From: Bacillota bacterium
Lineage (GTDB): Bacteria > Bacillota_C > Negativicutes > JAEYSJ01
Length of the DNA: 64,000 bases
Direction of reading: 5' to 3'
Assembly: GCA_023434855.1 (NCBI GenBank)
Contig: JAEYSJ010000066.1
Coordinates: forward strand, 1-64,000
Of this stretch, positions 1 to 64,000 are shown one piece after another; the stretch's first letter is position 1; each line of letters starts with the position of its first letter. The notes under the pieces were generated by a model, which ran no database searches, was not told where the DNA came from, and saw only the letters and a program-made list of their open reading frames with translations. A program made the translations under genes and the position numbers.

Positions 1-302
1 TGATCATAGTTACCGAACCCACACGCACCAGCGTCCAAACGGCTAAAGTAGTGCAGCAATTGGCCAGGGATTTGGGTGTGCAAGTAATTAAAGTTATTGG
101 TAATAAAATTCGTTCTTCCAAAGAAGAGGCTTTTCTGCGCGAGCAATTTACTGCAGAAGAATTGCTTGGCTTGATTTATTTTGATGATGTTATGTTGGAT
201 GCCGCTCTGGAAGAGGGAGTGACAAACATTCCTGAAGGGAACTTCAAAAAGGCTTTGGAGCAGGTATACCTAAGCATAGTAAAAAGGTTCAAAAACGAAT
301 AG
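1..302 (+). CDS. cooC: CooC-type Ni-insertion ATPase, C-terminal part (cut by window edge)
   Basis: The reading frame is open from base 3 and gives the last 99 residues of a CooC/MinD-family ATPase, which loads nickel into carbon monoxide dehydrogenase. The visible part contains the EPTRTSVQTA stretch after the fourth strand and a VIGNKI segment typical of the CooC base-recognition region. The P-loop lies upstream of the window. The gene ends 15 bp before fhs and is followed by the CODH genes, which fits a CODH maturation role. An internal GTG at 51 is not the real start, because the conserved frame continues upstream to the window edge. Confidence 0.85.
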   Translation, partial: IIVTEPTRTSVQTAKVVQQLARDLGVQVIKVIGNKIRSSKEEAFLREQFTAEELLGLIYFDDVMLDAALEEGVTNIPEGNFKKALEQVYLSIVKRFKNE

Positions 303-317
303 GGGGTTTGGATTAAG

Positions 318-1985
318 ATGAAAAGTGATGTTGAAATTGCCCAAGAGGCGGTAATGAAGCCAATCGTAGATGTGGCTAAACAACTGGAAATTCCCGCAGA
401 AGAGCTGGAGCTTTATGGCAACTATAAAGCAAAAGTATCTCTGAAAACCTGGGAACGTGTTAAAAAGAATCCTGATGCAAAATTAATCTTAGTTACTGCT
501 ATCAACCCTACTCCTGCCGGTGAAGGTAAAACTACCACCACTGTTGGTCTTGGTGATGCTTTCCATAAACTGGGCAAGAAAGTTGTTATTGCATTGCGCG
601 AACCATCCCTTGGACCTTGTTTTGGCGTTAAAGGTGGCGCTGCCGGCGGCGGTTATGCTCAAGTAGTACCGATGGAAGATATCAACCTGCATTTCACAGG
701 TGACTTCCATGCTATTACTACCGCTCACAATTTGCTGGCTGCCATTCTTGACAATCATCTGCATCATGGCAATGCACTTGGCATTGATCCGCGTCGTGTT
801 ACCTGGCGCCGGGTTGTTGACCTGAATGAGCGCGCACTGCGCTTTGTCGTTTGCGGTCTTGGCGGTAAAGCCAACGGCGTACCCCGTGAAAGCGGCTTCG
901 ATATTACCGTTGCTTCCGAAATGATGGCTATTCTCTGTCTGTCCAGCGATCTGGATGACATGAAAGCCCGTATCGCTCGCATTATCATTGCCTACAAATA
1001 TGACGGAACTCCTGTAACTGCAGGTGACCTAAATGTAACCGGCGCTTTGACACTCCTGTTCAAAGATGCTATCAAACCGAACCTTGTTCAAACTTTAGAA
1101 AATACTCCTTCTTTTATCCATGGTGGTCCCTTCGCTAACATCGCTCATGGTTGCAACAGCGTAATGGCTACTAAATTTGCCATGAAATTGGCTGACGTTT
1201 GCATCACCGAAGCTGGTTTCGGCGCTGACCTCGGTGCTGAGAAATTCCTTGACATCAAGTGCCGTTTTGCCGGCCTTAAGCCTTCCGCTGTTGTTATCGT
1301 TGCTACCGTTCGCGCTCTTAAAATGCATGGTGGCGTACCTAAGACTGAACTTGTTGGCGAAAACATGGCTGCTCTGGAAAAAGGTCTTGCCAACCTTACC
1401 AAACATATCGAGAACATGCAGAAATTCGGTCTGCCTGCCGTTGTTGCCATTAACGCCTTCCCGACCGACACCAAGAAAGAACTTGATTTCGTGGAAGAAA
1501 AATGCAATGCACTGGGCGCTGAAGTTGCTCTGTCCGAAGTTTGGGCTAAAGGCGGCGAAGGCGGTATCGCTTTAGCTAATAAAGTTATGGCTGCTACCCA
1601 AAAACCCAATAACTTTAAATTCATCTATGATGAAAAAGCTCCTATTAAAGACAAAATTGGTGCTATCGCCAAAGAAATTTACGGCGCTGACGGCGTAAAC
1701 TACACTCCGGCTGCTGAGAAAACCATTCAGGAACTTACTAAACTTGGCTATGACAAAACTCCGATTTGTATGGCCAAAACTCAATACTCACTTACCGATG
1801 ACCTGACTAAACTTGGCCGTCCGACCGGTTTCACCATTACTGTTCGTGAAGTACGTTTAGCTGCTGGTGCTGGCTTCCTGGTAGCAATTACCGGTGAAAT
1901 CATGACCATGCCTGGTCTGCCGAAAGTTCCGGCTGCCGAAAAAATGGACATTGATAACGCCGGCAAAATTGTTGGCTTGTTCTAA
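318..1985 (+). CDS. fhs: Formate--tetrahydrofolate ligase
   Basis: Activates formate with ATP and tetrahydrofolate to 10-formyl-THF, the first folate step of the methyl branch of the Wood-Ljungdahl pathway, in the cytosol. The protein is 555 aa, the usual length. It carries the nucleotide-binding TPAGEGKT loop at residues 65-72 and the family signature [18 protein letters not shown] around residues 94-112. The ATG at 318 follows an AGGGGG ribosome site at 301-306. It sits between cooC and acsA on the same strand, so it is probably co-transcribed with the carbonyl-branch genes. Identification is secure. Confidence 0.97.
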
Positions 1986-2007
1986 TTAACGGTAACACCC
2001 GCTACGT

Positions 2008-2052
2008 AAGAGGGCAGGTGCGCTACCGTACGGAGTATACCTTGCCCTCTTT
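2008..2052 (+). terminator. Hairpin between fhs and acsA
   Basis: AAGAGGGCA at 2008 pairs with TGCCCTCTT ending at 2052, giving a GC-rich stem with an irregular 25-base middle. Only a short T-rich stretch follows (tttgattta), so it may be a partial terminator or an mRNA processing/stability element that sets different levels for fhs and acsA rather than a full stop. Confidence 0.5.
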
Positions 2053-2143
2053 GATTTATTAAATTAACAAGAGTAATCAGATTTAATCCCAATATCTATG
2101 ACGAACATAGAGAACCAATGATGAACATACGGAGGTAAAGAGA

Positions 2144-4090
2144 ATGTCCGAATTTGAAAAGATTACGGTCGACCCTGCTGCGCAACAATTGTTGGGTAAA
2201 GCAAAAGAACTCGGGTTTTTGACCACTTTTGACCGGGCTCAAGCCCAAGGGGCACGTTGTACTTTCGGCAATACCGGCATTTGCTGCAAAATCTGCCTGC
2301 AAGGTCCCTGCCGAATCGTTCCCAAAAAACCCGGTGGGAATAAAGGTATTTGCGGCGCTGCCGACTATACCATTGTAGCAAGAAACGTTGTTCGCTATAT
2401 GGCTGGTGGGGCTGCCGCCCACTCCGATCATGGCCGTCACATTGCCGAAACACTGCTCCATGTGGCTGAAGGCAAACTCCATGATTATAAAATTACTGAT
2501 GTTAATAAATTGATGGCAGTTGCCAAAAAAATTGGTGTTGCCACTGAAGGCCGCGAAGTTAATGAAATCTGCAAGGATGTAGCTCAAGCAGCTTTGGATG
2601 AATTTGGTCGTATGACTAATGAGCCTTGCACTTGGATTACCAAAACAGTAACCGAGGGTCGTGTTAAGAAATTTACTGATACCAACATTATGCCTACCAA
2701 CATAAATATCGGTATTGCTCAGTTGCTGCATCAAACCCATGCCGGCAATGACGCTGACCCGGTCAATATAATTTTCGGCGGCCTGAAAACCGCGTTGACC
2801 GACTATGACGGTATGCACCTCGCCACCGACCTGTCCGACATCCTGTTTGGCACCGGCGTGCCGGTAGTTACCGAAGCCAACCTTGGCGCCATTAAAGCCG
2901 ATAAAGTTAACATTGCTGTTCACGGCCACAATCCGCTGCTCAGCCAAATGGTTGTCGCTGCTGCCAAAGAAATGCAGGAAGAAGCCAAAGCCGCCGGTGC
3001 TACCGGTATCAACCTTGTTGGTATCTGCTGCACAGGTAACGAAGTTCTTATGCGTGAAGGCGTAGCTATCGCTACCAACTTCTCCACTCAGGAACTTGCT
3101 ATTCTGACTGGTGCTATGGATCTGATGGTTGTTGACGTTCAGTGTATCATGCCGAGCTTGCGCTCAATCGCCGGCTGCTACCATACCAAGATCGTTACTA
3201 CCATGCCGATCATGAAGATTCCAGGTTCTTACCACTATGCTTTTGATGAGCATAACGCTATGAACAGCGCTAAGGATATTGTGCGACTGGCAATTGATGC
3301 TTATAAGCAACGGGATGCTCAAAAAGTTGATATCCCGCAGATCAAAAATACCGTTGTCGCCGGTTTCAGCCTGGAGGCTATACTGAATATCTTCAAGGCT
3401 ATCAATCCGGATAATCCGATTAAAGTTCTCACTGACGCTATTGCTGCCGGCGAAGTTAAAGGTGTATGTCTGTTCGCAGGTTGCAACAACCTAAAAGGCG
3501 CTCATGACTATAACCATCTGACTGTAGCCAAAGAACTGGCTAAAAATGATGTCTTCTTGATTGCTACCGGTTGTGCCGGTCAGGCATTCGGCAAAGAAGG
3601 ACTGCTGTCCGGTGAAGGTGTTGACAAATATGCCGGTGAAGGCCTCAAGAAGTTCTTTGCCCGCCTGAATGAAAAAGCAGGTTTGACTACTAAGTTGCCG
3701 CTGATCTTCCACATGGGTTCCTGTGTTGATAACAGCCGTGCTATGGATTTGGCTACCATGATGGCCAATGAAATGGGTGTGGATATTCCTGATATTCCGT
3801 ATGTAGCCAGCGCTCCGGAAGCAATGAGCGAAAAGGCCGTAGCAATTGGGTCCTGGCACGTAGCTATGGGTGTGCCTACACACGTAGGCGTTATGCCGCC
3901 GGTTCAAGGTAGCGCATTAGTTTATGATGTTGTTACCAAAATTGCTGAAGACGTATTTGGCGGTTATTTAATTCTGGAAGAAGACGCTCATAAAGCAGTT
4001 GAAACATTGGTTGAAGTGCTTGACGAGCGTAACTGGAAACTGGCTATGCGCGCCAAAGGTGCCGCTAAAATGGCAGAATCCGAAGGTTAA
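2144..4090 (+). CDS. acsA: Carbon monoxide dehydrogenase catalytic subunit (CODH/ACS beta)
   Basis: Reduces CO2 to CO at the Ni-Fe-S C-cluster and passes the CO through the internal tunnel to acetyl-CoA synthase. The 648 aa protein has the expected N-terminal cysteine pattern: C39 and C47 (C-x7-C) for the intersubunit D-cluster, and C48, C51, C56 and C70 for the B-cluster. Further conserved Cys/His motifs of the C-cluster follow, for example FAGCNN, ATGCAGQ and MGSCVDNSRA. The start is set by GGAGG at 2131-2135. Being immediately upstream of acsB makes it the ACS-partner CODH rather than a stand-alone CooS. Confidence 0.96.
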   Translation: MSEFEKITVDPAAQQLLGKAKELGFLTTFDRAQAQGARCTFGNTGICCKICLQGPCRIVPKKPGGNKGICGAADYTIVARNVVRYMAGGAAAHSDHGRHIAETLLHVAEGKLHDYKITDVNKLMAVAKKIGVATEGREVNEICKDVAQAALDEFGRMTNEPCTWITKTVTEGRVKKFTDTNIMPTNINIGIAQLLHQTHAGNDADPVNIIFGGLKTALTDYDGMHLATDLSDILFGTGVPVVTEANLGAIKADKVNIAVHGHNPLLSQMVVAAAKEMQEEAKAAGATGINLVGICCTGNEVLMREGVAIATNFSTQELAILTGAMDLMVVDVQCIMPSLRSIAGCYHTKIVTTMPIMKIPGSYHYAFDEHNAMNSAKDIVRLAIDAYKQRDAQKVDIPQIKNTVVAGFSLEAILNIFKAINPDNPIKVLTDAIAAGEVKGVCLFAGCNNLKGAHDYNHLTVAKELAKNDVFLIATGCAGQAFGKEGLLSGEGVDKYAGEGLKKFFARLNEKAGLTTKLPLIFHMGSCVDNSRAMDLATMMANEMGVDIPDIPYVASAPEAMSEKAVAIGSWHVAMGVPTHVGVMPPVQGSALVYDVVTKIAEDVFGGYLILEEDAHKAVETLVEVLDERNWKLAMRAKGAAKMAESEG

Positions 4091-4160
4091 TCCGTCTTTA
4101 CAATTGATAAGCAATTGATAAGGGACATAATGAAACTAACTCTACGAAGGAGGCACACGA

Positions 4161-6290
4161 ATGTCTATCGAGCTTTTTAAAGGGGCTTATGAAGGTGCGG
4201 TAACAGCTACCAGTTATGCTGAAATCCTTCTTCATCAAGCTATCGCAAAATATGGTCCTGATGCTACCATCAGCTATCCTGATACAGCATACAAACTTCC
4301 TACAATCTTGGCTTTAAGTGGTGAAGAGGTTACTAAAATAGGTGACCTGCCCCCCATTCTCAACCGTATTCGTACAACTAATATTTGTGAAGAACTCACT
4401 TTTGAAAATGCTAAGCTGAACGGCGAAGCAACACTGTATGCCGCTGAAATTATCGAGGCCTTGCGGTATATCAATGGCACTGAGCCTGATAAACCGCCGT
4501 ACACCGGTTTTTTGAATGACCGTATTCTCCGTAAGTTCGGCGTACCGTTGGTCGATTTTACCATTCCCGGTGTAGCCGTTCTCGTTGGCAAAGCCAGAAG
4601 CAGCCAGGAACTGGCTGGTCTGATTAAAGATTTGCAAACTAAAGGGATTATGATATTTTTGGCGAATGAAGTTATTGAGCAAGCGATTGAAGCAAACCTG
4701 AAAGTCGGTGTTGACTTCATCACCTTCCCGGTTGGTAACTTCACCCAGGTTATCCATGCTGTTAACTTTGCCTTCCGCGCAGGCCTGGCCTTCGGCGGTA
4801 TTCCTGCCGGTCAGCGTGAGAAACAGTTGGACTATCAGGCCCGCCGCGTAAGGGCGTTTGTGCTGCAGCTTGGTCCTAATGATATTGTTAAATTTGCTGC
4901 TGAGTTCGGTGCTATCTTTATGGGCTTCCCGGTAGTTACTGATCAGCCGCTTAAAGAAGAGATTCCCGACTGGTATCATTCTGAGCCCGACTACAAGAAA
5001 ATGGTTGCTCTGGCTCTCGAACTGCGCGGCATTAAACTGCAAATTGTTGATATTCCTGTACCAATCGCGGTTGGTCCTGCTTTTGAGGGCGAGACCATCC
5101 GTAAAGCCGATACCTGGGTTGAGTTCGGCGGCGGCCGTACAACCGGTTTCGAACTTGTTCGCATGGTGGACGCTGAACACATCGAAGACGGCAAAATCGA
5201 AGTTATCGGGCCGGAAATTGATGAAATGCCGGAAGGCAGCCGCTTCCCGCTGGGCATTATGGTTGACATCTATGGCCGTAAGATGCAGGAAGACTTCGAA
5301 GGCGTGCTGGAGCGCCGCATTCACTATTGCATTAACTATGGTGAAGGTCTGTGGCACGTTGCCCAGCGTGACCTGTGCTGGCTGCGGATCAGTAAAGGCG
5401 CGCATGAAGCCGGTTTCAAAATCAGAGATTATGGCGAAATCCTAGTTGCTAAATTTAAATCCGAGTTCCCCGCCATTGTTGACCGCGTGCAAGTTACTTT
5501 GATTACCGATAAAGATGTCATTGAAGAGAAAATCAAAATTGCCCGCGAAAGATATAAGGCACGTGATCTTCGTCTCAAAGGTCTTACTGATGAGGCTGTC
5601 GAGGATTTCTATTCATGTCTGTTGTGTCAGTCCTTTGCGCCAAACCATGTATGTATCGTTAGCCCTGAGCATGTAGGTCTATGCGGTGCTGTTTCATGGT
5701 TGGACGCTAAAGCTTCCAATGAAATTAACCCGACCGGTCCTAATCAACCGATACCAAAAGGTGAATGTCTTGACCCGGTAAAAGGTATGTGGAAGAGTTG
5801 CAATGAATTTATATATAGCGCTTCTAACCGTACGACTGAAGAACTTAATTTCTATACCATGATGGATAGGCCGTTTACGTCCTGCGGTTGTTTCGAGGGT
5901 ATCATGGCCATTTTGCCGATGTGTAATGGCATAATGATCACTACTCGTGAACATGCTGGCGAGACTCCTTGCGGTATGACCTTCTCAGCGCTGGCTGGCA
6001 CTTGCGGCGGTGGCTTGCAAACTCCTGGTTTCATGGGTGTTGGCAAACGCTATCTGCTCAGCAAAAAGTTTATTCCAGCCGATGGCGGTTTAGCTCGTAT
6101 GGTGTGGATGCCGAAAGCTTTAAGAGAGTACTTGGGCGATGAATTAGTTGAAGCGGCTGTAGATGCCGGCCTAGGTGCTGACTTTGTTAGCAAAATTGCC
6201 GATGAAACTGTTGGCACAACCGAGGAAGAAATTCTACCATGGCTCGAAGAAAAACAACATCCTGCCCTCACCATGGATCCGATGATGTAA
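4161..6290 (+). CDS. acsB: Acetyl-CoA synthase, CO-methylating (CODH/ACS alpha)
   Basis: Condenses CO, the methyl group of the corrinoid protein and CoA into acetyl-CoA at the A-cluster. At 709 aa it is close to the bacterial form, including the N-terminal CODH-contacting domain. The A-cluster ligands are visible: C486, C489, C498 and C508 (C-x2-C-x8-C-x9-C) and the Cys-Gly-Cys at 575-577 that holds the dinickel site. These positions sit a constant 20 residues below the Moorella numbering, so no ligand is lost. The ribosome site AAGGAGG lies at 4147-4153. It is followed by a hairpin and acsC. Confidence 0.97.
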   Translation: MSIELFKGAYEGAVTATSYAEILLHQAIAKYGPDATISYPDTAYKLPTILALSGEEVTKIGDLPPILNRIRTTNICEELTFENAKLNGEATLYAAEIIEALRYINGTEPDKPPYTGFLNDRILRKFGVPLVDFTIPGVAVLVGKARSSQELAGLIKDLQTKGIMIFLANEVIEQAIEANLKVGVDFITFPVGNFTQVIHAVNFAFRAGLAFGGIPAGQREKQLDYQARRVRAFVLQLGPNDIVKFAAEFGAIFMGFPVVTDQPLKEEIPDWYHSEPDYKKMVALALELRGIKLQIVDIPVPIAVGPAFEGETIRKADTWVEFGGGRTTGFELVRMVDAEHIEDGKIEVIGPEIDEMPEGSRFPLGIMVDIYGRKMQEDFEGVLERRIHYCINYGEGLWHVAQRDLCWLRISKGAHEAGFKIRDYGEILVAKFKSEFPAIVDRVQVTLITDKDVIEEKIKIARERYKARDLRLKGLTDEAVEDFYSCLLCQSFAPNHVCIVSPEHVGLCGAVSWLDAKASNEINPTGPNQPIPKGECLDPVKGMWKSCNEFIYSASNRTTEELNFYTMMDRPFTSCGCFEGIMAILPMCNGIMITTREHAGETPCGMTFSALAGTCGGGLQTPGFMGVGKRYLLSKKFIPADGGLARMVWMPKALREYLGDELVEAAVDAGLGADFVSKIADETVGTTEEEILPWLEEKQHPALTMDPMM

Positions 6291-6301
6291 CATCGAATGT
6301 A

Positions 6302-6342
6302 TTAGGGCAGGCAGGGTGCCTTGCGGCCCCTGCCTGTCCTAA
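6302..6342 (+). other. Strong hairpin without T-tract between acsB and acsC
   Basis: TTAGGGCAGGCAGGG pairs with CCCTGCCTGTCCTAA around an 11-base loop. There is no U-run after the stem, and the genes continue in the same direction 57 bp later. It is more likely an mRNA 3'-end protection or processing site inside the operon than a terminator. Confidence 0.5.
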
Positions 6343-6398
6343 ACATGAGGATACCATGATGCAATATAAAGGGTTAAATATCGAAAGGAGATAATAAC

Positions 6399-7745
6399 AT
6401 GGCACTTACAGGTTTGGACATTTTCAAACACCTACCGAAAAAGAACTGTAAAGAATGCGGTTCACCGACTTGCTTGGCTTTTGCAATGTCAATGGCTCAA
6501 GGTAAGGCATCTCTGGAGCTTTGCCCCTACGTTAGCGACGAGGCAAAAGAAACTTTAGGCAGCGCAGCTGCACCACCGATCAAACTGATCAAGGTTGGTG
6601 TTGGCGACAAAGCGTATGAACTTGGTGATGAAACCGTAATTCACCGTCATGACAAAACTTTCTATCATCCTACTGCTGTTGCAGTTCAAATTTCCGATAC
6701 TTTAAGCGATGCCGACTTGGCTGCTAAAGTTGCTAAAATCAATGATCTGGTAATTGAGCGTGTTGGTCAGCAAATTTCCGCCAACATGATTGCTATCACC
6801 AATTGTTCCGGTAAAGCAGACGCTTTTAAAGCTGCTGTAGAAAAAGTAGCTGCAAAGACTGATCTGCCGCTCGTACTTGTCAGTGAAGATGCAGCTGCTC
6901 TGGAAGCCGCTCTGCCTGCAGTTGCTGACAAAAAACCCCTCGTTCATGCTGCTACTGCTGCCAACTGGGAAAAAGTAACTGAATTGGCTAAAAAATTCAG
7001 CGTACCCCTGGTTGTTAAGGGCGATGGTCTTGATGCAACCGCCGAACTGGCACAAAAAGTTGGCGCTCAATATAAAGAATTGGTACTTGATACCGGCAGC
7101 CGCCAAACTGCTAAAGTTCTGGCTGAATTAACTAATATCCGCCGTTTGGCTATCAAGAAAAAATTCCGTCCTTTCGGCTATCCTGTACTTACTTTCACTA
7201 CTGCCGAAGATCCGCGGGAAGAAGTTCTCCAAGCCGGCGTATATGTAGCTAAATATGCCAGCGTTGTTGTACTGAAAGCTGACGAGAAACATCATCTCCT
7301 GCCGCTGTTGACCCTGCGTCAGAACATCTTTACCGATCCGCAAAAACCGATCGCTGTTGAAGCTAAAATTTACGAAATCGGTGCTGTTACTCCTGAGTCT
7401 CCAATGTATGTCTGCACCAACTTTGCTCTTACTTACTTTGCGGTTGAAGGCGAAGTTATCGCCAGCAAACTGCCTGGCTATATCGTGGCTGTTGATACTG
7501 ACGGCACTTCGGTTCTTACTTCCTGGGCATCAGGCAAATTCGTTCCCGAACCCATTACCGAGTTCCTCAATAAAGTTAATGCAGAAAGCAAAGTTAACCA
7601 CAAAACCATCGTTATCCCTGGATATGTTGCTGTTATCAGTGGCAAACTGAAAGAAGTATCCGGCTGGAATGTTATGGTTGGTCCGCAAGAAGCTGCTGGT
7701 ATTCCGGCATATGCTAAAGCAAACTTTGCTCATCTATTCAAATAA
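6399..7745 (+). CDS. acsC: Corrinoid/iron-sulfur protein large subunit
   Basis: Large subunit of the corrinoid iron-sulfur protein that carries the methyl group from methyl-THF to acetyl-CoA synthase. It has 448 aa. The N-terminal [4Fe-4S] motif is C17-x2-C20-x4-C25-x16-C42, the low-potential cluster used for reductive activation of cobalt. The rest is a TIM-barrel-like middle domain and a C-terminal B12-binding domain (about residues 330-448). GAAAGGAG at 6384-6391 sets the ATG start. Its partner AcsD is encoded about 2.8 kb downstream, after acsV and acsF. Confidence 0.96.
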   Translation: MALTGLDIFKHLPKKNCKECGSPTCLAFAMSMAQGKASLELCPYVSDEAKETLGSAAAPPIKLIKVGVGDKAYELGDETVIHRHDKTFYHPTAVAVQISDTLSDADLAAKVAKINDLVIERVGQQISANMIAITNCSGKADAFKAAVEKVAAKTDLPLVLVSEDAAALEAALPAVADKKPLVHAATAANWEKVTELAKKFSVPLVVKGDGLDATAELAQKVGAQYKELVLDTGSRQTAKVLAELTNIRRLAIKKKFRPFGYPVLTFTTAEDPREEVLQAGVYVAKYASVVVLKADEKHHLLPLLTLRQNIFTDPQKPIAVEAKIYEIGAVTPESPMYVCTNFALTYFAVEGEVIASKLPGYIVAVDTDGTSVLTSWASGKFVPEPITEFLNKVNAESKVNHKTIVIPGYVAVISGKLKEVSGWNVMVGPQEAAGIPAYAKANFAHLFK

Positions 7746-7776
7746 TTTGGGCTAAATCTTGGGAGGTAAAATCTGC

Positions 7777-9690
7777 ATGACAAAACGCTCTGTACTATTT
7801 CTACCTGATGGGATTAACGTACAAGTCGATTCCGGCACAGATGTGTTGGCTGCCGCCAGGCTGGCTGATATTGAGGTGAAGGCGCCCTGTGGTGGGGATG
7901 GTACGTGCGGAAAGTGCGCGATTCTCCTGAAGAGCGGTAAGGCGCAAACCCGTGAAGGCAGCGTTGCTGCCGCCCGGCTCAAAGACCATGGATTGTCGCT
8001 GGCATGTCAGACTATTGTGGAGGACGAAGATCTAGTTGTTGAAATTCCTAAGTCCTCGCGTCTGAATAAGCATCAAGTATTGTTGGATAATGGCGTGCAT
8101 GAGAAGCAGGGCGACTCCCTGCGGGATTTGCTGCAAGACTATCCCTTGCAGCCGCTATGCCGAAGGGTGCAGCTTACCTTAGCGCCGCCTAACTTGACGG
8201 ACAATATTGATGATGCCAATCGGCTGCTCCTGGCTCTGAAAAAAGAGACCGGTTGCTCAGATTGCACTATTCCTCTACCGATACTACGTGAGCTGCCTGT
8301 ATTACTTAGGAAAGAAAATTTTAAAGTAACTGTTCTCACGTTGGAGGTGAATGGCAGGGTTGAAGTGTTAGCTGTAGAATCCGGCCATTCCCACCGGCCT
8401 CTGTATGGCTTGGCTGTCGATATCGGCACCACTACGGTGGCCGCTTATCTCATCGACCTGGAAAATGGCAGGATTGTGGATACGGCAGGAACACATAACA
8501 GTCAGGCCAGATTCGGGGACGATGTAATCAGCCGCATTATACATGCCACTGAAGAACGCGACGGTATGCAACAATTGCACCAGGCCATTACTGATACGGT
8601 AAACAATTTGATACGTACTTTGCTGGATAAACAACGCGAAGTGGACCAAAGTGACATCCGGATTGTGCTGACAGCCGGCAATACTACGATGGCTCACTTG
8701 TTTCTGGGAATTAATCCTAAATATATTCGTCTGGAGCCCTATATTCCGGCCGCAAATATATTTCCGGATACTACAGCCCTTGAGCTGGGTATCGCGGTTA
8801 ATCCCGGCGCTAAAGTGCTGAGTTTTCCGGCAGTTGCCAGCTATGTTGGCGGTGATATTGTTTCAGGTACGTTATATACTGGGCTGGCGCACATGCAAGA
8901 AGGTATGTCCCTTCTGATTGATATCGGTACTAACGGTGAGATGGTTCTCGGCCTCGGTGATTCGCTGGTAACCTGTTCATGCTCGGCTGGTCCGGCATTT
9001 GAAGGTTCAGGCATAACCTTTGGTATGCGGGCGATGCAGGGGGCCATCGAACGGGTGGAAATTAATCGGGAAACATACGAGGTTACTTACACGACAATTG
9101 CTAATACTGAACCGGTCGGTATTTGCGGCTCAGGATTAATAGATTGTTTAGCGAAATTGCGTAAAGCAGGTCTCATTGACCGGGCAGGAAAATTCCATAC
9201 TCAGCTTTCTACACCACGTATGCGGGTAGGTGAAGCGGGTCCGGAATTTGTCCTGGCATGGCAGCATGAGACTGATGTGGACAGCGATATCGTAATTACC
9301 GAAGCAGATGTAAAAAACCTGCTGAGGGCCAAGGGCGCTGTTTTCGCCGGCATCCGTACCCTGTTACAGGTTATGGGTCTGCAGGTGGAAGATATCGAGC
9401 GCATCTATGTGGCCGGCGGATTCGGCAACTATCTGAATATCCGTGATGCGATCGAAATCGGGCTGCTGCCTGATTTGCCCACGGAAAGATATCAATTCAT
9501 CGGCAATAGTTCGGTTAAGGGCGCCTGTATGGCCATATTGTCGCAAAAGGCTTGGTCTGAAGTGACAGAACTGGCCGGCATGATGACTTATATCGAACTA
9601 TCGGTAGGCAATATGTTTATGGATGAATTTATCTCGTCATTATTCCTGCCGCATACTGATATGACTTTATTCCCCAGTGTTGAAAGCTAA
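7777..9690 (+). CDS. acsV: Corrinoid activation protein (2Fe-2S plus ASKHA domain)
   Basis: Probable reductive activator that returns oxidised Co(II) corrinoid of AcsCD to Co(I) using ATP (RACo-like). The 637 aa protein starts with a plant-type [2Fe-2S] ferredoxin domain (C38, C44, C47, C77), followed by a linker. An ASKHA/DUF4445 ATPase part follows, with phosphate-binding motifs DIGTTTVAAY and DIGTNGEMVLG. The ATG at 7777 is preferred over an in-frame TTG at 7759, because the ribosome site GGGAGG (7761-7766) lies between them. Its place between acsC and acsD supports the activator role. Confidence 0.93.
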   Translation: MTKRSVLFLPDGINVQVDSGTDVLAAARLADIEVKAPCGGDGTCGKCAILLKSGKAQTREGSVAAARLKDHGLSLACQTIVEDEDLVVEIPKSSRLNKHQVLLDNGVHEKQGDSLRDLLQDYPLQPLCRRVQLTLAPPNLTDNIDDANRLLLALKKETGCSDCTIPLPILRELPVLLRKENFKVTVLTLEVNGRVEVLAVESGHSHRPLYGLAVDIGTTTVAAYLIDLENGRIVDTAGTHNSQARFGDDVISRIIHATEERDGMQQLHQAITDTVNNLIRTLLDKQREVDQSDIRIVLTAGNTTMAHLFLGINPKYIRLEPYIPAANIFPDTTALELGIAVNPGAKVLSFPAVASYVGGDIVSGTLYTGLAHMQEGMSLLIDIGTNGEMVLGLGDSLVTCSCSAGPAFEGSGITFGMRAMQGAIERVEINRETYEVTYTTIANTEPVGICGSGLIDCLAKLRKAGLIDRAGKFHTQLSTPRMRVGEAGPEFVLAWQHETDVDSDIVITEADVKNLLRAKGAVFAGIRTLLQVMGLQVEDIERIYVAGGFGNYLNIRDAIEIGLLPDLPTERYQFIGNSSVKGACMAILSQKAWSEVTELAGMMTYIELSVGNMFMDEFISSLFLPHTDMTLFPSVES

Positions 9691-9735
9691 AACCGCATTT
9701 GCTTTGTGTGTAACAAAGTGAAAGGAGTTCTTACT

Positions 9736-10491
9736 ATGCCAAAACAAATTGCAGTCGCCGGCAAAGGCGGTGTCGGGAAAACAACTTTTACTGCGCTGTT
9801 AATCCGCTATTTAATCAACCGTAAAAAGGGAGCGATATTAGCGGTGGATGCAGACCCCAACGCCAATTTAAATGAAGCGCTGGGGCTTACAGTAGAACAG
9901 ACGATATCTGAACTGCTGACCAGTACCAAAGAACTTGGCGCCATTCCTACCGGTATGACCCAGGAAACTTACATCGAGTATCAACTCCAAGCATCGCTGG
10001 TGGAATCCAAAAGTGTTGATATGTTGGTTATGGGCGGGCCTCAAGGACCGGGATGTTATTGCTTTCCTAATAACTTATTGCGTAAATACATGGAGACTCT
10101 TGGCAAGAACTATGCTTACATTGTTATGGATAATGAGGCCGGCTTGGAGCATATCAGCCGCCAGGTTTCTGATGACATTGACTGCATGTTTGTCGTCAGT
10201 GATGCTTCGGCCCGTAGTATTCGTTCAGCCGGCCGGGTTAATCAATTGGTAAAATCGTTGAAATCAACGGTAAAAAATATCTATTTGGTAATAACCAAGA
10301 CGCAGAGCGAAGGCGACCTGGCTGAACTACAGCCGGAAATTGAAAAAACAGGTTTGGAAGTAATCGGGGTTATTCCTTATGATCCGGAAGTAGCCCGTTT
10401 CGATCTGCTGAGCAAACCACTGTTCAATCTGCCGGATGAAGCGTTGTCAGTCAAAGCTGTTGAAAGCATCTGCGAAAAAACGCAAATTTAA
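9736..10491 (+). CDS. acsF: AcsF/CooC-like Ni-insertion ATPase
   Basis: MinD-type P-loop ATPase of the CooC/AcsF family, expected to load nickel into acetyl-CoA synthase or CODH. It has 251 aa with the deviant Walker A GKGGVGKT at residues 9-16 and the family metal-binding C107-x-C109 (GPGCYCFPNN), where the dimer would bind metal. The start at 9736 follows AAAGGAG at 9720-9726. This is the second ATPase of the family in the cluster; the first is the partial gene at base 1. By context this one is the ACS-specific copy, but sequence alone does not separate the two roles. Confidence 0.88.
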   Translation: MPKQIAVAGKGGVGKTTFTALLIRYLINRKKGAILAVDADPNANLNEALGLTVEQTISELLTSTKELGAIPTGMTQETYIEYQLQASLVESKSVDMLVMGGPQGPGCYCFPNNLLRKYMETLGKNYAYIVMDNEAGLEHISRQVSDDIDCMFVVSDASARSIRSAGRVNQLVKSLKSTVKNIYLVITKTQSEGDLAELQPEIEKTGLEVIGVIPYDPEVARFDLLSKPLFNLPDEALSVKAVESICEKTQI

Positions 10492-10513
10492 GGATTCAGA
10501 AAGGAGCGTAATT

Positions 10514-11488
10514 ATGGCTACCAATATCTTGAAAGAAAAATATACCGGTAAAATTAACACCGTAACCCTTGGCGCTACCAAAGAACAAGGGGGTACCCGT
10601 ACTAGCACTGTTACTATAGGCGGAGACGCTACCATGCCTTTCCTGCATTTCGAAGGTGAAATGCCGTTAGCACCTGTTGTAGCTATTGAAATCTGGGATA
10701 TTAATCCTACTGAATGGAATCCGCTGTTGAAAGAAGTCTACGCTGATGTATTGGGTAATCCTGCTGCCTGGGCAAAAAAAGCCGTTGAAGTATATGGCGC
10801 AGACTTAATATATCTTCGTCTTAAAGGCGCTGACCCTGATCTTGGCAATAAAAGCCCTGAAGAGTGCGCTAAAGTTGTAAAAGATGTACTGGCCGCTGTA
10901 GGTGTACCTCTTATCGTTGTCGGCTGCGGTATTGATGAAGTTGACAATGCAGTTATTCCTGTAGTTGCTGAGGCTACTGCCGGTGAAAACCTGCTCCTCG
11001 GTGTAGCTAAACAAGATCACTACAAATCCGTTGCCGCTGCTGCAATGGTACACAAGCACAAAGTGCTGGCTCTCAGCCCGCTGGATATCAACATTTGTAA
11101 ACAGCTGAACATCATGATTACCGAAATGGGCCTGCCTGCAGAAAACATCATCATCGACCCGAGTTCTGCCGGTCTTGGTTATGGTATTGAGTATACCTAC
11201 TCCATCCTCGAGCGCGGTCGTATGGGCGCCCTCGCCGGTGACAAAATGCTTTCCATGCCTGTATGTTCGACTGTAGGTTTCGAAGCATGGCGTGCTAAAG
11301 AAGCTAACGCTTCTGAAGAAGATTTCCCCGGCTGGGGCAACCTGGCTGAAAGAGCTATCCTGTGGGAAGCCATGACAGCAGTTGGTCTGACTCAAGGCGG
11401 CGCTCACATTATGGTTATGCGTCATCCGCAAGCTATTCAGCTGTTCCGCAAGAACATTGCCGAATTGATGGTTAAAGCTGAAGTTTAA
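10514..11488 (+). CDS. acsD: Corrinoid/iron-sulfur protein small subunit
   Basis: Small TIM-barrel subunit that pairs with AcsC and shields the corrinoid. It has 324 aa from the ATG at 10514, which follows the ribosome site AAAGGAG just upstream (10500-10506). An in-frame upstream extension to 10436 would run into the end of acsF and lacks a ribosome site. Recognisable blocks are the MPFLHFEGEMP N-terminal segment, GADLIYLRLKG and IIIDPSSAGLGYGIEY. The gene is followed by an unusually structured 200 bp spacer before acsE. Confidence 0.95.
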   Translation: MATNILKEKYTGKINTVTLGATKEQGGTRTSTVTIGGDATMPFLHFEGEMPLAPVVAIEIWDINPTEWNPLLKEVYADVLGNPAAWAKKAVEVYGADLIYLRLKGADPDLGNKSPEECAKVVKDVLAAVGVPLIVVGCGIDEVDNAVIPVVAEATAGENLLLGVAKQDHYKSVAAAAMVHKHKVLALSPLDINICKQLNIMITEMGLPAENIIIDPSSAGLGYGIEYTYSILERGRMGALAGDKMLSMPVCSTVGFEAWRAKEANASEEDFPGWGNLAERAILWEAMTAVGLTQGGAHIMVMRHPQAIQLFRKNIAELMVKAEV

Positions 11489-11692
11489 CATCGATGTAGC
11501 AGGAAATCTCCCACCTTTCGGTGGGGGATGGATTGCAATATAAACCGTCTGACGAACGGAGTTAGCTTGGTAATTATGCCGGCACTTGCCGGTACGTCCC
11601 AGGAACATCCGCCGCTTGGCGCTGACGCAGGTGGCGGATATACGTCACATGTTTGTTTTGATTGATACAAAAATATTAGGGAGGAATATTGC
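11489..11692 (+). other. Structured spacer between acsD and acsE
   Basis: Four hairpins stand almost back to back. They are ATCTCCCACC/GGTGGGGGAT (11506-11529, loop tttc), CCGT-loop-ACGG near 11547, GCCGGC-actt-GCCGGT near 11579-11594, and ATCCGCC/GGCGGAT near 11609-11641. None is followed by a clear U-tract and no open frame of interest is present. This suggests a folded intercistronic RNA that affects processing or stability between the corrinoid subunit and methyltransferase messages, but no known RNA family was recognised. Confidence 0.45.
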
Positions 11693-12484
11693 ATGTTCAT
11701 TATTGGTGAAAGAATTAATGGTATGTTCAAAGACATCGGTCGCGCTGTTCGCGAGCATGATCCTAAACCCTTGCAAGAGTGGGCCATCAAACAAAAAGAG
11801 GGCGGCGCTCATTACCTTGACGTTAATACCGGTCCTAGTTCTGATGATCAAGTGAAAGATCTTCCTTGGATGGTTAAAGCTGTCATGGAGGTTTCCAACC
11901 TGCCCCTTGCTATGGACAGCACTAATCCTGATGCAATTGAAGCCGCACTGCAAGCTTATGGCAAACCAGGCGCGCTTATTAACTCTTGCCCGGCTGACCA
12001 AGACAAAATGGACGTTTTCTTCCCGATGGCTGCTAAATATAAAGCAGGCGTTATCTGCCTCTGCATGAATAAAAAAGGTATTCCAAAAAGCGCAGAAGAC
12101 CGTGTTGCAATGGCTGCCGAATTGGTTGCTAATGCTATGGCTTATGAAATAAGCCCGGACGATCTCTGGATTGATCCTATCGTACTGCCTGTTAACGTAG
12201 CTCAGGAACATGCTGTGGAAGCTATGGAAACCATCCGCCAAATCAAAATGATTTCCAATCCTGCTCCGCTGACAACCTGTGGTTTGAGCAACGTTTCCCA
12301 AAAGAGCCCATATCGTTCGATCATTAACCGCACCTTCGCCGTAATGGCCATGGCTTGCGGCATGGATTCCGCTATTTGCGATGCTAATGATGATGATCTG
12401 GTTGATGCTGTTGCAACTGCCCGTATCATCCTCAATAAAGATATCTATTGTGACTCCTACGCTAAAGTATTCAGACAACGCTAA
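11693..12484 (+). CDS. acsE: Methyl-THF:corrinoid/iron-sulfur protein methyltransferase
   Basis: Transfers the methyl group of 5-methyl-THF to Co(I) of AcsCD. It has 263 aa, a single pterin-binding TIM barrel with the MFIIGERINGMFKD start, HYLDVNTGPSSDD (pterin contacts) and CGLSNVSQKSP near the C-terminus, all typical of MeTr. The start follows GGGAGG at 11680-11685. It closes the carbonyl-branch block and is followed 43 bp later by the hdr genes that supply methyl-THF. Confidence 0.96.
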   Translation: MFIIGERINGMFKDIGRAVREHDPKPLQEWAIKQKEGGAHYLDVNTGPSSDDQVKDLPWMVKAVMEVSNLPLAMDSTNPDAIEAALQAYGKPGALINSCPADQDKMDVFFPMAAKYKAGVICLCMNKKGIPKSAEDRVAMAAELVANAMAYEISPDDLWIDPIVLPVNVAQEHAVEAMETIRQIKMISNPAPLTTCGLSNVSQKSPYRSIINRTFAVMAMACGMDSAICDANDDDLVDAVATARIILNKDIYCDSYAKVFRQR

Positions 12485-12527
12485 ACGCCAGTTACAGGCG
12501 TGTAAGCTCTAGAAAAGGGGGTCAACG

Positions 12528-13118
12528 ATGTCAACGGCGAACCAGACGGACAAATCGGTGAGGGCTTCTTTCTGCCGGGACATTCAGGAGAAGTCCCACC
12601 AGAATATAAACCTATGCTACCAGTGCATGAAATGCGCTGGTGGCTGCCCCATGAATTTCATAATGGACCACAACAACTATGAAATTTTGCGCTTGATTCA
12701 ATTAGGCGAAAAGGACAAGGTGTTGGAAAGCAATACCCCCTGGTTTTGTATTTCTTGTAAAACCTGTGGTGCCCGTTGCCCTAATGGTATTGAGACGAGC
12801 AAAATTTTTGATGCGCTCAAAGTGGAATCAGTGGCAGCTAATAAAGTACCGGCAAGTGCCCGTCATACCAGTGTTTTTTATGATACATTTATTAAATCAT
12901 TAAAGGGATTCCCCGTTATTGGCGGCGAAGGGCGTGTATACGATATGGGGCTGGGTGGCCTGTATAAATTACGTACAGGTACCATCTTTGCTGACCAGGC
13001 TTTTGGCAAAGCGATGATGCAACACGGCAAGGTTCCATTTTTACCTCATAATGGTTTGAAAAAGCGGAAGGGTGAGGTTAAGAAAATTATCCAGAGGGCA
13101 AAGGAGAAAAGATCATGA
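12528..13118 (+). CDS. hdrC: HdrC-like iron-sulfur subunit
   Basis: Electron-transfer subunit of a heterodisulfide reductase-like complex. It has 196 aa and two [4Fe-4S] motifs: C30, C33, C36, C40 (CYQCMKCAGGCP) and C74, C77, C80, C84 (CISCKTCGARCP). The start follows AAAGGGGG at 12514-12521, and the stop overlaps the hdrB start by 4 bp. In acetogens such as Moorella, HdrCBA-MvhD joins MetV-MetF in a methylene-THF reductase complex. The same neighbours follow here, so that role is inferred rather than disulfide reduction. Confidence 0.9.
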   Translation: MSTANQTDKSVRASFCRDIQEKSHQNINLCYQCMKCAGGCPMNFIMDHNNYEILRLIQLGEKDKVLESNTPWFCISCKTCGARCPNGIETSKIFDALKVESVAANKVPASARHTSVFYDTFIKSLKGFPVIGGEGRVYDMGLGGLYKLRTGTIFADQAFGKAMMQHGKVPFLPHNGLKKRKGEVKKIIQRAKEKRS

Positions 13119-13978
13119 AGTTAGGCTACTATCCAGGGTGTGCACTCCATGGAAGTTCGATTGAATACAACCAGTCTACTGAAGCGGTGTTCAATGCGCT
13201 TGGTATGGAATTGGTTGAATTACAAGAATGGAATTGCTGTGGTGCATCTGCCGGTCACTCTACCGATCACTTTCTTGCTGTAGCTTTGCCGCTAAGGAAC
13301 CTCGTTATTGCCGAAGCCGAACAACAAAAAGATTTAGTTTTGCCCTGTGCCGCATGTTATAACACTATTAAGGCAGCCGATCACTATGTGCGTGAAGGGA
13401 CGGCAGCAGCGAAAGACGCTAATGAAGAACTGAAAGCAATCATGGGATCAGGTTACAGTGGCAAGGTAAATGTTACCCACCCGCTGGAAATTTTAAGTAA
13501 AAAAGAATATGTGAAGGCTATTGGCGAGAAGGTTAAGAAACCTCTCACCGGTCTGAAACTTGCTCCATATTACGGCTGTTTATTAAGCCGTCCGGCTTAT
13601 GTGGCGTTTGAAGATGTTGAGCGTCCGGTAGGTATGGATATACTTATGGAAAAAGTCGGGGCCGATGTACGTAAGTGGTCATATAAAACAGATTGCTGTA
13701 GTGGTGGTCTTGGTTTACCGCGACCTGATGCTGTAACAGAAATTGTAACTAAATTAATTAATGAAGCTCAACGTGCGGGAGCCAATGCCGCTGTGACCGC
13801 TTGCCCGATGTGTCAGGTAACACTTGATTCTCGTCAGCAAAATATTAAGAATCCTATACCGGTGTTTCATTTCACCGAACTGCTCGGAATCAGTTTCGGT
13901 CATCCGGACGCAAGAAAATGGATGAAGAAGCACATTACTGACCCAATTCCGCTCCTGACATCGTTGCGCTTGTTGTAA
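13115..13978 (+). CDS. hdrB: HdrB-like subunit with two CCG domains
   Basis: It has 287 aa with two cysteine-rich CCG domains that in HdrB hold non-cubane [4Fe-4S] clusters. The first set is C9, C41-C42 and C78-x2-C81. The second set starts near YYGCLLSRP and continues with TDCCSGG and ACPMCQ. No cysteine of either set is missing, so both clusters can form. It overlaps hdrC by 4 bp (ATGA), which indicates translational coupling. In this reductase context it is probably the electron exit toward MetV/MetF rather than a CoM-S-S-CoB site. That is inference from family and context. Confidence 0.9.
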   Translation: MKLGYYPGCALHGSSIEYNQSTEAVFNALGMELVELQEWNCCGASAGHSTDHFLAVALPLRNLVIAEAEQQKDLVLPCAACYNTIKAADHYVREGTAAAKDANEELKAIMGSGYSGKVNVTHPLEILSKKEYVKAIGEKVKKPLTGLKLAPYYGCLLSRPAYVAFEDVERPVGMDILMEKVGADVRKWSYKTDCCSGGLGLPRPDAVTEIVTKLINEAQRAGANAAVTACPMCQVTLDSRQQNIKNPIPVFHFTELLGISFGHPDARKWMKKHITDPIPLLTSLRLL

Positions 13979-13985
13979 CCATTAT

Positions 13986-14030
13986 GAGAAACCGGCAGAA
14001 CTAGAATTACTTAGCTATGTCCGGTTTCTC
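13986..14030 (+). other. Hairpin between hdrB and hdrA
   Basis: GAGAAACCGG (13986-13995) and CCGGTTTCTC (14021-14030) form a perfect 10-bp inverted repeat with a 25-base loop and no U-tract. It overlaps the first codons of any hdrA start at 14017, which argues for the later start at 14086. It is possibly an intercistronic processing hairpin. Confidence 0.45.
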
Positions 14031-14085
14031 TGTGGTTCAGACCATGAATTGTGAAGAGAGAATTTTACGAAAGGCAGTGAGAGCC

Positions 14086-16932
14086 ATGCAAAAAGATGTG
14101 CTCATTATTGGCGGTGGCATTGCTGGTCTGCAGGCGGCTCTGGAGTTGGCTGGTGCGGGATATCCGGTTCATTTGGTCACAGACGAACCGGTTTTGGGCG
14201 GAAAATTAGTTGACGCCGCTTCACAGGCAGATGGAGATTCCGCCTGCGTATGGGGTGAACAAGTCAATATTTCTGCTCTCTATTTGGGTGGTAACCTACA
14301 TGCTTCGTCAAGTATTTTAGGTTCCCATATTACCCGTACCCTCAACCATCCGCTTATCCAGGTATATACCGGCTCCAAGCTGGTTGACTTTAAAGGGGAA
14401 GTGGGTCGTTATCAGGCCACCATCGCTGATGTTCAAAAAGCGGACAAAAAACAGACCATAACTGTTGGTGCTGTTATTCTGGCCGCTGGTTTCAGTATGC
14501 TTGATGCTGCCAAAAAAGGCGAGTATGGATATGGTTTATACAAAAACGTGGTAACAAGTCTGGAATTTGAACATATTCTTTCCGCCAGCCGTTATCGCGC
14601 CGATTGTATCCGGCGGCCTTCAGATGGCAAATGTGCTAATAAAATTGCGTTTATTCAGTGTGTTGGCTCCCGGGATATGGTATCTAAAGGGGACTACTGT
14701 TCAGCAATTTGTTGCATGTTTACTGCTAAAGAAGCCATATTGGCCAAAGAATTTGCGCCGGCTACCGACGTCACTGTTTTCTACCTTGACGTTAGAGCTT
14801 GCGGCAAGAACTTTGACGGCTTTTTGACCCGCGCAAAAGAACTTGGTACTAATTATGTGCGGACGATGATTTCTGAAGTAAAAGAAGATCCTGTTGATGA
14901 AAACTTATTTATCAGCCATGTTGATAGCGGTAAGGTAAAACAGAGCGATTTTGATCTGGTTGTCCTGGCTACCGGGATTCGTCCTGCTGCCCGTCTTGCT
15001 GATACAGCGGCTCTCTTGCAATTGCCGCGCAATGAGTTTGGTTTCGTACAGGTTGATCCTTTAGATCCTGTTTCCACCGGTAAAGCTGGAATTTTTTCCG
15101 TTGGCGGCAGTCAGGGACCGCTGGATGTGCCGGAAACGATGGCTTTGGCCAGTGCAGCGGCTGCGGCGACGGCCAGGACTTTGGGAAAACCCGATCAGCG
15201 TCCTGCGCGCAGACCGGCGAAAGAAAAGGATATCAACGGGCAACCGGCTAAGGTTGGTGTGTTCTTATGTAAAGGCGGCCTTAAAGCAATGGGCGCTGAT
15301 ATCGATGCTGTAATGGCGGCTGTTAAAAAGATGCCGGACGTTGCGGTTGTCGAGTGCGAACAAGGTTTGTGCATGCCTGACAAGTTGACAAAACTGTCCG
15401 AAACGGTTGCTAAGACAAGCATTAATCGTGTTGTTGTCGCTCCATGTACGGTGCGTAATAACCTTAACCAATTCCAGGATGCAGTGCAAAACGGTGGTTT
15501 AAACCGGATGCTGGTATCGGTTGCTAATGTACCTGTTAAAAACTGGCTGGGAGCTCCTGATGCGGCAACAGCAGCGGCAGTCGACAGTGCCCGGCGGGCA
15601 GTTACTGATGTAAAAGCCTACCTCCCGCTGAATTGGCATCCGGAACCGGTAGTTCCGCGTGCTTTGATTGTTGGCGGCGGTGTAAGCGGCATGAATACGG
15701 CATTAGCTTTGGCTGACCGTGGACTTAGTTCCACCATCGTTGAAAAAGAAGCTGATCTTGGCGGTTACGTAAAATCACTTGCAGGCAGTTTGGAAGGGGA
15801 AAACCTTGCGCAAACACTTGCAGATTTGGAAAAACGTATCGCCAAAAGCGACAAAGTTGAAGTGCTGACCAAAGCAAAAGTCGTTGGGTTTAGTGGTCAT
15901 CAGGGGCATTTTGTTTCCACTGTCGCCATTGGTGACGGGCCAACTAAAAATACCCGGCAAATTGAGCATGGTGTTGTAATTATTGCTACAGGCACAACTG
16001 AATATGTGCCAAGTGAATATTTATATGGCACCGATCCCAGGATTATTACTGCTACTGAGGCGCAGTACCGGATTGCCAACGGCAAACTGCCTGGTAAAGG
16101 CGAGCAAACATATGCGTTTATTCAATGCGTAGGTTCCCGGGACGATAGTCATCAGTACTGCAGCAGGACATGCTGCAGCCAGACAGTATTTGATGCTCTG
16201 GAGATCAAAAAGAAAAATCCGACGGCTGATGTTTATGTATTGTACAGGGATATGCGTACTCCCGGTTACATGGAAACTAAGTACCGTGAAGCCAGGGATG
16301 CCGGCGTTATCTTTGTACATTACGCTGAAACAAATAAACCGGTGGTTGCCAAAGGAAACGACGGAAGACTGACATTAAATGCAGTTGATCCTACATCCGG
16401 TCTGCCACTGAATTTATCTCCCGATTTGGTCGTCCTGGCCGCGGCGCAGGTTTCTACACCGGATGCTAAAGAGTTGGCTGATTTGTTTAAGATTCAAATC
16501 AATCAGGATGGGTTCCTGACTGAAACTCACAGCAATTTTGGTGTTATTGCCTTCCCCGGCGGCGGTATCTTCTTGGCCGGTGCGGCACATGGTCCTAAAT
16601 CGGTAACAGAATGTATCGTCCAGTCCAAAGGTGTGGCCGGACGTGCTGCCCGGATTTTAAGCCAGCCGTTCTTGCTGATGGGCGGCATTGTAGCTGAAGT
16701 TGATTGGGAAAAATGTGCTGCGTGCTATACCTGTCCGCGTACTTGCCCGTACGGTATTCCGAAAGTTACCCGGGAGAAAAAGGAAATGGGCGCTGCATAT
16801 ATTGCGCCTGCTGAGTGCCGTGGTTGTGGTATGTGCGTATCCGAATGTCCCAATAAGGCTATTAAGCTGCATCATTATGAAGACCAGCAAGTGCTTGATC
16901 GGGTTAAAACTGCGCTGACGGAGGTAGGGTAA
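14086..16932 (+). CDS. hdrA: HdrA-like flavo-iron-sulfur protein, tandem FAD domains
   Basis: FAD subunit of the Hdr-like complex, the likely site of flavin-based electron branching. It has 948 aa, about 1.5 times the classical methanogen HdrA, because the flavoprotein unit is duplicated. The first Rossmann motif GGGIAGLQAALELA is at residues 8-21 and the second GGGVSGMNTALALA is near residue 528. Each is followed by the cysteine block CVGSRD...YCS..CC. A C-terminal pair of [4Fe-4S] motifs (CAACYTCPRTCP, CRGCGMCVSECP) lies near residues 875-925. The start at 14086 gives the expected MQKDVLIIGGG beginning; in-frame 14017 is possible but passes through a hairpin. It lies 4 bp before mvhD. Confidence 0.9.
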   Translation: MQKDVLIIGGGIAGLQAALELAGAGYPVHLVTDEPVLGGKLVDAASQADGDSACVWGEQVNISALYLGGNLHASSSILGSHITRTLNHPLIQVYTGSKLVDFKGEVGRYQATIADVQKADKKQTITVGAVILAAGFSMLDAAKKGEYGYGLYKNVVTSLEFEHILSASRYRADCIRRPSDGKCANKIAFIQCVGSRDMVSKGDYCSAICCMFTAKEAILAKEFAPATDVTVFYLDVRACGKNFDGFLTRAKELGTNYVRTMISEVKEDPVDENLFISHVDSGKVKQSDFDLVVLATGIRPAARLADTAALLQLPRNEFGFVQVDPLDPVSTGKAGIFSVGGSQGPLDVPETMALASAAAAATARTLGKPDQRPARRPAKEKDINGQPAKVGVFLCKGGLKAMGADIDAVMAAVKKMPDVAVVECEQGLCMPDKLTKLSETVAKTSINRVVVAPCTVRNNLNQFQDAVQNGGLNRMLVSVANVPVKNWLGAPDAATAAAVDSARRAVTDVKAYLPLNWHPEPVVPRALIVGGGVSGMNTALALADRGLSSTIVEKEADLGGYVKSLAGSLEGENLAQTLADLEKRIAKSDKVEVLTKAKVVGFSGHQGHFVSTVAIGDGPTKNTRQIEHGVVIIATGTTEYVPSEYLYGTDPRIITATEAQYRIANGKLPGKGEQTYAFIQCVGSRDDSHQYCSRTCCSQTVFDALEIKKKNPTADVYVLYRDMRTPGYMETKYREARDAGVIFVHYAETNKPVVAKGNDGRLTLNAVDPTSGLPLNLSPDLVVLAAAQVSTPDAKELADLFKIQINQDGFLTETHSNFGVIAFPGGGIFLAGAAHGPKSVTECIVQSKGVAGRAARILSQPFLLMGGIVAEVDWEKCAACYTCPRTCPYGIPKVTREKKEMGAAYIAPAECRGCGMCVSECPNKAIKLHHYEDQQVLDRVKTALTEVG

Positions 16933-16935
16933 ACA

Positions 16936-17367
16936 ATGAGTGATTTAAAAGTTGTTGGTTATGTCTGCCGTTTTTGCGCCCTGCTCAGCGCTGACTTGGG
17001 TCCGGCAGCTGATGTAAATGTAAAAATAGAAACAGTCGAATTACCGTGCGCCGGTAAGGCGGACACCCGCTTGTTGCTGGAAGCCTTCGAAAAGGGCGCA
17101 GATGCCGTCTTTGTCGCCGGTTGTCCTGAGCACGAGTGCATGAATCTTAAAGGCAGCGCTCGCGCAAGAAAGCGTCTTGAGCATGTACAAGATATCCTGG
17201 ATACAATAGGTGTCGGTAAGGAACGTCTGGTAATGTACAACGTTTCCGGCACACATGGTCCGCGTTTCGCTCACATCGCCCGGGATATGGCTGATTTATT
17301 GGCAAAATTAGGTCCAAGCCCAGTGAATTCCCGGAAGGACAGAAAGGAGACGAGTAAAGCGCTATGA
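16936..17367 (+). CDS. mvhD: MvhD-like [2Fe-2S] subunit
   Basis: Small FeS protein (143 aa) of the MvhD/FrhD family that connects an electron donor to HdrA. It carries the cysteine motifs CRFCALLSAD and AGCPEHEC, and a conserved LPCAGK segment. No MvhA/MvhG NiFe hydrogenase genes lie nearby, so it must link HdrA to another donor or to MetVF, as proposed for acetogens. It overlaps metV by 4 bp. Confidence 0.88.
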   Translation: MSDLKVVGYVCRFCALLSADLGPAADVNVKIETVELPCAGKADTRLLLEAFEKGADAVFVAGCPEHECMNLKGSARARKRLEHVQDILDTIGVGKERLVMYNVSGTHGPRFAHIARDMADLLAKLGPSPVNSRKDRKETSKAL

Positions 17368-18032
17368 TAATTGCAGAAGCCAAACCGATTGAAGAAATTC
17401 TCGGTAATTTGAAAGATGCAAAAAAGGTTCTTGTTGCCGGTTGCGGTGGTTGTGTGACGGTTTGCTTATCCGGCGGTCAAAAAGAGTCCGAAGTTGTTGC
17501 TAGTGAACTCAGAATGAAGAGCCAGATTGATGGCAAGCCACTGGAAGTAGAATCAATAACTTTCGAACGTCAATGTGACCCCGAGTATGCAGAGCGGTTT
17601 GCACCGTATCTTAAAGATGTAGATTATGTTGTTTCAATGGCATGTGGTGTTGGTGTACAATATTTAGCGGAGAAATATCCGAATGTATGCTTTATACCTG
17701 GTCAAAACACGAAATTTGCCGGCGCTACTTTGGAACATGGTGTATGGGAAGAACGCTGCGCATTGTGCGGTGAGTGCGTACTGCATAAAACAGGCGGTGT
17801 TTGCCCGGTTATCCGTTGTTCCAAGAGCCTCTTGAACGGCCCCTGCGGCGGTTCACAAAACGGAGTATGTGAAATCAGTAAAGATACGCCATGCGGGTGG
17901 CAGTTAATTTATGACCGCCTGAAGGGCCAGGGACGTCTGGAAATGATGAGTGAAGTGCTGCCAGTTAAAGATTGGTCCAAGAACAGAGACGGCGGCCCCC
18001 GCAAAATTGTGAGGGAGGATGTACGGTTATGA
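17364..18032 (+). CDS. metV: MetV: methylene-THF reductase partner subunit
   Basis: Zinc/iron-sulfur protein (222 aa) that forms the methylene-THF reductase core with MetF in acetogens. The N-terminal half has GCGGCVTVC and ERQCDPEY. The C-terminal half has a dense cysteine region (CALCGECV, VCPVIRC, GPCGG, NGVCE) that would hold an FeS cluster. Start and stop overlap mvhD (4 bp) and metF (ATGA), so all three are translationally coupled. Confidence 0.9.
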   Translation: MIIAEAKPIEEILGNLKDAKKVLVAGCGGCVTVCLSGGQKESEVVASELRMKSQIDGKPLEVESITFERQCDPEYAERFAPYLKDVDYVVSMACGVGVQYLAEKYPNVCFIPGQNTKFAGATLEHGVWEERCALCGECVLHKTGGVCPVIRCSKSLLNGPCGGSQNGVCEISKDTPCGWQLIYDRLKGQGRLEMMSEVLPVKDWSKNRDGGPRKIVREDVRL

Positions 18033-18982
18033 GCGAAGCAGCAGCGTTGCACGCGCCAACTTTAAAAACTGAAAGTAAATTAGAACAACTGTACGCCCAA
18101 GGGCACTTTGTGGTTACCGGCGAACTTGGACCACCCCAGCATGCTGACGGTAGTGACTTGGTGCATCATGCCCATGAACTGAAAGACATCGTCGACGGTT
18201 TTAACCTGACTGATAACCAAACTGCAATAGTAAGGTTATCCAGTATTGCAGCCGGTGTCCATGTGTTGAAAGGCGGCGGTGTGCCGATTATTCAGATGAC
18301 TTGCCGGGACCGTAACCGCATTGCCATGCAAAGCGATTTAATGGGCGCCTATAGCCTTGGAATTCGCGATGTTTTATGTTTAAGCGGTGACCATCAATCC
18401 TTTGGCAACCATCCGACAAGTAAAAACGTATATGATGTTGACTCTGTACAATTAATTTCAATGGTCAGAAAAATGCGTGATGAGAAGAAATTGCTGTCTG
18501 ATGCTGCGATAAAAACTAATGAGCCGCGTTTCTTTATCGGCGCTGTTGAAAATCCTTTCGGTGATCCTTTTGATTTCCGGGTAATCCGCCTGGAGAAGAA
18601 GATCAATGCCGGCGCAGATTTCATTCAGACTCAGGCAATTTTTGATCTTGAAAAGTTTTCCCGTTTTATGGAAATGGTAGTCGCCCGTGGTTTGCACGAG
18701 CGTACTAAGATCACTGCCGGTATCTTGCCGGTTAGATCGATAAAAGCCTTGCAATATATGCAAAAAGATGTTGCTGGAATGAGTATTCCTGATTCTCTGA
18801 TTGAGCGCATGAAAAAAGCTGAGGACCCTAAAAAAGAGGGTATCCAAATTTCGATTGAAATGTGTAATGAGCTCAAAAAGATTCCTGGTGTTGCAGGTAT
18901 TCACATTATGCCTGTTGGTTGGGAAGCAGCCTTACCGGAAATCGTAAAAGGCGCAGGATTCTTACCACGTCCAAAAGTATAA
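18029..18982 (+). CDS. metF: Methylenetetrahydrofolate reductase
   Basis: FMN/FAD TIM-barrel enzyme reducing 5,10-methylene-THF to 5-methyl-THF (317 aa). Typical blocks are GELGPPQHADGS, QMTCRDRNR, LSGDHQ, GAVENPFGDP and ADFIQTQAIF. The ATG at 18029 overlaps the metV stop and has GAGGGAGG at 18011-18018. It is the last gene of the hdr-mvhD-metVF block and the product feeds AcsE. A large hairpin follows 58 bp downstream. Confidence 0.95.
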   Translation: MSEAAALHAPTLKTESKLEQLYAQGHFVVTGELGPPQHADGSDLVHHAHELKDIVDGFNLTDNQTAIVRLSSIAAGVHVLKGGGVPIIQMTCRDRNRIAMQSDLMGAYSLGIRDVLCLSGDHQSFGNHPTSKNVYDVDSVQLISMVRKMRDEKKLLSDAAIKTNEPRFFIGAVENPFGDPFDFRVIRLEKKINAGADFIQTQAIFDLEKFSRFMEMVVARGLHERTKITAGILPVRSIKALQYMQKDVAGMSIPDSLIERMKKAEDPKKEGIQISIEMCNELKKIPGVAGIHIMPVGWEAALPEIVKGAGFLPRPKV

Positions 18983-19040
18983 ATTAAATAATGGAAATTT
19001 TTAATTTTTATGTACATTGATTGTTCGATGGTACATTAAG

Positions 19041-19106
19041 AATTAAAGCAATTGTGAGCTAGCTGGCGCCTATTCGCAGCACGCCAGCAGCTCCATTGCT
19101 TTAATT
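19041..19106 (+). terminator. Long hairpin after metF
   Basis: AATTAAAGCAAT followed by GAGCT and GCTGGCG pairs with CGCCAGC, AGCTC and ATTGCTTTAATT. This is a stem of roughly 25 bp with small interruptions and a 12-base loop. It most likely ends or protects the 3' end of the acs-hdr-met transcript. The U-run after it is short (ttaatttg). Confidence 0.65.
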
Positions 19107-19113
19107 TGAGATA

Positions 19114-19143
19114 TTGACATTCTGTCTTAGAGTAGTTTATCAT
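19114..19143 (+). promoter_or_regulatory. Possible sigma-A promoter downstream of the metF hairpin
   Basis: TTGACA at 19114-19119 and TATCAT at 19138-19143 are separated by 18 bp. If used, it would start a transcript with a leader of about 570 nt before the NuoE-like gene at 19723. This is sequence evidence only. Confidence 0.45.
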
Positions 19144-19722
19144 ATGTTATGTAAAGTAAGATGCAACCCTCCGTTATGATAATGTTTTTTGTTTAGACTC
19201 ACTATCAAACAGAGGGTATTATTTCATTGTTAATGTTTTTCTATTGAAATCTGCTGTTGGGCCGATTTTTAGCCTGCGAAAGATCCAGTGATGATTATTG
19301 TGTATTTTGTCAATACAGTCTGTTAATTGAATAATTCCGGAAACACAAAAATATTCAGGTAATCACTGTCGCGATAACGTACTAACAACGAAAAGCGTGT
19401 AAATCAGTTTTTTTTAAACGCATAGCAAAGCTTCCCCAGCAAAAAGTAAATTTTTTTTTGGGGTAAAAAGATATGACAGTGTATATGTATAGTGATATAA
19501 AAAATGGTTTAAAGCCTTTTGGAAAGTTAGAAACCATAGAACTCTATGATTAGTATACACAAATACTTTTTTTCCATTCATTAAAGCATTTATTACAGTT
19601 TAATTTTGTCTGTTCTGACTTCATGCTATGGGAAATGATTTTTCAGTAGGACAAGCCATATAGATTATTTACCTGATAAACAAAGGTACAGGATACCAGG
19701 CATTATTGAAGGAGGTAGAGTT
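19144..19722 (+). other. Gene-free AT-rich stretch before the Stn-like operon
   Basis: No credible coding frame was found. Visible structure includes ACCCTC/GAGGGT flanking about 40 bases (19167-19216) and a CCCC...GGGG hairpin spanning an A/T-rich loop near 19434-19464. The region ends with the ribosome site GAAGGAGG about 8 bases before 19723. It could be a long leader or hold the promoter and control sites of the following operon. No known riboswitch was recognised. Confidence 0.5.
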
Positions 19723-20259
19723 ATGTGTAATTCGTGCGAAAAAGAGCTCGAAGCGAAATTTCCCGGCGGCGATGTAGATGTGTCCTTGCTTGCACCTGTT
19801 TTTAAAGAATATGCGGGCAAACAAGGCAGCCTTATTGCCATACTGCAAAAAACACAGGAAATTTTCGGCTATTTGCCATTGGCCGCTCTCCAGGCTATTG
19901 CGGACAATACCGGTAACAAGCGGGCGAAAATTTATGGGATAGCGACCTTCTATTCCCAGTTCCGTTTAAATCCTGTTGGTAAGTATGTTATTTTGCAGTG
20001 TCAGGGTACTGCATGCCACGTGCTTGGCTCTAAGGCGATAGGCTACGCAATTTGCGACGAACTGAAGATTAAACCAGGTGAGACTACCGCAGACGGTCTG
20101 TTTACGCTGGAAGATGTTGCTTGTCTGGGGTGCTGCAGTCTGGCGCCGGTCATTATGATTAATGGCGAGGCTTACGGCAAGCTAACACCGGACAATGTGA
20201 GAAAGATATTGAGAGATATCAGTGAAGCCGAGAAAGGCGGTGTTGTCTGTGAAGCTTAG
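19723..20259 (+). CDS. NuoE-like [2Fe-2S] subunit of a bifurcating complex
   Basis: Thioredoxin-like [2Fe-2S] protein (178 aa) of the NuoE/HydC family. It has the ligand motifs CQGTACHV and CLGCCSLAP and the family core IYGIATFYSQF. The short N-terminus has an additional C-x2-C (MCNSC). It is the first gene of a three-gene operon, overlapping the next gene by 11 bp. With the next two genes it matches the Sporomusa-type Nfn transhydrogenase (Stn, Bfu family). The subunit letter is not assigned because I cannot confirm it from sequence alone. Confidence 0.88.
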   Translation: MCNSCEKELEAKFPGGDVDVSLLAPVFKEYAGKQGSLIAILQKTQEIFGYLPLAALQAIADNTGNKRAKIYGIATFYSQFRLNPVGKYVILQCQGTACHVLGSKAIGYAICDELKIKPGETTADGLFTLEDVACLGCCSLAPVIMINGEAYGKLTPDNVRKILRDISEAEKGGVVCEA

Positions 20260-22003
20260 AGTTGGTTTCGGCAGTTGCGGTATAGCCGCCGGTGGCCGTA
20301 AAGTCATGGAAAAACTGGAAGCTGAGGTCAAGAACTCTGGTAAGGATATTGAACTGACGTCTACCGGTTGTATTGGCATGTGCTTTTATGAGCCTCTTAT
20401 CGACGTCATTGAGGGTGAGAAGGTAACTACTTACGCCAACGTAACCCCGGAAACGGCTGAAGAAATATTTAAAAGCCATGTTCTTGGCGGCCAGCCGATT
20501 GAAAAGTATGTTGTTTCAACTACGGAAAAACCTTATCCGATATTGGCCAATCAGGTGCGTATCGCATTGAAAAACTGCGGTGTAATTGATCCGGAGAATA
20601 TTGAAGAGTATCTTGCCACAGAGGGTTATAAAGCGTTGGCCAAAGTTATTAAGGATATGACTCCGGAAGAAGTTATTGAGGAGATTAAAGTATCAGGCTT
20701 GCGCGGACGCGGCGGCGCCGGATTCCCGACCTGGTTCAAATGGAATGCTGCCAGACAGTCCAAGGGCGACCTAAAGTATGTTGTATGTAACGCTGACGAA
20801 GGCGATCCCGGGGCATTTATGGACCGGAGCGTACTGGAAGGCGATCCCCATGCTCTGTTAGAGGGTATGGCTATTTGCGGTTATGCCATCGGTGCACGCG
20901 AAGGTCACATCTATTGTCGTGCCGAGTATCCGCTGGCAATTAAACGTTTGGAAATTGCTATCGAAGATGCCAAAAAGAAAAATCTTTTGGGCAAGAACAT
21001 TATGGGAACAAATTTCTCCTTTGACATGAAAATTAAGAAAGGCGCCGGCGCCTTTGTGTGCGGCGAGGAAACAGCCCTGATCGCATCGCTGGAAGGCGAA
21101 CGGGGAATGCCGCGCCTTAAACCGCCATTTCCTGCCCAATCAGGCTTTTGGGGCAAACCGACCAACATTAATAACGTTGAGACCTTTGCCAATGTACCCT
21201 GGATTATGTATCATGGCGGCAGCGAATATGCAAAATACGGTACCGAGAAAAGCAAGGGAACCAAAGTATTCGCGCTGGCCGGTAAAATTAAAAACGGCGG
21301 CTTGGTTGAAGTCCCGATGGGCATGACCCTGCGGGAAGTTATTTATGGCATCGGCGGCGGAATCTTAAAAGATAAGGATTTCAAAGCTGTTCAGATGGGT
21401 GGACCTTCCGGGGGCTGCATACCGAAACAACTCTTAGATACACCGGTTGACTATGATTCGATTAATGCGACCGGCGCTATTATGGGTTCCGGCGGTATGA
21501 TTGTTATGGACGAGGACACCTGTATGGTAGATATGGCCAGGTTCTTCCTTGATTTTACCGTTAAGGAATCCTGTGGCAAATGCATCTATTGCCGTATCGG
21601 CACCAAGCGGATGCTGGAAATACTGGAAAGAATAACTGCCGGTGAGGGACGTGAAGGCGATATTGAGGAATTGCAAGAACTATCCATCAATATCAAGGAC
21701 GGATCTCTCTGCGGTCTGGGACAAACTGCGCCCAATCCGGTATTAACTACCATTCGCTATTTCCGCGACGAATATGAAGCCCACATCAGAGATAAGAAAT
21801 GTCCGTCAAAATCATGTAAACCGTTATTGACCTATACTATCTGGGAAGATAAATGTAAAGGTTGCACACTTTGCGCCCAGAAGTGCCCGGTAAATGCAAT
21901 CACCGGCGAGAAAAAGAAACCACATGTCATTGATCAGGCGTTGTGCACTAAGTGCGGCAACTGTGTAAGCACTTGCCGGCTCGACGCAGTATGTGTCGAC
22001 TAG
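20249..22003 (+). CDS. NuoF-like NADH/FMN subunit of a bifurcating complex (Stn-like)
   Basis: NADH-binding FMN subunit, 584 aa. Domains in order are an N-terminal thioredoxin-like [2Fe-2S] domain (FGSCGIAAGG, about residues 1-85), the NADH/FMN domain (GLRGRGGAGFP, CNADEGDPGAFMDRS, GAGAFVCGEETAL), SLBB, the N3-type [4Fe-4S] site (CGKCIYCR), and two C-terminal [4Fe-4S] motifs (CKGCTLCAQKCP, CTKCGNCVSTC). A GTG start at 20249 is chosen, with AAAGGCGG upstream; GTG codons at 20222 and 20240 are also in frame. Its product should exchange electrons between NAD(H), ferredoxin and the large partner at 22019. Confidence 0.88.
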   Translation: MKLRVGFGSCGIAAGGRKVMEKLEAEVKNSGKDIELTSTGCIGMCFYEPLIDVIEGEKVTTYANVTPETAEEIFKSHVLGGQPIEKYVVSTTEKPYPILANQVRIALKNCGVIDPENIEEYLATEGYKALAKVIKDMTPEEVIEEIKVSGLRGRGGAGFPTWFKWNAARQSKGDLKYVVCNADEGDPGAFMDRSVLEGDPHALLEGMAICGYAIGAREGHIYCRAEYPLAIKRLEIAIEDAKKKNLLGKNIMGTNFSFDMKIKKGAGAFVCGEETALIASLEGERGMPRLKPPFPAQSGFWGKPTNINNVETFANVPWIMYHGGSEYAKYGTEKSKGTKVFALAGKIKNGGLVEVPMGMTLREVIYGIGGGILKDKDFKAVQMGGPSGGCIPKQLLDTPVDYDSINATGAIMGSGGMIVMDEDTCMVDMARFFLDFTVKESCGKCIYCRIGTKRMLEILERITAGEGREGDIEELQELSINIKDGSLCGLGQTAPNPVLTTIRYFRDEYEAHIRDKKCPSKSCKPLLTYTIWEDKCKGCTLCAQKCPVNAITGEKKKPHVIDQALCTKCGNCVSTCRLDAVCVD

Positions 22004-22018
22004 AAGGGAGTGGTAATA

Positions 22019-25000
22019 ATGAGCAAAATTAGTATAAATATAAACGGTAAGGAAATAGTTGCGCTGGATGGCCAAACCATTCTGCAGGCCGCTTCTGAAA
22101 ACGGTATCGAAATACCACATCTCTGTTATGATGAACGGATCAAACCGTACGGCGCCTGCGGACTTTGCGTAGTGGAAATGGAAGGCAGTCCCAAGCTTGT
22201 AAGATCTTGCGCGACCCCTGTACAAAACGGTCAGGTAATTAAGACCGATACTTCGAGAACTGTCTCCGCCCGTAAAACGGCATTGAAATTATTGGCATCA
22301 GACCATCGTGGCGACTGCCGGCCGCCCTGCCATCAGGCTTGCCCTGCTCACACCGATTGCCAGGGTTATGTCGGTTTGATTGCCAATGGTCAGTATGCCG
22401 AAGCATTGAAGCTAATTAAAGATAAAATGCCGATTCCGTTCAGCATCGGTAAGATTTGTCCGCATCCTTGCGAAGAGGCTTGCCGCCGTGAACTGGTGGA
22501 AGAACCGATTTCAATTGCTGCGCTGAAAGCCTTTGTTGCTGAGATCGACCTTAAAGGGGAACGTTATATTCCAGCCTTAAAACCAGCGACTGGTAGGAAA
22601 GTGGCGATTATCGGTGCTGGCCCTGCCGGACTGACAGCCGGTTATTTCCTGGCCCGGGATGGTCATAAAGTAGTTATTTACGAAGCTATGCCTTATCCGG
22701 GTGGAATGCTGCGCTATGGTATTCCGCAATACCGTCTGGACAAAGCAATGATTGACGAAGAAGTTGCCCTTATGAAGCAAATGGGCATTGAGTTCGTCTA
22801 CAATACCAAGATTGGCGATGATATCACTCTGGACCATCTCCGTAACAGCTATGACGCTGTATTCCTGGGCATCGGTTCCTGGGCGAGCCAGGGTCTCCGC
22901 TGCAAAGGAGATGATATGGAAGGTGTTCTCGGCGGTATTGATTTCTTAAGAGAAGTCACTATGAACAACAATGTCACTCTTGGTGGCAAAGTGCTGGTAG
23001 TTGGCGGCGGTAATACAGCAATGGACGTTGCCCGGACATCTGTACGACTTGGCGCTGACGAAGTTACCGTTATCTACAGAAGAACCTTAGAGGAAATGCC
23101 GGCTGAAAGACTGGAAATTGATGAAGCAATGGAAGAAGGCGTTAAATTCCAGTTCCTGGTAGCACCGGTCGAAGTTCTTGGTGAAAACGGTCATGCCAAA
23201 GCATTAAAATGTGAAATCATGAAATTAGGCGAGGCGGATGCTTCCGGGCGGAGAAAACCGGAACCTACCGGTGAGACCGTAACATTTGAAGCAGACAGAA
23301 TTATTGCCGCTATCGGCCAGAAAACGGTTATTGGCAACATCAAGGATGTTGCGACAGATAAATCCGGTAACATCGTTGTTAAAGAAGGCGCATTTACTAC
23401 CAACATTGACAAAGTGTTTGCCGGCGGCGATGCTGTAACCGGTCCGAAGATTGCTATTGATGCTGTTGCGCAAGGCAGAAATGCGGCTACTGTAATTGAC
23501 AGCTATCTCAATGGTAAACTGGTGCCGCATGTTGAAGGCAAAATTATTGCCCAGACAGATTTGACATCTGCGGACTTTGCCGACAGAGCGAAAGCACCGC
23601 GGGTGGCATTAAGAGTGGCAGATGAGCATGTACGGAATAAGAACTTCATGCAGGTTGCCGAAGTGTTTACGGAAGAAGACGCTGTGCGTGAAAGTAAGCG
23701 TTGTCTGGAATGTGGCTGCCGTGATTACTTTGAATGCCAGCTGATTAAATATATCCAGGATTATGGCGTTGAAACCGAAAAACCTGTTGGCGTGGAAAGT
23801 CCTAAACGTCAGGTTGTTGACAATCATCCTTTCGTTGAACGTAATGCCGATAAGTGCGTATTGTGCGGCCTATGCGTCCGCGTTTGCGATGAAGTTGTCG
23901 GTGCTACTGCAATCGGATTGGTAGGCCGTGGTATAGATTCAGTCATTTACCCTGAATTTAAATTGCCGCTTAGTGAAACTTCCTGCATCTCTTGCGGATC
24001 ATGCGTTGATATCTGCCCGACAGGTGCATGCATGGAAAAACAAGCTTCCGCTAAACAGATTCCCGCAGTCCTGAATAAAGTGTCGTCGGTTTGCGGCTTC
24101 TGCGGCGTGGGCTGTACTGTTAATGTTGAGTATAGAGGCGACGCTGTATTTAGAGTGACCCCGGACAAGGAAAGCGGCGATGGATGGCTGTGCAACCGCG
24201 GTAAATACGGCATCAGCTATGTCAATGATCCTACCCGCCTAATCAATCCTCAGATAAAACGTAACGGACAATTTGTCCAAACCGATTGGAACGAGGCAAG
24301 TCTGGAAGTTGTTAAGCGTCTGCAAGCTATTGCCGCCATTCATGGCAAGGACAGCATTGGCGTGGTGGTATCACCGCGGTTGACCAATGAAGAACTGTTT
24401 GTTGCTGCAAAATTGGCTGATGCTGTTCAAACTACGGTTAAGACTTCCTACAGCGTAAATGGTGGCAGCGGAATTGACGCAGTATTTGGTTATGATGCCT
24501 CCACCAATAGCTATGCTGAACTTGATAATAGTGATTTTGTGCTGACAGTCGGCAATGTTAAAGAAAATCACCCGGTATTGGACTTCAAAATCAGGGTGGC
24601 TGAACTTGCCAGTGCCGAATGGCCACAAGGTCTTGCAAGCACTGCTGATGTGAAAGCATTTGTTAAAGCATTGCTGGATCTTGCTGATGAGAAAAAAGTG
24701 GCTGCTAAAGCCGATGGCTTTGCCGAACTCAAGGCTTCACTGGCCGCTGTTGCGGTTAGCGAACCTGTTAAATGCTTGGCACAGAGATATGCTAAAGCAG
24801 TAAAACCGCTTATCCTTATTGACGAAGATACTGTCAGCAAGGAAGCAGTGAAGCTGTTTGCATATGCGGCAGTGCTTACCGGCAAAGTGGGCGCCGCTTA
24901 TCGAGGCGTAATCCTTGCCAGAAGCAAAAACAACACTCAGGGTGCGATTGACATGGGCTTTGGCCAACCTGCCGATGTTGTTGCCCAGGGCATTGAAAGC

Positions 25001-25561
25001 GGCAAGATTAAAGCACTGGTTGTTATTGGGGAAAATCCGGCAGTTTGCCCGGAAAAAATGGCGTTACTGAAGAAATTGTCCTTCCTTGCAGTATTTGATA
25101 TCTTCATGACCAAGACTGCGGCAGCAGCCGATGTGGTATTGCCGCTGGTCAGCGCTGCAGAGACTGAGGGCACTTATACCCGTAGTGACCGCCGTATTCA
25201 GGCTGTTCATGCAGCACTTCAGCCGAAAACCGGTAAAGATAATCTTGCAGTATTGTTAGATATTATGGGTCATTTCTGCGCGAAGTGTGGCAATGCAACT
25301 ATTGCTGAGGTAAGAGATTGCCTTGCCAAAGAAGTGCCGACCTATGCAGGTATAGGTGTTGCTGATGTTGATGCAACTGCAGTTTACTGGCCGAACACTA
25401 AAGAAAATGCTACTGGTGTAAATGTGCTGTACACTGAAGGTTTTGCAACTGCCGGTAAAAAAGCGGTACTTGGTGCTGTTGATGACGCTGCCGTATTTGC
25501 AGACAAGAAGACCTATGACACCGTGGAAATGTATTTTGAAAATGTGAAAAAGAGTTCATAG
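22019..25561 (+). CDS. Giant flavo-iron-sulfur protein: Fd + NfnB/GltD + FDH-like domains (Stn-like)
   Basis: A 1180 aa multidomain protein. Residues 1-75 are a plant-type [2Fe-2S] domain (LCYDERIKPYGACGLC). About 95-175 is a GltD/NfnB N-terminal FeS domain (CRPPCHQACP, CPHPCEEAC). About 188-500 is a two-nucleotide FAD/NAD(P) domain (IIGAGPAGLTAG and VVGGGNTAMDVA). Near 610-675 are two [4Fe-4S] motifs (CVLCGLCVRVC, CISCGSCVDIC). From about 690 to the end is a formate dehydrogenase/NuoG-like domain opening with CGFCGVGC...WLC. The FDH-like part shows no Cys or Sec at the expected metal-ligand position (the region reads SYSVNGGSG), so it is probably not a formate dehydrogenase. NADP binding by the NfnB part fits an NADH:ferredoxin:NADP transhydrogenase. 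Confidence 0.85.
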   Translation: MSKISININGKEIVALDGQTILQAASENGIEIPHLCYDERIKPYGACGLCVVEMEGSPKLVRSCATPVQNGQVIKTDTSRTVSARKTALKLLASDHRGDCRPPCHQACPAHTDCQGYVGLIANGQYAEALKLIKDKMPIPFSIGKICPHPCEEACRRELVEEPISIAALKAFVAEIDLKGERYIPALKPATGRKVAIIGAGPAGLTAGYFLARDGHKVVIYEAMPYPGGMLRYGIPQYRLDKAMIDEEVALMKQMGIEFVYNTKIGDDITLDHLRNSYDAVFLGIGSWASQGLRCKGDDMEGVLGGIDFLREVTMNNNVTLGGKVLVVGGGNTAMDVARTSVRLGADEVTVIYRRTLEEMPAERLEIDEAMEEGVKFQFLVAPVEVLGENGHAKALKCEIMKLGEADASGRRKPEPTGETVTFEADRIIAAIGQKTVIGNIKDVATDKSGNIVVKEGAFTTNIDKVFAGGDAVTGPKIAIDAVAQGRNAATVIDSYLNGKLVPHVEGKIIAQTDLTSADFADRAKAPRVALRVADEHVRNKNFMQVAEVFTEEDAVRESKRCLECGCRDYFECQLIKYIQDYGVETEKPVGVESPKRQVVDNHPFVERNADKCVLCGLCVRVCDEVVGATAIGLVGRGIDSVIYPEFKLPLSETSCISCGSCVDICPTGACMEKQASAKQIPAVLNKVSSVCGFCGVGCTVNVEYRGDAVFRVTPDKESGDGWLCNRGKYGISYVNDPTRLINPQIKRNGQFVQTDWNEASLEVVKRLQAIAAIHGKDSIGVVVSPRLTNEELFVAAKLADAVQTTVKTSYSVNGGSGIDAVFGYDASTNSYAELDNSDFVLTVGNVKENHPVLDFKIRVAELASAEWPQGLASTADVKAFVKALLDLADEKKVAAKADGFAELKASLAAVAVSEPVKCLAQRYAKAVKPLILIDEDTVSKEAVKLFAYAAVLTGKVGAAYRGVILARSKNNTQGAIDMGFGQPADVVAQGIESGKIKALVVIGENPAVCPEKMALLKKLSFLAVFDIFMTKTAAAADVVLPLVSAAETEGTYTRSDRRIQAVHAALQPKTGKDNLAVLLDIMGHFCAKCGNATIAEVRDCLAKEVPTYAGIGVADVDATAVYWPNTKENATGVNVLYTEGFATAGKKAVLGAVDDAAVFADKKTYDTVEMYFENVKKSS

Positions 25562-25575
25562 CACTGTTGCTAAAC

Positions 25576-25608
25576 AAAATGGGCCAGGGTCCGTTCCTGG
25601 CCCATTTT
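25576..25608 (+). terminator. Rho-independent terminator after the Stn-like operon
   Basis: A perfect 13-bp stem, AAAATGGGCCAGG / CCTGGCCCATTTT, with a 7-base loop. It is followed by gtgatttattttt. Confidence 0.88.
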
Positions 25609-25654
25609 GTGATTTATTTTTGATTATGGTACAATGATGCCGGAGGAATGCGCA

Positions 25655-26272
25655 ATGATTGTAATGATTGATAACTATGATTCGTTTGTCTATAATCTCG
25701 TTCAGTATTGTGGCGAATTGGGAGAGGAAATTAAAGTATTTCGCAATGATAAAATCACCCTTTCGCAGATTGAGGATTGTGCGCCAGATCAAATCATTAT
25801 TTCTCCTGGACCTTGCACTCCTAACGAAGCCGGCATTAGCCTCGAACTGATTGAGTATTTCAAAGGACGAGTGCCAATTTTGGGAGTCTGTTTAGGACAC
25901 CAGGCTATTGGACAAGCTTTTGGTGGTGATGTTGTGCGTGCGCCACGGCTCATGCATGGCAAAACATCGCTTATCTATCATGACGGCCAGGGCATTTTCC
26001 AAGGATTACCCAGTCCATTTACCGCTACCCGGTATCATTCCTTAATCATAAAACGTGATACTTTGCCGGAGGGACTGATCATTACTGCCGAGACCGATCA
26101 GGGCGAAATTATGGGTGTCCGTCATCGCAAGTATGCTGTAGAAGGAGTTCAGTTCCATCCTGAATCTATTCTCACCGAGGCAGGTCATAAAATGCTGCTT
26201 AATTTCTTAGCACTAAACCCAACATGGAAGAGTAAGGCAGGAGTCAAATATTATGAAACCTATAGTGCGTGA
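25655..26272 (+). CDS. pabA: Aminodeoxychorismate/anthranilate synthase glutaminase subunit
   Basis: Class I glutamine amidotransferase (205 aa) that supplies ammonia to PabB. The nucleophile region is [10 protein letters not shown] and the His/Glu of the triad lie in VQFHPES. The start at 25655 ([11 protein letters not shown]) follows GGAGGA at 25643-25648. It overlaps pabB by 20 bp. PabA and TrpG cannot be told apart by sequence alone. The following pabB and pabC genes, and no trp genes, point to p-aminobenzoate for folate. Confidence 0.9.
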
Positions 26273-27653
26273 AATAAACACTTCATGGTCGGCAGAAACC
26301 ATCTTTGCTTTGTTTGCGCAAGAGCCTTTTAGCGTGTTCTTAGATAGTGCCAAAGATGCCTACGGCATGGGCCGGTATTCTTATATTGCCCGGGACCCTT
26401 TTATGAAATTTACCAGCAAAGATTCCCAAGTTATTACTCAGATTGGTGCCGAATTGCTAACTGAGGAAGGGAATCCTTTTGAAAAATTAAAAGAAATACT
26501 ATATAAATATCGTTGTGAAAAGGTTGCAGGATCGCCGCCGTTTACCGGGGGAGCAATCGGCTATTTTGGCTACGATCTGGGCTATTTATTGGAGAAAATT
26601 CCAGGCTACAGCCAGGATGATCTGGAGGTGCCTGATTGTTGTTTTGGTTTCTATGATACCGTGCTCATCTTTGACCATCACGAGAATAAAACCTATATTG
26701 CGGCCAATGGTTTTCCTGAACTGGAGGAGACTGCAAGGATGGCGAGAGCAGAGGCCAGAATTGACGAAATGACAGAATTAATGCAGCGGGCTCAGCAATT
26801 GGATGCTCCTCGTCCGGCTATGCCGCAAGGTGAATATTCTTCTAATTTTACTTACGATAAATACTGCCGAATGATTCAAACCGGCATTGATTATATAGCT
26901 GCCGGGGACATTTTTCAAGTAAACTTAACTCAGCGTTTATCAGCCAAACTGACGATGGACCCTTTTGAGTTGTACCGTTATCTGCGGCATATTAATCCGG
27001 CGCCCTTTGCTTCCTATTTGAATTTTGGTGAAGTAAAAGTGGCCAGCGCTTCTCCGGAAAGATACCTGTTGCTAAAGGATGGTATTGTGGAAACAAGGCC
27101 AATTAAAGGAACCCGTCCGCGGGGCACAGACCCCGTATCTGACAGGAAGTTGAGAGAAGAGCTTATAAATAGTGAAAAAGACCGGGCAGAACTGGTGATG
27201 ATTATTGATCTTGAACGTAATGATCTGGGCCGGGTATGTGAGTATGGCAGTGTCCGGGTGCCTGATTTAATTCGTCTGGAGGAATATGCAACAGTATTTC
27301 ATTTGGTGTCTACCGTTGTTGGCAAACTGTCTCCCGGCAAGGATGTTATTGATTTAGTAAGTGCATCTTTTCCTGGTGGTTCCATTACCGGTGCTCCCAA
27401 AGTGCGGTCAATGGAAATTATTGATGAATTGGAGCCGGTACGGCGGGGAATTTATACCGGTTCAATCGGCTATCTTGATTTTAATGGCGATGCTGATTTA
27501 AATATTGTTATTCGTACTTTTGTTATTAAAAATGGGTATGCTTATGTACAAGTTGGTGGCGGAATTATTGCAGACTCGGTTCCCGCACTGGAGTATGAGG
27601 AGTCGTTGGATAAGGCGCGAGCCTTAATGCGGTCCTTGGGTTATCAGGTATAA
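26253..27653 (+). CDS. pabB: Aminodeoxychorismate synthase component I
   Basis: Chorismate-using enzyme (466 aa) that makes 4-amino-4-deoxychorismate with PabA. The C-terminal chorismate-binding domain is intact: [44 protein letters not shown], and [22 protein letters not shown]. The ATG is inside the end of pabA, indicating translational coupling. TrpE is the alternative, but the aminodeoxychorismate lyase next door favours PabB. Confidence 0.9.
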
Positions 27654-27668
27654 GGATTGGGTGAGTTT

Positions 27669-28544
27669 ATGACGGACAGCATTATTTATTTAAATGGCAG
27701 CTTAGTGTCTGGTAATACTGCCGCACTTTCCCCTTATGACCATGGCTTCCTTTATGGGCATGGCTTATTTGAAACTATGCGGTCTTACCGGGGAAAAGTA
27801 TTTCGTTTACAATCCCACTTGGGGCGATTGGCCAACAGTATGTCCATGCTTGGCTGGCCCCAGTTTGCCTCAGACGAGGAATTTGAGGCCGCAATCCATG
27901 ATACTCTTGCGGCCAATCAACTGTCCGAAGCTTCTGTCAGACTTACCGTTTCCAGGGGTGTAGGACCAGCCCGGCCTGACGCTGCCTCCTGCGGTAAGCC
28001 TACGGTTATGGTATTTGCCCTGCCATATGTTCCTCTGAGCCAGGAATGCTATGAGGAAGGCTGGAGCTTGGCTACGGTGGGCATTCGCCGTAATTTGTCA
28101 TCACCGCTTTACTCAATCAAATCAGCAAATTATCTTGATAATTTGCTGGCCAAGACGGAGGCGCAGCAACGGGGAGCCCGCGAAGCTCTGATTTTAAATA
28201 CTGCCGGCAATATTGCTGAAGGCACCATGTCCAACATTTTTTTCGTTATTGCTGGAAAGCTGGTCACTCCTGATTTGGCCAGTGGTATATTACCAGGTGT
28301 TACCCGGGCGGTAGTTTTGGAATTAGCTTTACAGGCAGGTCTGCTTGTGGAGGACAGGCCGGTTTCACCTAAGGAGATTTCTGAAGCGACAGAAGTCTTT
28401 CTGACTAGTTCTCTTGTTGAAATCATACCTGTAACCATGCTGGATAGTCATAAAATTGGCGACGGCAGGCCAGGCGGAATAACAAGGAAACTATCCACCC
28501 TCTATCGGGAACAGGTCAAAATCGAAATAGCAAATAATAAGTAA
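27669..28544 (+). CDS. pabC: 4-amino-4-deoxychorismate lyase
   Basis: PLP-dependent fold-type IV enzyme (291 aa) that releases p-aminobenzoate and pyruvate from aminodeoxychorismate. Typical segments are DHGFLYGHGLFETMR, the lysine-containing SIKSANYLDNLLA, and NIAEGTMSNIFFV. The start at 27669 has GGGTGAG just upstream; an in-frame TTG at 27657 lacks a site. It is the last gene of the pab operon. A D-amino-acid or branched-chain aminotransferase is possible by fold, but the context favours PabC. Confidence 0.88.
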   Translation: MTDSIIYLNGSLVSGNTAALSPYDHGFLYGHGLFETMRSYRGKVFRLQSHLGRLANSMSMLGWPQFASDEEFEAAIHDTLAANQLSEASVRLTVSRGVGPARPDAASCGKPTVMVFALPYVPLSQECYEEGWSLATVGIRRNLSSPLYSIKSANYLDNLLAKTEAQQRGAREALILNTAGNIAEGTMSNIFFVIAGKLVTPDLASGILPGVTRAVVLELALQAGLLVEDRPVSPKEISEATEVFLTSSLVEIIPVTMLDSHKIGDGRPGGITRKLSTLYREQVKIEIANNK

Positions 28545-28569
28545 AAGAGCCTTAGTAGGCTCTTTTTTT
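28543..28569 (+). terminator. Terminator after pabC
   Basis: AAAAGAGCC / GGCTCTTTT stem with a 6-base loop, followed directly by a T-run. Classic rho-independent form. Confidence 0.9.
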
Positions 28570-28620
28570 AGTAGCAGATAGTACAAATTGCCGGCATTAG
28601 GTAGTTTGGAGCTAATGTTT

Positions 28621-28797
28621 TTGAACCACAGAGGACACAGAGGACACAGAGTGGAACGGCGCGATGCCCATCGCGCAATGACAAAGGTATTAACTTGGTT
28701 TTGACCGTCATAAAGTGAGACACATTGAATTAAGAACGTAGCAAAGAATACAGGTAATAAATATTATCCCTCTGCGCCCTCTGTGTCCTCTGTGGTT
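28621..28797. repeat. Inverted-repeat element with ACCACAGAGGACACAGAGG arms
   Basis: AACCACAGAGGACACAGAGG at the left arm is mirrored by CCTCTGTGTCCTCTGTGGTT at the right arm, about 178 bp overall. The interior also holds a small GCGCGATG..CATCGCGC palindrome at 28659-28676. No coding frame is present. It looks like a short non-autonomous element between the pab operon and the converging outer-membrane gene. The right flank (TTAGTCGTATCC) recurs near 50000. Confidence 0.7.
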
Positions 28798-28836
28798 AGT
28801 CGTATCCTCAAGTTCGTGCATGTAGCTATTTTTTAA

Positions 28837-29733
28837 TTAGATTTTAGTTGTGCCGGCAATATAGAAACCGCGTTGTATATTCGTAGCTTTTTCCCAGGAG
28901 ATATCCGGACTAATACTTTCCCAGCCTCTGAACAGGCTGAACCATTGATAACGGTAGCCCAGAGTAATTGTTGCTTTGTTGGGAACAACGGCATAACGTA
29001 AGCCGATACTTGTATCAAGCATTTGTGCTGAGCCGGAATGAGCAAAACTCAAATCACGCAAGTTCCACCAGCCATTGCCTTGGGCCAGGATGAGGGGTGA
29101 ATACGACAATGAACCAACAAGCGAAAGTTTAGCTGTTAATGGTGAATGAGCAGTTATACCTACATGCGGTCCTTGATATACCATCCTATAAGTAGAATCA
29201 AGCGCAGGTAAAGAATCGGCGGTAGCACCATATGCTTCAATAGAATATAGGCCGTCTGTCATGCGAAAGTAATTATTGCGATAAGTATAGCCATAGAAGA
29301 ACTCAGTATTTGCACCTGTTTTTTCTTTCCAGTCAATATTTACATAACTGCTGTGGCCACCAGTATTGAACTCGCCATAATACCATAAATTTTGTGATTG
29401 GGAATAATCCCAATCCGAGTCGCTGCCATTGGCATGATGAATATTTCCCATTAAGCCGGCTTCAATCTGAAATTTTTTAATAGGAGAGATTTGGTTTTCA
29501 TAAACTGCCGTAAGATAATTACCGGATTGTGGATAATAGAGCTGCGAAGCACCGTTATTCGATCCGGGATTAATGCCGCCGGTTTGATTGAGGGGAAATG
29601 AGGTGCGCCATAACTGTGATCCATCGGCATGCCAAGCACCTAATGTAATATCAGCAGCTAGTGTGGTACTAAGTTGTGACAATAATATTGCAGCTATAGA
29701 AATAGATCTTGCAAGTTTTTTACATTTAAACAC
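28837..29733 (-). CDS. Predicted outer-membrane beta-barrel protein
   Basis: It has 298 aa with a clear signal peptide (MFKCKKLARSISIAAILLSQ, cleavage near TLA-AD). After it the protein is rich in Tyr, Trp, Gly and Ser, with alternating short hydrophobic stretches such as NLWYYGEFN, EFFYGYTYRN and ATITLGYRYQWFSL, typical of outer-membrane strands. It somewhat resembles the Pom/omptin-type barrels, but I do not claim a family or enzymatic role. It stands alone, convergent with the pab operon. An outer-membrane protein in a Firmicute-like gene background supports a diderm Negativicutes host. Confidence 0.65.
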   Translation of the reverse strand: MFKCKKLARSISIAAILLSQLSTTLAADITLGAWHADGSQLWRTSFPLNQTGGINPGSNNGASQLYYPQSGNYLTAVYENQISPIKKFQIEAGLMGNIHHANGSDSDWDYSQSQNLWYYGEFNTGGHSSYVNIDWKEKTGANTEFFYGYTYRNNYFRMTDGLYSIEAYGATADSLPALDSTYRMVYQGPHVGITAHSPLTAKLSLVGSLSYSPLILAQGNGWWNLRDLSFAHSGSAQMLDTSIGLRYAVVPNKATITLGYRYQWFSLFRGWESISPDISWEKATNIQRGFYIAGTTKI

Positions 29734-29845
29734 CGTGCAGGCCTCACTTTACATAATATATTACTGTGTATATTCGAGGATAAACGGTAAATCCCTGTTG
29801 TCATAATAACGGTAAATGTTGCATCTTAGATAAATCGGCTTATTT

Positions 29846-29984
29846 TTATAACGCACTAGAGAATTACGATCTAGCGGGTCTGGCCGAAAGGGTGGACGGG
29901 ATCTCGCTGCCATCTGTCGCAAGTGCTAGAGTCCCGTCCACCCTTTTGGCCGATTGCCGGCAAGAACTCTTTAATGCGTTATAA
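29846..29984. repeat. Palindromic repeat family R1, copy A
   Basis: A nested palindrome. Outer AT-rich arms (TTATAACGCA/TGCGTTATAA) enclose a 20-bp inner stem, GGCCGAAAGGGTGGACGGGA (29882-29901), pairing with 29932-29951 with one mismatch. The 30-base loop contains CGCTGCCATCTGTCGCAAGT. The same loop and stem core recur at 37475-37620 and 54399-54545. It lies between the outer-membrane gene and the protease gene. Confidence 0.8.
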
Positions 29985-30001
29985 ATAATTTCGATAATTT
30001 T

Positions 30002-31195
30002 TTAGTGATCATCCGGTATTTGTAGGGCAATTTCTTTTGATTTACGGTGTCTTGCCCAAACGAGGTAGGCAATGCATATTATTAATACAGTCAATATAAC
30101 AGCTATATATGGATAATAGTCAGGCCAGTAACGATTGTCTTTACCTTCAGCGATGTTTTTCTGGCATTCGGCAATTAAATCTTGTACTTCGGAGTGTTTA
30201 GGGTACAGGCGTCCGGCTTCCTCAAACTTTATGAGGGCTTTTGAGTAATAACCCTGCCAGTAGAATTCCAAACCTTCTAAATAAGCTTTGTCAGTCAGAC
30301 TTTCTTCATTATTTGCCCCCGCTTTGCGGATAAATTCCTGGACTGTGCGGGATGCCATACAATAAAGAGATCCACTCGATCCCCCGGCGGTATTCATAGA
30401 AAATGTTAAGAGACCAATTACCCGGCCTTCGCCGGTAAATACAGGGCCGCCGGAATTTCCCGGTGTTACTCCTTCCGCGTTAACCTGAATCAATGGCGCA
30501 CCTTGGGCTGTGGCTTTTTTGTCGGAAGAGATGGTTCCAGGTGACCATGACCACTCTAATACGGATTTCCTTGAACCAGCAGAACCCAGGTCGGCAGCCG
30601 CGGGATAACCTGCCACAAAAATCCGTTCCCCTGTTCGTATTTTATCAGAGTCGCCCAGCCGCACTGTAGGAAAGTTGCGCCCCTCAACCTTTATTACTGC
30701 TACATCTTTTCCATCCTTTTCCCCTGTGGGTGAACCAATTTCTTTCAATTCAAAAGGTAATTCTTCTCCACCTGGAGTTATAACAGCATTTACGGTATGA
30801 ATTTCGCCTATTCGCAGCAATTTATGTTTGATGAGAGCAGCTGTATACTCTTTAGGGATATTGTGCTTCTCCAACAAATATTCTAATTGTCTGGCAAGCA
30901 TTACCTGTTTTTGAGCATCACTGTGAGTACAAGTGTCAACAACATGAGCATTAGTAACAATATAGCCGTCCGGATTAATAATTGCGCCTGAGCCATAGCC
31001 GCCGTAATATGTGTCAATCTGGGCGTTACCTATTGACCAGGTAGCCCAATAATAAGACACTACCCGGACGATGGCCGGTTTTATTTTTTTTGCCAGTTTT
31101 TCATCAGATGACCATTCTTTGCTTGCAGCAAATCCACTTATCTGGTTAGCAATGAGCGAAATTGCCAGCAGCATAGTAAACAGCCAGCGATACAT
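30002..31195 (-). CDS. Membrane-anchored trypsin-like serine protease
   Basis: It has 397 aa: an N-terminal signal/anchor (MYRWLFTMLLAISLIANQ), then an HtrA-type trypsin domain with the catalytic triad visible (His in VTNAHVVD, Asp in DVAVIKV, Ser in GNSGGPVF). A short helical TPR-like stretch (residues about 300-345) follows, then a C-terminal transmembrane helix (YIAVILTVLIICIAYLVW) and a basic tail. No PDZ domain is seen, unlike DegP. The start at 31195 has GGAAGG upstream; an in-frame TTG at 31216 is less likely. It is probably envelope quality control or processing; the substrate is unknown. Confidence 0.8.
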   Translation of the reverse strand: MYRWLFTMLLAISLIANQISGFAASKEWSSDEKLAKKIKPAIVRVVSYYWATWSIGNAQIDTYYGGYGSGAIINPDGYIVTNAHVVDTCTHSDAQKQVMLARQLEYLLEKHNIPKEYTAALIKHKLLRIGEIHTVNAVITPGGEELPFELKEIGSPTGEKDGKDVAVIKVEGRNFPTVRLGDSDKIRTGERIFVAGYPAAADLGSAGSRKSVLEWSWSPGTISSDKKATAQGAPLIQVNAEGVTPGNSGGPVFTGEGRVIGLLTFSMNTAGGSSGSLYCMASRTVQEFIRKAGANNEESLTDKAYLEGLEFYWQGYYSKALIKFEEAGRLYPKHSEVQDLIAECQKNIAEGKDNRYWPDYYPYIAVILTVLIICIAYLVWARHRKSKEIALQIPDDH

Positions 31196-31297
31196 CTTTT
31201 CACAACCTTCCGTCAATATTAAATAGATATGAACTTTACTATAGCCTATTCATGCAATACGGTAGTGGTGATATGTAAATTGCTTAATTATTTAAAT

Positions 31298-31336
31298 TAA
31301 AAAAGCGAAAAGCACAGCGGTGTATTTGCTGTGCTT
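31298..31336 (-). terminator. Terminator of the DUF457 gene (minus strand)
   Basis: On the minus strand AAGCACAGC / GCTGTGCTT with a 9-base loop is followed by TTCGCTTTTTT. The stem overlaps the stop codon of the upstream gene. Confidence 0.75.
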
Positions 31337-32279
31337 AACAGGGAACTTTTATTTTTCGTCCATATGACTCCATATAAGAATCATAGGGGATGTTATTTTC
31401 ACCAAAAAGAATTGTGGCGCTATGAATAAACTGTTTATTCATAATATACCTTAAATCATATATGTTTACTTTGCTGAAATCACGTTCTTGCTGTTCTTCG
31501 TAATAAATAAAAGGTGTAAAAGTGGTAAAAAAATCCCCTATGGGGGTTTTTTGTGCTTCAGCAGTCATATCAGATACCCCGTTTTTTTGGGGAAGGGTTG
31601 TCCTAATTTCCAGTACTGGATATAGGGCGCCGATTTGTCCGATAAAATAGCTATTATCCGTTTCGAGTACAAAATCCCAAAAGAATATGCGTTTTAGGGA
31701 AGGCATTACTAAGATACGTATAATCTTGTAATTTCCAAAATGATTACTAAGCCATTTGGTTGCTCGCCTCCGTAAGTATATTCTCGTGAAGATATACAAA
31801 ATAATAATCGTAAAAATTGCCAGAGAAATATGCATTGGAGTTAAGTCATAGGCAAAAGGGCTTAGCATTAGCGTAAGCAAAACGGGGTCGAACACATTAA
31901 GAAGATGACAGCTTTTCCGTATCTTTTGATATGGCCATAATATGGCAGTTCCATGGGTATTGAAATAATCCATCAATACATGGGATAAGCTACCGGCAAA
32001 GGCCCAGCCGAAAAGAACAAATATATTAGTGGAAGGCATAAATAAACGCATTCCGCATGCAATGAGGGAAGACCAGATAATCAATCCGGGAATGGAATGG
32101 GAAAAAGCACGGTGTTGACGCAGGTATGCCAAGCTGCCTTTTACCTGAGCGATAATATCAAAATCCGGAGCTTGTGCTCCGAGAACGGCCGCAATATAGA
32201 CGGGATCGCCGGCCGAAACAGGTTGTCCGGATAAACCGGCAACAGCTAGTCCAATCAGTGCATGAGATAATGCATCCAT
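31335..32279 (-). CDS. YdjM/DUF457-type membrane-bound metal-dependent hydrolase
   Basis: It has 314 aa. The N-terminus (MDALSHALIGLAVAG) with the following PDFD and HRAFSHS motifs is the His/Asp metal-site pattern of the LexA-induced YdjM/DUF457 membrane family. Several hydrophobic segments follow (about residues 60-80, 85-105, 140-185), then a soluble C-terminal part. The ATG at 32279 has a near-perfect ribosome site, GGGGAGGTGATCT. Longer in-frame starts upstream lack one. Its physiological substrate is unknown. Confidence 0.75.
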   Translation of the reverse strand: MDALSHALIGLAVAGLSGQPVSAGDPVYIAAVLGAQAPDFDIIAQVKGSLAYLRQHRAFSHSIPGLIIWSSLIACGMRLFMPSTNIFVLFGWAFAGSLSHVLMDYFNTHGTAILWPYQKIRKSCHLLNVFDPVLLTLMLSPFAYDLTPMHISLAIFTIIILYIFTRIYLRRRATKWLSNHFGNYKIIRILVMPSLKRIFFWDFVLETDNSYFIGQIGALYPVLEIRTTLPQKNGVSDMTAEAQKTPIGDFFTTFTPFIYYEEQQERDFSKVNIYDLRYIMNKQFIHSATILFGENNIPYDSYMESYGRKIKVPC

Positions 32280-32419
32280 GTAGATCACCTCCCCATAAAA
32301 AGTACGTCCCAAAATTAGTTTACATAAAATTATAACGCATTTGTTTAAGCTGCGTCTATGGTAAGTTGTGGGGTTTATAGTACCGGAAACAGGGCAAAAT
32401 GATAAGGGAGGTGATCTGT

Positions 32420-32599
32420 TTGCGGGATCTTGAAGATAAATTGGCAGACCGTGAAGCCGCCGGGAAAACGTCACAGGTGCTAGTGGTGAATTACCGGGAG
32501 GAAAGCATGCTTAAACATGCTGGCGGCATTGATGATGATTTGGGCGGGGTTGATCCAGAGATAGATGAAGTACTTGTCCGTTTAGCCGGAGGGCCTTGA
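32420..32599 (+). CDS. Small acidic protein of unknown function
   Basis: A 59 aa frame starting at TTG 32420, placed 3 bases after GGGAGGTGATCT (32405-32416), a near-perfect anti-16S match; ATG 32399 in frame would lie upstream of that site. The protein is charged and acidic (DLEDKLADREAAGK, GGIDDDLGGVDPEIDEV), with no signal or membrane segment and no recognised family. It is divergent from the DUF457 gene and has its own terminator, which supports it being real. Confidence 0.6.
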   Translation: MRDLEDKLADREAAGKTSQVLVVNYREESMLKHAGGIDDDLGGVDPEIDEVLVRLAGGP

Positions 32600-32610
32600 A
32601 AAAAACATAG

Positions 32611-32653
32611 AAAAAAGTCAGCCGAGTCTTTTACGCTCTCGTCTGACTTTTTT
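32611..32653 (+). terminator. Terminator after the small ORF
   Basis: AAAAAAGTCAG and CGAG pair with CTCG and CTGACTTTTTT around a short loop, ending in a T-run. Because of the A-run on the other side it could act in both directions. Confidence 0.85.
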
Positions 32654-32778
32654 ACATTTAATGGAAGGGCATTTTTTTAATATCTGAAATTATGTGCATC
32701 TTCAGTGGAAAATTATTTGACTGCAAGCAATTAAGTGGATATATTTGAGATAACAAATAAATGGCGGAGGATAACGCG

Positions 32779-33888
32779 GTGGCTAAAGAATACAGAAGCT
32801 TGGACCCTAAATTTGCCCAGTCGCTGGTGGACATAATAGCAACCGAATTAAACAAAAATGTGAATATCACCGACAACCATGGTGTAATTATTGCTTCATT
32901 TAGTAAAGAGCGGATAAACCAAGTGCATGAGGCGGCCGCCCGCATGCTTAGAACAGGAGAAATTAGGGAATTCTCGGTGAGCATTGAGGATGAGAATAAT
33001 ATGTCCGGGGTGCGCAAAGGATTCAATGTTCCAATTATGTTTGAAAGCAGATGTGTAGGAGTAATTGGCGTTACCGGCGATCCGGAGACAGCTGCGCCTT
33101 ACGCCCGGTTAGCGACGCGGTTTGTGGAGGCGGCACTTGAATCAAATGCCAGTCAGGAGAAATTTGTACAGGCCCTTAGGGAAAAGAAGGAATTGCAATC
33201 CATACTATTAAACAAGATTATTACTGTCCAAGAAGACGAACGCAAGAAAATTTCCCGGGAATTGCATGATGAGACCAGCCAGTCACTTACATCAATAATC
33301 GTAGGGCTCAGGGTATTGGCTGAGCATGTGCGCAGCACCAATGAACGGCAAAAAATACTGGAGATGCGTGATCTTGCAGTAAAAACCCTCGAAGCGGTCC
33401 ACCATCTGGCAGTAGAACTGAGGCCGGCATTGCTGGATGATTTAGGGCTGGTAGTGGCGATACAAAAGTATATAGAAAATTATTCCCGCCAATACAATAT
33501 TGCGGTAGAGAGCAACTTTGCGCATTTGGAACGAGAACGTTTTTGGCCGGAGCTGGAAATAACATTATATCGCATTTTGCAGGAAACCTTGACCAATATT
33601 GCTAAGCATGCTAAAGCGACACATGTACAAGTAATGCTGTGTAAGCAGCAAAACAAGCTAAAAATGGTAATAAGCGATAACGGTGTCGGTTTTGAAACAG
33701 CTGTTTTAAAAAGCGCTCATAATGATACTTGTCTGGGGATATACGGCATGAAAGAGCGGGTGGCGCTATTAGATGGCATATTTGACGTCCAGTCATTGAC
33801 CGGCCGGGGAACGACTATTGCCGTAGAAATTCCCCTTCGGAAAAAGAAAAAAACAGGAAGCGCGTACGGTCAGTCCATTACCAAATAA
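32779..33888 (+). CDS. Sensor histidine kinase with sugar-diacid-type input domain
   Basis: It has 369 aa. Residues about 5-130 resemble the carbohydrate-diacid recognition domain of CdaR (LDPKFAQSLVDIIATELNKN, GVIGVTGDPE). Then come a short coiled helix and a NarX/DesK-type HisKA_3 dimerisation domain with the phosphorylated His in SRELHDETSQ. The HATPase part has the N-box NIAKHAKATH, DNGVGF and GIYGMKERV. No membrane segment is seen, so it is cytoplasmic. A GTG start at 32779 fits GGAGG at 32766-32770 better than the ATG at 32761. Its likely partner regulator lies at 36792, on the other side of glcFD. Confidence 0.85.
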   Translation: MAKEYRSLDPKFAQSLVDIIATELNKNVNITDNHGVIIASFSKERINQVHEAAARMLRTGEIREFSVSIEDENNMSGVRKGFNVPIMFESRCVGVIGVTGDPETAAPYARLATRFVEAALESNASQEKFVQALREKKELQSILLNKIITVQEDERKKISRELHDETSQSLTSIIVGLRVLAEHVRSTNERQKILEMRDLAVKTLEAVHHLAVELRPALLDDLGLVVAIQKYIENYSRQYNIAVESNFAHLERERFWPELEITLYRILQETLTNIAKHAKATHVQVMLCKQQNKLKMVISDNGVGFETAVLKSAHNDTCLGIYGMKERVALLDGIFDVQSLTGRGTTIAVEIPLRKKKKTGSAYGQSITK

Positions 33889-33920
33889 CGCACCTCCTGT
33901 GGTGAGGAAGCAATAGGTTT

Positions 33921-35237
33921 TTATTTTTTCTTGCCGGCCTGGTAGGCTTTATCTAACAACTGGATGACATGGACGGCATCGGCATTGATGTTGTTTTGCA
34001 CCAGGCCGTCGGTAATATGCATCCTGCATGTCCCGCAGCTTGTTGCCACTGTATCTGCTCCGGTTGAAGCAATATCGGCAATTTTCCGGTCATTAATTTT
34101 CCGGGAAATTTCATAGTTGGCAAGGCTGAAGGAGCCGCCAGATCCGCAGCAGCGGGCAGGTTCTTTCATTTCTACAAACTTTAAACCGGGAATGGCTTTA
34201 AGGATTTCTCTTGGTTGTTTGACTACTTTAATGCCGCGGGCCATGTGACAGGGGTCATGCATTGTAACAGTGGCATTTACCTGACCTAAATTGTTTTTGC
34301 GGAATTTAGCTACATCAACCAGAAATTCACTGATTTCATAAGTTTTTTTTGCCAGAATTTCTGCTCTGGTTTTTATTTCCGGATCTTCGCGGAAAAGGTG
34401 AGGGTATTCAATTTTGAATGCTTCAGCACAGGAACCGCAGGCTGTTACAATATAATCGAAATCGTATTTTTCAAATGTTTCAATGTTATGCCTGGCAAAC
34501 ACTTTGGCCAGTTCAACATCCCCGGACATGTTTACCGGTGTGCCGCAACAATGCTGCAAGGCCGGCATGGTGACTTCTATATTATTTTCCTTAAGTACAT
34601 TTAATACTGCCTGCCCTACGTCAGTATATACATAATTCAAGGTACAACCGGTGAAAAAGCCTACCTTCATTCTCGGCTTGGCCACTTTAATTGTTTCCGG
34701 ATACTTGTTTCTTAGAGGTGTTGCCGCAAAAGGAGCGGTTACGCGTTTGCGGTCCATTCCCGGCATGGGGAAGCGGGCTATTTGCGCCATTTTACCAGGG
34801 AGTTTTTTAAAACTCAATGGCCCAAATAAGCCGGCAAGGCGTAGGCTTAGATCAAATAACAGCCTGTTTTTCAGCAAGGCAAATACTTTTTGTTTAATCG
34901 GATGCAGGCCGCGGGCTTTCACCGCTGCCTGGCGGCCACGGACGATAAGCTCGTCGGCCGGTACACCGCAGGGACATTTAGCGGCGCAGGCTTTACAGGT
35001 AAGACACTTGGCCATTGCCTGGTCAAAGCCTGCACTGATGTGAATAACACCTGTTAGAACAGCCTCCATAAGTGCCAGCTTGCCGCGGGCTACTGCCGAC
35101 TCTTTACCCAACTCTTTATAGATCGGACATACTTCCATACAGTTACCGCATTTCATACAATTCGCCAGGGCATCCCGGACGTCTTTTAGCAGTTCTTTAT
35201 CTTGCGCAAGTATATCTTGCGCGCTAATCTCCATCAT
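33921..35237 (-). CDS. glcF: GlcF-like iron-sulfur subunit of a 2-hydroxyacid dehydrogenase
   Basis: It has 438 aa. The N-terminal pair of [4Fe-4S] motifs is CMKCGNCMEVCP and CLTCKACAAKCP. The C-terminal half has two CCG domains (HCCGTPVNM, RCCGSGGSF) with TACGSC and TSCGTC. It passes electrons from GlcD to a downstream acceptor. The start overlaps the glcD stop; ATG 35237 is chosen over GTG 35246, which would sit on the GGGAGAG ribosome site. It is convergent with the sensor kinase gene. The substrate (glycolate or lactate) cannot be decided from sequence. Confidence 0.88.
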   Translation of the reverse strand: MMEISAQDILAQDKELLKDVRDALANCMKCGNCMEVCPIYKELGKESAVARGKLALMEAVLTGVIHISAGFDQAMAKCLTCKACAAKCPCGVPADELIVRGRQAAVKARGLHPIKQKVFALLKNRLLFDLSLRLAGLFGPLSFKKLPGKMAQIARFPMPGMDRKRVTAPFAATPLRNKYPETIKVAKPRMKVGFFTGCTLNYVYTDVGQAVLNVLKENNIEVTMPALQHCCGTPVNMSGDVELAKVFARHNIETFEKYDFDYIVTACGSCAEAFKIEYPHLFREDPEIKTRAEILAKKTYEISEFLVDVAKFRKNNLGQVNATVTMHDPCHMARGIKVVKQPREILKAIPGLKFVEMKEPARCCGSGGSFSLANYEISRKINDRKIADIASTGADTVATSCGTCRMHITDGLVQNNINADAVHVIQLLDKAYQAGKKK

Positions 35238-35239
35238 AG

Positions 35240-36622
35240 TTAACACTCTCCCACAAGTTTTCCAGGATTAAGGATCAAGTTAGGATCAAGTGCCCGTTTG
35301 ATGGCTTTCATGGCTTCCATAGCGACCAGGCCATGTTGCTCCTGCATCCATTGAAGCTTACCCAGTCCGATGCCGTGTTCGCCACTTAATGTTCCGCCCA
35401 GCTTGATAGCCGTTGAAAACATTTCATCCATTGCATTATATACCCGTTCCATTTCTTCTTTATTGCGGAGATCACATACAATGGTTGGATGCATATTGCC
35501 GTCGCCGGCATGGCCGAATGTGCCGATGGTTACATTATATTTAGTGGCAATATTACTTACTGCGCGAAGAAAATCGGGCACTTTGCTGCGCGGCACAGTA
35601 GCATCTTCCACATAGGTAGTAGGACGCAGTTTAGCCAATGCCGGCAAAGCGGCCCGGCGGGCAGCCCAAAGCTTATCACGCTCGCCGTCATCTTTGGCAA
35701 TCTGGATGGCATCAGCTTTGTTTTGTTCTAATACCTCCAGGACTTTGGCGGCTTCCTTTTCCACTACCGCCTGTACGCCGTCTACTTCAATAAGCAGTAC
35801 AGCCTCGGCATCCAGGGGCAGGCCCACATGGGCGTAGTCTTCTACGGTTCGGATCGTGGCGTTATCCATGATTTCGAGAGTGGCCGGAATAATCTTGGCA
35901 GCTATGATGCCTGATACGGATCTGCCGGCATTGTCCAAATTCTTAAAAATAGCCATCATGCTTTTTTTGGTTTCAGGCGCCGGCACCAATTTAACGATAA
36001 TTTTAGTAATTACTCCCAATGTGCCTTCAGAGCCGGTGAATAATTTTGTCATATCATAACCGGAAACGTCTTTCACATTTTTACCGCCGCAGTTCATTAT
36101 ATTGCCATTCGCTAAAACAACTTCCATTCCCATGATATAATGTTTGGAAACGCCGTATTTCAGACCGCGCAGGCCGCCTGCGTTCTCACCGGCGGTGCCG
36201 CCTACCGTAGCGGTAGCTACAGTACCGGGATCGGGAGGATAAATCAGGTTGAATTTGGCGATCTCCTTGTTTAAATCACCGACAATGACACCTGGTTCAA
36301 CAGTTGCCGTCAAGTTTTCCAGGTCGATTTCAAGGATTTTATTCATGCGGGTCATTAACAGTACAATGCCACCTTTGGTGGGAACGGTGCCGGCACTTAA
36401 ATTGGTGCCTGAACCACGGGTATATACAGGAATTTTGCCAGCATTGGCAAATGCAAGAACTTTAGATACTTCATCGGTATTCGCCGGAATAACCACCGCC
36501 TCCGGCATATGGGCATGGCCGGGCGTGGCATCATAGGAATAGCAATGTAAATCTTCTAGGCTTGTCAAAACATGCTCCTGGCCAACAATATTTTTTAGTG
36601 TCTTAATGTCAGTAATTTGCAT
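35240..36622 (-). CDS. glcD: GlcD-like FAD-linked 2-hydroxyacid dehydrogenase
   Basis: Oxidises a D-2-hydroxyacid such as glycolate or D-lactate to the 2-oxoacid with FAD. It has 460 aa: an FAD-binding PCMH domain (TRGSGTNLSAG, VEPGVIVGDLNKE, TVGGTAGENAGGLRGLKYG) and a C-terminal oxidase cap (GTFGHAGDGNMHP, SGEHGIGLGK). There is no Etf pair beside it, so unlike the Acetobacterium lactate dehydrogenase it seems to use GlcF as its FeS partner. It is co-directional with the response regulator upstream and glcF downstream. Confidence 0.88.
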   Translation of the reverse strand: MQITDIKTLKNIVGQEHVLTSLEDLHCYSYDATPGHAHMPEAVVIPANTDEVSKVLAFANAGKIPVYTRGSGTNLSAGTVPTKGGIVLLMTRMNKILEIDLENLTATVEPGVIVGDLNKEIAKFNLIYPPDPGTVATATVGGTAGENAGGLRGLKYGVSKHYIMGMEVVLANGNIMNCGGKNVKDVSGYDMTKLFTGSEGTLGVITKIIVKLVPAPETKKSMMAIFKNLDNAGRSVSGIIAAKIIPATLEIMDNATIRTVEDYAHVGLPLDAEAVLLIEVDGVQAVVEKEAAKVLEVLEQNKADAIQIAKDDGERDKLWAARRAALPALAKLRPTTYVEDATVPRSKVPDFLRAVSNIATKYNVTIGTFGHAGDGNMHPTIVCDLRNKEEMERVYNAMDEMFSTAIKLGGTLSGEHGIGLGKLQWMQEQHGLVAMEAMKAIKRALDPNLILNPGKLVGEC

Positions 36623-36791
36623 ATATCCATTCTCCTCAGCTCAATTTAGCAAGATTAGTGGAGCCAAACTATTATCTGTTTATTATTTTCGCTTAAATTT
36701 GGCAACACGTAAATCAGGCAGACACTGTAAGCTGAAGTAAGAAATATGCTTAAAATCCTGTAAGATAAAATCCTACAGGAAATGATTAAAT

Positions 36792-37448
36792 TTATGTGTT
36801 TATAAGTTTATTTTGGATAGCATAATTAACCAATTCTGATTTTTTCCGGACATTAAGTTTTTGCATAATGCGGGAGCGGTAAGTATCAACAGTTTTAACA
36901 CTAATAGATAACATTGCAGCTATTTCACTGTTGGTATGCCCTTGAGCCAGCAACCGGAGTACTTCGCGTTCCCGGGTACTTAATGTGATATAAGGATTTT
37001 TCGGGTCCGGTTCGTTAACAGGTGCCCGGAGCAGGCTGTCAATAAGGGTCTGGGATATGACCTCGTTAAGGTACTTTTTACCGGAATGAATTTTAATAAT
37101 TCCTTCGATCAGCTCCGTATCGGCTGATTTTTTCAAAACATAGCCGTTTGCTCCGGCTTGCATGACTTCTTTAATGTATTCTTCCTCGTCATACATGGTC
37201 AGCACTAAAATACGGCAGGGCAGGCCACGGGATCTGATTTCCCTGATACAGTCTACCCCATTCATGCCAGGCATGGATAAATCAAGCAGCAAAACGTCGG
37301 GGTTCAATTTCTCTACCAGTTTTATCGCTTCAAGGCCATCGCCTGCTTCGCCGATTACTGCAAATTGCGGAGAGCAGTGAAGCAGGGCTTTCAGACCTGA
37401 CCGCAGTACGGCATGGTCATCGGCAATTATTATACTAATTTTACTCAT
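36792..37448 (-). CDS. NarL/LuxR-family response regulator
   Basis: It has 218 aa with a receiver domain (acidic DD near residue 10, phospho-acceptor Asp in DVLLLDLSMPGMNG, Lys in YVLKKSAD) and a C-terminal LuxR helix-turn-helix (LSTREREVLRLLAQGHTNSEIA, SVKTVDTYRSRI). The start at 37448 follows AAAGGAG. It lies upstream of glcD on the same strand, and the HisKA_3 kinase at 32779 is the natural cognate, so the pair probably controls glcDF. Confidence 0.9.
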   Translation of the reverse strand: MSKISIIIADDHAVLRSGLKALLHCSPQFAVIGEAGDGLEAIKLVEKLNPDVLLLDLSMPGMNGVDCIREIRSRGLPCRILVLTMYDEEEYIKEVMQAGANGYVLKKSADTELIEGIIKIHSGKKYLNEVISQTLIDSLLRAPVNEPDPKNPYITLSTREREVLRLLAQGHTNSEIAAMLSISVKTVDTYRSRIMQKLNVRKKSELVNYAIQNKLINT

Positions 37449-37474
37449 AAACGTCTCCTTTATCATAATTAAAC

Positions 37475-37620
37475 TATATGGAACATACTAAAAAATTTAA
37501 CACATCTAGATGGTCTGGCAGCAAAGGGGGACGGAATTTCGCTGCCATCTGACGTAAGTTGCTCAATTTCGCCCCCCTTTGCTACCGATTGCTGTGTAAA
37601 AAACTTTAATTCATTCTATA
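37475..37620. repeat. Palindromic repeat family R1, copy B (diverged)
   Basis: Same layout as copies A and C: AT-rich outer arms, an inner stem GGCAGCAAAGGGGGACGG paired with a slightly altered right arm (CCCCCTTTGCTACC), and the loop CGCTGCCATCTGACGTAAGT. The stem sequence has drifted, yet most pairing is kept and the loop is nearly unchanged. It sits just upstream of the response regulator. Confidence 0.75.
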
Positions 37621-37666
37621 TATATTGAAACTGTACCATATTTTATTTTTTCAGTAAACGTATTAG

Positions 37667-37779
37667 AGACTGTTACAAAATACCCTCTTCGTCGTTGAGC
37701 GTTACAACGCACAAACCAGATATGCCTTTGCTGTGCGGCTTCCTGGGCGCTTAGCATAGGGGGTATTTTATAACAGTCT
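37667..37779. repeat. MITE-like element with AGACTGTTA termini (R3, short form)
   Basis: A 113 bp stretch whose ends are inverted copies: AGACTGTTACAAAATACCC on the left, and a right end whose reverse complement is AGACTGTTATAAAATACCC. Internal sequence has no frame. The GACTGTT termini are shared with the 306 bp element at 55993. Confidence 0.65.
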
Positions 37780-37865
37780 AAAAAATATTAAGGAAAGTGT
37801 TTTTGTTGAAACACACTCTATTATTGTATTGCAGTACTTCTTAAGTAATGCTGGCAGGCCCAATC

Positions 37866-37895
37866 TTGACAAATGCTGCCTGTTCAGAGTATATT
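37866..37895 (+). promoter_or_regulatory. Promoter of the valS T-box leader
   Basis: TTGACA at 37866-37871 and TATATT at 37890-37895, spacing 18 bp. The predicted start is just before the T-box stem I at about 37918. Confidence 0.7.
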
Positions 37896-37917
37896 GTAGT
37901 TAACTATATTGCAAAAA

Positions 37918-38174
37918 GCGATGAAAGGAAGAGTACGCTATTTTTCAGGCTGTGCAGAGAGGAGATTCCCGGCTGAAAAGTCTCCCGGCAGGATTAGCGG
38001 AAGGTCATCCTTGAGTTGTCCCACTGAAATTCAAGTAGGTGTGGCCGTAGATGCCTCGTTACGGCAGGTGTAGTCCGGATGCGTATAATTAATTATAGTT
38101 TATCCAACACCGGAGAAGCAAGGTGGTACCACGAAAGCAGCTCTTTCGTCCTTACAGGACGAAGGAGCTTTTTT
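37918..38174 (+). promoter_or_regulatory. T-box leader, valine specifier
   Basis: tRNA-sensing antitermination leader. Stem I base AAGGA/TCCTT encloses the specifier loop, whose 3' side reads GGTCA. The codon GTC (38004-38006) specifies valine. The upper helix CGCTA/TAGCG and the AGAGGAG region are present. The conserved T-box AAGGTGGTACCACG is at 38120-38133. The terminator AGCTCTTTCGTCC/GGACGAAGGAGCT plus T-run covers about 38138-38174. Uncharged tRNA-Val should favour readthrough into valS. The specifier agrees with the downstream gene. Confidence 0.93.
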
Positions 38175-38217
38175 ATTGTATAGGACTATTTGTTAAAATT
38201 GAATCAGGAGGTACTAT

Positions 38218-40866
38218 ATGGAGAAAAATATTTCTACAGTATATGATCCGCAGACAGTGGAAGCAAAATGGTACAGTTTTTGGGAGGAAAACAGGCTGTT
38301 TCATGCAGAAGTGGAAGTGAACAGGCAGCCGTTTAGTATTGTCATTCCGCCGCCCAATGTTACCGGCCAATTGCATATGGGGCATGCACTGGACAATGCT
38401 TTACAGGATATATTGATTCGCTGGCGGCGTATGCAGGGATACAATGCTTTATGGATGCCTGGCACTGATCATGCAGGAATCGCCACCCAAATAAAGGTAG
38501 AAGAGATGCTCGCCAAGGAAGGTGTTTCCCGTTATGATTTAGGGCGTGATAAATTTATTGATAAGGTATGGGAATGGAAAGGCCAGTACGGCAGCCGGAT
38601 TATTACCCAGCTAAAAAGCCTGGGGGCTTCCTGCGATTGGCAGCGCGAACGGTTCACTATGGATGAGGGCTGCTCCAAGGCGGTGCGGGAAGTTTTTGTC
38701 AGTCTTTATGAGAAGGGCCTGATCTACCAGGGCAACCGTATTACCAACTGGTGTCCGCGCTGTAATACGGCACTTAGTGATATAGAGGTTGAGCATGAGG
38801 AAAAGCCGGGAAATCTTTACCATGTTCGCTATCCGGTAGAGGGCAGTGAAGATGAGTATATTACTGTGGCGACCACTCGTCCGGAAACCATATTGGGTGA
38901 TACGGCGGTGGCAGTACATCCTGATGATGCCAGATATAAGAAATTTGTTGGCAAATATCTGATTTTGCCACTGGTCGGCCGCCGTCTGCCTGTTGTCGCT
39001 GATGAATATGTTGATCCTTCTTTTGGCACAGGCGCGGTAAAAGTCACACCTGCTCATGACCCTAACGACTTTGAAATGGGTTTGCGTCATAAACTGCCGG
39101 AGGTCATTGTTATCGATCCTGACGGGACAATGTCGGCAGATACCGGTAAATATGCGGGTATGGATCGCTACGAATGCCGTAAAGCTCTTGTTAATGATCT
39201 AAAAGAACAGGGTTATTTAGTGCAAATTGCTGAACACATGCATGCTGTCGGACATTGCCAGCGCTGCAGCACAGTTGTGGAGCCGCTTGTTTCCAAGCAG
39301 TGGTTTGTTCGGATGCAGCCTTTGGCTGAACCAGCCATTGCCGCAGTAAAAACAGGGCGTATCCAGTTTGTGCCTGAACGGTTTACCAAGATTTATACCA
39401 ACTGGCTGGAAAATATCCGGGATTGGTGTATTTCCCGGCAAATTTGGTGGGGGCACCGTATTCCGGCTTGGTATTGTGAGTGTGGCGAGACTATTGTTTC
39501 CAGGGAGGATATTACGGTTTGTCCCAAATGCGGCGGCAAAGTGGTACAGGATGAGGACGTGCTGGATACCTGGTTTAGTTCGGCGCTCTGGCCTTTTTCA
39601 ACTATGGGCTGGCCGGAAAAAACGGCAGAACTACAGCATTTCTATCCCACCAGCGTGCTGGTTACGGGGTATGATATTATCTTTTTCTGGGTAGCCAGGA
39701 TGATAATGATGGGACTGGAATTTCAACAGAATATTCCGTTTAAACATGTATTTATTCACGGCCTGGTACGGGATTCTGAAGGACGAAAAATGAGTAAGTC
39801 CCTCGGCAATGGCATTGACCCGCTTGATGTGATTGAGAAATACGGCGCTGATACACTTAGGTTTACTTTGGTTACCGGCAACACTCCCGGCAATGACATG
39901 CGGTTTTATTGGGAACGGGTGGAATCCAGCCGCAATTTTTCCAATAAATTATGGAACGCTTCCCGGTTTGTGCTGATGAACCTGGAGGGATTTACTCCAA
40001 CTGTCCGGCCGGAGGAAGAACGCTATACCCTTGCCGATAAATGGATTTTGGGGCGCTATGTGAAAACGGTGAGTGAAGTTACCCGCAACCTGGAAAATTT
40101 TGAGTTGGGGGAAGCTGCCAGGGTACTGTATGAATTTATTTGGAACGAGTATTGTGACTGGTATATTGAGATGGCCAAGACCCGGTTATATAATAAGGAG
40201 GATGCCGATGGCCGGGCTACAGCCCAGTATGTACTCTGGTACATACTAGAGAATACCTTAAAATTACTGCACCCATTCATGCCTTTTATTACTGAGAACA
40301 TCTGGCAGCATTTACCCCATGACGGTCTAAGCATTATGGTAGCAGCCTGGCCGCAGGAACAGACTGAACTTGTCAATGCTGAGGCCCAACAGCAGATGAC
40401 TGTTATTATGGATGTAATAAAGGCAATCCGTAATATGCGGGCCGAAGTCAATGTGCCGCCTGGTAAAAAAAGTGAAGTTATTTTGCAAATAGTCTCTCGG
40501 GATATGCAGGCTGTTTTTACGGACAACGCGCAATATTTGAAAACCTTAGCAGCGGTTGAACCGGTGAATATTGGTCCTGCAACGCCGGAAAAGCCGGAAA
40601 ATGCTATGACGGCAGTAGCCAGTGGAGTGGAAGTTTATTTGCCCCTTAAGGGGCTGATTGATGTAGATAAAGAAACAGCCCGGCTGAATAAAGAATTGGC
40701 AGGGTTAGAGAAAGAACTGGCCCGCATTGCCGGAAAACTAAATAACTCCGGATTTGTTGCCAAGGCGCCGGCAGAGGTTATTGAAAAAGAACGGGCCAAA
40801 GCACAGGAATATCAGGAAAAACGGAGCGCTATTAATGAGCGGTTAGCATACCTGGCGAAGTTATAA
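38218..40866 (+). CDS. valS: Valyl-tRNA synthetase
   Basis: Charges tRNA-Val. It has 882 aa, class Ia, with the HIGH-type motif HMGH in [18 protein letters not shown] and KMSKS in [11 protein letters not shown]. An editing domain (CP1) with [17 protein letters not shown] is present, as is the C-terminal coiled-coil arm ([17 protein letters not shown]) usual in bacterial ValRS. The start follows AGGAGG at 38206-38211. It is controlled by the valine T-box upstream and is followed by folC 20 bp later. Confidence 0.97.
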
Positions 40867-40886
40867 AAAATAAGGGCGTGAGAAAA

Positions 40887-42173
40887 ATGACATATGAAGA
40901 ATCATTGGATTATTTGGCTAACTTATGTAAGTTCGGTATCAATTTAGGGATGGATAGAATTGAAAGACTGCTTGATCTGATGCAGCACCCGGAGCGGCGT
41001 TTTAAAACTGTGCATGTGACCGGCACTAATGGCAAAGGCTCTACAACAGCTATGCTGGCAGCTATTTTGCAGGCCAGCGGTATTAAAACAGGGATGTATA
41101 CATCCCCGCATCTGGCCGAGTATACCGAACGGATGATAATCAATGGCCGGGAGATAACAAAACCAGCTTTTGCCGAAGCCTTGCACTATACCAGTCAGTT
41201 TGTTGACCAAATGGTGGCTGAAGGGCTGGAACATCCCACAGAGTTTGAGGTTCTGACTGCTGCGGCGTTTTACTATTTTGCCGCTGCCGGGGTTGAATAT
41301 GCCGTTATTGAGGTTGGTTTAGGCGGCCTTTTGGATTCAACCAATGTCATTGTCCCGGAAGTGTCGGTTATTACCAATGTTACTTTGGAACATACCGACC
41401 GCTGCGGAGCTACCTTAGTGGATATTGGCCGGCATAAAGCCGGGATTATTAAGCAAGGTGTACCTGTTGTTACCGCGGCCAAAGGCGAGGCGCTTGATGT
41501 TATCGCGCAAACAGCTCTCACTAAAGCAGCTGAACTATATGTTTTAGGCCGGGATTTCTCAGGCAAATTTGAAGGCGTGGAAGGATACCGTCAGAAATTA
41601 AGTGTAACGACTAAAGAATATGGTAATCCAGGTATGTTTTCTATGAAACTTTTGGGACATCATCAAGTGGAAAATAGTGCCGTTGCTGTGATGACTGCCC
41701 TTGTTATAGGCAGACAGGATAAACGGATTACCCTGGCGGCCATGCAGGAAGGTCTGTCCAATGTAATCTGGCCAGGTCGTTTTGAGGTAGTGGCTGGACA
41801 ACCGGTAATAGTAATTGACGGTGCCCACAATCCAGATGGAGCCAGGGTGCTGCGGCAAAATCTCGATGAGTATTTTCCACATCAAAAAATTACTTTTTTA
41901 CTGGGGATTTTAGCAGATAAAGATGTTACCGGCATTATTGAAGGGTTAATCAGGCCTGAAAATAATGTAGTGGTGGTAGCACCGATATCTGAACGGGCGG
42001 GAGAACCGGCGTTAATTGCCCAGGAAATAAAAACTGCAAAACATGTTGAGATAGCCGATTCGATTGAACAAGGTCTTGAAAGGGCCAAAGTTTTGGCCGG
42101 TACTACCGGTGTAGTATGTGTGGCAGGTTCTCTATATCTTATCGGCACTGCCCGTCAATTAATATGTAAGTAG
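40887..42173 (+). CDS. folC: Folylpolyglutamate/dihydrofolate synthase
   Basis: Adds glutamates to (dihydro)folate with ATP; 428 aa, Mur-ligase fold with the P-loop GTNGKGSTTAML near residues 46-57 and MYTSPHL nearby, and a C-terminal GAHNPDGA segment. ATG 40887 is taken, with AAGGGCG upstream; a GTG at 40878 is also in frame. It lies in a valS-folC pair common in Firmicutes. Polyglutamylated THF is the carrier needed by Fhs, MetF and AcsE encoded in this window. Confidence 0.94.
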   Translation: MTYEESLDYLANLCKFGINLGMDRIERLLDLMQHPERRFKTVHVTGTNGKGSTTAMLAAILQASGIKTGMYTSPHLAEYTERMIINGREITKPAFAEALHYTSQFVDQMVAEGLEHPTEFEVLTAAAFYYFAAAGVEYAVIEVGLGGLLDSTNVIVPEVSVITNVTLEHTDRCGATLVDIGRHKAGIIKQGVPVVTAAKGEALDVIAQTALTKAAELYVLGRDFSGKFEGVEGYRQKLSVTTKEYGNPGMFSMKLLGHHQVENSAVAVMTALVIGRQDKRITLAAMQEGLSNVIWPGRFEVVAGQPVIVIDGAHNPDGARVLRQNLDEYFPHQKITFLLGILADKDVTGIIEGLIRPENNVVVVAPISERAGEPALIAQEIKTAKHVEIADSIEQGLERAKVLAGTTGVVCVAGSLYLIGTARQLICK

Positions 42174-42199
42174 ACAAATGTGCACGTGTTAAGTATAAT
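42171..42199 (+). promoter_or_regulatory. Promoter of the O-antigen ligase-like gene
   Basis: TAGACA at 42171-42176 and TATAAT at 42194-42199, with 17 bp between. The -35 box overlaps the folC stop codon. Confidence 0.6.
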
Positions 42200-42264
42200 A
42201 GTAGAAGAAAATGGTGTTAATTCTCCGGCTAATAAGTAATTAACCAAACGGATTAGGTGAAAAC

Positions 42265-43533
42265 GTGTATATAGCATATGACGCTACCAGACTTAAATAT
42301 TATTTGGATTATCTAATAGAGCACTGCATTCTCGCGGTGGCCTTTTTTTTGCCGCTATCTCTTAATGCTACCAGTCTGTTTTTGGCGGTTGGTGCCGTGT
42401 CATGGCTTGCCAAGATGCTGGTTTCAAGACGTGTGGCCTTTAAGCGAACGCCCTTTGATGAAGTTATTGCAATTTTTGTAATTTTAGCAGCTGCATCAAT
42501 ATGGGAATCTCCTGACCGTAATTTTAGCTTCTATAATTTTTATCATTTAATGGGCCGGTACATATTGATTTATTATTTAGTAATAAATAATATCTGTTCG
42601 ACTGTCCAGCTTAAGCGGATTATTTATATGTTGCTGGGGTCCGCCGTTGTTGTCACTATATATGGTTTTTATCAATATATTTATAAGGTGGACATATCAG
42701 CGTTTGAATGGGTGGATGGAGAGCAATTTCCCGATCTAAAAGTTAGGGTTTTTTCCACATTGCAGAATCCTAATTTATTGGCAGGCTTTTTGGTTACAGT
42801 TATGTCAATGGCAGTGGGGCTAGCCTGTAAAGTTAGACAGAGTAAAACTAAACTACTGTTGTTTGGTCTGGTAGCAATGTTTGGGACATGTCTGGTACTT
42901 ACTTACTCGCGGGGAGCATGGCTCAGTGTAATTGCTGTTATTGGCACTTATGGATTGATTTATAATCGCCGGATATTGTGGTTATTACTGATAATACCGG
43001 TTATTGTAATGTACGCTCATGATGTGTTGGAGCGACTGCTGTCAATCATAAATCCCACCGATACATCTTCAACCTTACGTTTAGCATTATGGGAAAGTAC
43101 TTGGTCGATGATTGTTGATAAGCCGCTGTTTGGTATTGGGTGGGGGGCATATTGGCTGGTTTACCCTGAATATGATTTTTTTGTGCAGAATACCGGGACA
43201 AAAATTTTTCATGCCCATAATATGTATTTAAATATTGCTGCGGAGATTGGCATTCCCGGGTTGCTGGCATTTCTGGCCATAATGTATGGACATGCTCGCA
43301 CCGCCTTGCAGATTTTCAACAATACTACCGATTATTGGATGGCAGGGTTAATGCTGGGGATAGTTTCCGCCATTGTAGGGCTGGCAGTAAGCGGCTTTAC
43401 TGATTATGTAATGTTTAATATTCAAATGTCGATGCTGTTTTGGCTTTTAAATGCATTGGTTGTGGTAGCCCGGCAAGAGCTCTGCAGATGCAATTGTAAT
43501 TTTTTTGACCGAATTACCACAAAATTTCATTAA
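42265..43533 (+). CDS. O-antigen ligase/Wzy_C-family membrane protein
   Basis: It has 422 aa with about 10-12 hydrophobic segments. A periplasmic loop region is flanked by the family blocks RVFSTLQNPNLLAGFL, TYSRGAWLS and FGIGWGAY...HAHNMYLNIAAEIGIPG, typical of WaaL/O-antigen polymerases. GTG start. It probably joins or polymerises envelope polysaccharide in a diderm envelope; the exact substrate is unknown. It has its own promoter and terminator, so it is a single-gene unit. The Cys-rich C-terminus (CRCNCNFF) is unusual. Confidence 0.8.
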   Translation: MYIAYDATRLKYYLDYLIEHCILAVAFFLPLSLNATSLFLAVGAVSWLAKMLVSRRVAFKRTPFDEVIAIFVILAAASIWESPDRNFSFYNFYHLMGRYILIYYLVINNICSTVQLKRIIYMLLGSAVVVTIYGFYQYIYKVDISAFEWVDGEQFPDLKVRVFSTLQNPNLLAGFLVTVMSMAVGLACKVRQSKTKLLLFGLVAMFGTCLVLTYSRGAWLSVIAVIGTYGLIYNRRILWLLLIIPVIVMYAHDVLERLLSIINPTDTSSTLRLALWESTWSMIVDKPLFGIGWGAYWLVYPEYDFFVQNTGTKIFHAHNMYLNIAAEIGIPGLLAFLAIMYGHARTALQIFNNTTDYWMAGLMLGIVSAIVGLAVSGFTDYVMFNIQMSMLFWLLNALVVVARQELCRCNCNFFDRITTKFH

Positions 43534-43613
43534 AAAAATGCAATTGTGAGAAGGATTTGACAGCTATGTAGCGAATCTTATTTTATATTGTATATCACAA
43601 GCATTCTCTATGC

Positions 43614-43640
43614 TAGGGCGGCCTTTTCGCCCTAAAATTT
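43614..43640 (+). terminator. Terminator after the O-antigen ligase-like gene
   Basis: TAGGGCG / CGCCCTA stem with a 7-base loop, followed by aaatttttatttt. Confidence 0.75.
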
Positions 43641-43645
43641 TTATT

Positions 43646-43662
43646 TTGTGAAATTTCTCACA
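43646..43662. promoter_or_regulatory. Rex-like operator upstream of the sensory hydrogenase operon
   Basis: TTGTGAAATTTCTCACA is a near-palindrome (TGTGA-N6-TCACA) similar to the Rex consensus TTGTGAANNNNTTCACAA. A further TTGTGATT half-site follows at 43663. It lies about 40 bp before the first gene of the operon, and rex itself is encoded at 50234. Binding is inferred. Confidence 0.5.
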
Positions 43663-43702
43663 TTGTGATTTTCTTGCAAGCAATTTATTAGGAGGATTGC
43701 CG

Positions 43703-44068
43703 GTGAAACTATTTGAAGTACAACAAGAGTTGCGTGCTGAGCTTGTGTGTGGCGCGGAGTGGGTTGACAGAGAAGTGGGAAATGTCTGCGGCGCCGGTTT
43801 AATGAGTGATGTTTTGGCATGCACCAAAGAAAGAACGTTGTTGCTAACCGGTTTAAATAATATTCAAGTTGTGCGCACCGCTGAGATGAGCGACTTAGTT
43901 GCAATAGTTTTTGTATGTGGAAAACGTCCTGGCCCCGAATTGGTAAAATTGGCCCGGATAAAGGGAATTCCGTTATTTGTTGCGGAATGTTGTTTGTATG
44001 AAGCTTGCGGAATATTGTATAAGAATGGTTTGATAAGTTGTCATAAACGTGGTGAATGCTGTGAATAA
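43703..44068 (+). CDS. DRTGG-domain protein (first copy)
   Basis: It has 121 aa with a DRTGG-like fold (VGNVCGAGLMSDVLACTKERTLLLTGLNN... and ...KARIKGIPLFV type pattern: ARIKGIPLFVAECCLYEACGIL). DRTGG modules occur next to CBS or kinase domains and in [FeFe] hydrogenase regulatory clusters; their ligand is not established. GTG 43703 fits AGGAGG at 43691-43696. It overlaps the GHKL ATPase gene downstream and belongs to a seven-protein hydrogenase-type operon with one more DRTGG copy. Confidence 0.75.
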   Translation: MKLFEVQQELRAELVCGAEWVDREVGNVCGAGLMSDVLACTKERTLLLTGLNNIQVVRTAEMSDLVAIVFVCGKRPGPELVKLARIKGIPLFVAECCLYEACGILYKNGLISCHKRGECCE

Positions 44069-44489
44069 TGAGCAGGCGATCGTACTAGAATTTACTCTAA
44101 GCGCTTCAGATTTTGACGTAGCAGGCGAAGCATCAAGCAAAATTAAACGAGTACTGCAGCAAATAGGGGTGCGGGCAGATATTGCCCGTCGCATAGCGAT
44201 TGGAGCCTATGAAGCAGAGATGAATGTCATTATTCATTCGTATGGCGGTTTAATGCGGGCCGCAATTTATTCCGACCGTACTGAACTTTTGGTGGAAGAT
44301 GAAGGCCCGGGTATTGCCGATATAAATCTTGCCATGCAGGAGGGCTATTCAACAGCGCCTGACTATGTCAGGGAAATGGGCTTTGGTGCAGGTATGGGTT
44401 TACCCAATATGTCGCGTTGTGCAGATAAATTCGATATCAAATCAGAATCCGGTGCCGGAACGAAAATTAGTATGACAATTTTTCATTAA
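44061..44489 (+). CDS. RsbW/anti-sigma-type GHKL ATPase
   Basis: It has 142 aa with a stand-alone HATPase_c domain of the anti-sigma factor kinase type. The N-box is GAYEAEMNVIIHSYGG, the G1 box VEDEGPGI, and the G2 box MGFGAGMGLPNMSR. There is no His dimerisation domain. The start is one of the GTG codons 44049, 44052 or 44061; 44061 has GGTGA just upstream and overlaps the preceding stop by 8 bp. It is placed directly before the sensory hydrogenase and may phosphorylate a partner or act as a switch. Confidence 0.8.
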   Translation: MNNEQAIVLEFTLSASDFDVAGEASSKIKRVLQQIGVRADIARRIAIGAYEAEMNVIIHSYGGLMRAAIYSDRTELLVEDEGPGIADINLAMQEGYSTAPDYVREMGFGAGMGLPNMSRCADKFDIKSESGAGTKISMTIFH

Positions 44490-44565
44490 GACCCTTCCGG
44501 TTGTATGCACTATATATAGTTTTTAAGAATTAGGAAACTAACCCAAAGATTGCGTGGTGGTAAAG

Positions 44566-45891
44566 ATGGAAGAGTATTATCTTTCAGTGCGGTTAATTGA
44601 TGACCGTTGCAAAGGATGCGTAAATTGTATTAAGCGCTGTCCTACTGAAGCGATTCGTATTCGCGGTGGTAAGGCCCGTATTACCGAGTCACGCTGCATT
44701 GATTGCGGCGAGTGCATACGGAACTGTTCAAGTCATGCCAAATCCGCTATTACCGATTCTTTAGCTGATCTTGAAAATTACAAATACAATATAGCTTTAC
44801 CAGCTCCTACACTATACGCCCAATTTGGTTTGGAATTTTCCATTGAAGCGATTTTAGCCGGCTTATTAAAACTAGGGTTTGATGAGGTGCATGAGGTAGC
44901 ATTAGGAGCAGAAATTGTATCTTTAGCTATACGAGATTATTTGCAGCAGGCAGATATTAAGCGTCCGGCGATTTCTTCGGCGTGTCCGGCCGTGGTGCGT
45001 TTAATACAAGTTAAATTTCCTGAACTTATTGAACATTTGGTACCTATTAATCCACCTGTTGAGGTAGCTGCCAGATTGGCTCGTACAGAATATGCCAGGA
45101 AACATGCTGTCGATCCCGCCGAAGTTGGAACATGGTTTATTACTCCATGCCCGGCAAAAATGACAGCCGTAAAGCAGCCTCTTGGTTCCAAGACATCACA
45201 CATTTCAGGAGCAATCGCCATATCGCAAATATATGGCGATTTACTAAGAGTATTATCACAAGGTGACAATAATATTGACTGTCAGCGCGCCTCCAGGCTT
45301 GGAATTGGCTGGGCGGTAGCAGGCGGCGAAACGGATTCGGTTGAGCAGGCAAATACTTTGGTTGTACACGATATTGCCAATGTTAGTGGTGTGTTAGAGC
45401 AAGTGACCATGGGAAAGCTTAACGATATTGACTATATTGAGACATTGGCATGTGCCGGAGGTTGTATCGGCGGACCGCTAACGGTGGAAAATCGTTTTGT
45501 TGCTGAGCATCGCATGAAGCAGCGGCTGCAAAAATTGGAGGCTGAATATGCTGCTTTAGGGAAAATGCCTTTGCAGGGCTATCATCCCTGTGAGCTTGGT
45601 GTAGCTGAGCGGCGGAATATTGAACCACGCCCTATTATGTGCCTTGATGAAGATATTTTTAAGGCTATGTATAAAGTTGAAATCATGGAAAAAACGCTGG
45701 AAAATTTACCTGGCTTGGATTGTGGGTCATGCGGCTCACCTAACTGCATGGCGTTGGCTGAAGATATTGCTCAAGAGAGTGCGAGCGAAACTGATTGTGT
45801 GTTTAAACTTAGAGAACGAGTACGGGATTTAGCAAAAGAAATGATTAATCTGGCGGAAAAATTGCCGCCGTCGTTAGAAAAAGAACCTTAA
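44566..45891 (+). CDS. Sensory-type [FeFe] hydrogenase-like protein
   Basis: It has 441 aa. The N-terminus has two [4Fe-4S] clusters (C15, C18, C21, C25; C44, C47, C50, C54). The H-cluster domain follows with modified motifs: L1 is SSACP (A139, C140) instead of TSCCP, L2 is TPCPAKM, and L3 is ACAGGCIGGP. C386-x2-C389-x4-C394-x16-C411 is an extra C-terminal FeS motif like that in AcsC and in group D (HydS) proteins. This layout and the loss of the first L1 cysteine match sensory rather than catalytic hydrogenases. Start ATG 44566 with GGTGG upstream. It is probably an H2 or redox sensor feeding the neighbouring GHKL proteins; this is inference. Confidence 0.82.
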   Translation: MEEYYLSVRLIDDRCKGCVNCIKRCPTEAIRIRGGKARITESRCIDCGECIRNCSSHAKSAITDSLADLENYKYNIALPAPTLYAQFGLEFSIEAILAGLLKLGFDEVHEVALGAEIVSLAIRDYLQQADIKRPAISSACPAVVRLIQVKFPELIEHLVPINPPVEVAARLARTEYARKHAVDPAEVGTWFITPCPAKMTAVKQPLGSKTSHISGAIAISQIYGDLLRVLSQGDNNIDCQRASRLGIGWAVAGGETDSVEQANTLVVHDIANVSGVLEQVTMGKLNDIDYIETLACAGGCIGGPLTVENRFVAEHRMKQRLQKLEAEYAALGKMPLQGYHPCELGVAERRNIEPRPIMCLDEDIFKAMYKVEIMEKTLENLPGLDCGSCGSPNCMALAEDIAQESASETDCVFKLRERVRDLAKEMINLAEKLPPSLEKEP

Positions 45892-45928
45892 TTTTTCTTA
45901 TATTTTGGTATAAAAGGAATGGTGTTTC

Positions 45929-46270
45929 ATGACCGTACAAGAAATTGTAGATTTACTGCAAGCTAAAATTGCAGCTGGCAATGAGAAAACTGATAACGTC
46001 ATTAGCGGCGGATATGCTTCTGATTTATTAAGTAATGTGATGGGACAGGCAAGGCTTGGCAGCATCTGGGTGACCATGCAGGCGCATCAGAATATTGTCG
46101 CTGTCGCATCCTTGCTGGGTTTATCAGCAGTAATTATCGCCGGTGGTGTACAACTCAATAATGAAACCATTCTTAAAGCTGAAAAGGAAGGTATACCCTT
46201 ATTAACTACTTCATTGTCGGCTTTTGAAGTAATTGGTCTACTGTATGACGCAGGTATTAAGGGTAGCTGA
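45929..46270 (+). CDS. DRTGG-domain protein (second copy)
   Basis: It has 113 aa and consists of one DRTGG domain (VISGGYASDLLSNVMGQARLGSIWVTMQAHQNIVAVASL, ending with LTTSLSAFEVIGLLYDAG; blocks named, not continuous). It begins right after the sensory hydrogenase gene with AAAGGA upstream. It is clearly related in design to the copy at 43703 but has low identity. Function is unknown; presumably a small-ligand sensing or adaptor part of the same system. Confidence 0.78.
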   Translation: MTVQEIVDLLQAKIAAGNEKTDNVISGGYASDLLSNVMGQARLGSIWVTMQAHQNIVAVASLLGLSAVIIAGGVQLNNETILKAEKEGIPLLTTSLSAFEVIGLLYDAGIKGS

Positions 46271-46468
46271 TTTGACCTGTGGCTTCAGTCATGTATAGCA
46301 TTAACAACTTTCCAGCAGTTTTGAAACTACATTTATTTTTAAATAATAACCAATTTTGTCTTAAACTTTTCAAAATCTAAATGGGCAAAATTCTGCGAAA
46401 GGCGGTGGTATAAACCACTATACAGTTCGTCGGCAGTCATTCGTAAACTTTTCATGAGGAGGAAGAAC

Positions 46469-46963
46469 ATGAACAGCAATCAATCCAAATGCTGCTGTGG
46501 CAGCAATGTCAACCAATTTGCTCAATTGGACGAAGTTTTCAAGAAGTATCAGGGAGTTAAAGGAGCGCTTATTCCGATATTGCAGGAAGCGCAAAATTCT
46601 TATGGCTATCTGCCTAGAGAAGTCATCCAGTATATCGCTGAAAAAACGCGTGTTCCAGTGAGCCAGATTTACGGTGTGGTAACTTTCTATGCCCAGTTTC
46701 ATCTTAACCCCCGTGGCAAAAATATTATCCGTGTTTGCCAGGGTACCGCCTGTCACGTGCGTGGCGCCAAAGCTATATTGCAGGCAATTGAAGATAAACT
46801 GAGCATTAAAGCTGGTGGGACCACAGAAGACCTTAACTTTACCCTGGAAACTGTGGCCTGTATCGGCGCGTGTGGTCTGGCTCCTGTATTAATGGTGAAT
46901 GATGAAACTCATGGCCGTCTTACGCCAGAAGTAATTCCGGAAATTCTAGCCAAATACGCATAA
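46469..46963 (+). CDS. NuoE/HydC-like [2Fe-2S] protein
   Basis: It has 164 aa of the thioredoxin-like [2Fe-2S] family: VCQGTACHVRG and CIGACGLAPV hold the cluster, and IYGVVTFYAQF is the family core. The start at 46469 follows GAGGAGG at 46456-46462. The N-terminus carries three cysteines in a row (KCCCG), not part of the usual cluster. It is the second NuoE paralogue in the window. It should pair with the NuoF-like protein at 47911. Confidence 0.88.
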   Translation: MNSNQSKCCCGSNVNQFAQLDEVFKKYQGVKGALIPILQEAQNSYGYLPREVIQYIAEKTRVPVSQIYGVVTFYAQFHLNPRGKNIIRVCQGTACHVRGAKAILQAIEDKLSIKAGGTTEDLNFTLETVACIGACGLAPVLMVNDETHGRLTPEVIPEILAKYA

Positions 46964-46968
46964 AGATC

Positions 46969-47535
46969 ATGCGCGAACTATCTTTGCATATTCTCGACTT
47001 GGTGCAGAACTCTATTGAGGCGGGCGCTTTACAAGTTATACTGGAAATTATTGAAGATACTAAGGTTAGTGACACCATGACAATTCGCGTAACTGACGAC
47101 GGTCGTGGGATGGACGAAGCTACCCGTAAAACGGCGTTTGACCCGTTTGTAACTACCAGGGCTACCTGTCGCGTGGGGTTGGGTTTATCGCTTATTGATA
47201 TGTCTACTAAACGGTGCGGAGGTTATGTGACCATAGATTCTGCTCCCGGACGTGGAACGGCAGTTGAAGCTCTATACAAACATAGTCATTTGGACCGCCA
47301 ACCGCTTGGGAATATTGTAGAGACTGTGAAAACGATTGTGATTGCTAATCCTGATTTAGCTTTTCGTTACTGCCATACTGTTAATAATAATACTTTTTCT
47401 TTTGCTACACAGGAAATTACTGGGATTCTTGGGAATATATCATTGACGCACCCGGACGTGCTTGTCTGGTTGCATGGATATTTGACTCATGGTTTAATGA
47501 ATTTGTATGGAGGTGTACAATATGAAAACAATTGA
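46969..47535 (+). CDS. GHKL ATPase (histidine-kinase-like) protein
   Basis: It has 188 aa. The HATPase domain starts at once with the N-box LDLVQNSIEAGA, then G1 TDDGRGMDE, F-box FDPFVTTR and G2 VGLGLSL. The C-terminal 70 residues are a separate small domain without recognised family. No phospho-accepting His domain is present. It is 6 bp after the NuoE gene and overlaps the ferredoxin gene. Such proteins recur in hydrogenase operons of Clostridia and Negativicutes; their targets are not known to me. Confidence 0.8.
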   Translation: MRELSLHILDLVQNSIEAGALQVILEIIEDTKVSDTMTIRVTDDGRGMDEATRKTAFDPFVTTRATCRVGLGLSLIDMSTKRCGGYVTIDSAPGRGTAVEALYKHSHLDRQPLGNIVETVKTIVIANPDLAFRYCHTVNNNTFSFATQEITGILGNISLTHPDVLVWLHGYLTHGLMNLYGGVQYENN

Positions 47536-47872
47536 AGATCTGAAACGTTTGCGTAAACAGGTAGAGGCACAGACCCGGGTGCGTCATGCCAGCGACAAGC
47601 AAATTATAGTTGGAATGGGTACATGCGGCATTGCGGCAGGAGCCCGTGAAGTTATGTCAGCAATTTTTGACGAATTGGTCAAACAGAAAATTGAAGATGT
47701 CACTGTGTTTCAAACTGCCATGGGTGTATGTGGAAAAGAAGTGCTGGTCGATGTTGTGTTACCTAATCAGCCCCGTGTTACTTACGGCAAAGTAACTCCG
47801 GCCGATGTTCCGAAAATTATAGCTGAACATATTGTTAACGGACGTGTTGTAGAGGGACTTGTTTGTCGGTAA
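47522..47872 (+). CDS. Thioredoxin-like [2Fe-2S] ferredoxin
   Basis: It has 116 aa with GMGTCGIAAGAREV and FQTAMGVCGKEV as the first and second cysteine regions. It resembles the N-terminal domain fused to the NuoF-like protein at 20249. It overlaps the preceding gene, with GGAGGTG at 47509-47515 setting ATG 47522. It is likely an electron carrier between the NuoE and NuoF partners. Confidence 0.85.
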   Translation: MKTIEDLKRLRKQVEAQTRVRHASDKQIIVGMGTCGIAAGAREVMSAIFDELVKQKIEDVTVFQTAMGVCGKEVLVDVVLPNQPRVTYGKVTPADVPKIIAEHIVNGRVVEGLVCR

Positions 47873-47910
47873 GTTGATGAATAATTTTTTGACTATTGGG
47901 AGGGAAAAAA

Positions 47911-49701
47911 ATGGAACATATCAGAGCCCATGTGCTTATTTGCGCTGGTACAGGCTGTGTGTCTTCAGGCTCGAAAAAAGTTGAGGCCGCTTTAAGCGCC
48001 CAGTTAGCCCAAAAGGGTCTTGATAAAGAAGTTAAGATAGTCGAAACCGGCTGTCACGGTTTTTGCGAAATGGGTCCATTGGTAATTGTATATCCGGAAG
48101 GCGTATTCTATGTACGGGTGCAGGAAGAAGACGTACCCGAAATTGTCGAGGAACATCTCTATAAAGGCCGCATCGTAGAACGCTTGTTATTTAAAGAAAC
48201 AGAAACCCAGGAAAAGATTGCTAACTATAACGAAATTATTTTCTATAAAAAGCAAATGCGGATGGTTTTGGGCAATTGCGGACATTTAGATCCGGAGAAA
48301 ATCGAAGAATATATTGCTGCAGGCGGATATGAGGCCTTAGCTAAGGCAGTTACGCAGATGAAGCCTGATGAAGTTGTGGAAGAAGTAAAGAAATCCGGTT
48401 TGCGTGGCCGGGGAGGCGGCGGTTTCCCGACAGGTATGAAATGGAGCTTTACCCGTAACGCTCCCGGCGAGAAAAAATATGTAGTATGTAACGCTGACGA
48501 AGGCGATCCGGGCGCATTTATGGACCGTAGCGTACTGGAAGGCGATCCCCACCGTGTAATTGAAGGTATGGCGGTGTGTGGTTATGCTGTCGGTGCCGAT
48601 GAAGGCTATGTTTATGTACGGGCCGAATATCCGTTGGCTATTAAACGTTTGAGAATTGCTATCAAGCAGGCCGAAGAAATGGGAATGCTTGGTGATAATA
48701 TATTTGGTTCAGGTTTCAACTTCCATTTAAAAATTAAAGAAGGTGCCGGCGCGTTCGTATGCGGCGAAGAAACTGCGCTGTTGAATTCTATTGAAGGCAA
48801 ACGCGGAATGCCGCGCCCCCGTCCGCCATTCCCGGCGGTTTCCGGTTTGTGGGCCAAACCGACTAATATTAATAATGTTGAGACTTTTGGCAATGTTCCG
48901 CAAATCATTACCAAAGGCGCCGACTGGTATGCTTCTATTGGTACTGAGCGTAGTAAAGGTACTAAAGTATTTGCGTTGACTGGTCGAATCAATCATACCG
49001 GCCTGGCAGAAGTGCCGATGGGCATTTCCATGCGGGAAATTATTTTCGATATCGGCGGTGGTATCCAAGGCGGCAAGAAATTTAAAGCGGTACAAATAGG
49101 CGGTCCGTCAGGTGGCTGTTTACCGGAGAACCTTCTTGATTTGCCTGTTGATTATGATTCACTCATTCAGGCAGGTGCTATGATGGGTTCCGGCGGTTTG
49201 GTTGTTATGGATGAAACTACCTGTATGGTGGACGTTGCCAAGTTCTTCCTTAACTTTACGCAAGCCGAATCTTGCGGTAAATGTACTCCTTGCCGTGAAG
49301 GCACCAAGCGGATGCTGGAAATTCTTACCCGTATTACCGAAGGTAAGGGTGAGTCCGGTGATATAGCACTGTTAGAGAACATGGGTAAAAATATTAAAGC
49401 CACTGCCTTGTGCGGGTTAGGTCAGACTGCACCGAATCCGGTTTTAAGCACACTGCATTACTTCCGGCACGAATATGAAGCCCATATCAACGAAAAACGC
49501 TGTCCGGCAGGCGCATGTACTGCTATGGCTGAATACTCAATTACCGATAAGTGTAAAGGCTGTACCAAGTGTACGAAAGCTTGCCCGGTTGGTGCAATCA
49601 GCGGCGAGAAAAAGGCTATGCATGTTATTGACAAGGCTGTGTGTATTAAGTGCGGCGCGTGTGAATCAACTTGTCCGTTCCAAGCTATTGTCAAGGGATA
49701 A
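47911..49701 (+). CDS. NuoF/HydB-like NADH-binding FMN protein
   Basis: It has 596 aa: an N-terminal [2Fe-2S] domain (ICAGTGCVSSG), FMN/NADH domain (GLRGRGGGGFPTGMKW, CNADEGDPGAFMDRS, GAGAFVCGEETALL), SLBB, [4Fe-4S] CGKCTPCR, and two C-terminal [4Fe-4S] motifs (CKGCTKCTKACP, CIKCGACESTCP). The start at 47911 has GGGAGGG upstream. It is the last gene of the operon and is followed by a terminator, so no catalytic HydA is co-transcribed. It could use the HydA at 59305 or work with the sensory hydrogenase. Confidence 0.9.
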   Translation: MEHIRAHVLICAGTGCVSSGSKKVEAALSAQLAQKGLDKEVKIVETGCHGFCEMGPLVIVYPEGVFYVRVQEEDVPEIVEEHLYKGRIVERLLFKETETQEKIANYNEIIFYKKQMRMVLGNCGHLDPEKIEEYIAAGGYEALAKAVTQMKPDEVVEEVKKSGLRGRGGGGFPTGMKWSFTRNAPGEKKYVVCNADEGDPGAFMDRSVLEGDPHRVIEGMAVCGYAVGADEGYVYVRAEYPLAIKRLRIAIKQAEEMGMLGDNIFGSGFNFHLKIKEGAGAFVCGEETALLNSIEGKRGMPRPRPPFPAVSGLWAKPTNINNVETFGNVPQIITKGADWYASIGTERSKGTKVFALTGRINHTGLAEVPMGISMREIIFDIGGGIQGGKKFKAVQIGGPSGGCLPENLLDLPVDYDSLIQAGAMMGSGGLVVMDETTCMVDVAKFFLNFTQAESCGKCTPCREGTKRMLEILTRITEGKGESGDIALLENMGKNIKATALCGLGQTAPNPVLSTLHYFRHEYEAHINEKRCPAGACTAMAEYSITDKCKGCTKCTKACPVGAISGEKKAMHVIDKAVCIKCGACESTCPFQAIVKG

Positions 49702-49729
49702 TTCATTCAATAAATATGTTGCTACTAGT

Positions 49730-49757
49730 AAAAGCGGCCATTTTAGGCCGCTTTTTT
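49730..49757 (+). terminator. Terminator of the sensory hydrogenase operon
   Basis: AAAAGCGGCC / GGCCGCTTTTTT, with an 8-base loop (atttta type) and T-run. Typical rho-independent terminator. Confidence 0.9.
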
Positions 49758-49780
49758 CTTATAAAGCAGGAGAGACCGAT

Positions 49781-49934
49781 TAACCGCCAAGAACGCCAAG
49801 GAATATTTTAATATTTTCCAGTGAGATAATTATTCTTAACCGGGGAAATACATCCCTAAAAGGGCCAAGCATCTAAACATTTAATTAATAAAATCCAATG
49901 TTTTTCTTGGCGACCTTGGCGTCCTTGGCGGTTA
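49781..49934. repeat. Inverted-repeat element R2 with CCAAG-type arms
   Basis: The left arm TAACCGCCAAGAACGCCAAG is answered by a right arm ending CCTTGGCGTCCTTGGCGGTTA, with about 110 bp between. The arms are built of the unit CGCCAAGG repeated at 9-base intervals. No frame is present. A second copy lies at 59013-59208. Confidence 0.75.
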
Positions 49935-50233
49935 GACATGTCTTTAATACTGTGTCGATTATCAAATGAATATTCAAAGACCTTGGACGGACCTCTGCGG
50001 TTAGTCGTATCCCCAGCGACTGGGTAGCGTTTTGCTTAACCGTGTTATTAAATGTGTTTTGTGGTATAATAATACAACAAAAATTATATTAAAATTATAT
50101 TATATTAATAAATTGCAGTGTTGACCAGCAGGATTTTAGCGGCAACAGTGAGAATAGTTAATAAAGTAACTTGCTTTATAGACGTAACACACTCTATAGT
50201 GCTTATATTTTGCCTGTTAGGGGGCTAGTCGGT
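49935..50233 (+). other. Spacer upstream of rex with remnant repeat and promoter
   Basis: CCTCTGCGGTTAGTCGTATC (49992-50011) repeats the right end of the element at 28621. An extended -10 box TGGTATAAT lies at 50062-50070 with no strong -35. The rest is AT-rich leader with no coding frame; AGGGGG (50219-50224) is the rex ribosome site. Confidence 0.5.
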
Positions 50234-50884
50234 TTGAAGGGAAATATCGCAATTTCTAAAGCAACTGTTGACCGTTTGCCGGTATATTTTCGTACCCTGC
50301 GACTTATCCGGGAAGAAGGCGTGGAAATAATTTCTTCTGAAGAATTAGGCAGACATCTGTCTATCACACCGGAGCAGATTCGTAAGGATTTGGCCTCATT
50401 TGGTCAGTTTGGCAAAAAAGGTGTAGGTTATTATGTGAGCGAACTAATCCGTAATATTAGCGAAATACTAGGGTTGCATTATAATTTAAATATTTCAATT
50501 GTGGGAGTAGGCCATTTGGGCTGGGCCTTGGCTAATTATCGGAATTTTGTTAACATGGGTTTCAATCTTGTGGCAATTTTTGATATTGATCCAAGTAAAA
50601 TAGGTTTACGCATAAATGGTGTAAGGGTCACGCATTTAAATGACTTGTCAGAAATTGTAAAAGAACGGGGAATTCATATTGGGATAATCACCGTACCTGA
50701 GAACTACGCACAGAACGTAGCTGACCAATTAGTGGAGGCAGGAGTAAAGGGAATATGGAATTTTGCCCCGCGAAAATTAACCGTGCCTGATAATATACGT
50801 ATTGTTGATGAAGATTTAACAGTTGGGTTAAGCAGTCTTTCGTATTACCTTACTAAGGATTTGGCTGAAAACGGTAAAAAGTGA
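50234..50884 (+). CDS. rex: Redox-sensing transcriptional repressor Rex
   Basis: It has 216 aa: a winged-helix DNA-binding domain (VDRLPVYFRTLRLIREEGVE, ITPEQIRKDLASFGQFGKKGVGY) and a Rossmann NADH-binding domain (VGVGHLGWAL; Asp in FDIDPSK), then a swapped C-terminal helix. It binds DNA when NADH/NAD+ is low and releases it when NADH rises. The TTG start at 50234 gives the normal family length; ATG 50171 would add 21 residues with no ribosome site. It is placed right after the NADH-linked hydrogenase operon. Confidence 0.93.
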   Translation: MKGNIAISKATVDRLPVYFRTLRLIREEGVEIISSEELGRHLSITPEQIRKDLASFGQFGKKGVGYYVSELIRNISEILGLHYNLNISIVGVGHLGWALANYRNFVNMGFNLVAIFDIDPSKIGLRINGVRVTHLNDLSEIVKERGIHIGIITVPENYAQNVADQLVEAGVKGIWNFAPRKLTVPDNIRIVDEDLTVGLSSLSYYLTKDLAENGKK

Positions 50885-51010
50885 AAAAATACTATTATTA
50901 TTGCAGGAATTTAAGTCCTTCTAGCGAATATATTACCAGAGCTGTATAAATTGTATTAAATTTTAAACAGGTAGATTACCTGCAATTTAGCCGAAAAGTA
51001 ACTTAAATTC

Positions 51011-51037
51011 TTCCCAGTTCGAAATGGGAACGTTTTT
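51011..51037 (+). terminator. Terminator after rex
   Basis: TTCCCA / TGGGAA stem, 8-base loop, then cgttttt. Confidence 0.65.
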
Positions 51038-51098
51038 ATAAGTCAACATGTTTCAGAAAAACACGCAACATCAATGGTAATAGATGTATTCGTGACAT

Positions 51099-51145
51099 AC
51101 ACTTAGGGGTATTTTGACTTACAAAATAGTCCTAGGTGTTTTTTT
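51099..51145 (+). terminator. Second hairpin upstream of the CoA-transferase gene
   Basis: ACACTTAGG and TATTTTG pair with CAAAATA and CCTAGGTGT, followed by TTTTTTT. It may be a backup terminator, or an attenuator if the CoA-transferase transcript starts upstream. The following 80 bp are AT-rich with TATAAT boxes at 51181 and 51192. Confidence 0.7.
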
Positions 51146-51226
51146 GTGTAATATATGTTTTGTATACAATTTCCATTTTTTATAATAATAATATAATCAA
51201 GAAAGGCTTCAGGGGGGAATAAAAGC

Positions 51227-52735
51227 ATGATTGATATTCGTGATCGTATACGTAATCATGATTTGCAGGCAAAAGTAGTCAGCGCAGATGAAGCGGCAGC
51301 AATTATCAAACCTGGCATGAATATTGGTACAAGCGGTTTTACGCTGGCCGGTTATCCTAAAGCAGTTCCTTTAGCCCTGGCTGAGAGAATTCGCCAGGAA
51401 AAATTCAAGATAAATTTGTGGACAGGCGCCTCGGTTGGCAAAGAACTGGATGGTGCGTTGGCGGCGGTTGATGGTATAGCAAAAAGGGTGCCATATCAAA
51501 CTAATGATGTTGCCCGTAAATCAATTAACAGCGGTGGTATTCAGTATATGGATATTCATCTCAGCCATATGGCCCAATTATCTCGCTATGGATTTTTGGG
51601 TGGTAAGGTTGATGTTGCTATTATTGAAGCTTGTGCCATTACTGAAGAGGGGCATATTGTTCCAACGACTTCACTTGGCAATTCGGCATCATTTGTTCAA
51701 AGCGCCGATATTGTTATCGTGGAGGTTAATACTACTCAACCAACGGAACTTGAGGGCATGCATGATGTATATGTGCCGCTGGACCCACCCCATAGGCTGC
51801 CTATTCCATTGATTAGGGCTGATGACCGGATTGGCACACCGTATATTCCGTGCGGTGTGGACCGGATTACTTATATTGTGCCTTGTGACATACCTGATAC
51901 TGTGAGGGAGCTAGCCGCCGTTGACGAAGACTCGCTGGCAATGACGGCTAACCTGCTGGATTTCCTCAAGTTTGAAGTTAAAGCCGGACGCTTGCCTAAA
52001 AATTTATTGCCATTACAGTCCGGAGTTGGTTCTGTAGCCAATGCGGTAATCGCCGGCTTAGTTAACTCCGACCTGCAAAATCTGATGGTATATACTGAGG
52101 TTATTCAGGATGGGATGTTTGATTTGATTGATGCCGGTAAACTGGACTTTGCCTCCGGTACATCACTTACTCCGTCACCACATGGTTTGAAGCGTTTTTA
52201 TGCAAATTTACGCAAGTATCGCGAAAAAATTATATTCAGGCCACAGGAAATTGCCAATAGCCCGGAAATTGCCCGCCGTCTTGGCGTTATTGCAATGAAT
52301 ACTGCTATTGAATTTGATATTTACGGTAATGTAAATTCCACACATATAATGGGCAGTAAAATGATGAATGGTATTGGCGGGTCAGGTGATTTTGCCCGAA
52401 ATGCCTATTTGACTTTCTTTTTCTCTAATTCTTTAGCCAAAGGCGGCAGCATTTCTTCTATCGTACCAATGTGCTCACATGTTGATCACACCGAGCATGA
52501 TGTAGACGTATTTGTAACTGAGCGCGGCTTGGCGGATGTTCGTGGTTTAAGCCCCAAAGAACGGGCCCGAGTGATTATTAAGAATTGTGCTCATCCCGAT
52601 TATCAGCCGATGCTGTTTGATTATTTGGAGAGAGCGGAAAAGTCTACCGGCTTTGCCCACACGCCGCATCTGCTTGATGAAGCCCTATCATGGCATACTA
52701 GATATTTGACAACAGGCACAATGAAAAAGCAATAA
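51227..52735 (+). CDS. Acetyl-CoA hydrolase/transferase family CoA-transferase
   Basis: It has 502 aa of the Cat1/ScpC-type CoA-transferase family. [17 protein letters not shown] is near the start, [17 protein letters not shown] is in the middle, and the active-site Glu likely lies in [15 protein letters not shown]. It would move CoA between succinate and acetate or propionate. Methylmalonyl-CoA genes directly downstream make a succinate/propionate CoA-transferase role most likely. The start follows AGGGGGG at 51211-51217. Confidence 0.88.
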
Positions 52736-52751
52736 GAGGGGGAATTTGCCA

Positions 52752-54401
52752 ATGAATAATAAAGAAAACTTACAAGCTAAAATGGATGCTTATAATGCTA
52801 AAGTCGAAAAAGCATCTGCCAAATTTCCTGAACGAAAAAACCTTGAGCCAGAGAGATTATATACGCCGCTGGATATCGAAGGTTTTGATTATGAACAGGA
52901 TCTCGGTTTTCCAGGAGAGTATCCGTTTACCCGCGGCGTGCAGCCGACAATGTATCGCGGTCGTTTCTGGACAATGCGCCAATATGCAGGCTTCGCTACC
53001 GCTGAAGAATCGAATAAACGCTATAAGTTTTTGTTGGAAGCAGGGCAGACAGGCTTATCGGTGGCCTTTGATTTGCCGACACAAATCGGTTATGATTCCG
53101 ATGACCCCATTTCCGAAGGGGAAGTAGGAAAAGTCGGTGTGGCGATAGATTCTTTGGCCGATATGGAAATTCTGTTTGATGGTATCCCTTTGGATAAAGT
53201 ATCTACCTCTATGACTATCAATGCTCCGGCTTCAGTATTACTGGCAATGTACATTGCAGTAGCTGAAAAGCAAGGAGTTTCGCCTGATAAACTGAATGGC
53301 ACCATTCAAAATGATATATTAAAAGAGTATGCAGCCCGTGGCACCTATATTTTTCCACCTAATCCCTCCATGCGTTTGATTACCAATATTTTTGCATATT
53401 GTTCTAAGCATGTGCCCAATTGGAATACAATTTCCATCTCTGGCTATCACATTAGGGAGGCAGGTTCTACTGCTGCCCAGGAAATTGCTTTTACCATTGC
53501 GGATGGAATTGCATATATAGAAGCGGCAATAAAGGCAGGCCTGAATGTCGATGATTTTGCCGGCCGGCTTTCATTTTTCTGGAATGCCCATAATAATGTA
53601 CTGGAAGAGGTAGCCAAGTATCGTGCCGCCCGCCGTATTTGGGCCAGAATTATGAAAGAACGTTTTAGGGCGCAAAATCCTAAGTCATGGATGTTAAGAT
53701 TCCATACTCAAACTGCAGGATCAATGCTTACCGCGCAGCAGCCTGACAATAATATTGTGCGGGTTGCCCTGCAAACTGTTGCTGCCGTGCTGGGGGGTAC
53801 TCAGTCGTTGCATACTAATTCCAAAGATGAGGCGCTGGCTCTGCCTACTGAAGATTCGGTGCGTATTGCCCTTAGAACTCAGCAAATTGTTGCTTATGAG
53901 AGCGGTTTGGCAGATACTATCGATCCGTTGGCTGGCTCTTATTATGTGGAAGCCTTAACTGATAAGCTGGAAAAGGAAGCCTTAAATTACATAAACAAAA
54001 TTGATGAAATGGGCGGTGCTACAGTAGCTATCGAAAGAGGCTACATTCAAAAAGAGATTCAGGACAGCGCCTATAAGTATCAAATGGAAGTTGAGAACAA
54101 ACGGCGAATTGTTGTGGGCGTCAACCAGTTCCAAGTTCAGGAAAAGCCGGCTGAAGGGCTTTTACGGGTTGATCCTGCTGTTGGTGAAATGCAAAAAACG
54201 AAACTGCGGGAACTAAGGGAAAAACGTGATAATGCGGCAGTTCAGGTTAAATTAGCAGCCTTGGAAAAAGCCTGTCAGGATGATAACGCTAATCTTATGC
54301 CGGTTATTTTAGATGCAGTACGTTCATATGCCACTTTGGGTGAGATTTGCGGGATAATGCGTAAAGTATTTGGTGAATATGAGGCGCATGTTAGTCTGTA
54401 A
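52752..54401 (+). CDS. Methylmalonyl-CoA mutase, catalytic large subunit
   Basis: It has 549 aa: the substrate-binding TIM barrel of B12-dependent acyl-CoA mutases without the cobalamin domain, which is a separate gene at 54646. The motifs [53 protein letters not shown] and [18 protein letters not shown] are intact. The Tyr (TMY) and Arg (SMR) match methylmalonyl-CoA mutase rather than isobutyryl-CoA mutase, as far as I can judge. The start has GAGGGGG upstream. The stop codon touches the end of repeat R1 copy C. Confidence 0.9.
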
Positions 54402-54545
54402 TATAATAAACTAAAAAATTATGCACGATCTAGTTAGTCTGGCAGAAAGGGTGGACGGGATTTCGCTGCCATCTGTCGCAAGTGCTAGAGTCCCGTCCAC
54501 CCTTTCTGCCGATTGCTAGCAAAGATTTCTAACATGTTTATATTA
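54399..54545. repeat. Palindromic repeat family R1, copy C
   Basis: Outer AT arms (TAATATAATAAAC and mirrored GTTTATATTA) surround a perfect 20-bp inner stem at 54441-54460 / 54491-54510. The 30-base loop again contains CGCTGCCATCTGTCGCAAGT. It lies between the two mutase subunit genes, beginning at the stop codon of the first. Confidence 0.82.
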
Positions 54546-54645
54546 ATCCTAAAAGAATAAATAAAATATTCGTAGAGCTTTGTAACTTTATATGCCTGAT
54601 TATGCCTGTTATTAGAGGAATAATTTAGGTTGAAAGGAAGATATT

Positions 54646-55038
54646 ATGACAGAGAAGCGTATCAGAATTTTGGTTGCCAAGCCCGGACTGGACGGACATG
54701 ACCGCGGAGCGAAAGTTGTCGCGCGAGCCCTTCGAGATGCTGGTTTTGAGGTTGTTTATACCGGACTTCGGCAAACTCCGGAGCAAATTGCAGAAGCCGC
54801 TTTGCAAGAGGATGCAAATGTAGTTGCTTTAAGCCTGTTATCCGGGGCGCATAACCATTTATTTCCCAAGGTAGTGGAACTTCTGCGGCAAAAGGGTATG
54901 TCCGACGTAATGGTTATCGGCGGTGGTGTCATTCCTGATGCAGACATTCCGGCGCTTAAAGTAGCCGGGATTGCTGAAATATTTACGCCCGGAACATCTA
55001 CTGCCAATGTGGTCGAATTTATAAAGAATAATTTATAA
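54646..55038 (+). CDS. Methylmalonyl-CoA mutase small subunit (B12-binding)
   Basis: It has 130 aa with the cobalamin-binding fold and base-off motif [13 protein letters not shown] (Asp-x-His-x-x-Gly), then LSLLSGAH and GGGVIPDAD. It completes the split mutase. The start follows AAAGGAAG at 54635-54642. It is 11 bp before meaB. Confidence 0.93.
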
Positions 55039-55049
55039 ATAGGTAAACA

Positions 55050-55988
55050 ATGGATATAGTGAATGAATTGCTAACTGGTTCACGGCTGGCTTTATCCCGG
55101 GCGATTACGGCTGTGGAAAATGAATATGATAATGCCGCTGCTATCATGCAACAAGTATATGGTTATACTGGCAAGGCGTATATAATTGGTATAACCGGTC
55201 CGCCGGGTGCCGGCAAAAGCACCCTGACGGACAAGCTGGCCAAAGAATATCGCCAGCAAGGAAAAACCGTAGGTATAATTGCTGTTGATCCCACCAGCCC
55301 GTTTTCCGGGGGTGCCATTCTGGGTGACCGTATTCGTATGAACGAACTTACTTTAGATGAAGGTGTATTTATTCGCAGCATGGGTACACGGGGCAGCTTG
55401 GGCGGATTATCGCAAAAAACGGCTGAAGTGGTTAAATTAATGGATGCGTCTGGCAAGGATGTAGTTCTTATTGAAACGGTTGGCGTAGGTCAGTCGGAAG
55501 TAGATATTGTAAAAGCCGCAGACACTACTTTGGTTGTCTTGGTGCCAGGTCTGGGTGACGATATTCAGGCCATTAAAGCCGGTATTTTAGAAATTGGCGA
55601 TATCTTTGTCATTAATAAGGCGGACCGGGAGGGAGCGGAACGGCTCAACAGTGAACTGGAAATGATGCTTGATCTGAATCAGCATGATGTAGAGTGGCGC
55701 CCGCCGGTCAGATGTGCAGTGGCTCGCCAGAAAAAAGGCGTAAGCGATTTAATAAATACTATTGAAGAACATGCAGCATGGCTAATAAATTCGGGAGAAT
55801 TTGCAGCACGACGGAAAAGACGGGTCAGAGATGAATTACTGAGTATGCTTAATGACCAAATTGGCCGGTTTGTCTTAAAAAGGCTGAGTGAATCAGGGCA
55901 ATTGGATAGTATTGTTGATAATGTGGAACAGCGTAAGGATGATCCATATAGTGCAGTTAGCAACATATTAGAAAGCATTCTAAAATAA
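55050..55988 (+). CDS. meaB: Methylmalonyl-CoA mutase-associated GTPase
   Basis: G-protein chaperone that loads and protects the B12 cofactor of the mutase (312 aa). The P-loop is GPPGAGKSTL at residues 49-58, followed by VDPTSPFSGGAILGDRIRM, ETVGVGQSE (switch) and NKADREGA (base specificity). The weak ribosome site and 11-bp gap suggest coupling with the B12-subunit gene. Confidence 0.93.
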   Translation: MDIVNELLTGSRLALSRAITAVENEYDNAAAIMQQVYGYTGKAYIIGITGPPGAGKSTLTDKLAKEYRQQGKTVGIIAVDPTSPFSGGAILGDRIRMNELTLDEGVFIRSMGTRGSLGGLSQKTAEVVKLMDASGKDVVLIETVGVGQSEVDIVKAADTTLVVLVPGLGDDIQAIKAGILEIGDIFVINKADREGAERLNSELEMMLDLNQHDVEWRPPVRCAVARQKKGVSDLINTIEEHAAWLINSGEFAARRKRRVRDELLSMLNDQIGRFVLKRLSESGQLDSIVDNVEQRKDDPYSAVSNILESILK

Positions 55989-55992
55989 GTGT

Positions 55993-56298
55993 GACTGTTA
56001 AAAAACGCACATCTGCTTCGCCTCACAGACTACGGTAACTATATTGACAGATTAGCTGACTGCGATGGCAAATCGGACTCAATCAGAACGTGATTTTGCG
56101 GTTGCTTGCGCGTTCTTTCGAACAGGATTCGGTTTCAACAGACCACTGATCAACCGATTTCAGAGTAATGCATGTGTAGCTTGTACGGGCGTACAAACCT
56201 GGTACGCGGCACTTCGCACTCCCCGTACAAACTATTCTGGTATGACGTACTCAGCCAGAACGTCATCTCGCCTCGCATCTGCACATTTTTAAACAGTC
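55993..56298. repeat. MITE-like element with GACTGTT termini (R3, long form)
   Basis: The ends form an imperfect inverted repeat: GACTGTTAAAAAACGCACAT on the left and GCACATTTTTAAACAGTC on the right, 306 bp apart. Open frames inside are short, overlap on both strands and lack ribosome sites. The end motif matches the 113 bp element at 37667. It separates meaB from the epimerase gene. Confidence 0.65.
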
Positions 56299-56357
56299 CC
56301 ATTTCATTAATGTTGCGTGTTTTTGAAACACGCTTTAAAATAGGAGGATTCAGTTGA

Positions 56358-56762
56358 ATGTTTAATGTGCTGAAAGTCGACCATATCGGCATTGCTGTCA
56401 AGGATTTGGAGCAGGCCAAAAAATTTTATACTGAAGTGTTGGGGATGAAGTCACAGGGTGAAGAGATAGTAGAACAGCAGAAAGTAAAAGTGTGTTTTAT
56501 TCCTTGCGGTGACAGTGAGGTTGAACTGCTTGAATCTACTGCCCCGGATGGGCCGGTTGCTAAATTTATCGAAAAAAACGGTGAAGGCATTCAGCATGTT
56601 GCCCTCAGGGTGGACAACATCGAAGCGGCATTAGCTGATTTAAAGAGTAAGGGAGTAAGGCTGATTGACGAAGTACCCCGGTATGGTGCAGGCGGCGCCA
56701 GCATTGCTTTTGTGCATCCCAAGGCCACCGGCGGCATATTGCTGGAGTTGTCACAGCGTTAA
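56358..56762 (+). CDS. mce: Methylmalonyl-CoA epimerase
   Basis: Interconverts (R)- and (S)-methylmalonyl-CoA. It has 134 aa, a glyoxalase/VOC fold with VDHIGIAVKDLEQAKKFYTE (metal His), GIQHVALRVDN (metal His) and LLELSQ (metal Glu). The start follows AGGAGG at 56343-56348. Confidence 0.93.
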   Translation: MFNVLKVDHIGIAVKDLEQAKKFYTEVLGMKSQGEEIVEQQKVKVCFIPCGDSEVELLESTAPDGPVAKFIEKNGEGIQHVALRVDNIEAALADLKSKGVRLIDEVPRYGAGGASIAFVHPKATGGILLELSQR

Positions 56763-56855
56763 AGCCTTAAAATTAAAAGCTGACTGGTTCAATGGATCCA
56801 GGCAATACAAACGCAAATGGGCGCGTTGAACTGGTCGCATTTTTGGAGGTGTAAT

Positions 56856-58385
56856 ATGGCTACAGTCCAAGAGAAAATCCAGGAACTTAAATTACGGCAG
56901 GAAAAAATAAAGCTTGGCGGAGGACAAAAGCGGATAGAGAAGCAGCATACCAGCGGAAAACTTATCGCCCGGGAGCGTATTGAAAAGCTGCTTGACCCTA
57001 ATTCTTTTGTTGAACTCGACCAATTTGTCACTCACCGGTGCACCAATTTTGATATGGCTGCCACTGAAGCTCCTGGCGAAGGCGTGGTAACAGGTTACGG
57101 CACAATCAATTGCCGTCTGGTATATGTATTTGCGCAAGACTTTACAGTAGTTGGCGGTTCGTTGGGAGAAATGCATGCGGCAAAAATTGTTAAAGTTCAG
57201 GAATTGGCGATGAAGATGGGTGCTCCCTTAATAGGTCTTAATGATTCCGGCGGGGCGCGTATTCAGGAAGGTATCGATGCTTTATCCGGCTTTGGCGACA
57301 TTTTTTATCGCAATACGCTTGCATCCGGCGTTATTCCGCAAATTTCTGTAATTATGGGTCCATGTGCCGGGGGGGCAGTATATTCTCCGGCTATTACCGA
57401 CTTTATTTTTATGGTAAAAAACACTAGCCAAATGTTTATTACAGGCCCACAGGTAATTAAGTCGGTTACCGCCGAAGAAGTTACCGCCGAGCAGCTAGGT
57501 GGGGCTATGACCCATAACAGTACCTCCGGCGTGGCTCATTTTACTGCTGAAAATGATGAAGATTGTATGGAACAAGTGCGCTATTTACTTGGTTTTTTAC
57601 CCGGCAATAACCTGGAAGATCCTCCTATTAGTGAAACTAGTGATGATCCGGACCGCATGGATGAAAAACTGAATACGATATTGCCTGATAATGCCAATCA
57701 ACCTTATGACATGAAAGATATTATAAACTCAATTGTTGATAATGGTGAATTCTTTGAAGTACATCAGCATTTCGCTAAAAATATGATTGTCGGTTTTGCT
57801 CGTTTTGACGGCCAGCCGGTGGGAATCCTGGCCAATCAGCCGTCAGTGCTGGCAGGTTGTCTTGATATTGATGCTTCCGATAAAGCAGCGCGGTTTGTTC
57901 GTTTCTGTGATGCCTTCAATATCCCCCTTGTTAATTTAGTGGACGTGCCCGGTTTTCTGCCGGGAACCGGACAAGAATATGGTGGTATTATCCGTCATGG
58001 CGCAAAAATGCTATACGCTTATTCCGAAGCAACTGTTCCTAAAATTACAGTAATAACCCGCAAGGCTTACGGCGGTGCGTATATTGCCATGTGCTCGCGG
58101 CATCTGGGAGCTGATCAGGTTATGGCTTGGCCTACCGCTGAGATTGCTGTTATGGGACCCGCCGGCGCTGCCAATATTATTTTCCGCGGCGATCCGGATA
58201 TTGCCGCCAAAACTGAACAGTATATCAGTGATTTCGCTAATCCTTATAAAGCGGCTGAACGGGGTTATGCCGATATGGTTATTGAACCGAAAGAAACCAG
58301 GCCGCGCATTATCACCGCTTTAAATATGCTTGCCACTAAACGTGAATCCCGGCCGGCTAAAAAGCATGGCAACATTCCTTTATAG
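56856..58385 (+). CDS. mmdA: Methylmalonyl-CoA carboxyltransferase/decarboxylase alpha subunit
   Basis: It has 509 aa, the two crotonase-like halves of the acyl-CoA carboxyltransferase family. The acyl-CoA site is [13 protein letters not shown]...[13 protein letters not shown]; the second half holds [14 protein letters not shown] and [12 protein letters not shown]. It moves the carboxyl group from methylmalonyl-CoA to biotin on MmdC. The start at 56856 with GGAGGTG is better than 56817. The membrane Na+ pump subunit MmdB is not present in this window, so propionyl-CoA carboxylase or transcarboxylase use stays possible. Confidence 0.9.
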
Positions 58386-58402
58386 GAAAAGGGGAGGGTT
58401 TT

Positions 58403-58567
58403 ATGAAAATTGATGCTAAGGGTATCAGCCCGGAAATAGTGGCGGTTATTGCCGCTAGCGTATATGCCATGATGGGAACTGCTAATCTAGCTGTAAGGAT
58501 TAAGCATACCAGTGATGTATGGGCTATAGCCGGGCGACAGAAATTAATGGACGTCCGTCAGATTTAA
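58403..58567 (+). CDS. 54-aa OadG/MmdE-like linker subunit
   Basis: A small frame between mmdA and mmdC with a good ribosome site (GGGGAGGG, 58391-58398). The protein has an Ala/Val-rich start ([15 protein letters not shown]) and ends in [14 protein letters not shown]. This tail resembles the C-terminal WAxAGRxxxM stretch of OadG/MmdD and the about 55-residue MmdE subunit of Veillonella-type methylmalonyl-CoA decarboxylase. No long membrane helix is seen. It probably helps assembly of the carboxyltransferase with the biotin protein. Confidence 0.72.
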
Positions 58568-58593
58568 TCAAATTAACAAAAGAGGTGATAGAT

Positions 58594-59001
58594 ATGAAAA
58601 AGTATAATATTACCGTTAACGGCACTACCTACCAGGTCGAAGTGGAAGAAGTGAGCAGTGCAGCTGCGGCTACACCTGCTAAACCTGTTGCACCAGCAGT
58701 TACACCTGCACAGGTGAAGGCTGCACCAGCTCCCGCAGCTGTTTCTACGCCTGCAACTCCAACTGCACAGGTTGAGGTTGGTGCCGGTGAAACACCGGTG
58801 ACAGCGCCGATGCCTGGCAAAGTGACGAAATTAGTTGCCCAGGCGGGCCAGCAAGTGAAAAAAGGCGAAGTACTTCTAATTCTTGAAGCCATGAAGATGC
58901 AGAACGAAATCCCTGCTCCGGCGGATGGAACTGTTAAAGGAATTAATGTTACGGCAGGACAGAGTGTGAAAGCAGGGGACATCATTGCTGTAATTGGGTA
59001 G
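58594..59001 (+). CDS. mmdC: Biotin carrier subunit
   Basis: It has 135 aa. A short N-terminal segment is followed by an Ala/Pro-rich flexible linker (about residues 20-65) and a C-terminal biotinyl domain with the biotinylated Lys in EAMKMQN. The start at 58594 follows AAGAGGTGAT. It serves MmdA. It ends before repeat R2 and the convergent hydA. Confidence 0.93.
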
Positions 59002-59012
59002 TAGGCGAGTAA

Positions 59013-59208
59013 GGAACGGATTAACCGCCAAGGACGCCAAGAACGCCAAGGGATTTTCTATATTAACTGTAAGATGGTTTTGCTTTAGCAAAAGATATTT
59101 CCCACTTGTGGAAAACATTCTAGGCTTTTATAAAAAGAATTCCAATGCTTTCTTAATGTTTTCTTTGGCGGCCTTGGCGACCTTGGCGACCTTGGCGGTA
59201 ACCGTTCC
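59013..59208. repeat. Inverted-repeat element R2, second copy
   Basis: GGAACGGATTAACCGCC with repeated CGCCAAGG units on the left is mirrored on the right by CTTGGCGACCTTGGCGG and GTAACCGTTCC, 196 bp in all. The inner 100 bp differs from the copy at 49781. No coding content was found. Confidence 0.75.
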
Positions 59209-59253
59209 CTCAAAGGCTGCCGGTTTAACCCTAAAAAGATATAATCTTCTAAG

Positions 59254-59290
59254 AAAAAAAGCCCTTTTCCATGAGGAAAAGGGCTTTTTA
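59254..59290. terminator. Bidirectional terminator between mmdC and hydA
   Basis: AAAAAAAGCCCTTTTCC / GGAAAAGGGCTTTTT stem with a 5-base loop. A/T-runs on both sides allow it to stop the converging mmd and hyd transcripts. Confidence 0.92.
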
Positions 59291-59304
59291 ATATGCAATT
59301 ACGG

Positions 59305-61038
59305 TTATTCACACTTAGGGTAGTTGCCCCGCGGTGTGTAGTGAGTGTGAAGCAGTTCGTGGGATTTGTGTCCCAGCGGTTTTTCGAGGAATGTTTCGTA
59401 AAGTTCTTTAACAGCCGGGTTTTCATGGGACTTGCGCAGTTCCATGCGCTCGTCTTCACAGTACATGGCATTGCAGCGTTTTGTACGAATATCAGGGTCG
59501 CAGGAGATGGGTGCGCCGCCGCCACCGATACAGCCGCCGGGGCAGCACATGACTTCGATGAAATGATAGTCGGCTTCACCTGTGCGAATTTTGTCCAGAA
59601 CTTTCCGGGCATTGCCCAGACCGTTAGTAATTGCTACTTTTACCGGAATTTCGCCTACCTGCACGGTAGCTTCTTTCACGCCGGTGAGACCACGGACTCC
59701 CTTGAAGTTGATATCAGCAAGAGGCTTACCGCTGACGACTTCGGAGAGGGTACGCAGAGCAGCTTCAGTTACGCCGCCGGAGGTACCAAAGATTTGGCCG
59801 GCGCCGGTGCCAATGCCCAGAGGAGCATCATATTTTTCTTCAGGCAGATTTCTTAGGTCAAATCTGGCTTGCTTGTACATGCGTCCCAGTTCACGGGTTG
59901 TGAGCACTACATCAACGTCTTGATAGCCGCTGCTGAACATTTCCGGTCTGGTGCACTCGTATTTTTTGGCGGTACAAGGCATGATGGAGACGCTGAAGAC
60001 ATCAGCCGGGTCAATGCCCATTTTCTTGGCGTAGTAAGTTTTAGCAAGAGCGCCAAACATTTGTTGTGGCGATTTGCAAGTGGAAAGATGGTCTAAAAGA
60101 TCAGGGTAGAAGTGCTCAATGAACTTGATCCAGCCTGGGCTGCAGGAAGTAATCATCGGCAGGGTGCCGCCTTTAGTAACCCGCTGTAAGAGCTCATTGC
60201 CTTCTTCCATAATTGTCAGGTCAGCCGAGAAGTTAGTGTCAAAGACCTTGTCAAAGCCTAAGCGACGCAGACCGGCAACCATTTGTCCGGTGGTGATTTC
60301 ACCTGGCTCGCCGCCGATAAGTTCACCGATTTGTACTCTGGGGGCAGGTGCGGTTTGGACAATGACATGTTTTTTGGGATCAGCGATGGCTGCCCAGACT
60401 TTATCAGTATCATCTTGTTCCTGAATAGCGGCAGTAGGACAAACTAAGGAGCATTGGCCACATTGAACGCACTCCATGTTAGCTAACTGCTCATTGAAAG
60501 CAGGGGCAATAAGAGAGTTAAAACCTCTATTTTCGGCTGTAAGAGCCTGTACTGTCTGAACATTGGTGCAGACCGAAATGCAGCGGCGGCAGAGGACACA
60601 CTTGCGTGGATCTCTCTTAATGGCCGGGCTGGATGCGTCAATCGGGTATTCGGTTTTCTGACCTTCATTAAACCGTACGTCACTTACACCGAACTCTTCC
60701 GCCAAATCTTGCAATTCGCAATTCTTATTCCGTACACAGGTGAGACATTCCATCGGATGGTCTGAGAGAATCAATTCCAGAATTAACTTGCGGGCTTTGA
60801 TGACTTCCGGAGTGGCGGTACGCACAACCATTCCTTCGGCAACCGGAGCCACACAAGCGGGTACCAAAGTTCTAGCGCCCTGAACTTCAACCATACAGAT
60901 CCGGCAGGCGCCGATAACGTTGATATCCTTCAGGTAACAAAGGGTAGGTATATTGATTCCCACTTTTTTAGCGGCCTCCAGGATTGTACTTCCTGTTTCC
61001 ACCGCAACTGTCTGGTTATCAATTGTCAATGTTATCAT
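59305..61038 (-). CDS. hydA: [FeFe] hydrogenase catalytic subunit
   Basis: Makes or uses H2 in the electron-bifurcating HydABC complex. It has 577 aa: [2Fe-2S] (C34, C45, C48, C62), His-ligated [4Fe-4S] (H94, C98, C101, C107), and two [4Fe-4S] (C147-C157, C190-C200). The H-cluster domain has L1 TSCSPGW (C299, S300), L2 MPCTAKKYE (C355) and L3 MCCPGGCIGGG (C499, C503). The C-terminal small-subunit domain is fused. It is the HndD-type architecture. The start follows GGAGGGG. It is the last gene of hydC-hydB-hydA. Confidence 0.95.
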   Translation of the reverse strand: MITLTIDNQTVAVETGSTILEAAKKVGINIPTLCYLKDINVIGACRICMVEVQGARTLVPACVAPVAEGMVVRTATPEVIKARKLILELILSDHPMECLTCVRNKNCELQDLAEEFGVSDVRFNEGQKTEYPIDASSPAIKRDPRKCVLCRRCISVCTNVQTVQALTAENRGFNSLIAPAFNEQLANMECVQCGQCSLVCPTAAIQEQDDTDKVWAAIADPKKHVIVQTAPAPRVQIGELIGGEPGEITTGQMVAGLRRLGFDKVFDTNFSADLTIMEEGNELLQRVTKGGTLPMITSCSPGWIKFIEHFYPDLLDHLSTCKSPQQMFGALAKTYYAKKMGIDPADVFSVSIMPCTAKKYECTRPEMFSSGYQDVDVVLTTRELGRMYKQARFDLRNLPEEKYDAPLGIGTGAGQIFGTSGGVTEAALRTLSEVVSGKPLADINFKGVRGLTGVKEATVQVGEIPVKVAITNGLGNARKVLDKIRTGEADYHFIEVMCCPGGCIGGGGAPISCDPDIRTKRCNAMYCEDERMELRKSHENPAVKELYETFLEKPLGHKSHELLHTHYTPRGNYPKCE

Positions 61039-61106
61039 TTTTAAATTTCCCCTCCAAACTCCCGTATTTTAGATATTTCCTTAGTTAAAAGCTGCGGGAG
61101 CGGCTT

Positions 61107-62810
61107 TTATTCTTCAAATTCGCAAACGTTGGCACAACATTTATGCTCTTTAATATGCTCTTCATACTCATTTCTGAAATGACGGATTGTGCTCAAGATG
61201 GGGTTGGGCGCAGTCTGTCCCAAACCGCACAGTGCAGTCGATTTCATCATGTGGCCGATCTCTTGCAACAATTCAATGTCGCCTTCTCTGCCTTTACCAG
61301 AGGTGATACGCTCCAGAATTTCCATCATCCGCTTGGTGCCGATACGGCAGGGTGTACATTTACCGCAGGATTCGTCGACACAGAAGTCCATAAAGAACTT
61401 GGCAATATCCACCATGCAGCTGTCTTCATCCATAACGATCATGCCGCCGGAGCCCATAATTGCACCAAGTGCTCCCAGAGAATCATAATCAACAGGAGTA
61501 TCTAAATAAGCTTCAGGAATGCAACCGCCGGACGGACCACCGGTTTGAACAGCCTTAAATTTCTTTTTGCGTTGGATGCCGCCGCCAATGTCAAACACGA
61601 TTTCCCGCAAGGTAGTTCCCATTGGAACTTCCACAATACCGGTGTTAGTAATTTTACCAGCCAAGGCGAAAACTTTGGTACCTTTGCTCTTTTCGGTGCC
61701 AAGGGAAGAGTACCAGTCAGAACCCAGACGAATGATTTCCGGTACGTTGGCCCAGGTCTCAACATTGTTGAGGACGGTAGGTTTGCCCCATACACCGGAG
61801 ATGGCAGGGAATGGCGGTCTGGGTCTTGGTTCGCCCCGTTTGCCTTCAATAGAAGTTAACAGCGCGGTTTCTTCGCCGCAGACAAAGGCGCCTGCGCCGA
61901 TCCGTATTTCGATGTCGAAATTAAAGCCGGCACCAAAGATGTCTTTACCTAAGAGACCGAATTCCCGGGCCTCTTTAATAGCATGTTCCAGTCTTTCAAT
62001 TGCCAGCGGGTATTCCGCCCGTACATAAACATAGCCTTGCTCAGCGCCGATAGCGCGGCCGCAAATAACCATACCTTCGATAACACTATGAGGGTCGCCT
62101 TCAAGAACAGATCTGTCCATAAATGCGCCCGGGTCACCTTCGTCACCGTTACATGCTACATATTTGGGGTAACCGGGAGCGGCTGCAGTAAAGCCCCATT
62201 TCATACCGGTAGAGAAGCCGCCGCCGCCACGACCACGCAGCCCGGATTTTTTCACTTCTTCAACAATGTCTGCAGGCTGCATTTGGGTAACGGCTTTGCC
62301 AAGTGCGGCATAACCGTTCTTAGCGATGTAATCCTCAATAGAAGTTGGATCAATGTCAAAGTTGTTGCGCAGAACGATTTTTTGTTGCTTTTTGAATAAG
62401 TCGATATCATGAACACAAGGGGTAGGTTCTGTTGAACCAGCACTTCTGTATAACAGGCGATTTACCAAGTTGCCTTTCATGATGTGTTCAGTTACGATTT
62501 CCTCAGCATCTTTTGGCTTTAATCTGCGATAAAAGGTCGCTTGAGGATAAATAATGGCGACAGGACCCATATCACACGGTCCCATGCAACCGGTTAGAAT
62601 AATTTGCACTTGATCGGCAATACCATGTTTTGCAAGAGCTTCTTTCATGGCATCCACAACATCCGTACATTTTGAAGAAATACAACCAGCGCCGCCGCAC
62701 ATCATAATATGGGCTTTTTCGGTAGCTGAGGGAACGCCTTCGCGGATTTTAAGGGCTTCCTGTCTGGTCGATTTAATCTTTGCCAGTTCGTCCAAAGATT
62801 TTATTTTCAC
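61107..62810 (-). CDS. hydB: HydB: NADH/FMN subunit of the bifurcating hydrogenase
   Basis: It has 567 aa: an N-terminal [2Fe-2S] domain (MCGGAGCISSKC), FMN/NADH domain (GLRGRGGGGFSTGMKW, CNGDEGDPGAFMDRS, GAGAFVCGEETALL) and [4Fe-4S] CGKCTPCR. The protein ends shortly after with HKCCANVCEFEE. It thus lacks the two C-terminal [4Fe-4S] motifs present in the paralogues at 20249 and 47911. A GTG start fits GGAGGTG upstream. It binds NAD(H) and FMN and exchanges electrons with HydA and HydC. Confidence 0.93.
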   Translation of the reverse strand: MKIKSLDELAKIKSTRQEALKIREGVPSATEKAHIMMCGGAGCISSKCTDVVDAMKEALAKHGIADQVQIILTGCMGPCDMGPVAIIYPQATFYRRLKPKDAEEIVTEHIMKGNLVNRLLYRSAGSTEPTPCVHDIDLFKKQQKIVLRNNFDIDPTSIEDYIAKNGYAALGKAVTQMQPADIVEEVKKSGLRGRGGGGFSTGMKWGFTAAAPGYPKYVACNGDEGDPGAFMDRSVLEGDPHSVIEGMVICGRAIGAEQGYVYVRAEYPLAIERLEHAIKEAREFGLLGKDIFGAGFNFDIEIRIGAGAFVCGEETALLTSIEGKRGEPRPRPPFPAISGVWGKPTVLNNVETWANVPEIIRLGSDWYSSLGTEKSKGTKVFALAGKITNTGIVEVPMGTTLREIVFDIGGGIQRKKKFKAVQTGGPSGGCIPEAYLDTPVDYDSLGALGAIMGSGGMIVMDEDSCMVDIAKFFMDFCVDESCGKCTPCRIGTKRMMEILERITSGKGREGDIELLQEIGHMMKSTALCGLGQTAPNPILSTIRHFRNEYEEHIKEHKCCANVCEFEE

Positions 62811-62953
62811 TTAGTCACACCTCCGTTTAAATCCTACAGCTAATTATCAAGGCAGCCTAAGATGGGTGCCTGATGAATAATGACCGGCTATACCTGTCTC
62901 CCCGCGGATTGAAAAAATCCATGAGATAAGGCATCTGCATCAATATATGAATA

Positions 62954-63445
62954 TTACTGGTACGCCTCCAGCATTGCCGGGATAGTTTCCGGTGTCAGAC
63001 GGCCATGAACATCTTTGCCATCGATGATTACAGCAGGGGCCAAACCGCATGCTCCGATGCAGCGTACCAATTCCACGGTAAACCGGCTGTCTTCGGTAGT
63101 CTGACCGGGTTTAACACCAAGCACTTCTCTAAGTGTTTTAATAACCATATTGCTGCCTTTTACATAACAGGCCGTTCCTGTGCATATACTAACTTTATGC
63201 CGTCCTTTCGGCGTCAAGGAGAAGAAGGCATAAAATGTGCAAACCCCGTAGACCTCTTGTATTGATAATCCGAGTCCCTGGGCTATTTTGACCTGAACCC
63301 ATTTGGGTAAATACCCGATTAGGTTCTGGGCCTTTGTCAATACCTGAATCAAGCTGCTTGGCTGTCCCTTATACGGCGCAATGATTGCATCCAATTGCTT
63401 AGTCAATTCATCTTCGCCGCCGCACTTACATTTACATTCTTCCAT
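62954..63445 (-). CDS. hydC: HydC: NuoE-like [2Fe-2S] subunit of the bifurcating hydrogenase
   Basis: It has 163 aa with CTGTACYVKG and CIGACGLAPAVI as the [2Fe-2S] ligands and VYGVCTFYAFF as the family core. The first residues (MEECKCKCGG) contain three extra cysteines. The start follows GGGAGGT. First gene of the hydCBA operon, 143 bp before hydB. Confidence 0.92.
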   Translation of the reverse strand: MEECKCKCGGEDELTKQLDAIIAPYKGQPSSLIQVLTKAQNLIGYLPKWVQVKIAQGLGLSIQEVYGVCTFYAFFSLTPKGRHKVSICTGTACYVKGSNMVIKTLREVLGVKPGQTTEDSRFTVELVRCIGACGLAPAVIIDGKDVHGRLTPETIPAMLEAYQ

Positions 63446-64000
63446 AAATCTGTACCTCCCTTGCGTTAGTACCTTCAGAATAATTCACTATAAATCCTTA
63501 GCATTTAATATTTTTCACAATCTTTTTTCATGTTTACCCTGTGATTGGTTAACTCACCTCTCTTTTTGCTTCCGAGTCCTTTCCAAGGTTGTCCAAGCAA
63601 TACATATTTCTTGTTTTGCATAGCCTTGCGGACTCACAGTATAGCTTTCCTCCGGCAAATCCCTCTTAATTGATTTAAACGAAGTCCCGGCTTGCTTGCT
63701 TGGCAGCGGCAACTGCGGGACTATTGAGTAAGAAATTTTCGGAAGAGAACAGCAACTGATTTTCGGGTTTAACCGCTTACATTCGCTTAAAATGCAAGCT
63801 CTTGTGGAAGGATTGTGGAAATTAGATGAATGTCGGCAGAAACGATGTAAAGCGGGAAGTCAGGTTCCAGGGGGATCAATTACAAATCTCCCGGCGGGAA
63901 CCGTCCCTTTTATTTCCCCAAAAAAAGAACCGTCCCCTTGAATACTATGTTCCGAATACTTTTTGTATTCCATTAGGAGTGAACATTTTTTCACATGGGA
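63446..64000. other. No gene recognised; promoter region of hydCBA and unknown sequence
   Basis: No convincing coding frame was found on either strand. On the minus strand TTGTGAAAAATATTAAAT (about 63504-63521) weakly resembles a Rex site upstream of hydC. AGTCCCG/CGGGACT (63683-63722) is an inverted repeat around 26 bases. AACCGTCCC occurs twice near 63899 and 63930. The window ends at GTGAACATTTTTTCAC, a small palindrome. Confidence 0.4.

Follow-up and report, generated by a model that had tools for sequence, protein, structure and literature searches.

Why does an operon join a putative sensory [FeFe] hydrogenase to the diaphorase subunits of a bifurcating-type hydrogenase and carry no catalytic subunit? 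We analysed a 64-kb stretch of DNA (hereafter, the window) that contains such an operon. The first-pass annotation had proposed eight consecutive same-strand genes, and all eight ORFs indeed lie on the plus strand with the expected domains (Table 1). The domains and the gene set recurring in relatives also bear out its division into a signalling-type first half and a second half corresponding to the diaphorase part of a bifurcating-type hydrogenase. The closing terminator stands less firmly: a hairpin follows HydB, but the terminator scan gave 12 sites where shuffled sequence would give 7.1, and a single hairpin call is weak by itself. The claimed absence of a catalytic hydrogenase holds for the operon but not for the window, where a complete HydABC (here HydABC*) is encoded 9.6 kb downstream.

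Table 1. Position of the operon genes, the predicted regulatory sites, the empty slots and the second hydrogenase in the window.
Feature	Coordinates	Strand	Remarks
Predicted Rex-like operator	43646..43663	+	Upstream of DRTGG1; TTGTGAAATTTCTCACAT
DRTGG1 protein	43703..44068	+	GTG start; Pfam DRTGG 23.9 bits (cut-off 25.2)
RsbW/SpoIIAB-like GHKL ATPase	44049..44489	+	HATPase_c_2
HydS, group D (M2e) putative sensory [FeFe] hydrogenase	44554..45891	+	Fe_hyd_lg_C and C-terminal FeS domain
DRTGG2 protein	45929..46270	+	Pfam DRTGG 31.6 bits, above cut-off
Gap, PHP slot of relatives, no gene	46271..46453		183 bp, DRTGG2 to HydC
HydC (NuoE/HndA-like)	46454..46963	+	2Fe-2S_thioredx, 188 bits
GHKL2 ATPase, without His domain	46969..47535	+	HATPase_c
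HndB-like small thioredoxin-fold subunit, ferredoxin relative	47507..47872	+	Conserved part from 47522
HydB (NuoF-like), bifurcating type	47896..49701	+	C-terminal two-[4Fe-4S] domain
Slot of lost hydA	49702..50170		Palindromic repeat element at 49781-49934
Terminator-like hairpin	49730..49755	+	10 pairs; 3' of HydB
Rex, redox-sensing repressor	50171..50884	+	NCBIfam 267.8 bits; downstream of operon
HydA*, catalytic group A6 [FeFe] hydrogenase, other lineage	59305..61038	-	NF040763
HydB*, without C-terminal two-[4Fe-4S] domain	61107..62810	-	
HydC*	62954..63445	-	

Comparing loci, we find the order of the full cluster to be DRTGG1-RsbW-HydS-DRTGG2-PHP-HydC-GHKL-HndB-HydB-HydA. Removing 25 loci by a HydS motif filter, which was too strict, and 11 duplicates from 171 loci left 135 relatives. 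The gene arrangement is beyond chance, because the same genes recur in the same order in most of these, answering the co-occurrence search that the first-pass annotation had suggested. The RsbW-like gene adjoins HydS in 122/131 loci, the PHP gene is present in 109/127 testable relatives, and in 98 of 101 testable loci the gene directly after HydB is HydA. Counts of small ORFs are minimum values, as overlap rules hide some (the DRTGG2 of L110-L112 and L116 was missed in one tally and present in another), and the DRTGG1 tally, made by a length rule, includes at least one ATPase (L178) without confirmation of a fusion by domain search. The HydS module was also found beside HydABC with a non-bifurcating-type HydB, and without any HydABC. 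Judged by its gene content, the operon is a reduced form of a widespread, partly described cluster. Among the closest described systems is the HydS system of PMC13104023, which has the same domain layout and active-site changes, no PAS domain and an adjoining histidine-kinase-like ATPase gene. The window HydS is 49% identical to the T. wiegelii HydS, but the window differs from that system in having neither hydA nor a PHP gene.

The flanks of the operon, FolC-IctB on one side and Rex-CoAT-MCM on the other, are syntenic with other Sporomusales. In relatives, the PHP domain (PF02811) is encoded at the slot matching the DRTGG2-HydC gap of the window, and HydA occupies the slot after HydB in 25 of the 26 places of the order with room for it. 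Searching both gaps by tblastn with 24 PHP and 24 HydA proteins, we found no hydA or PHP remnant (best E 0.13); the hydA slot holds a palindromic element with an inverted repeat of 21 nt (95%). Because HydA follows HydB so regularly in relatives, and because a hydA gene lies 9.6 kb off, the missing hydrogenase is, on this comparative reading, a secondary loss in the lineage of the window and not the design of the system. The absence of hydA and PHP is read within the 64-kb window, and copies may lie elsewhere in the genome. The loss of PHP is not a peculiarity of the window, as the gene is likewise missing from 8 of the 101 loci that have both HydB and room. L036, from a second lineage without PHP, at first suggested that PHP loss goes with damage to DRTGG1, because its DRTGG1 ORF seemed truncated; we dropped this idea, as reading from further upstream gives a complete protein with an unusual start codon.

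HydA* scored 917 bits against NCBIfam NF040763 (cut-off 765), and in a six-frame motif scan of the window it was the one other H-cluster motif set besides HydS. HydB* has bifurcating-type flavin-site residues. We considered whether HydA* is the relocated operon hydA and rejected this, as it falls outside the 29-row Sporomusales clade of operon HydA (100/100), with the G011 sequence as its only neighbour. The operon HydB, for its part, lies inside the 29-row Sporomusales HydB clade (98 SH-aLRT). The entire operon is lost from genome G011, of the same order, which carries HydABC* of the same kind in two tandem copies; there FolC-IctB is followed by Rex after 266 bp, and HydS was found nowhere in the genome at E 1e-60.

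The diaphorase genes share with the HndABCD and HydABC bifurcating hydrogenases the HydC, HndB-like and HydB subunits; the operon differs from them in the absent HydA and in an HndB-like protein without one cysteine. By the criteria of PMC7311640 and PMC9499530, the operon HydB has the bifurcating-type residues (AFM / VF) and both C-terminal motifs of the two-[4Fe-4S] domain. The HndB-like protein has no Pfam match above cut-off, and its relatives are named HndB. TGCxGxC is present in 117/120 of the HndB-type matches listed. The first cysteine is lost in the window (TAMGVC) and in the sister protein P0121 (TALDAC); P0156 and P0172 keep both.

We asked how far the remaining genes are constrained. 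Distance ratios in the operon were 0.98 for RsbW, 1.03 for GHKL2, 1.07 for HydS, 1.10 for HydC, 1.11 for DRTGG2 and 1.14 for HydB; in the flanks they were 1.00 for FolC, 1.01 for IctB, 1.34 for both Rex and MeaB, 1.36 for both CoAT and MmdA, and 1.53 for MCM. Otherwise invariant columns were changed at 0/49 in RsbW, 0/27 in DRTGG2, 3/75 in HydC, 8/366 in HydB and 5/160 in HydS, against 12/53 in the HndB-like protein and 4/39 in DRTGG1, where relatives show at most one. GHKL2 is ambiguous, with 3/51 changed, the highest of 25, despite its low ratio. Accelerated evolution across the whole remnant was rejected for six of its genes and accepted for the other two, HndB and, more weakly, DRTGG1. By these measures HydB, HydC, HydS, the RsbW-like ATPase and DRTGG2 evolve no faster than the flanks, and the HndB-like protein and DRTGG1 are relaxed.

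The candidate operator TTGTGAAATTTCTCACAT upstream of the operon has two mismatches to the Rex consensus TTGTGAANNNNTTCACAA (PMC6391272). In the whole window, five Rex-like sites with up to three mismatches were found against 4.3 expected, and this one alone has two. Across relatives, a Rex-like site lies upstream of the operon in 15/27 loci at up to three mismatches (0.43 expected in shuffles) and in 25/27 at up to four (3.7 expected), so the predicted operator is conserved. The Rex gene is the same neighbour in relatives. An upstream Rex-type operator and an adjoining rex gene are features shared with the Rex-regulon hydrogenase operons of PMC6391272, the operator of the window being a predicted one.

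The first-pass annotation had suggested an unusual phosphorelay. SpoIIAB, the nearest match of the first ATPase, belongs to a protein-serine kinase family. In the RsbW-like ATPase, E55, N59, D84, G86, G88 and a GFGAGMGL box are invariant in 26 sequences; E55 and N59 align with SpoIIAB, and we take them to be the catalytic Glu and Asn of the N box. Its profile matches SpoIIAB structures (1til and others, E 3e-12), and it belongs to the same fold family as the SpoIIAB/RsbW kinases and has their catalytic-box residues. It differs from them in scoring 57.5 bits against an NCBIfam equivalog cut-off of 135, and in sitting by HydS and DRTGG1 with no linked sigma factor or STAS-type antagonist. DRTGG1, modelled by AlphaFold at pLDDT 92.1, matches the solved DRTGG protein 2ioj (TM 0.79), and its natural fusions to RsbW in ten relatives tie the two predicted partners together. 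GHKL2 (pLDDT 91.1) is modelled with the fold of MutL and histidine-kinase ATPase domains, and its N14, D43, G45, G47, G70-G72 and G96-T97 are invariant. Both GHKL proteins, for which the first-pass annotation counted a lack of ATP binding towards refutation, keep their predicted ATP-site motifs, so that refutation does not arise. The phosphorelay itself is not borne out: none of the eight genes encodes a HisKA or Hpt acceptor, a receiver or a sigma-factor domain. A serine-kinase switch gated by HydS appears likelier than a His-Asp phosphorelay. No sigma factor or STAS antagonist was found in the operon or among 20 flanking genes in seven HydABC-free HydS loci. Nor was a dedicated output gene found beside HydABC-free modules, the scanned neighbours being unrelated except at L051, where a histidine kinase and a response regulator lie beside RsbW-HydS.

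We compared HydS with the description of group D in Land 2020. Its S-S-A-C-P motif places Ala143 where the proton-transfer cysteine (C299 of CpI) is expected, mapping by motif, and this alanine is invariant in 24 relatives; loss of C299 conservation is a group D trait (PMC8163306). Likewise by motif, T-P-C-P-A-K, against S-P-C-A-A-K in T. wiegelii, indicates that Met353 is replaced by Ser/Thr. A C-terminal Cx2Cx4Cx16C (C390, C393, C398, C415) is invariant in 24 sequences. The Pfam scan gave two N-terminal [4Fe-4S] motifs and no PAS match up to E 0.1. Group C HydS/HfsB systems (PMC8924675, PMC11837493) likewise have a sensory-type hydrogenase with a supposed regulatory role towards a catalytic one, but carry a PAS domain. 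That group D HydS senses H2 is a published proposal.

On balance we lean towards the operon being a vertically inherited Sporomusaceae-type HydS-HydABC cluster minus hydA and PHP, with a laterally acquired HydABC* supplying catalysis; the remnant is under constraint and therefore probably still works. The syntenic flanks on both sides, with exactly two genes gone, speak for this. Rex would couple transcription of the operon to NADH/NAD+, as the conserved operator suggests. HydS may bind H2 through its H-cluster and signal this to the SpoIIAB-like ATPase; with DRTGG1, this ATPase would form one regulatory unit and most likely phosphorylate or release a protein partner (DRTGG2 is the first candidate). 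HydBC may be kept as an NADH/ferredoxin-handling diaphorase docking on a catalytic partner made elsewhere, the nearest candidate being HydA*. Against this reading, the module lacks any linked sigma factor, anti-sigma antagonist or receiver, HydA* comes with a HydB*C* pair and so has no need of an orphan HydBC, and the C-terminal cluster of TamHydS was reported to be unresponsive to H2 (PMC13104023).

A smaller but appreciable chance goes to a decaying remnant, in which takeover by HydABC* was followed by stepwise loss of PHP and hydA and then by erosion of HndB and DRTGG1, with the rest to follow. The loss of the whole operon in G011, with its tandem HydABC* and joined flanks, means that the remnant of the window may be on its way out, and the relaxation of HndB and DRTGG1 fits this. 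The few changed invariant columns in HydB, HydC, HydS, RsbW and DRTGG2 argue otherwise, as do ORFs that are all intact, the presence of terminator and operator, and a sister lineage that retains HydS (91% identity to the window) and HndB (93%). The same sister lineage makes it very improbable that hydA and PHP were merely dropped from the contig in assembly, since the HndB decay recurs in P0121, which comes from seven other contigs; moreover, apart from the terminator-like hairpin and the repeat element, the gaps are clean unrelated sequence devoid of gene fragments.

It is unlikely that a formate dehydrogenase took over HydBC as its NADH/ferredoxin module. In G011, HydC-HydB (64% to the window HydB) is indeed followed, upstream of ValS, by ORFs resembling molybdopterin formate dehydrogenases, but the scanned ORFs of the window include no unpaired formate dehydrogenase gene, and its 1183-aa molybdopterin protein comes with a separate HydC and HydB. 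We hold it slightly less probable still that HydS replaces HydA in an H2/NADH-reading complex with HydBC(-HndB). L127, a second locus in G012, carries HydS-HndB-HydB alone, without HydA or HydC; it adjoins a resolvase gene, however, and could be a fragment. HydS also has neither the N-terminal [2Fe-2S] (Fer2_4) nor the NADH-G-type domain, both present in HydA*, HydA is there to fill the place in nearly all testable loci, and HydS occurs without any HydB in 14/114 loci with room. Also unlikely, in our estimate, is a split bifurcating hydrogenase, in which the orphan HydBC docks in trans on HydA*B*C* and lets the cell switch one hydrogenase between NADH-only and bifurcating use. Its basis is the mobile C-terminal two-[4Fe-4S] domain, which the operon HydB retains and HydB* lacks. 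A second lineage, G029, offers a comparable case: its HydS operon lacks HydA and has a HydB with the domain, and about 31 kb off on the same contig lie HndB-HydC-HydB, without the domain, plus HydA, although there the HydB residues are non-bifurcating. If the split reading were true, the cell would make the switch by producing or withholding a spare diaphorase, from an operon that also bears the H2 sensor, its serine kinase and a Rex site.

The idea that sensory [FeFe] hydrogenases serve as H2 sensors is years old, and PAS-free group D enzymes are not known to have an output. The comparison yields a defined parts list, DRTGG1-RsbW-HydS-DRTGG2-PHP, and sets the constrained parts (HydBC, HydS, RsbW and DRTGG2) apart from those relaxed when hydA was lost (HndB and DRTGG1). 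The window amounts to a natural knock-out, in which hydA and PHP are missing and HydS, RsbW, HydB and HydC remain. With this natural strain and the parts list, the signalling question therefore becomes directly testable.

We drew relatives from three sets: the best 80 of at least 566 loci from a scan of genome contigs, 31 places from 28 genomes belonging to the order that holds the genome of Anaerospora hongkongensis, and 60 loci chosen for contig room from the listed loci of the 157 genomes that were positive when 398 from the phylum of genome G029 were searched. Loci were annotated with profiles built from the survey loci themselves, and 135 of 171 were counted after setting aside 11 duplicates and 25 failing a strict HydS motif filter. 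Among these 135 relatives, an RsbW-like gene adjoins HydS in 122/131 loci; DRTGG1, free or fused, occurs in 110/131, DRTGG2 in 103/127, PHP in 109/127 and HydB in 100/114. HydA lies directly 3′ of HydB in 98/101 loci (exceptions L072, L127 and L218), and GHKL2 is upstream of HydB in 97/101. By these counts, the usual cluster is DRTGG1-RsbW-HydS-DRTGG2-PHP-HydC-GHKL2-HndB-HydB-HydA, flanked in the Sporomusales order by FolC-IctB upstream and Rex-CoAT-MCM-MeaB-MmdA downstream. Two loci (L226, L229) read HydS-DRTGG-HndB-HydB-HydA, with RsbW, DRTGG1, PHP and GHKL2 not seen in the stretch examined. A literature search found no description of the full module, though an earlier mention is possible in subscription papers outside its scope, and nothing related that couples DRTGG with hydrogenase.

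The first-pass annotation of the eight operon genes was borne out in coordinates and domains. HydS shows the group D (M2e) traits listed in the accessible text of Land and co-workers (PMC8163306): the proton-transfer cysteine is absent (SSACP), a hydroxyl residue takes the Met353 position (TPCPAK), the C-terminal Cx2Cx4Cx16C is present (C390, C393, C398, C415), and two N-terminal [4Fe-4S] motifs occur with no PAS domain. The first ATPase is closest to SpoIIAB, and its Glu55, Asn59 and glycine boxes are conserved across 26/26 aligned sequences. The ATP motifs are also kept in GHKL2, whose high-confidence predicted structure shows a GHKL domain of MutL/histidine-kinase type and, after it, a small alpha/beta region. 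The predicted fold of DRTGG1 is that of DRTGG proteins.

Features of the window and of relatives' loci
Feature	Sequence	Position	Strand	Remark
HydC-like, HydB-like, 1183-aa GltD/NuoG-molybdopterin fusion	window	19723-25561		adjoins genes for CODH/ACS and methylene-THF reductase
Histidine kinase with sugar-diacid-recognition domain, LuxR-type response regulator, FAD-linked oxidase, CCG/Fe-S protein	window	32761-37466		last two glycolate- or lactate-oxidase-like
T-box leader	window	37912-38156		upstream of ValS; 99.7 bits
Predicted Rex-type operator	window	43646-43663		40 bases upstream of DRTGG1
Palindromic element	window	49781-49934		in lost-hydA slot
Palindromic element	window	59024-59199		just downstream of HydA*
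HydA*B*C*, complete	window	59305-63445	-	opposite to operon
HydB*	window	61107-62810	-
Rex to MmdA	L174 (G011)	12138-15883		CoAT, MCM (methylmalonyl-CoA mutase), MeaB also absent
Cys-rich-start protein	L218	4622-5080		3′ of GHKL2
Cys-rich-start protein	L235	4602-5090		3′ of GHKL2

A catalytic hydrogenase had been thought missing. HydA is indeed missing from the operon, but the window holds a complete second set. The operon has the flanks of the Sporomusales order without PHP and HydA. The PHP slot is 183 bp, the HydA slot holds a terminator-like hairpin and a palindromic element, and no remnant of PHP or HydA was found in either. HydA* falls outside the operon-HydA clade (29 Sporomusales rows; support 100/100), and the operon HydB falls within the Sporomusales HydB clade (quick tree, 98 SH-aLRT). 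G011 alone among the 28 order genomes has close relatives of HydA* and HydB* (89% and 90% identity), together with another tandem copy at 79%; none of the others exceeds 64% identity for HydA or 66% for HydB. G011 is the sole large genome of the 28 without HydS (G010, of 1.3 Mb, also lacks it), and its FolC, IctB and Rex adjoin with an IctB-Rex spacing of 266 bp. The operon's missing hydrogenase reflects a loss specific to this lineage, with a replacement alongside. The palindromic element, with GATTAACCGCCAAG(G/A)ACGCCAAG ends, has two copies in the window; its motif gives 8 matches there versus 0.10 expected, and its exact 17-base pattern occurs in 0/177 loci examined.

We compared rates against 24 hand-picked relatives with complete clusters, out of the 31 places. 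Distance ratios were 0.98-1.17 for operon genes except HndB (1.61), versus 1.00-1.53 for flanking genes; operon genes other than HndB are thus no faster than their flanks. At positions invariant in all other sequences compared, the window is altered in 0/49 columns for RsbW, 0/27 for DRTGG2, 8/366 for HydB, 3/75 for HydC, 5/160 for HydS, 3/51 for GHKL2, 4/39 for DRTGG1 and 12/53 for HndB. Because the flanking Rex (7/91), CoAT (13/306) and MeaB (9/155) also exceed the median relative, the window lineage is somewhat fast overall; for MCM and MmdA, the comparison includes ORFs cut at locus ends. In the window HndB, the first cysteine of TGCxGxC is gone, a motif kept in 117 of the 120 homologues listed (of 2798 found). 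Within those 120, the same cysteine is lost only in P0121, which is 93% identical to the window HndB and occurs on 7 other contigs; P0156 and P0172 have an altered motif with both cysteines kept. These column changes and the cysteine loss indicate that hydA loss was accompanied by HndB decay and weaker DRTGG1 changes, with HydB, HydC and the sensor-kinase pair being retained.

By the criteria in the accessible part of Losey and co-workers (PMC7311640), the operon HydB has bifurcating-type residues, A and M by the NADH site and F by FMN, as mapped by motif over two of the three regions. At its C-terminus it carries a two-[4Fe-4S] domain that, according to Furlan et al. (PMC9499530, accessible text), is conserved across every bifurcating [FeFe] hydrogenase characterised. 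HydB* matches the operon HydB at these residues but lacks this domain, a combination seen in 4/72 HydB rows (HydB*, L163 and L170 of G011, and L127). In G029, of another lineage, a similar HydB pairing occurs, its second HydB having non-bifurcating residues. Among HydA-less loci, L127 (G012) has a full operon elsewhere in its genome (L114), and L235 (G279) has two further HydA genes in its genome. L218 (G184) is a HydS operon with a non-bifurcating-type HydB and Rex directly after; the locus has no HydA, and no full-length HydA was found in the G184 sequence searched. In this non-bifurcating-HydB clade, the gene after GHKL2 encodes a conserved protein of ~150-160 aa whose start is Cys-rich and which may be an RseC-type redox protein. 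HydA-less and paired loci do not prove that the operon HydBC assembles in trans with a second hydrogenase. At L166 (G011), upstream of ValS, HydC-HydB is followed by molybdopterin formate-dehydrogenase-like ORFs, perhaps with an in-frame TGA splitting them. The window gene set at 19723-25561 resembles the Sporomusa-type transhydrogenase StnABC (accessible part of PMC7483475).

Rex-type sites in the whole window (at most 3 mismatches) number 5 versus 4.3 expected, no rarer than chance. Upstream of DRTGG1, predicted sites occur in 7/27 loci at up to 2 mismatches versus 0.03 in mononucleotide shuffles, 15/27 at up to 3 versus 0.43, and 25/27 at up to 4 versus 3.7; the predicted operator is conserved. 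Both the operator consensus and the binding of Rex ahead of FeFe hydrogenase genes have been published for Caldicellulosiruptor (PMC6391272, accessible portion).

The unusual phosphorelay proposed in the first-pass annotation is not supported. Because the RsbW-like gene so often adjoins HydS and ten natural DRTGG1-RsbW fusions exist (267-270 aa), the sequences suggest that HydS works on the ATPase within one unit. In loci with the fusion, the next upstream gene is rex. At L051, an RsbW-HydS pair without DRTGG or PHP adjoins a histidine kinase and a response regulator. The module also exists without HydABC, HydB being missing from 14/114 loci with room. Since L235 keeps the module and GHKL2 before Rex without HydC, HydB or HydA, GHKL2 could be part of the signalling half. 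HydS operons occur with both bifurcating-type (AFM residues) and non-bifurcating-type (TFK) HydB. These gene patterns fit a scheme in which HydS would gate a kinase switch, presumably with H2 as the signal and through a presumed phosphotransfer and target, so that whichever hydrogenase the cell has would be tuned.
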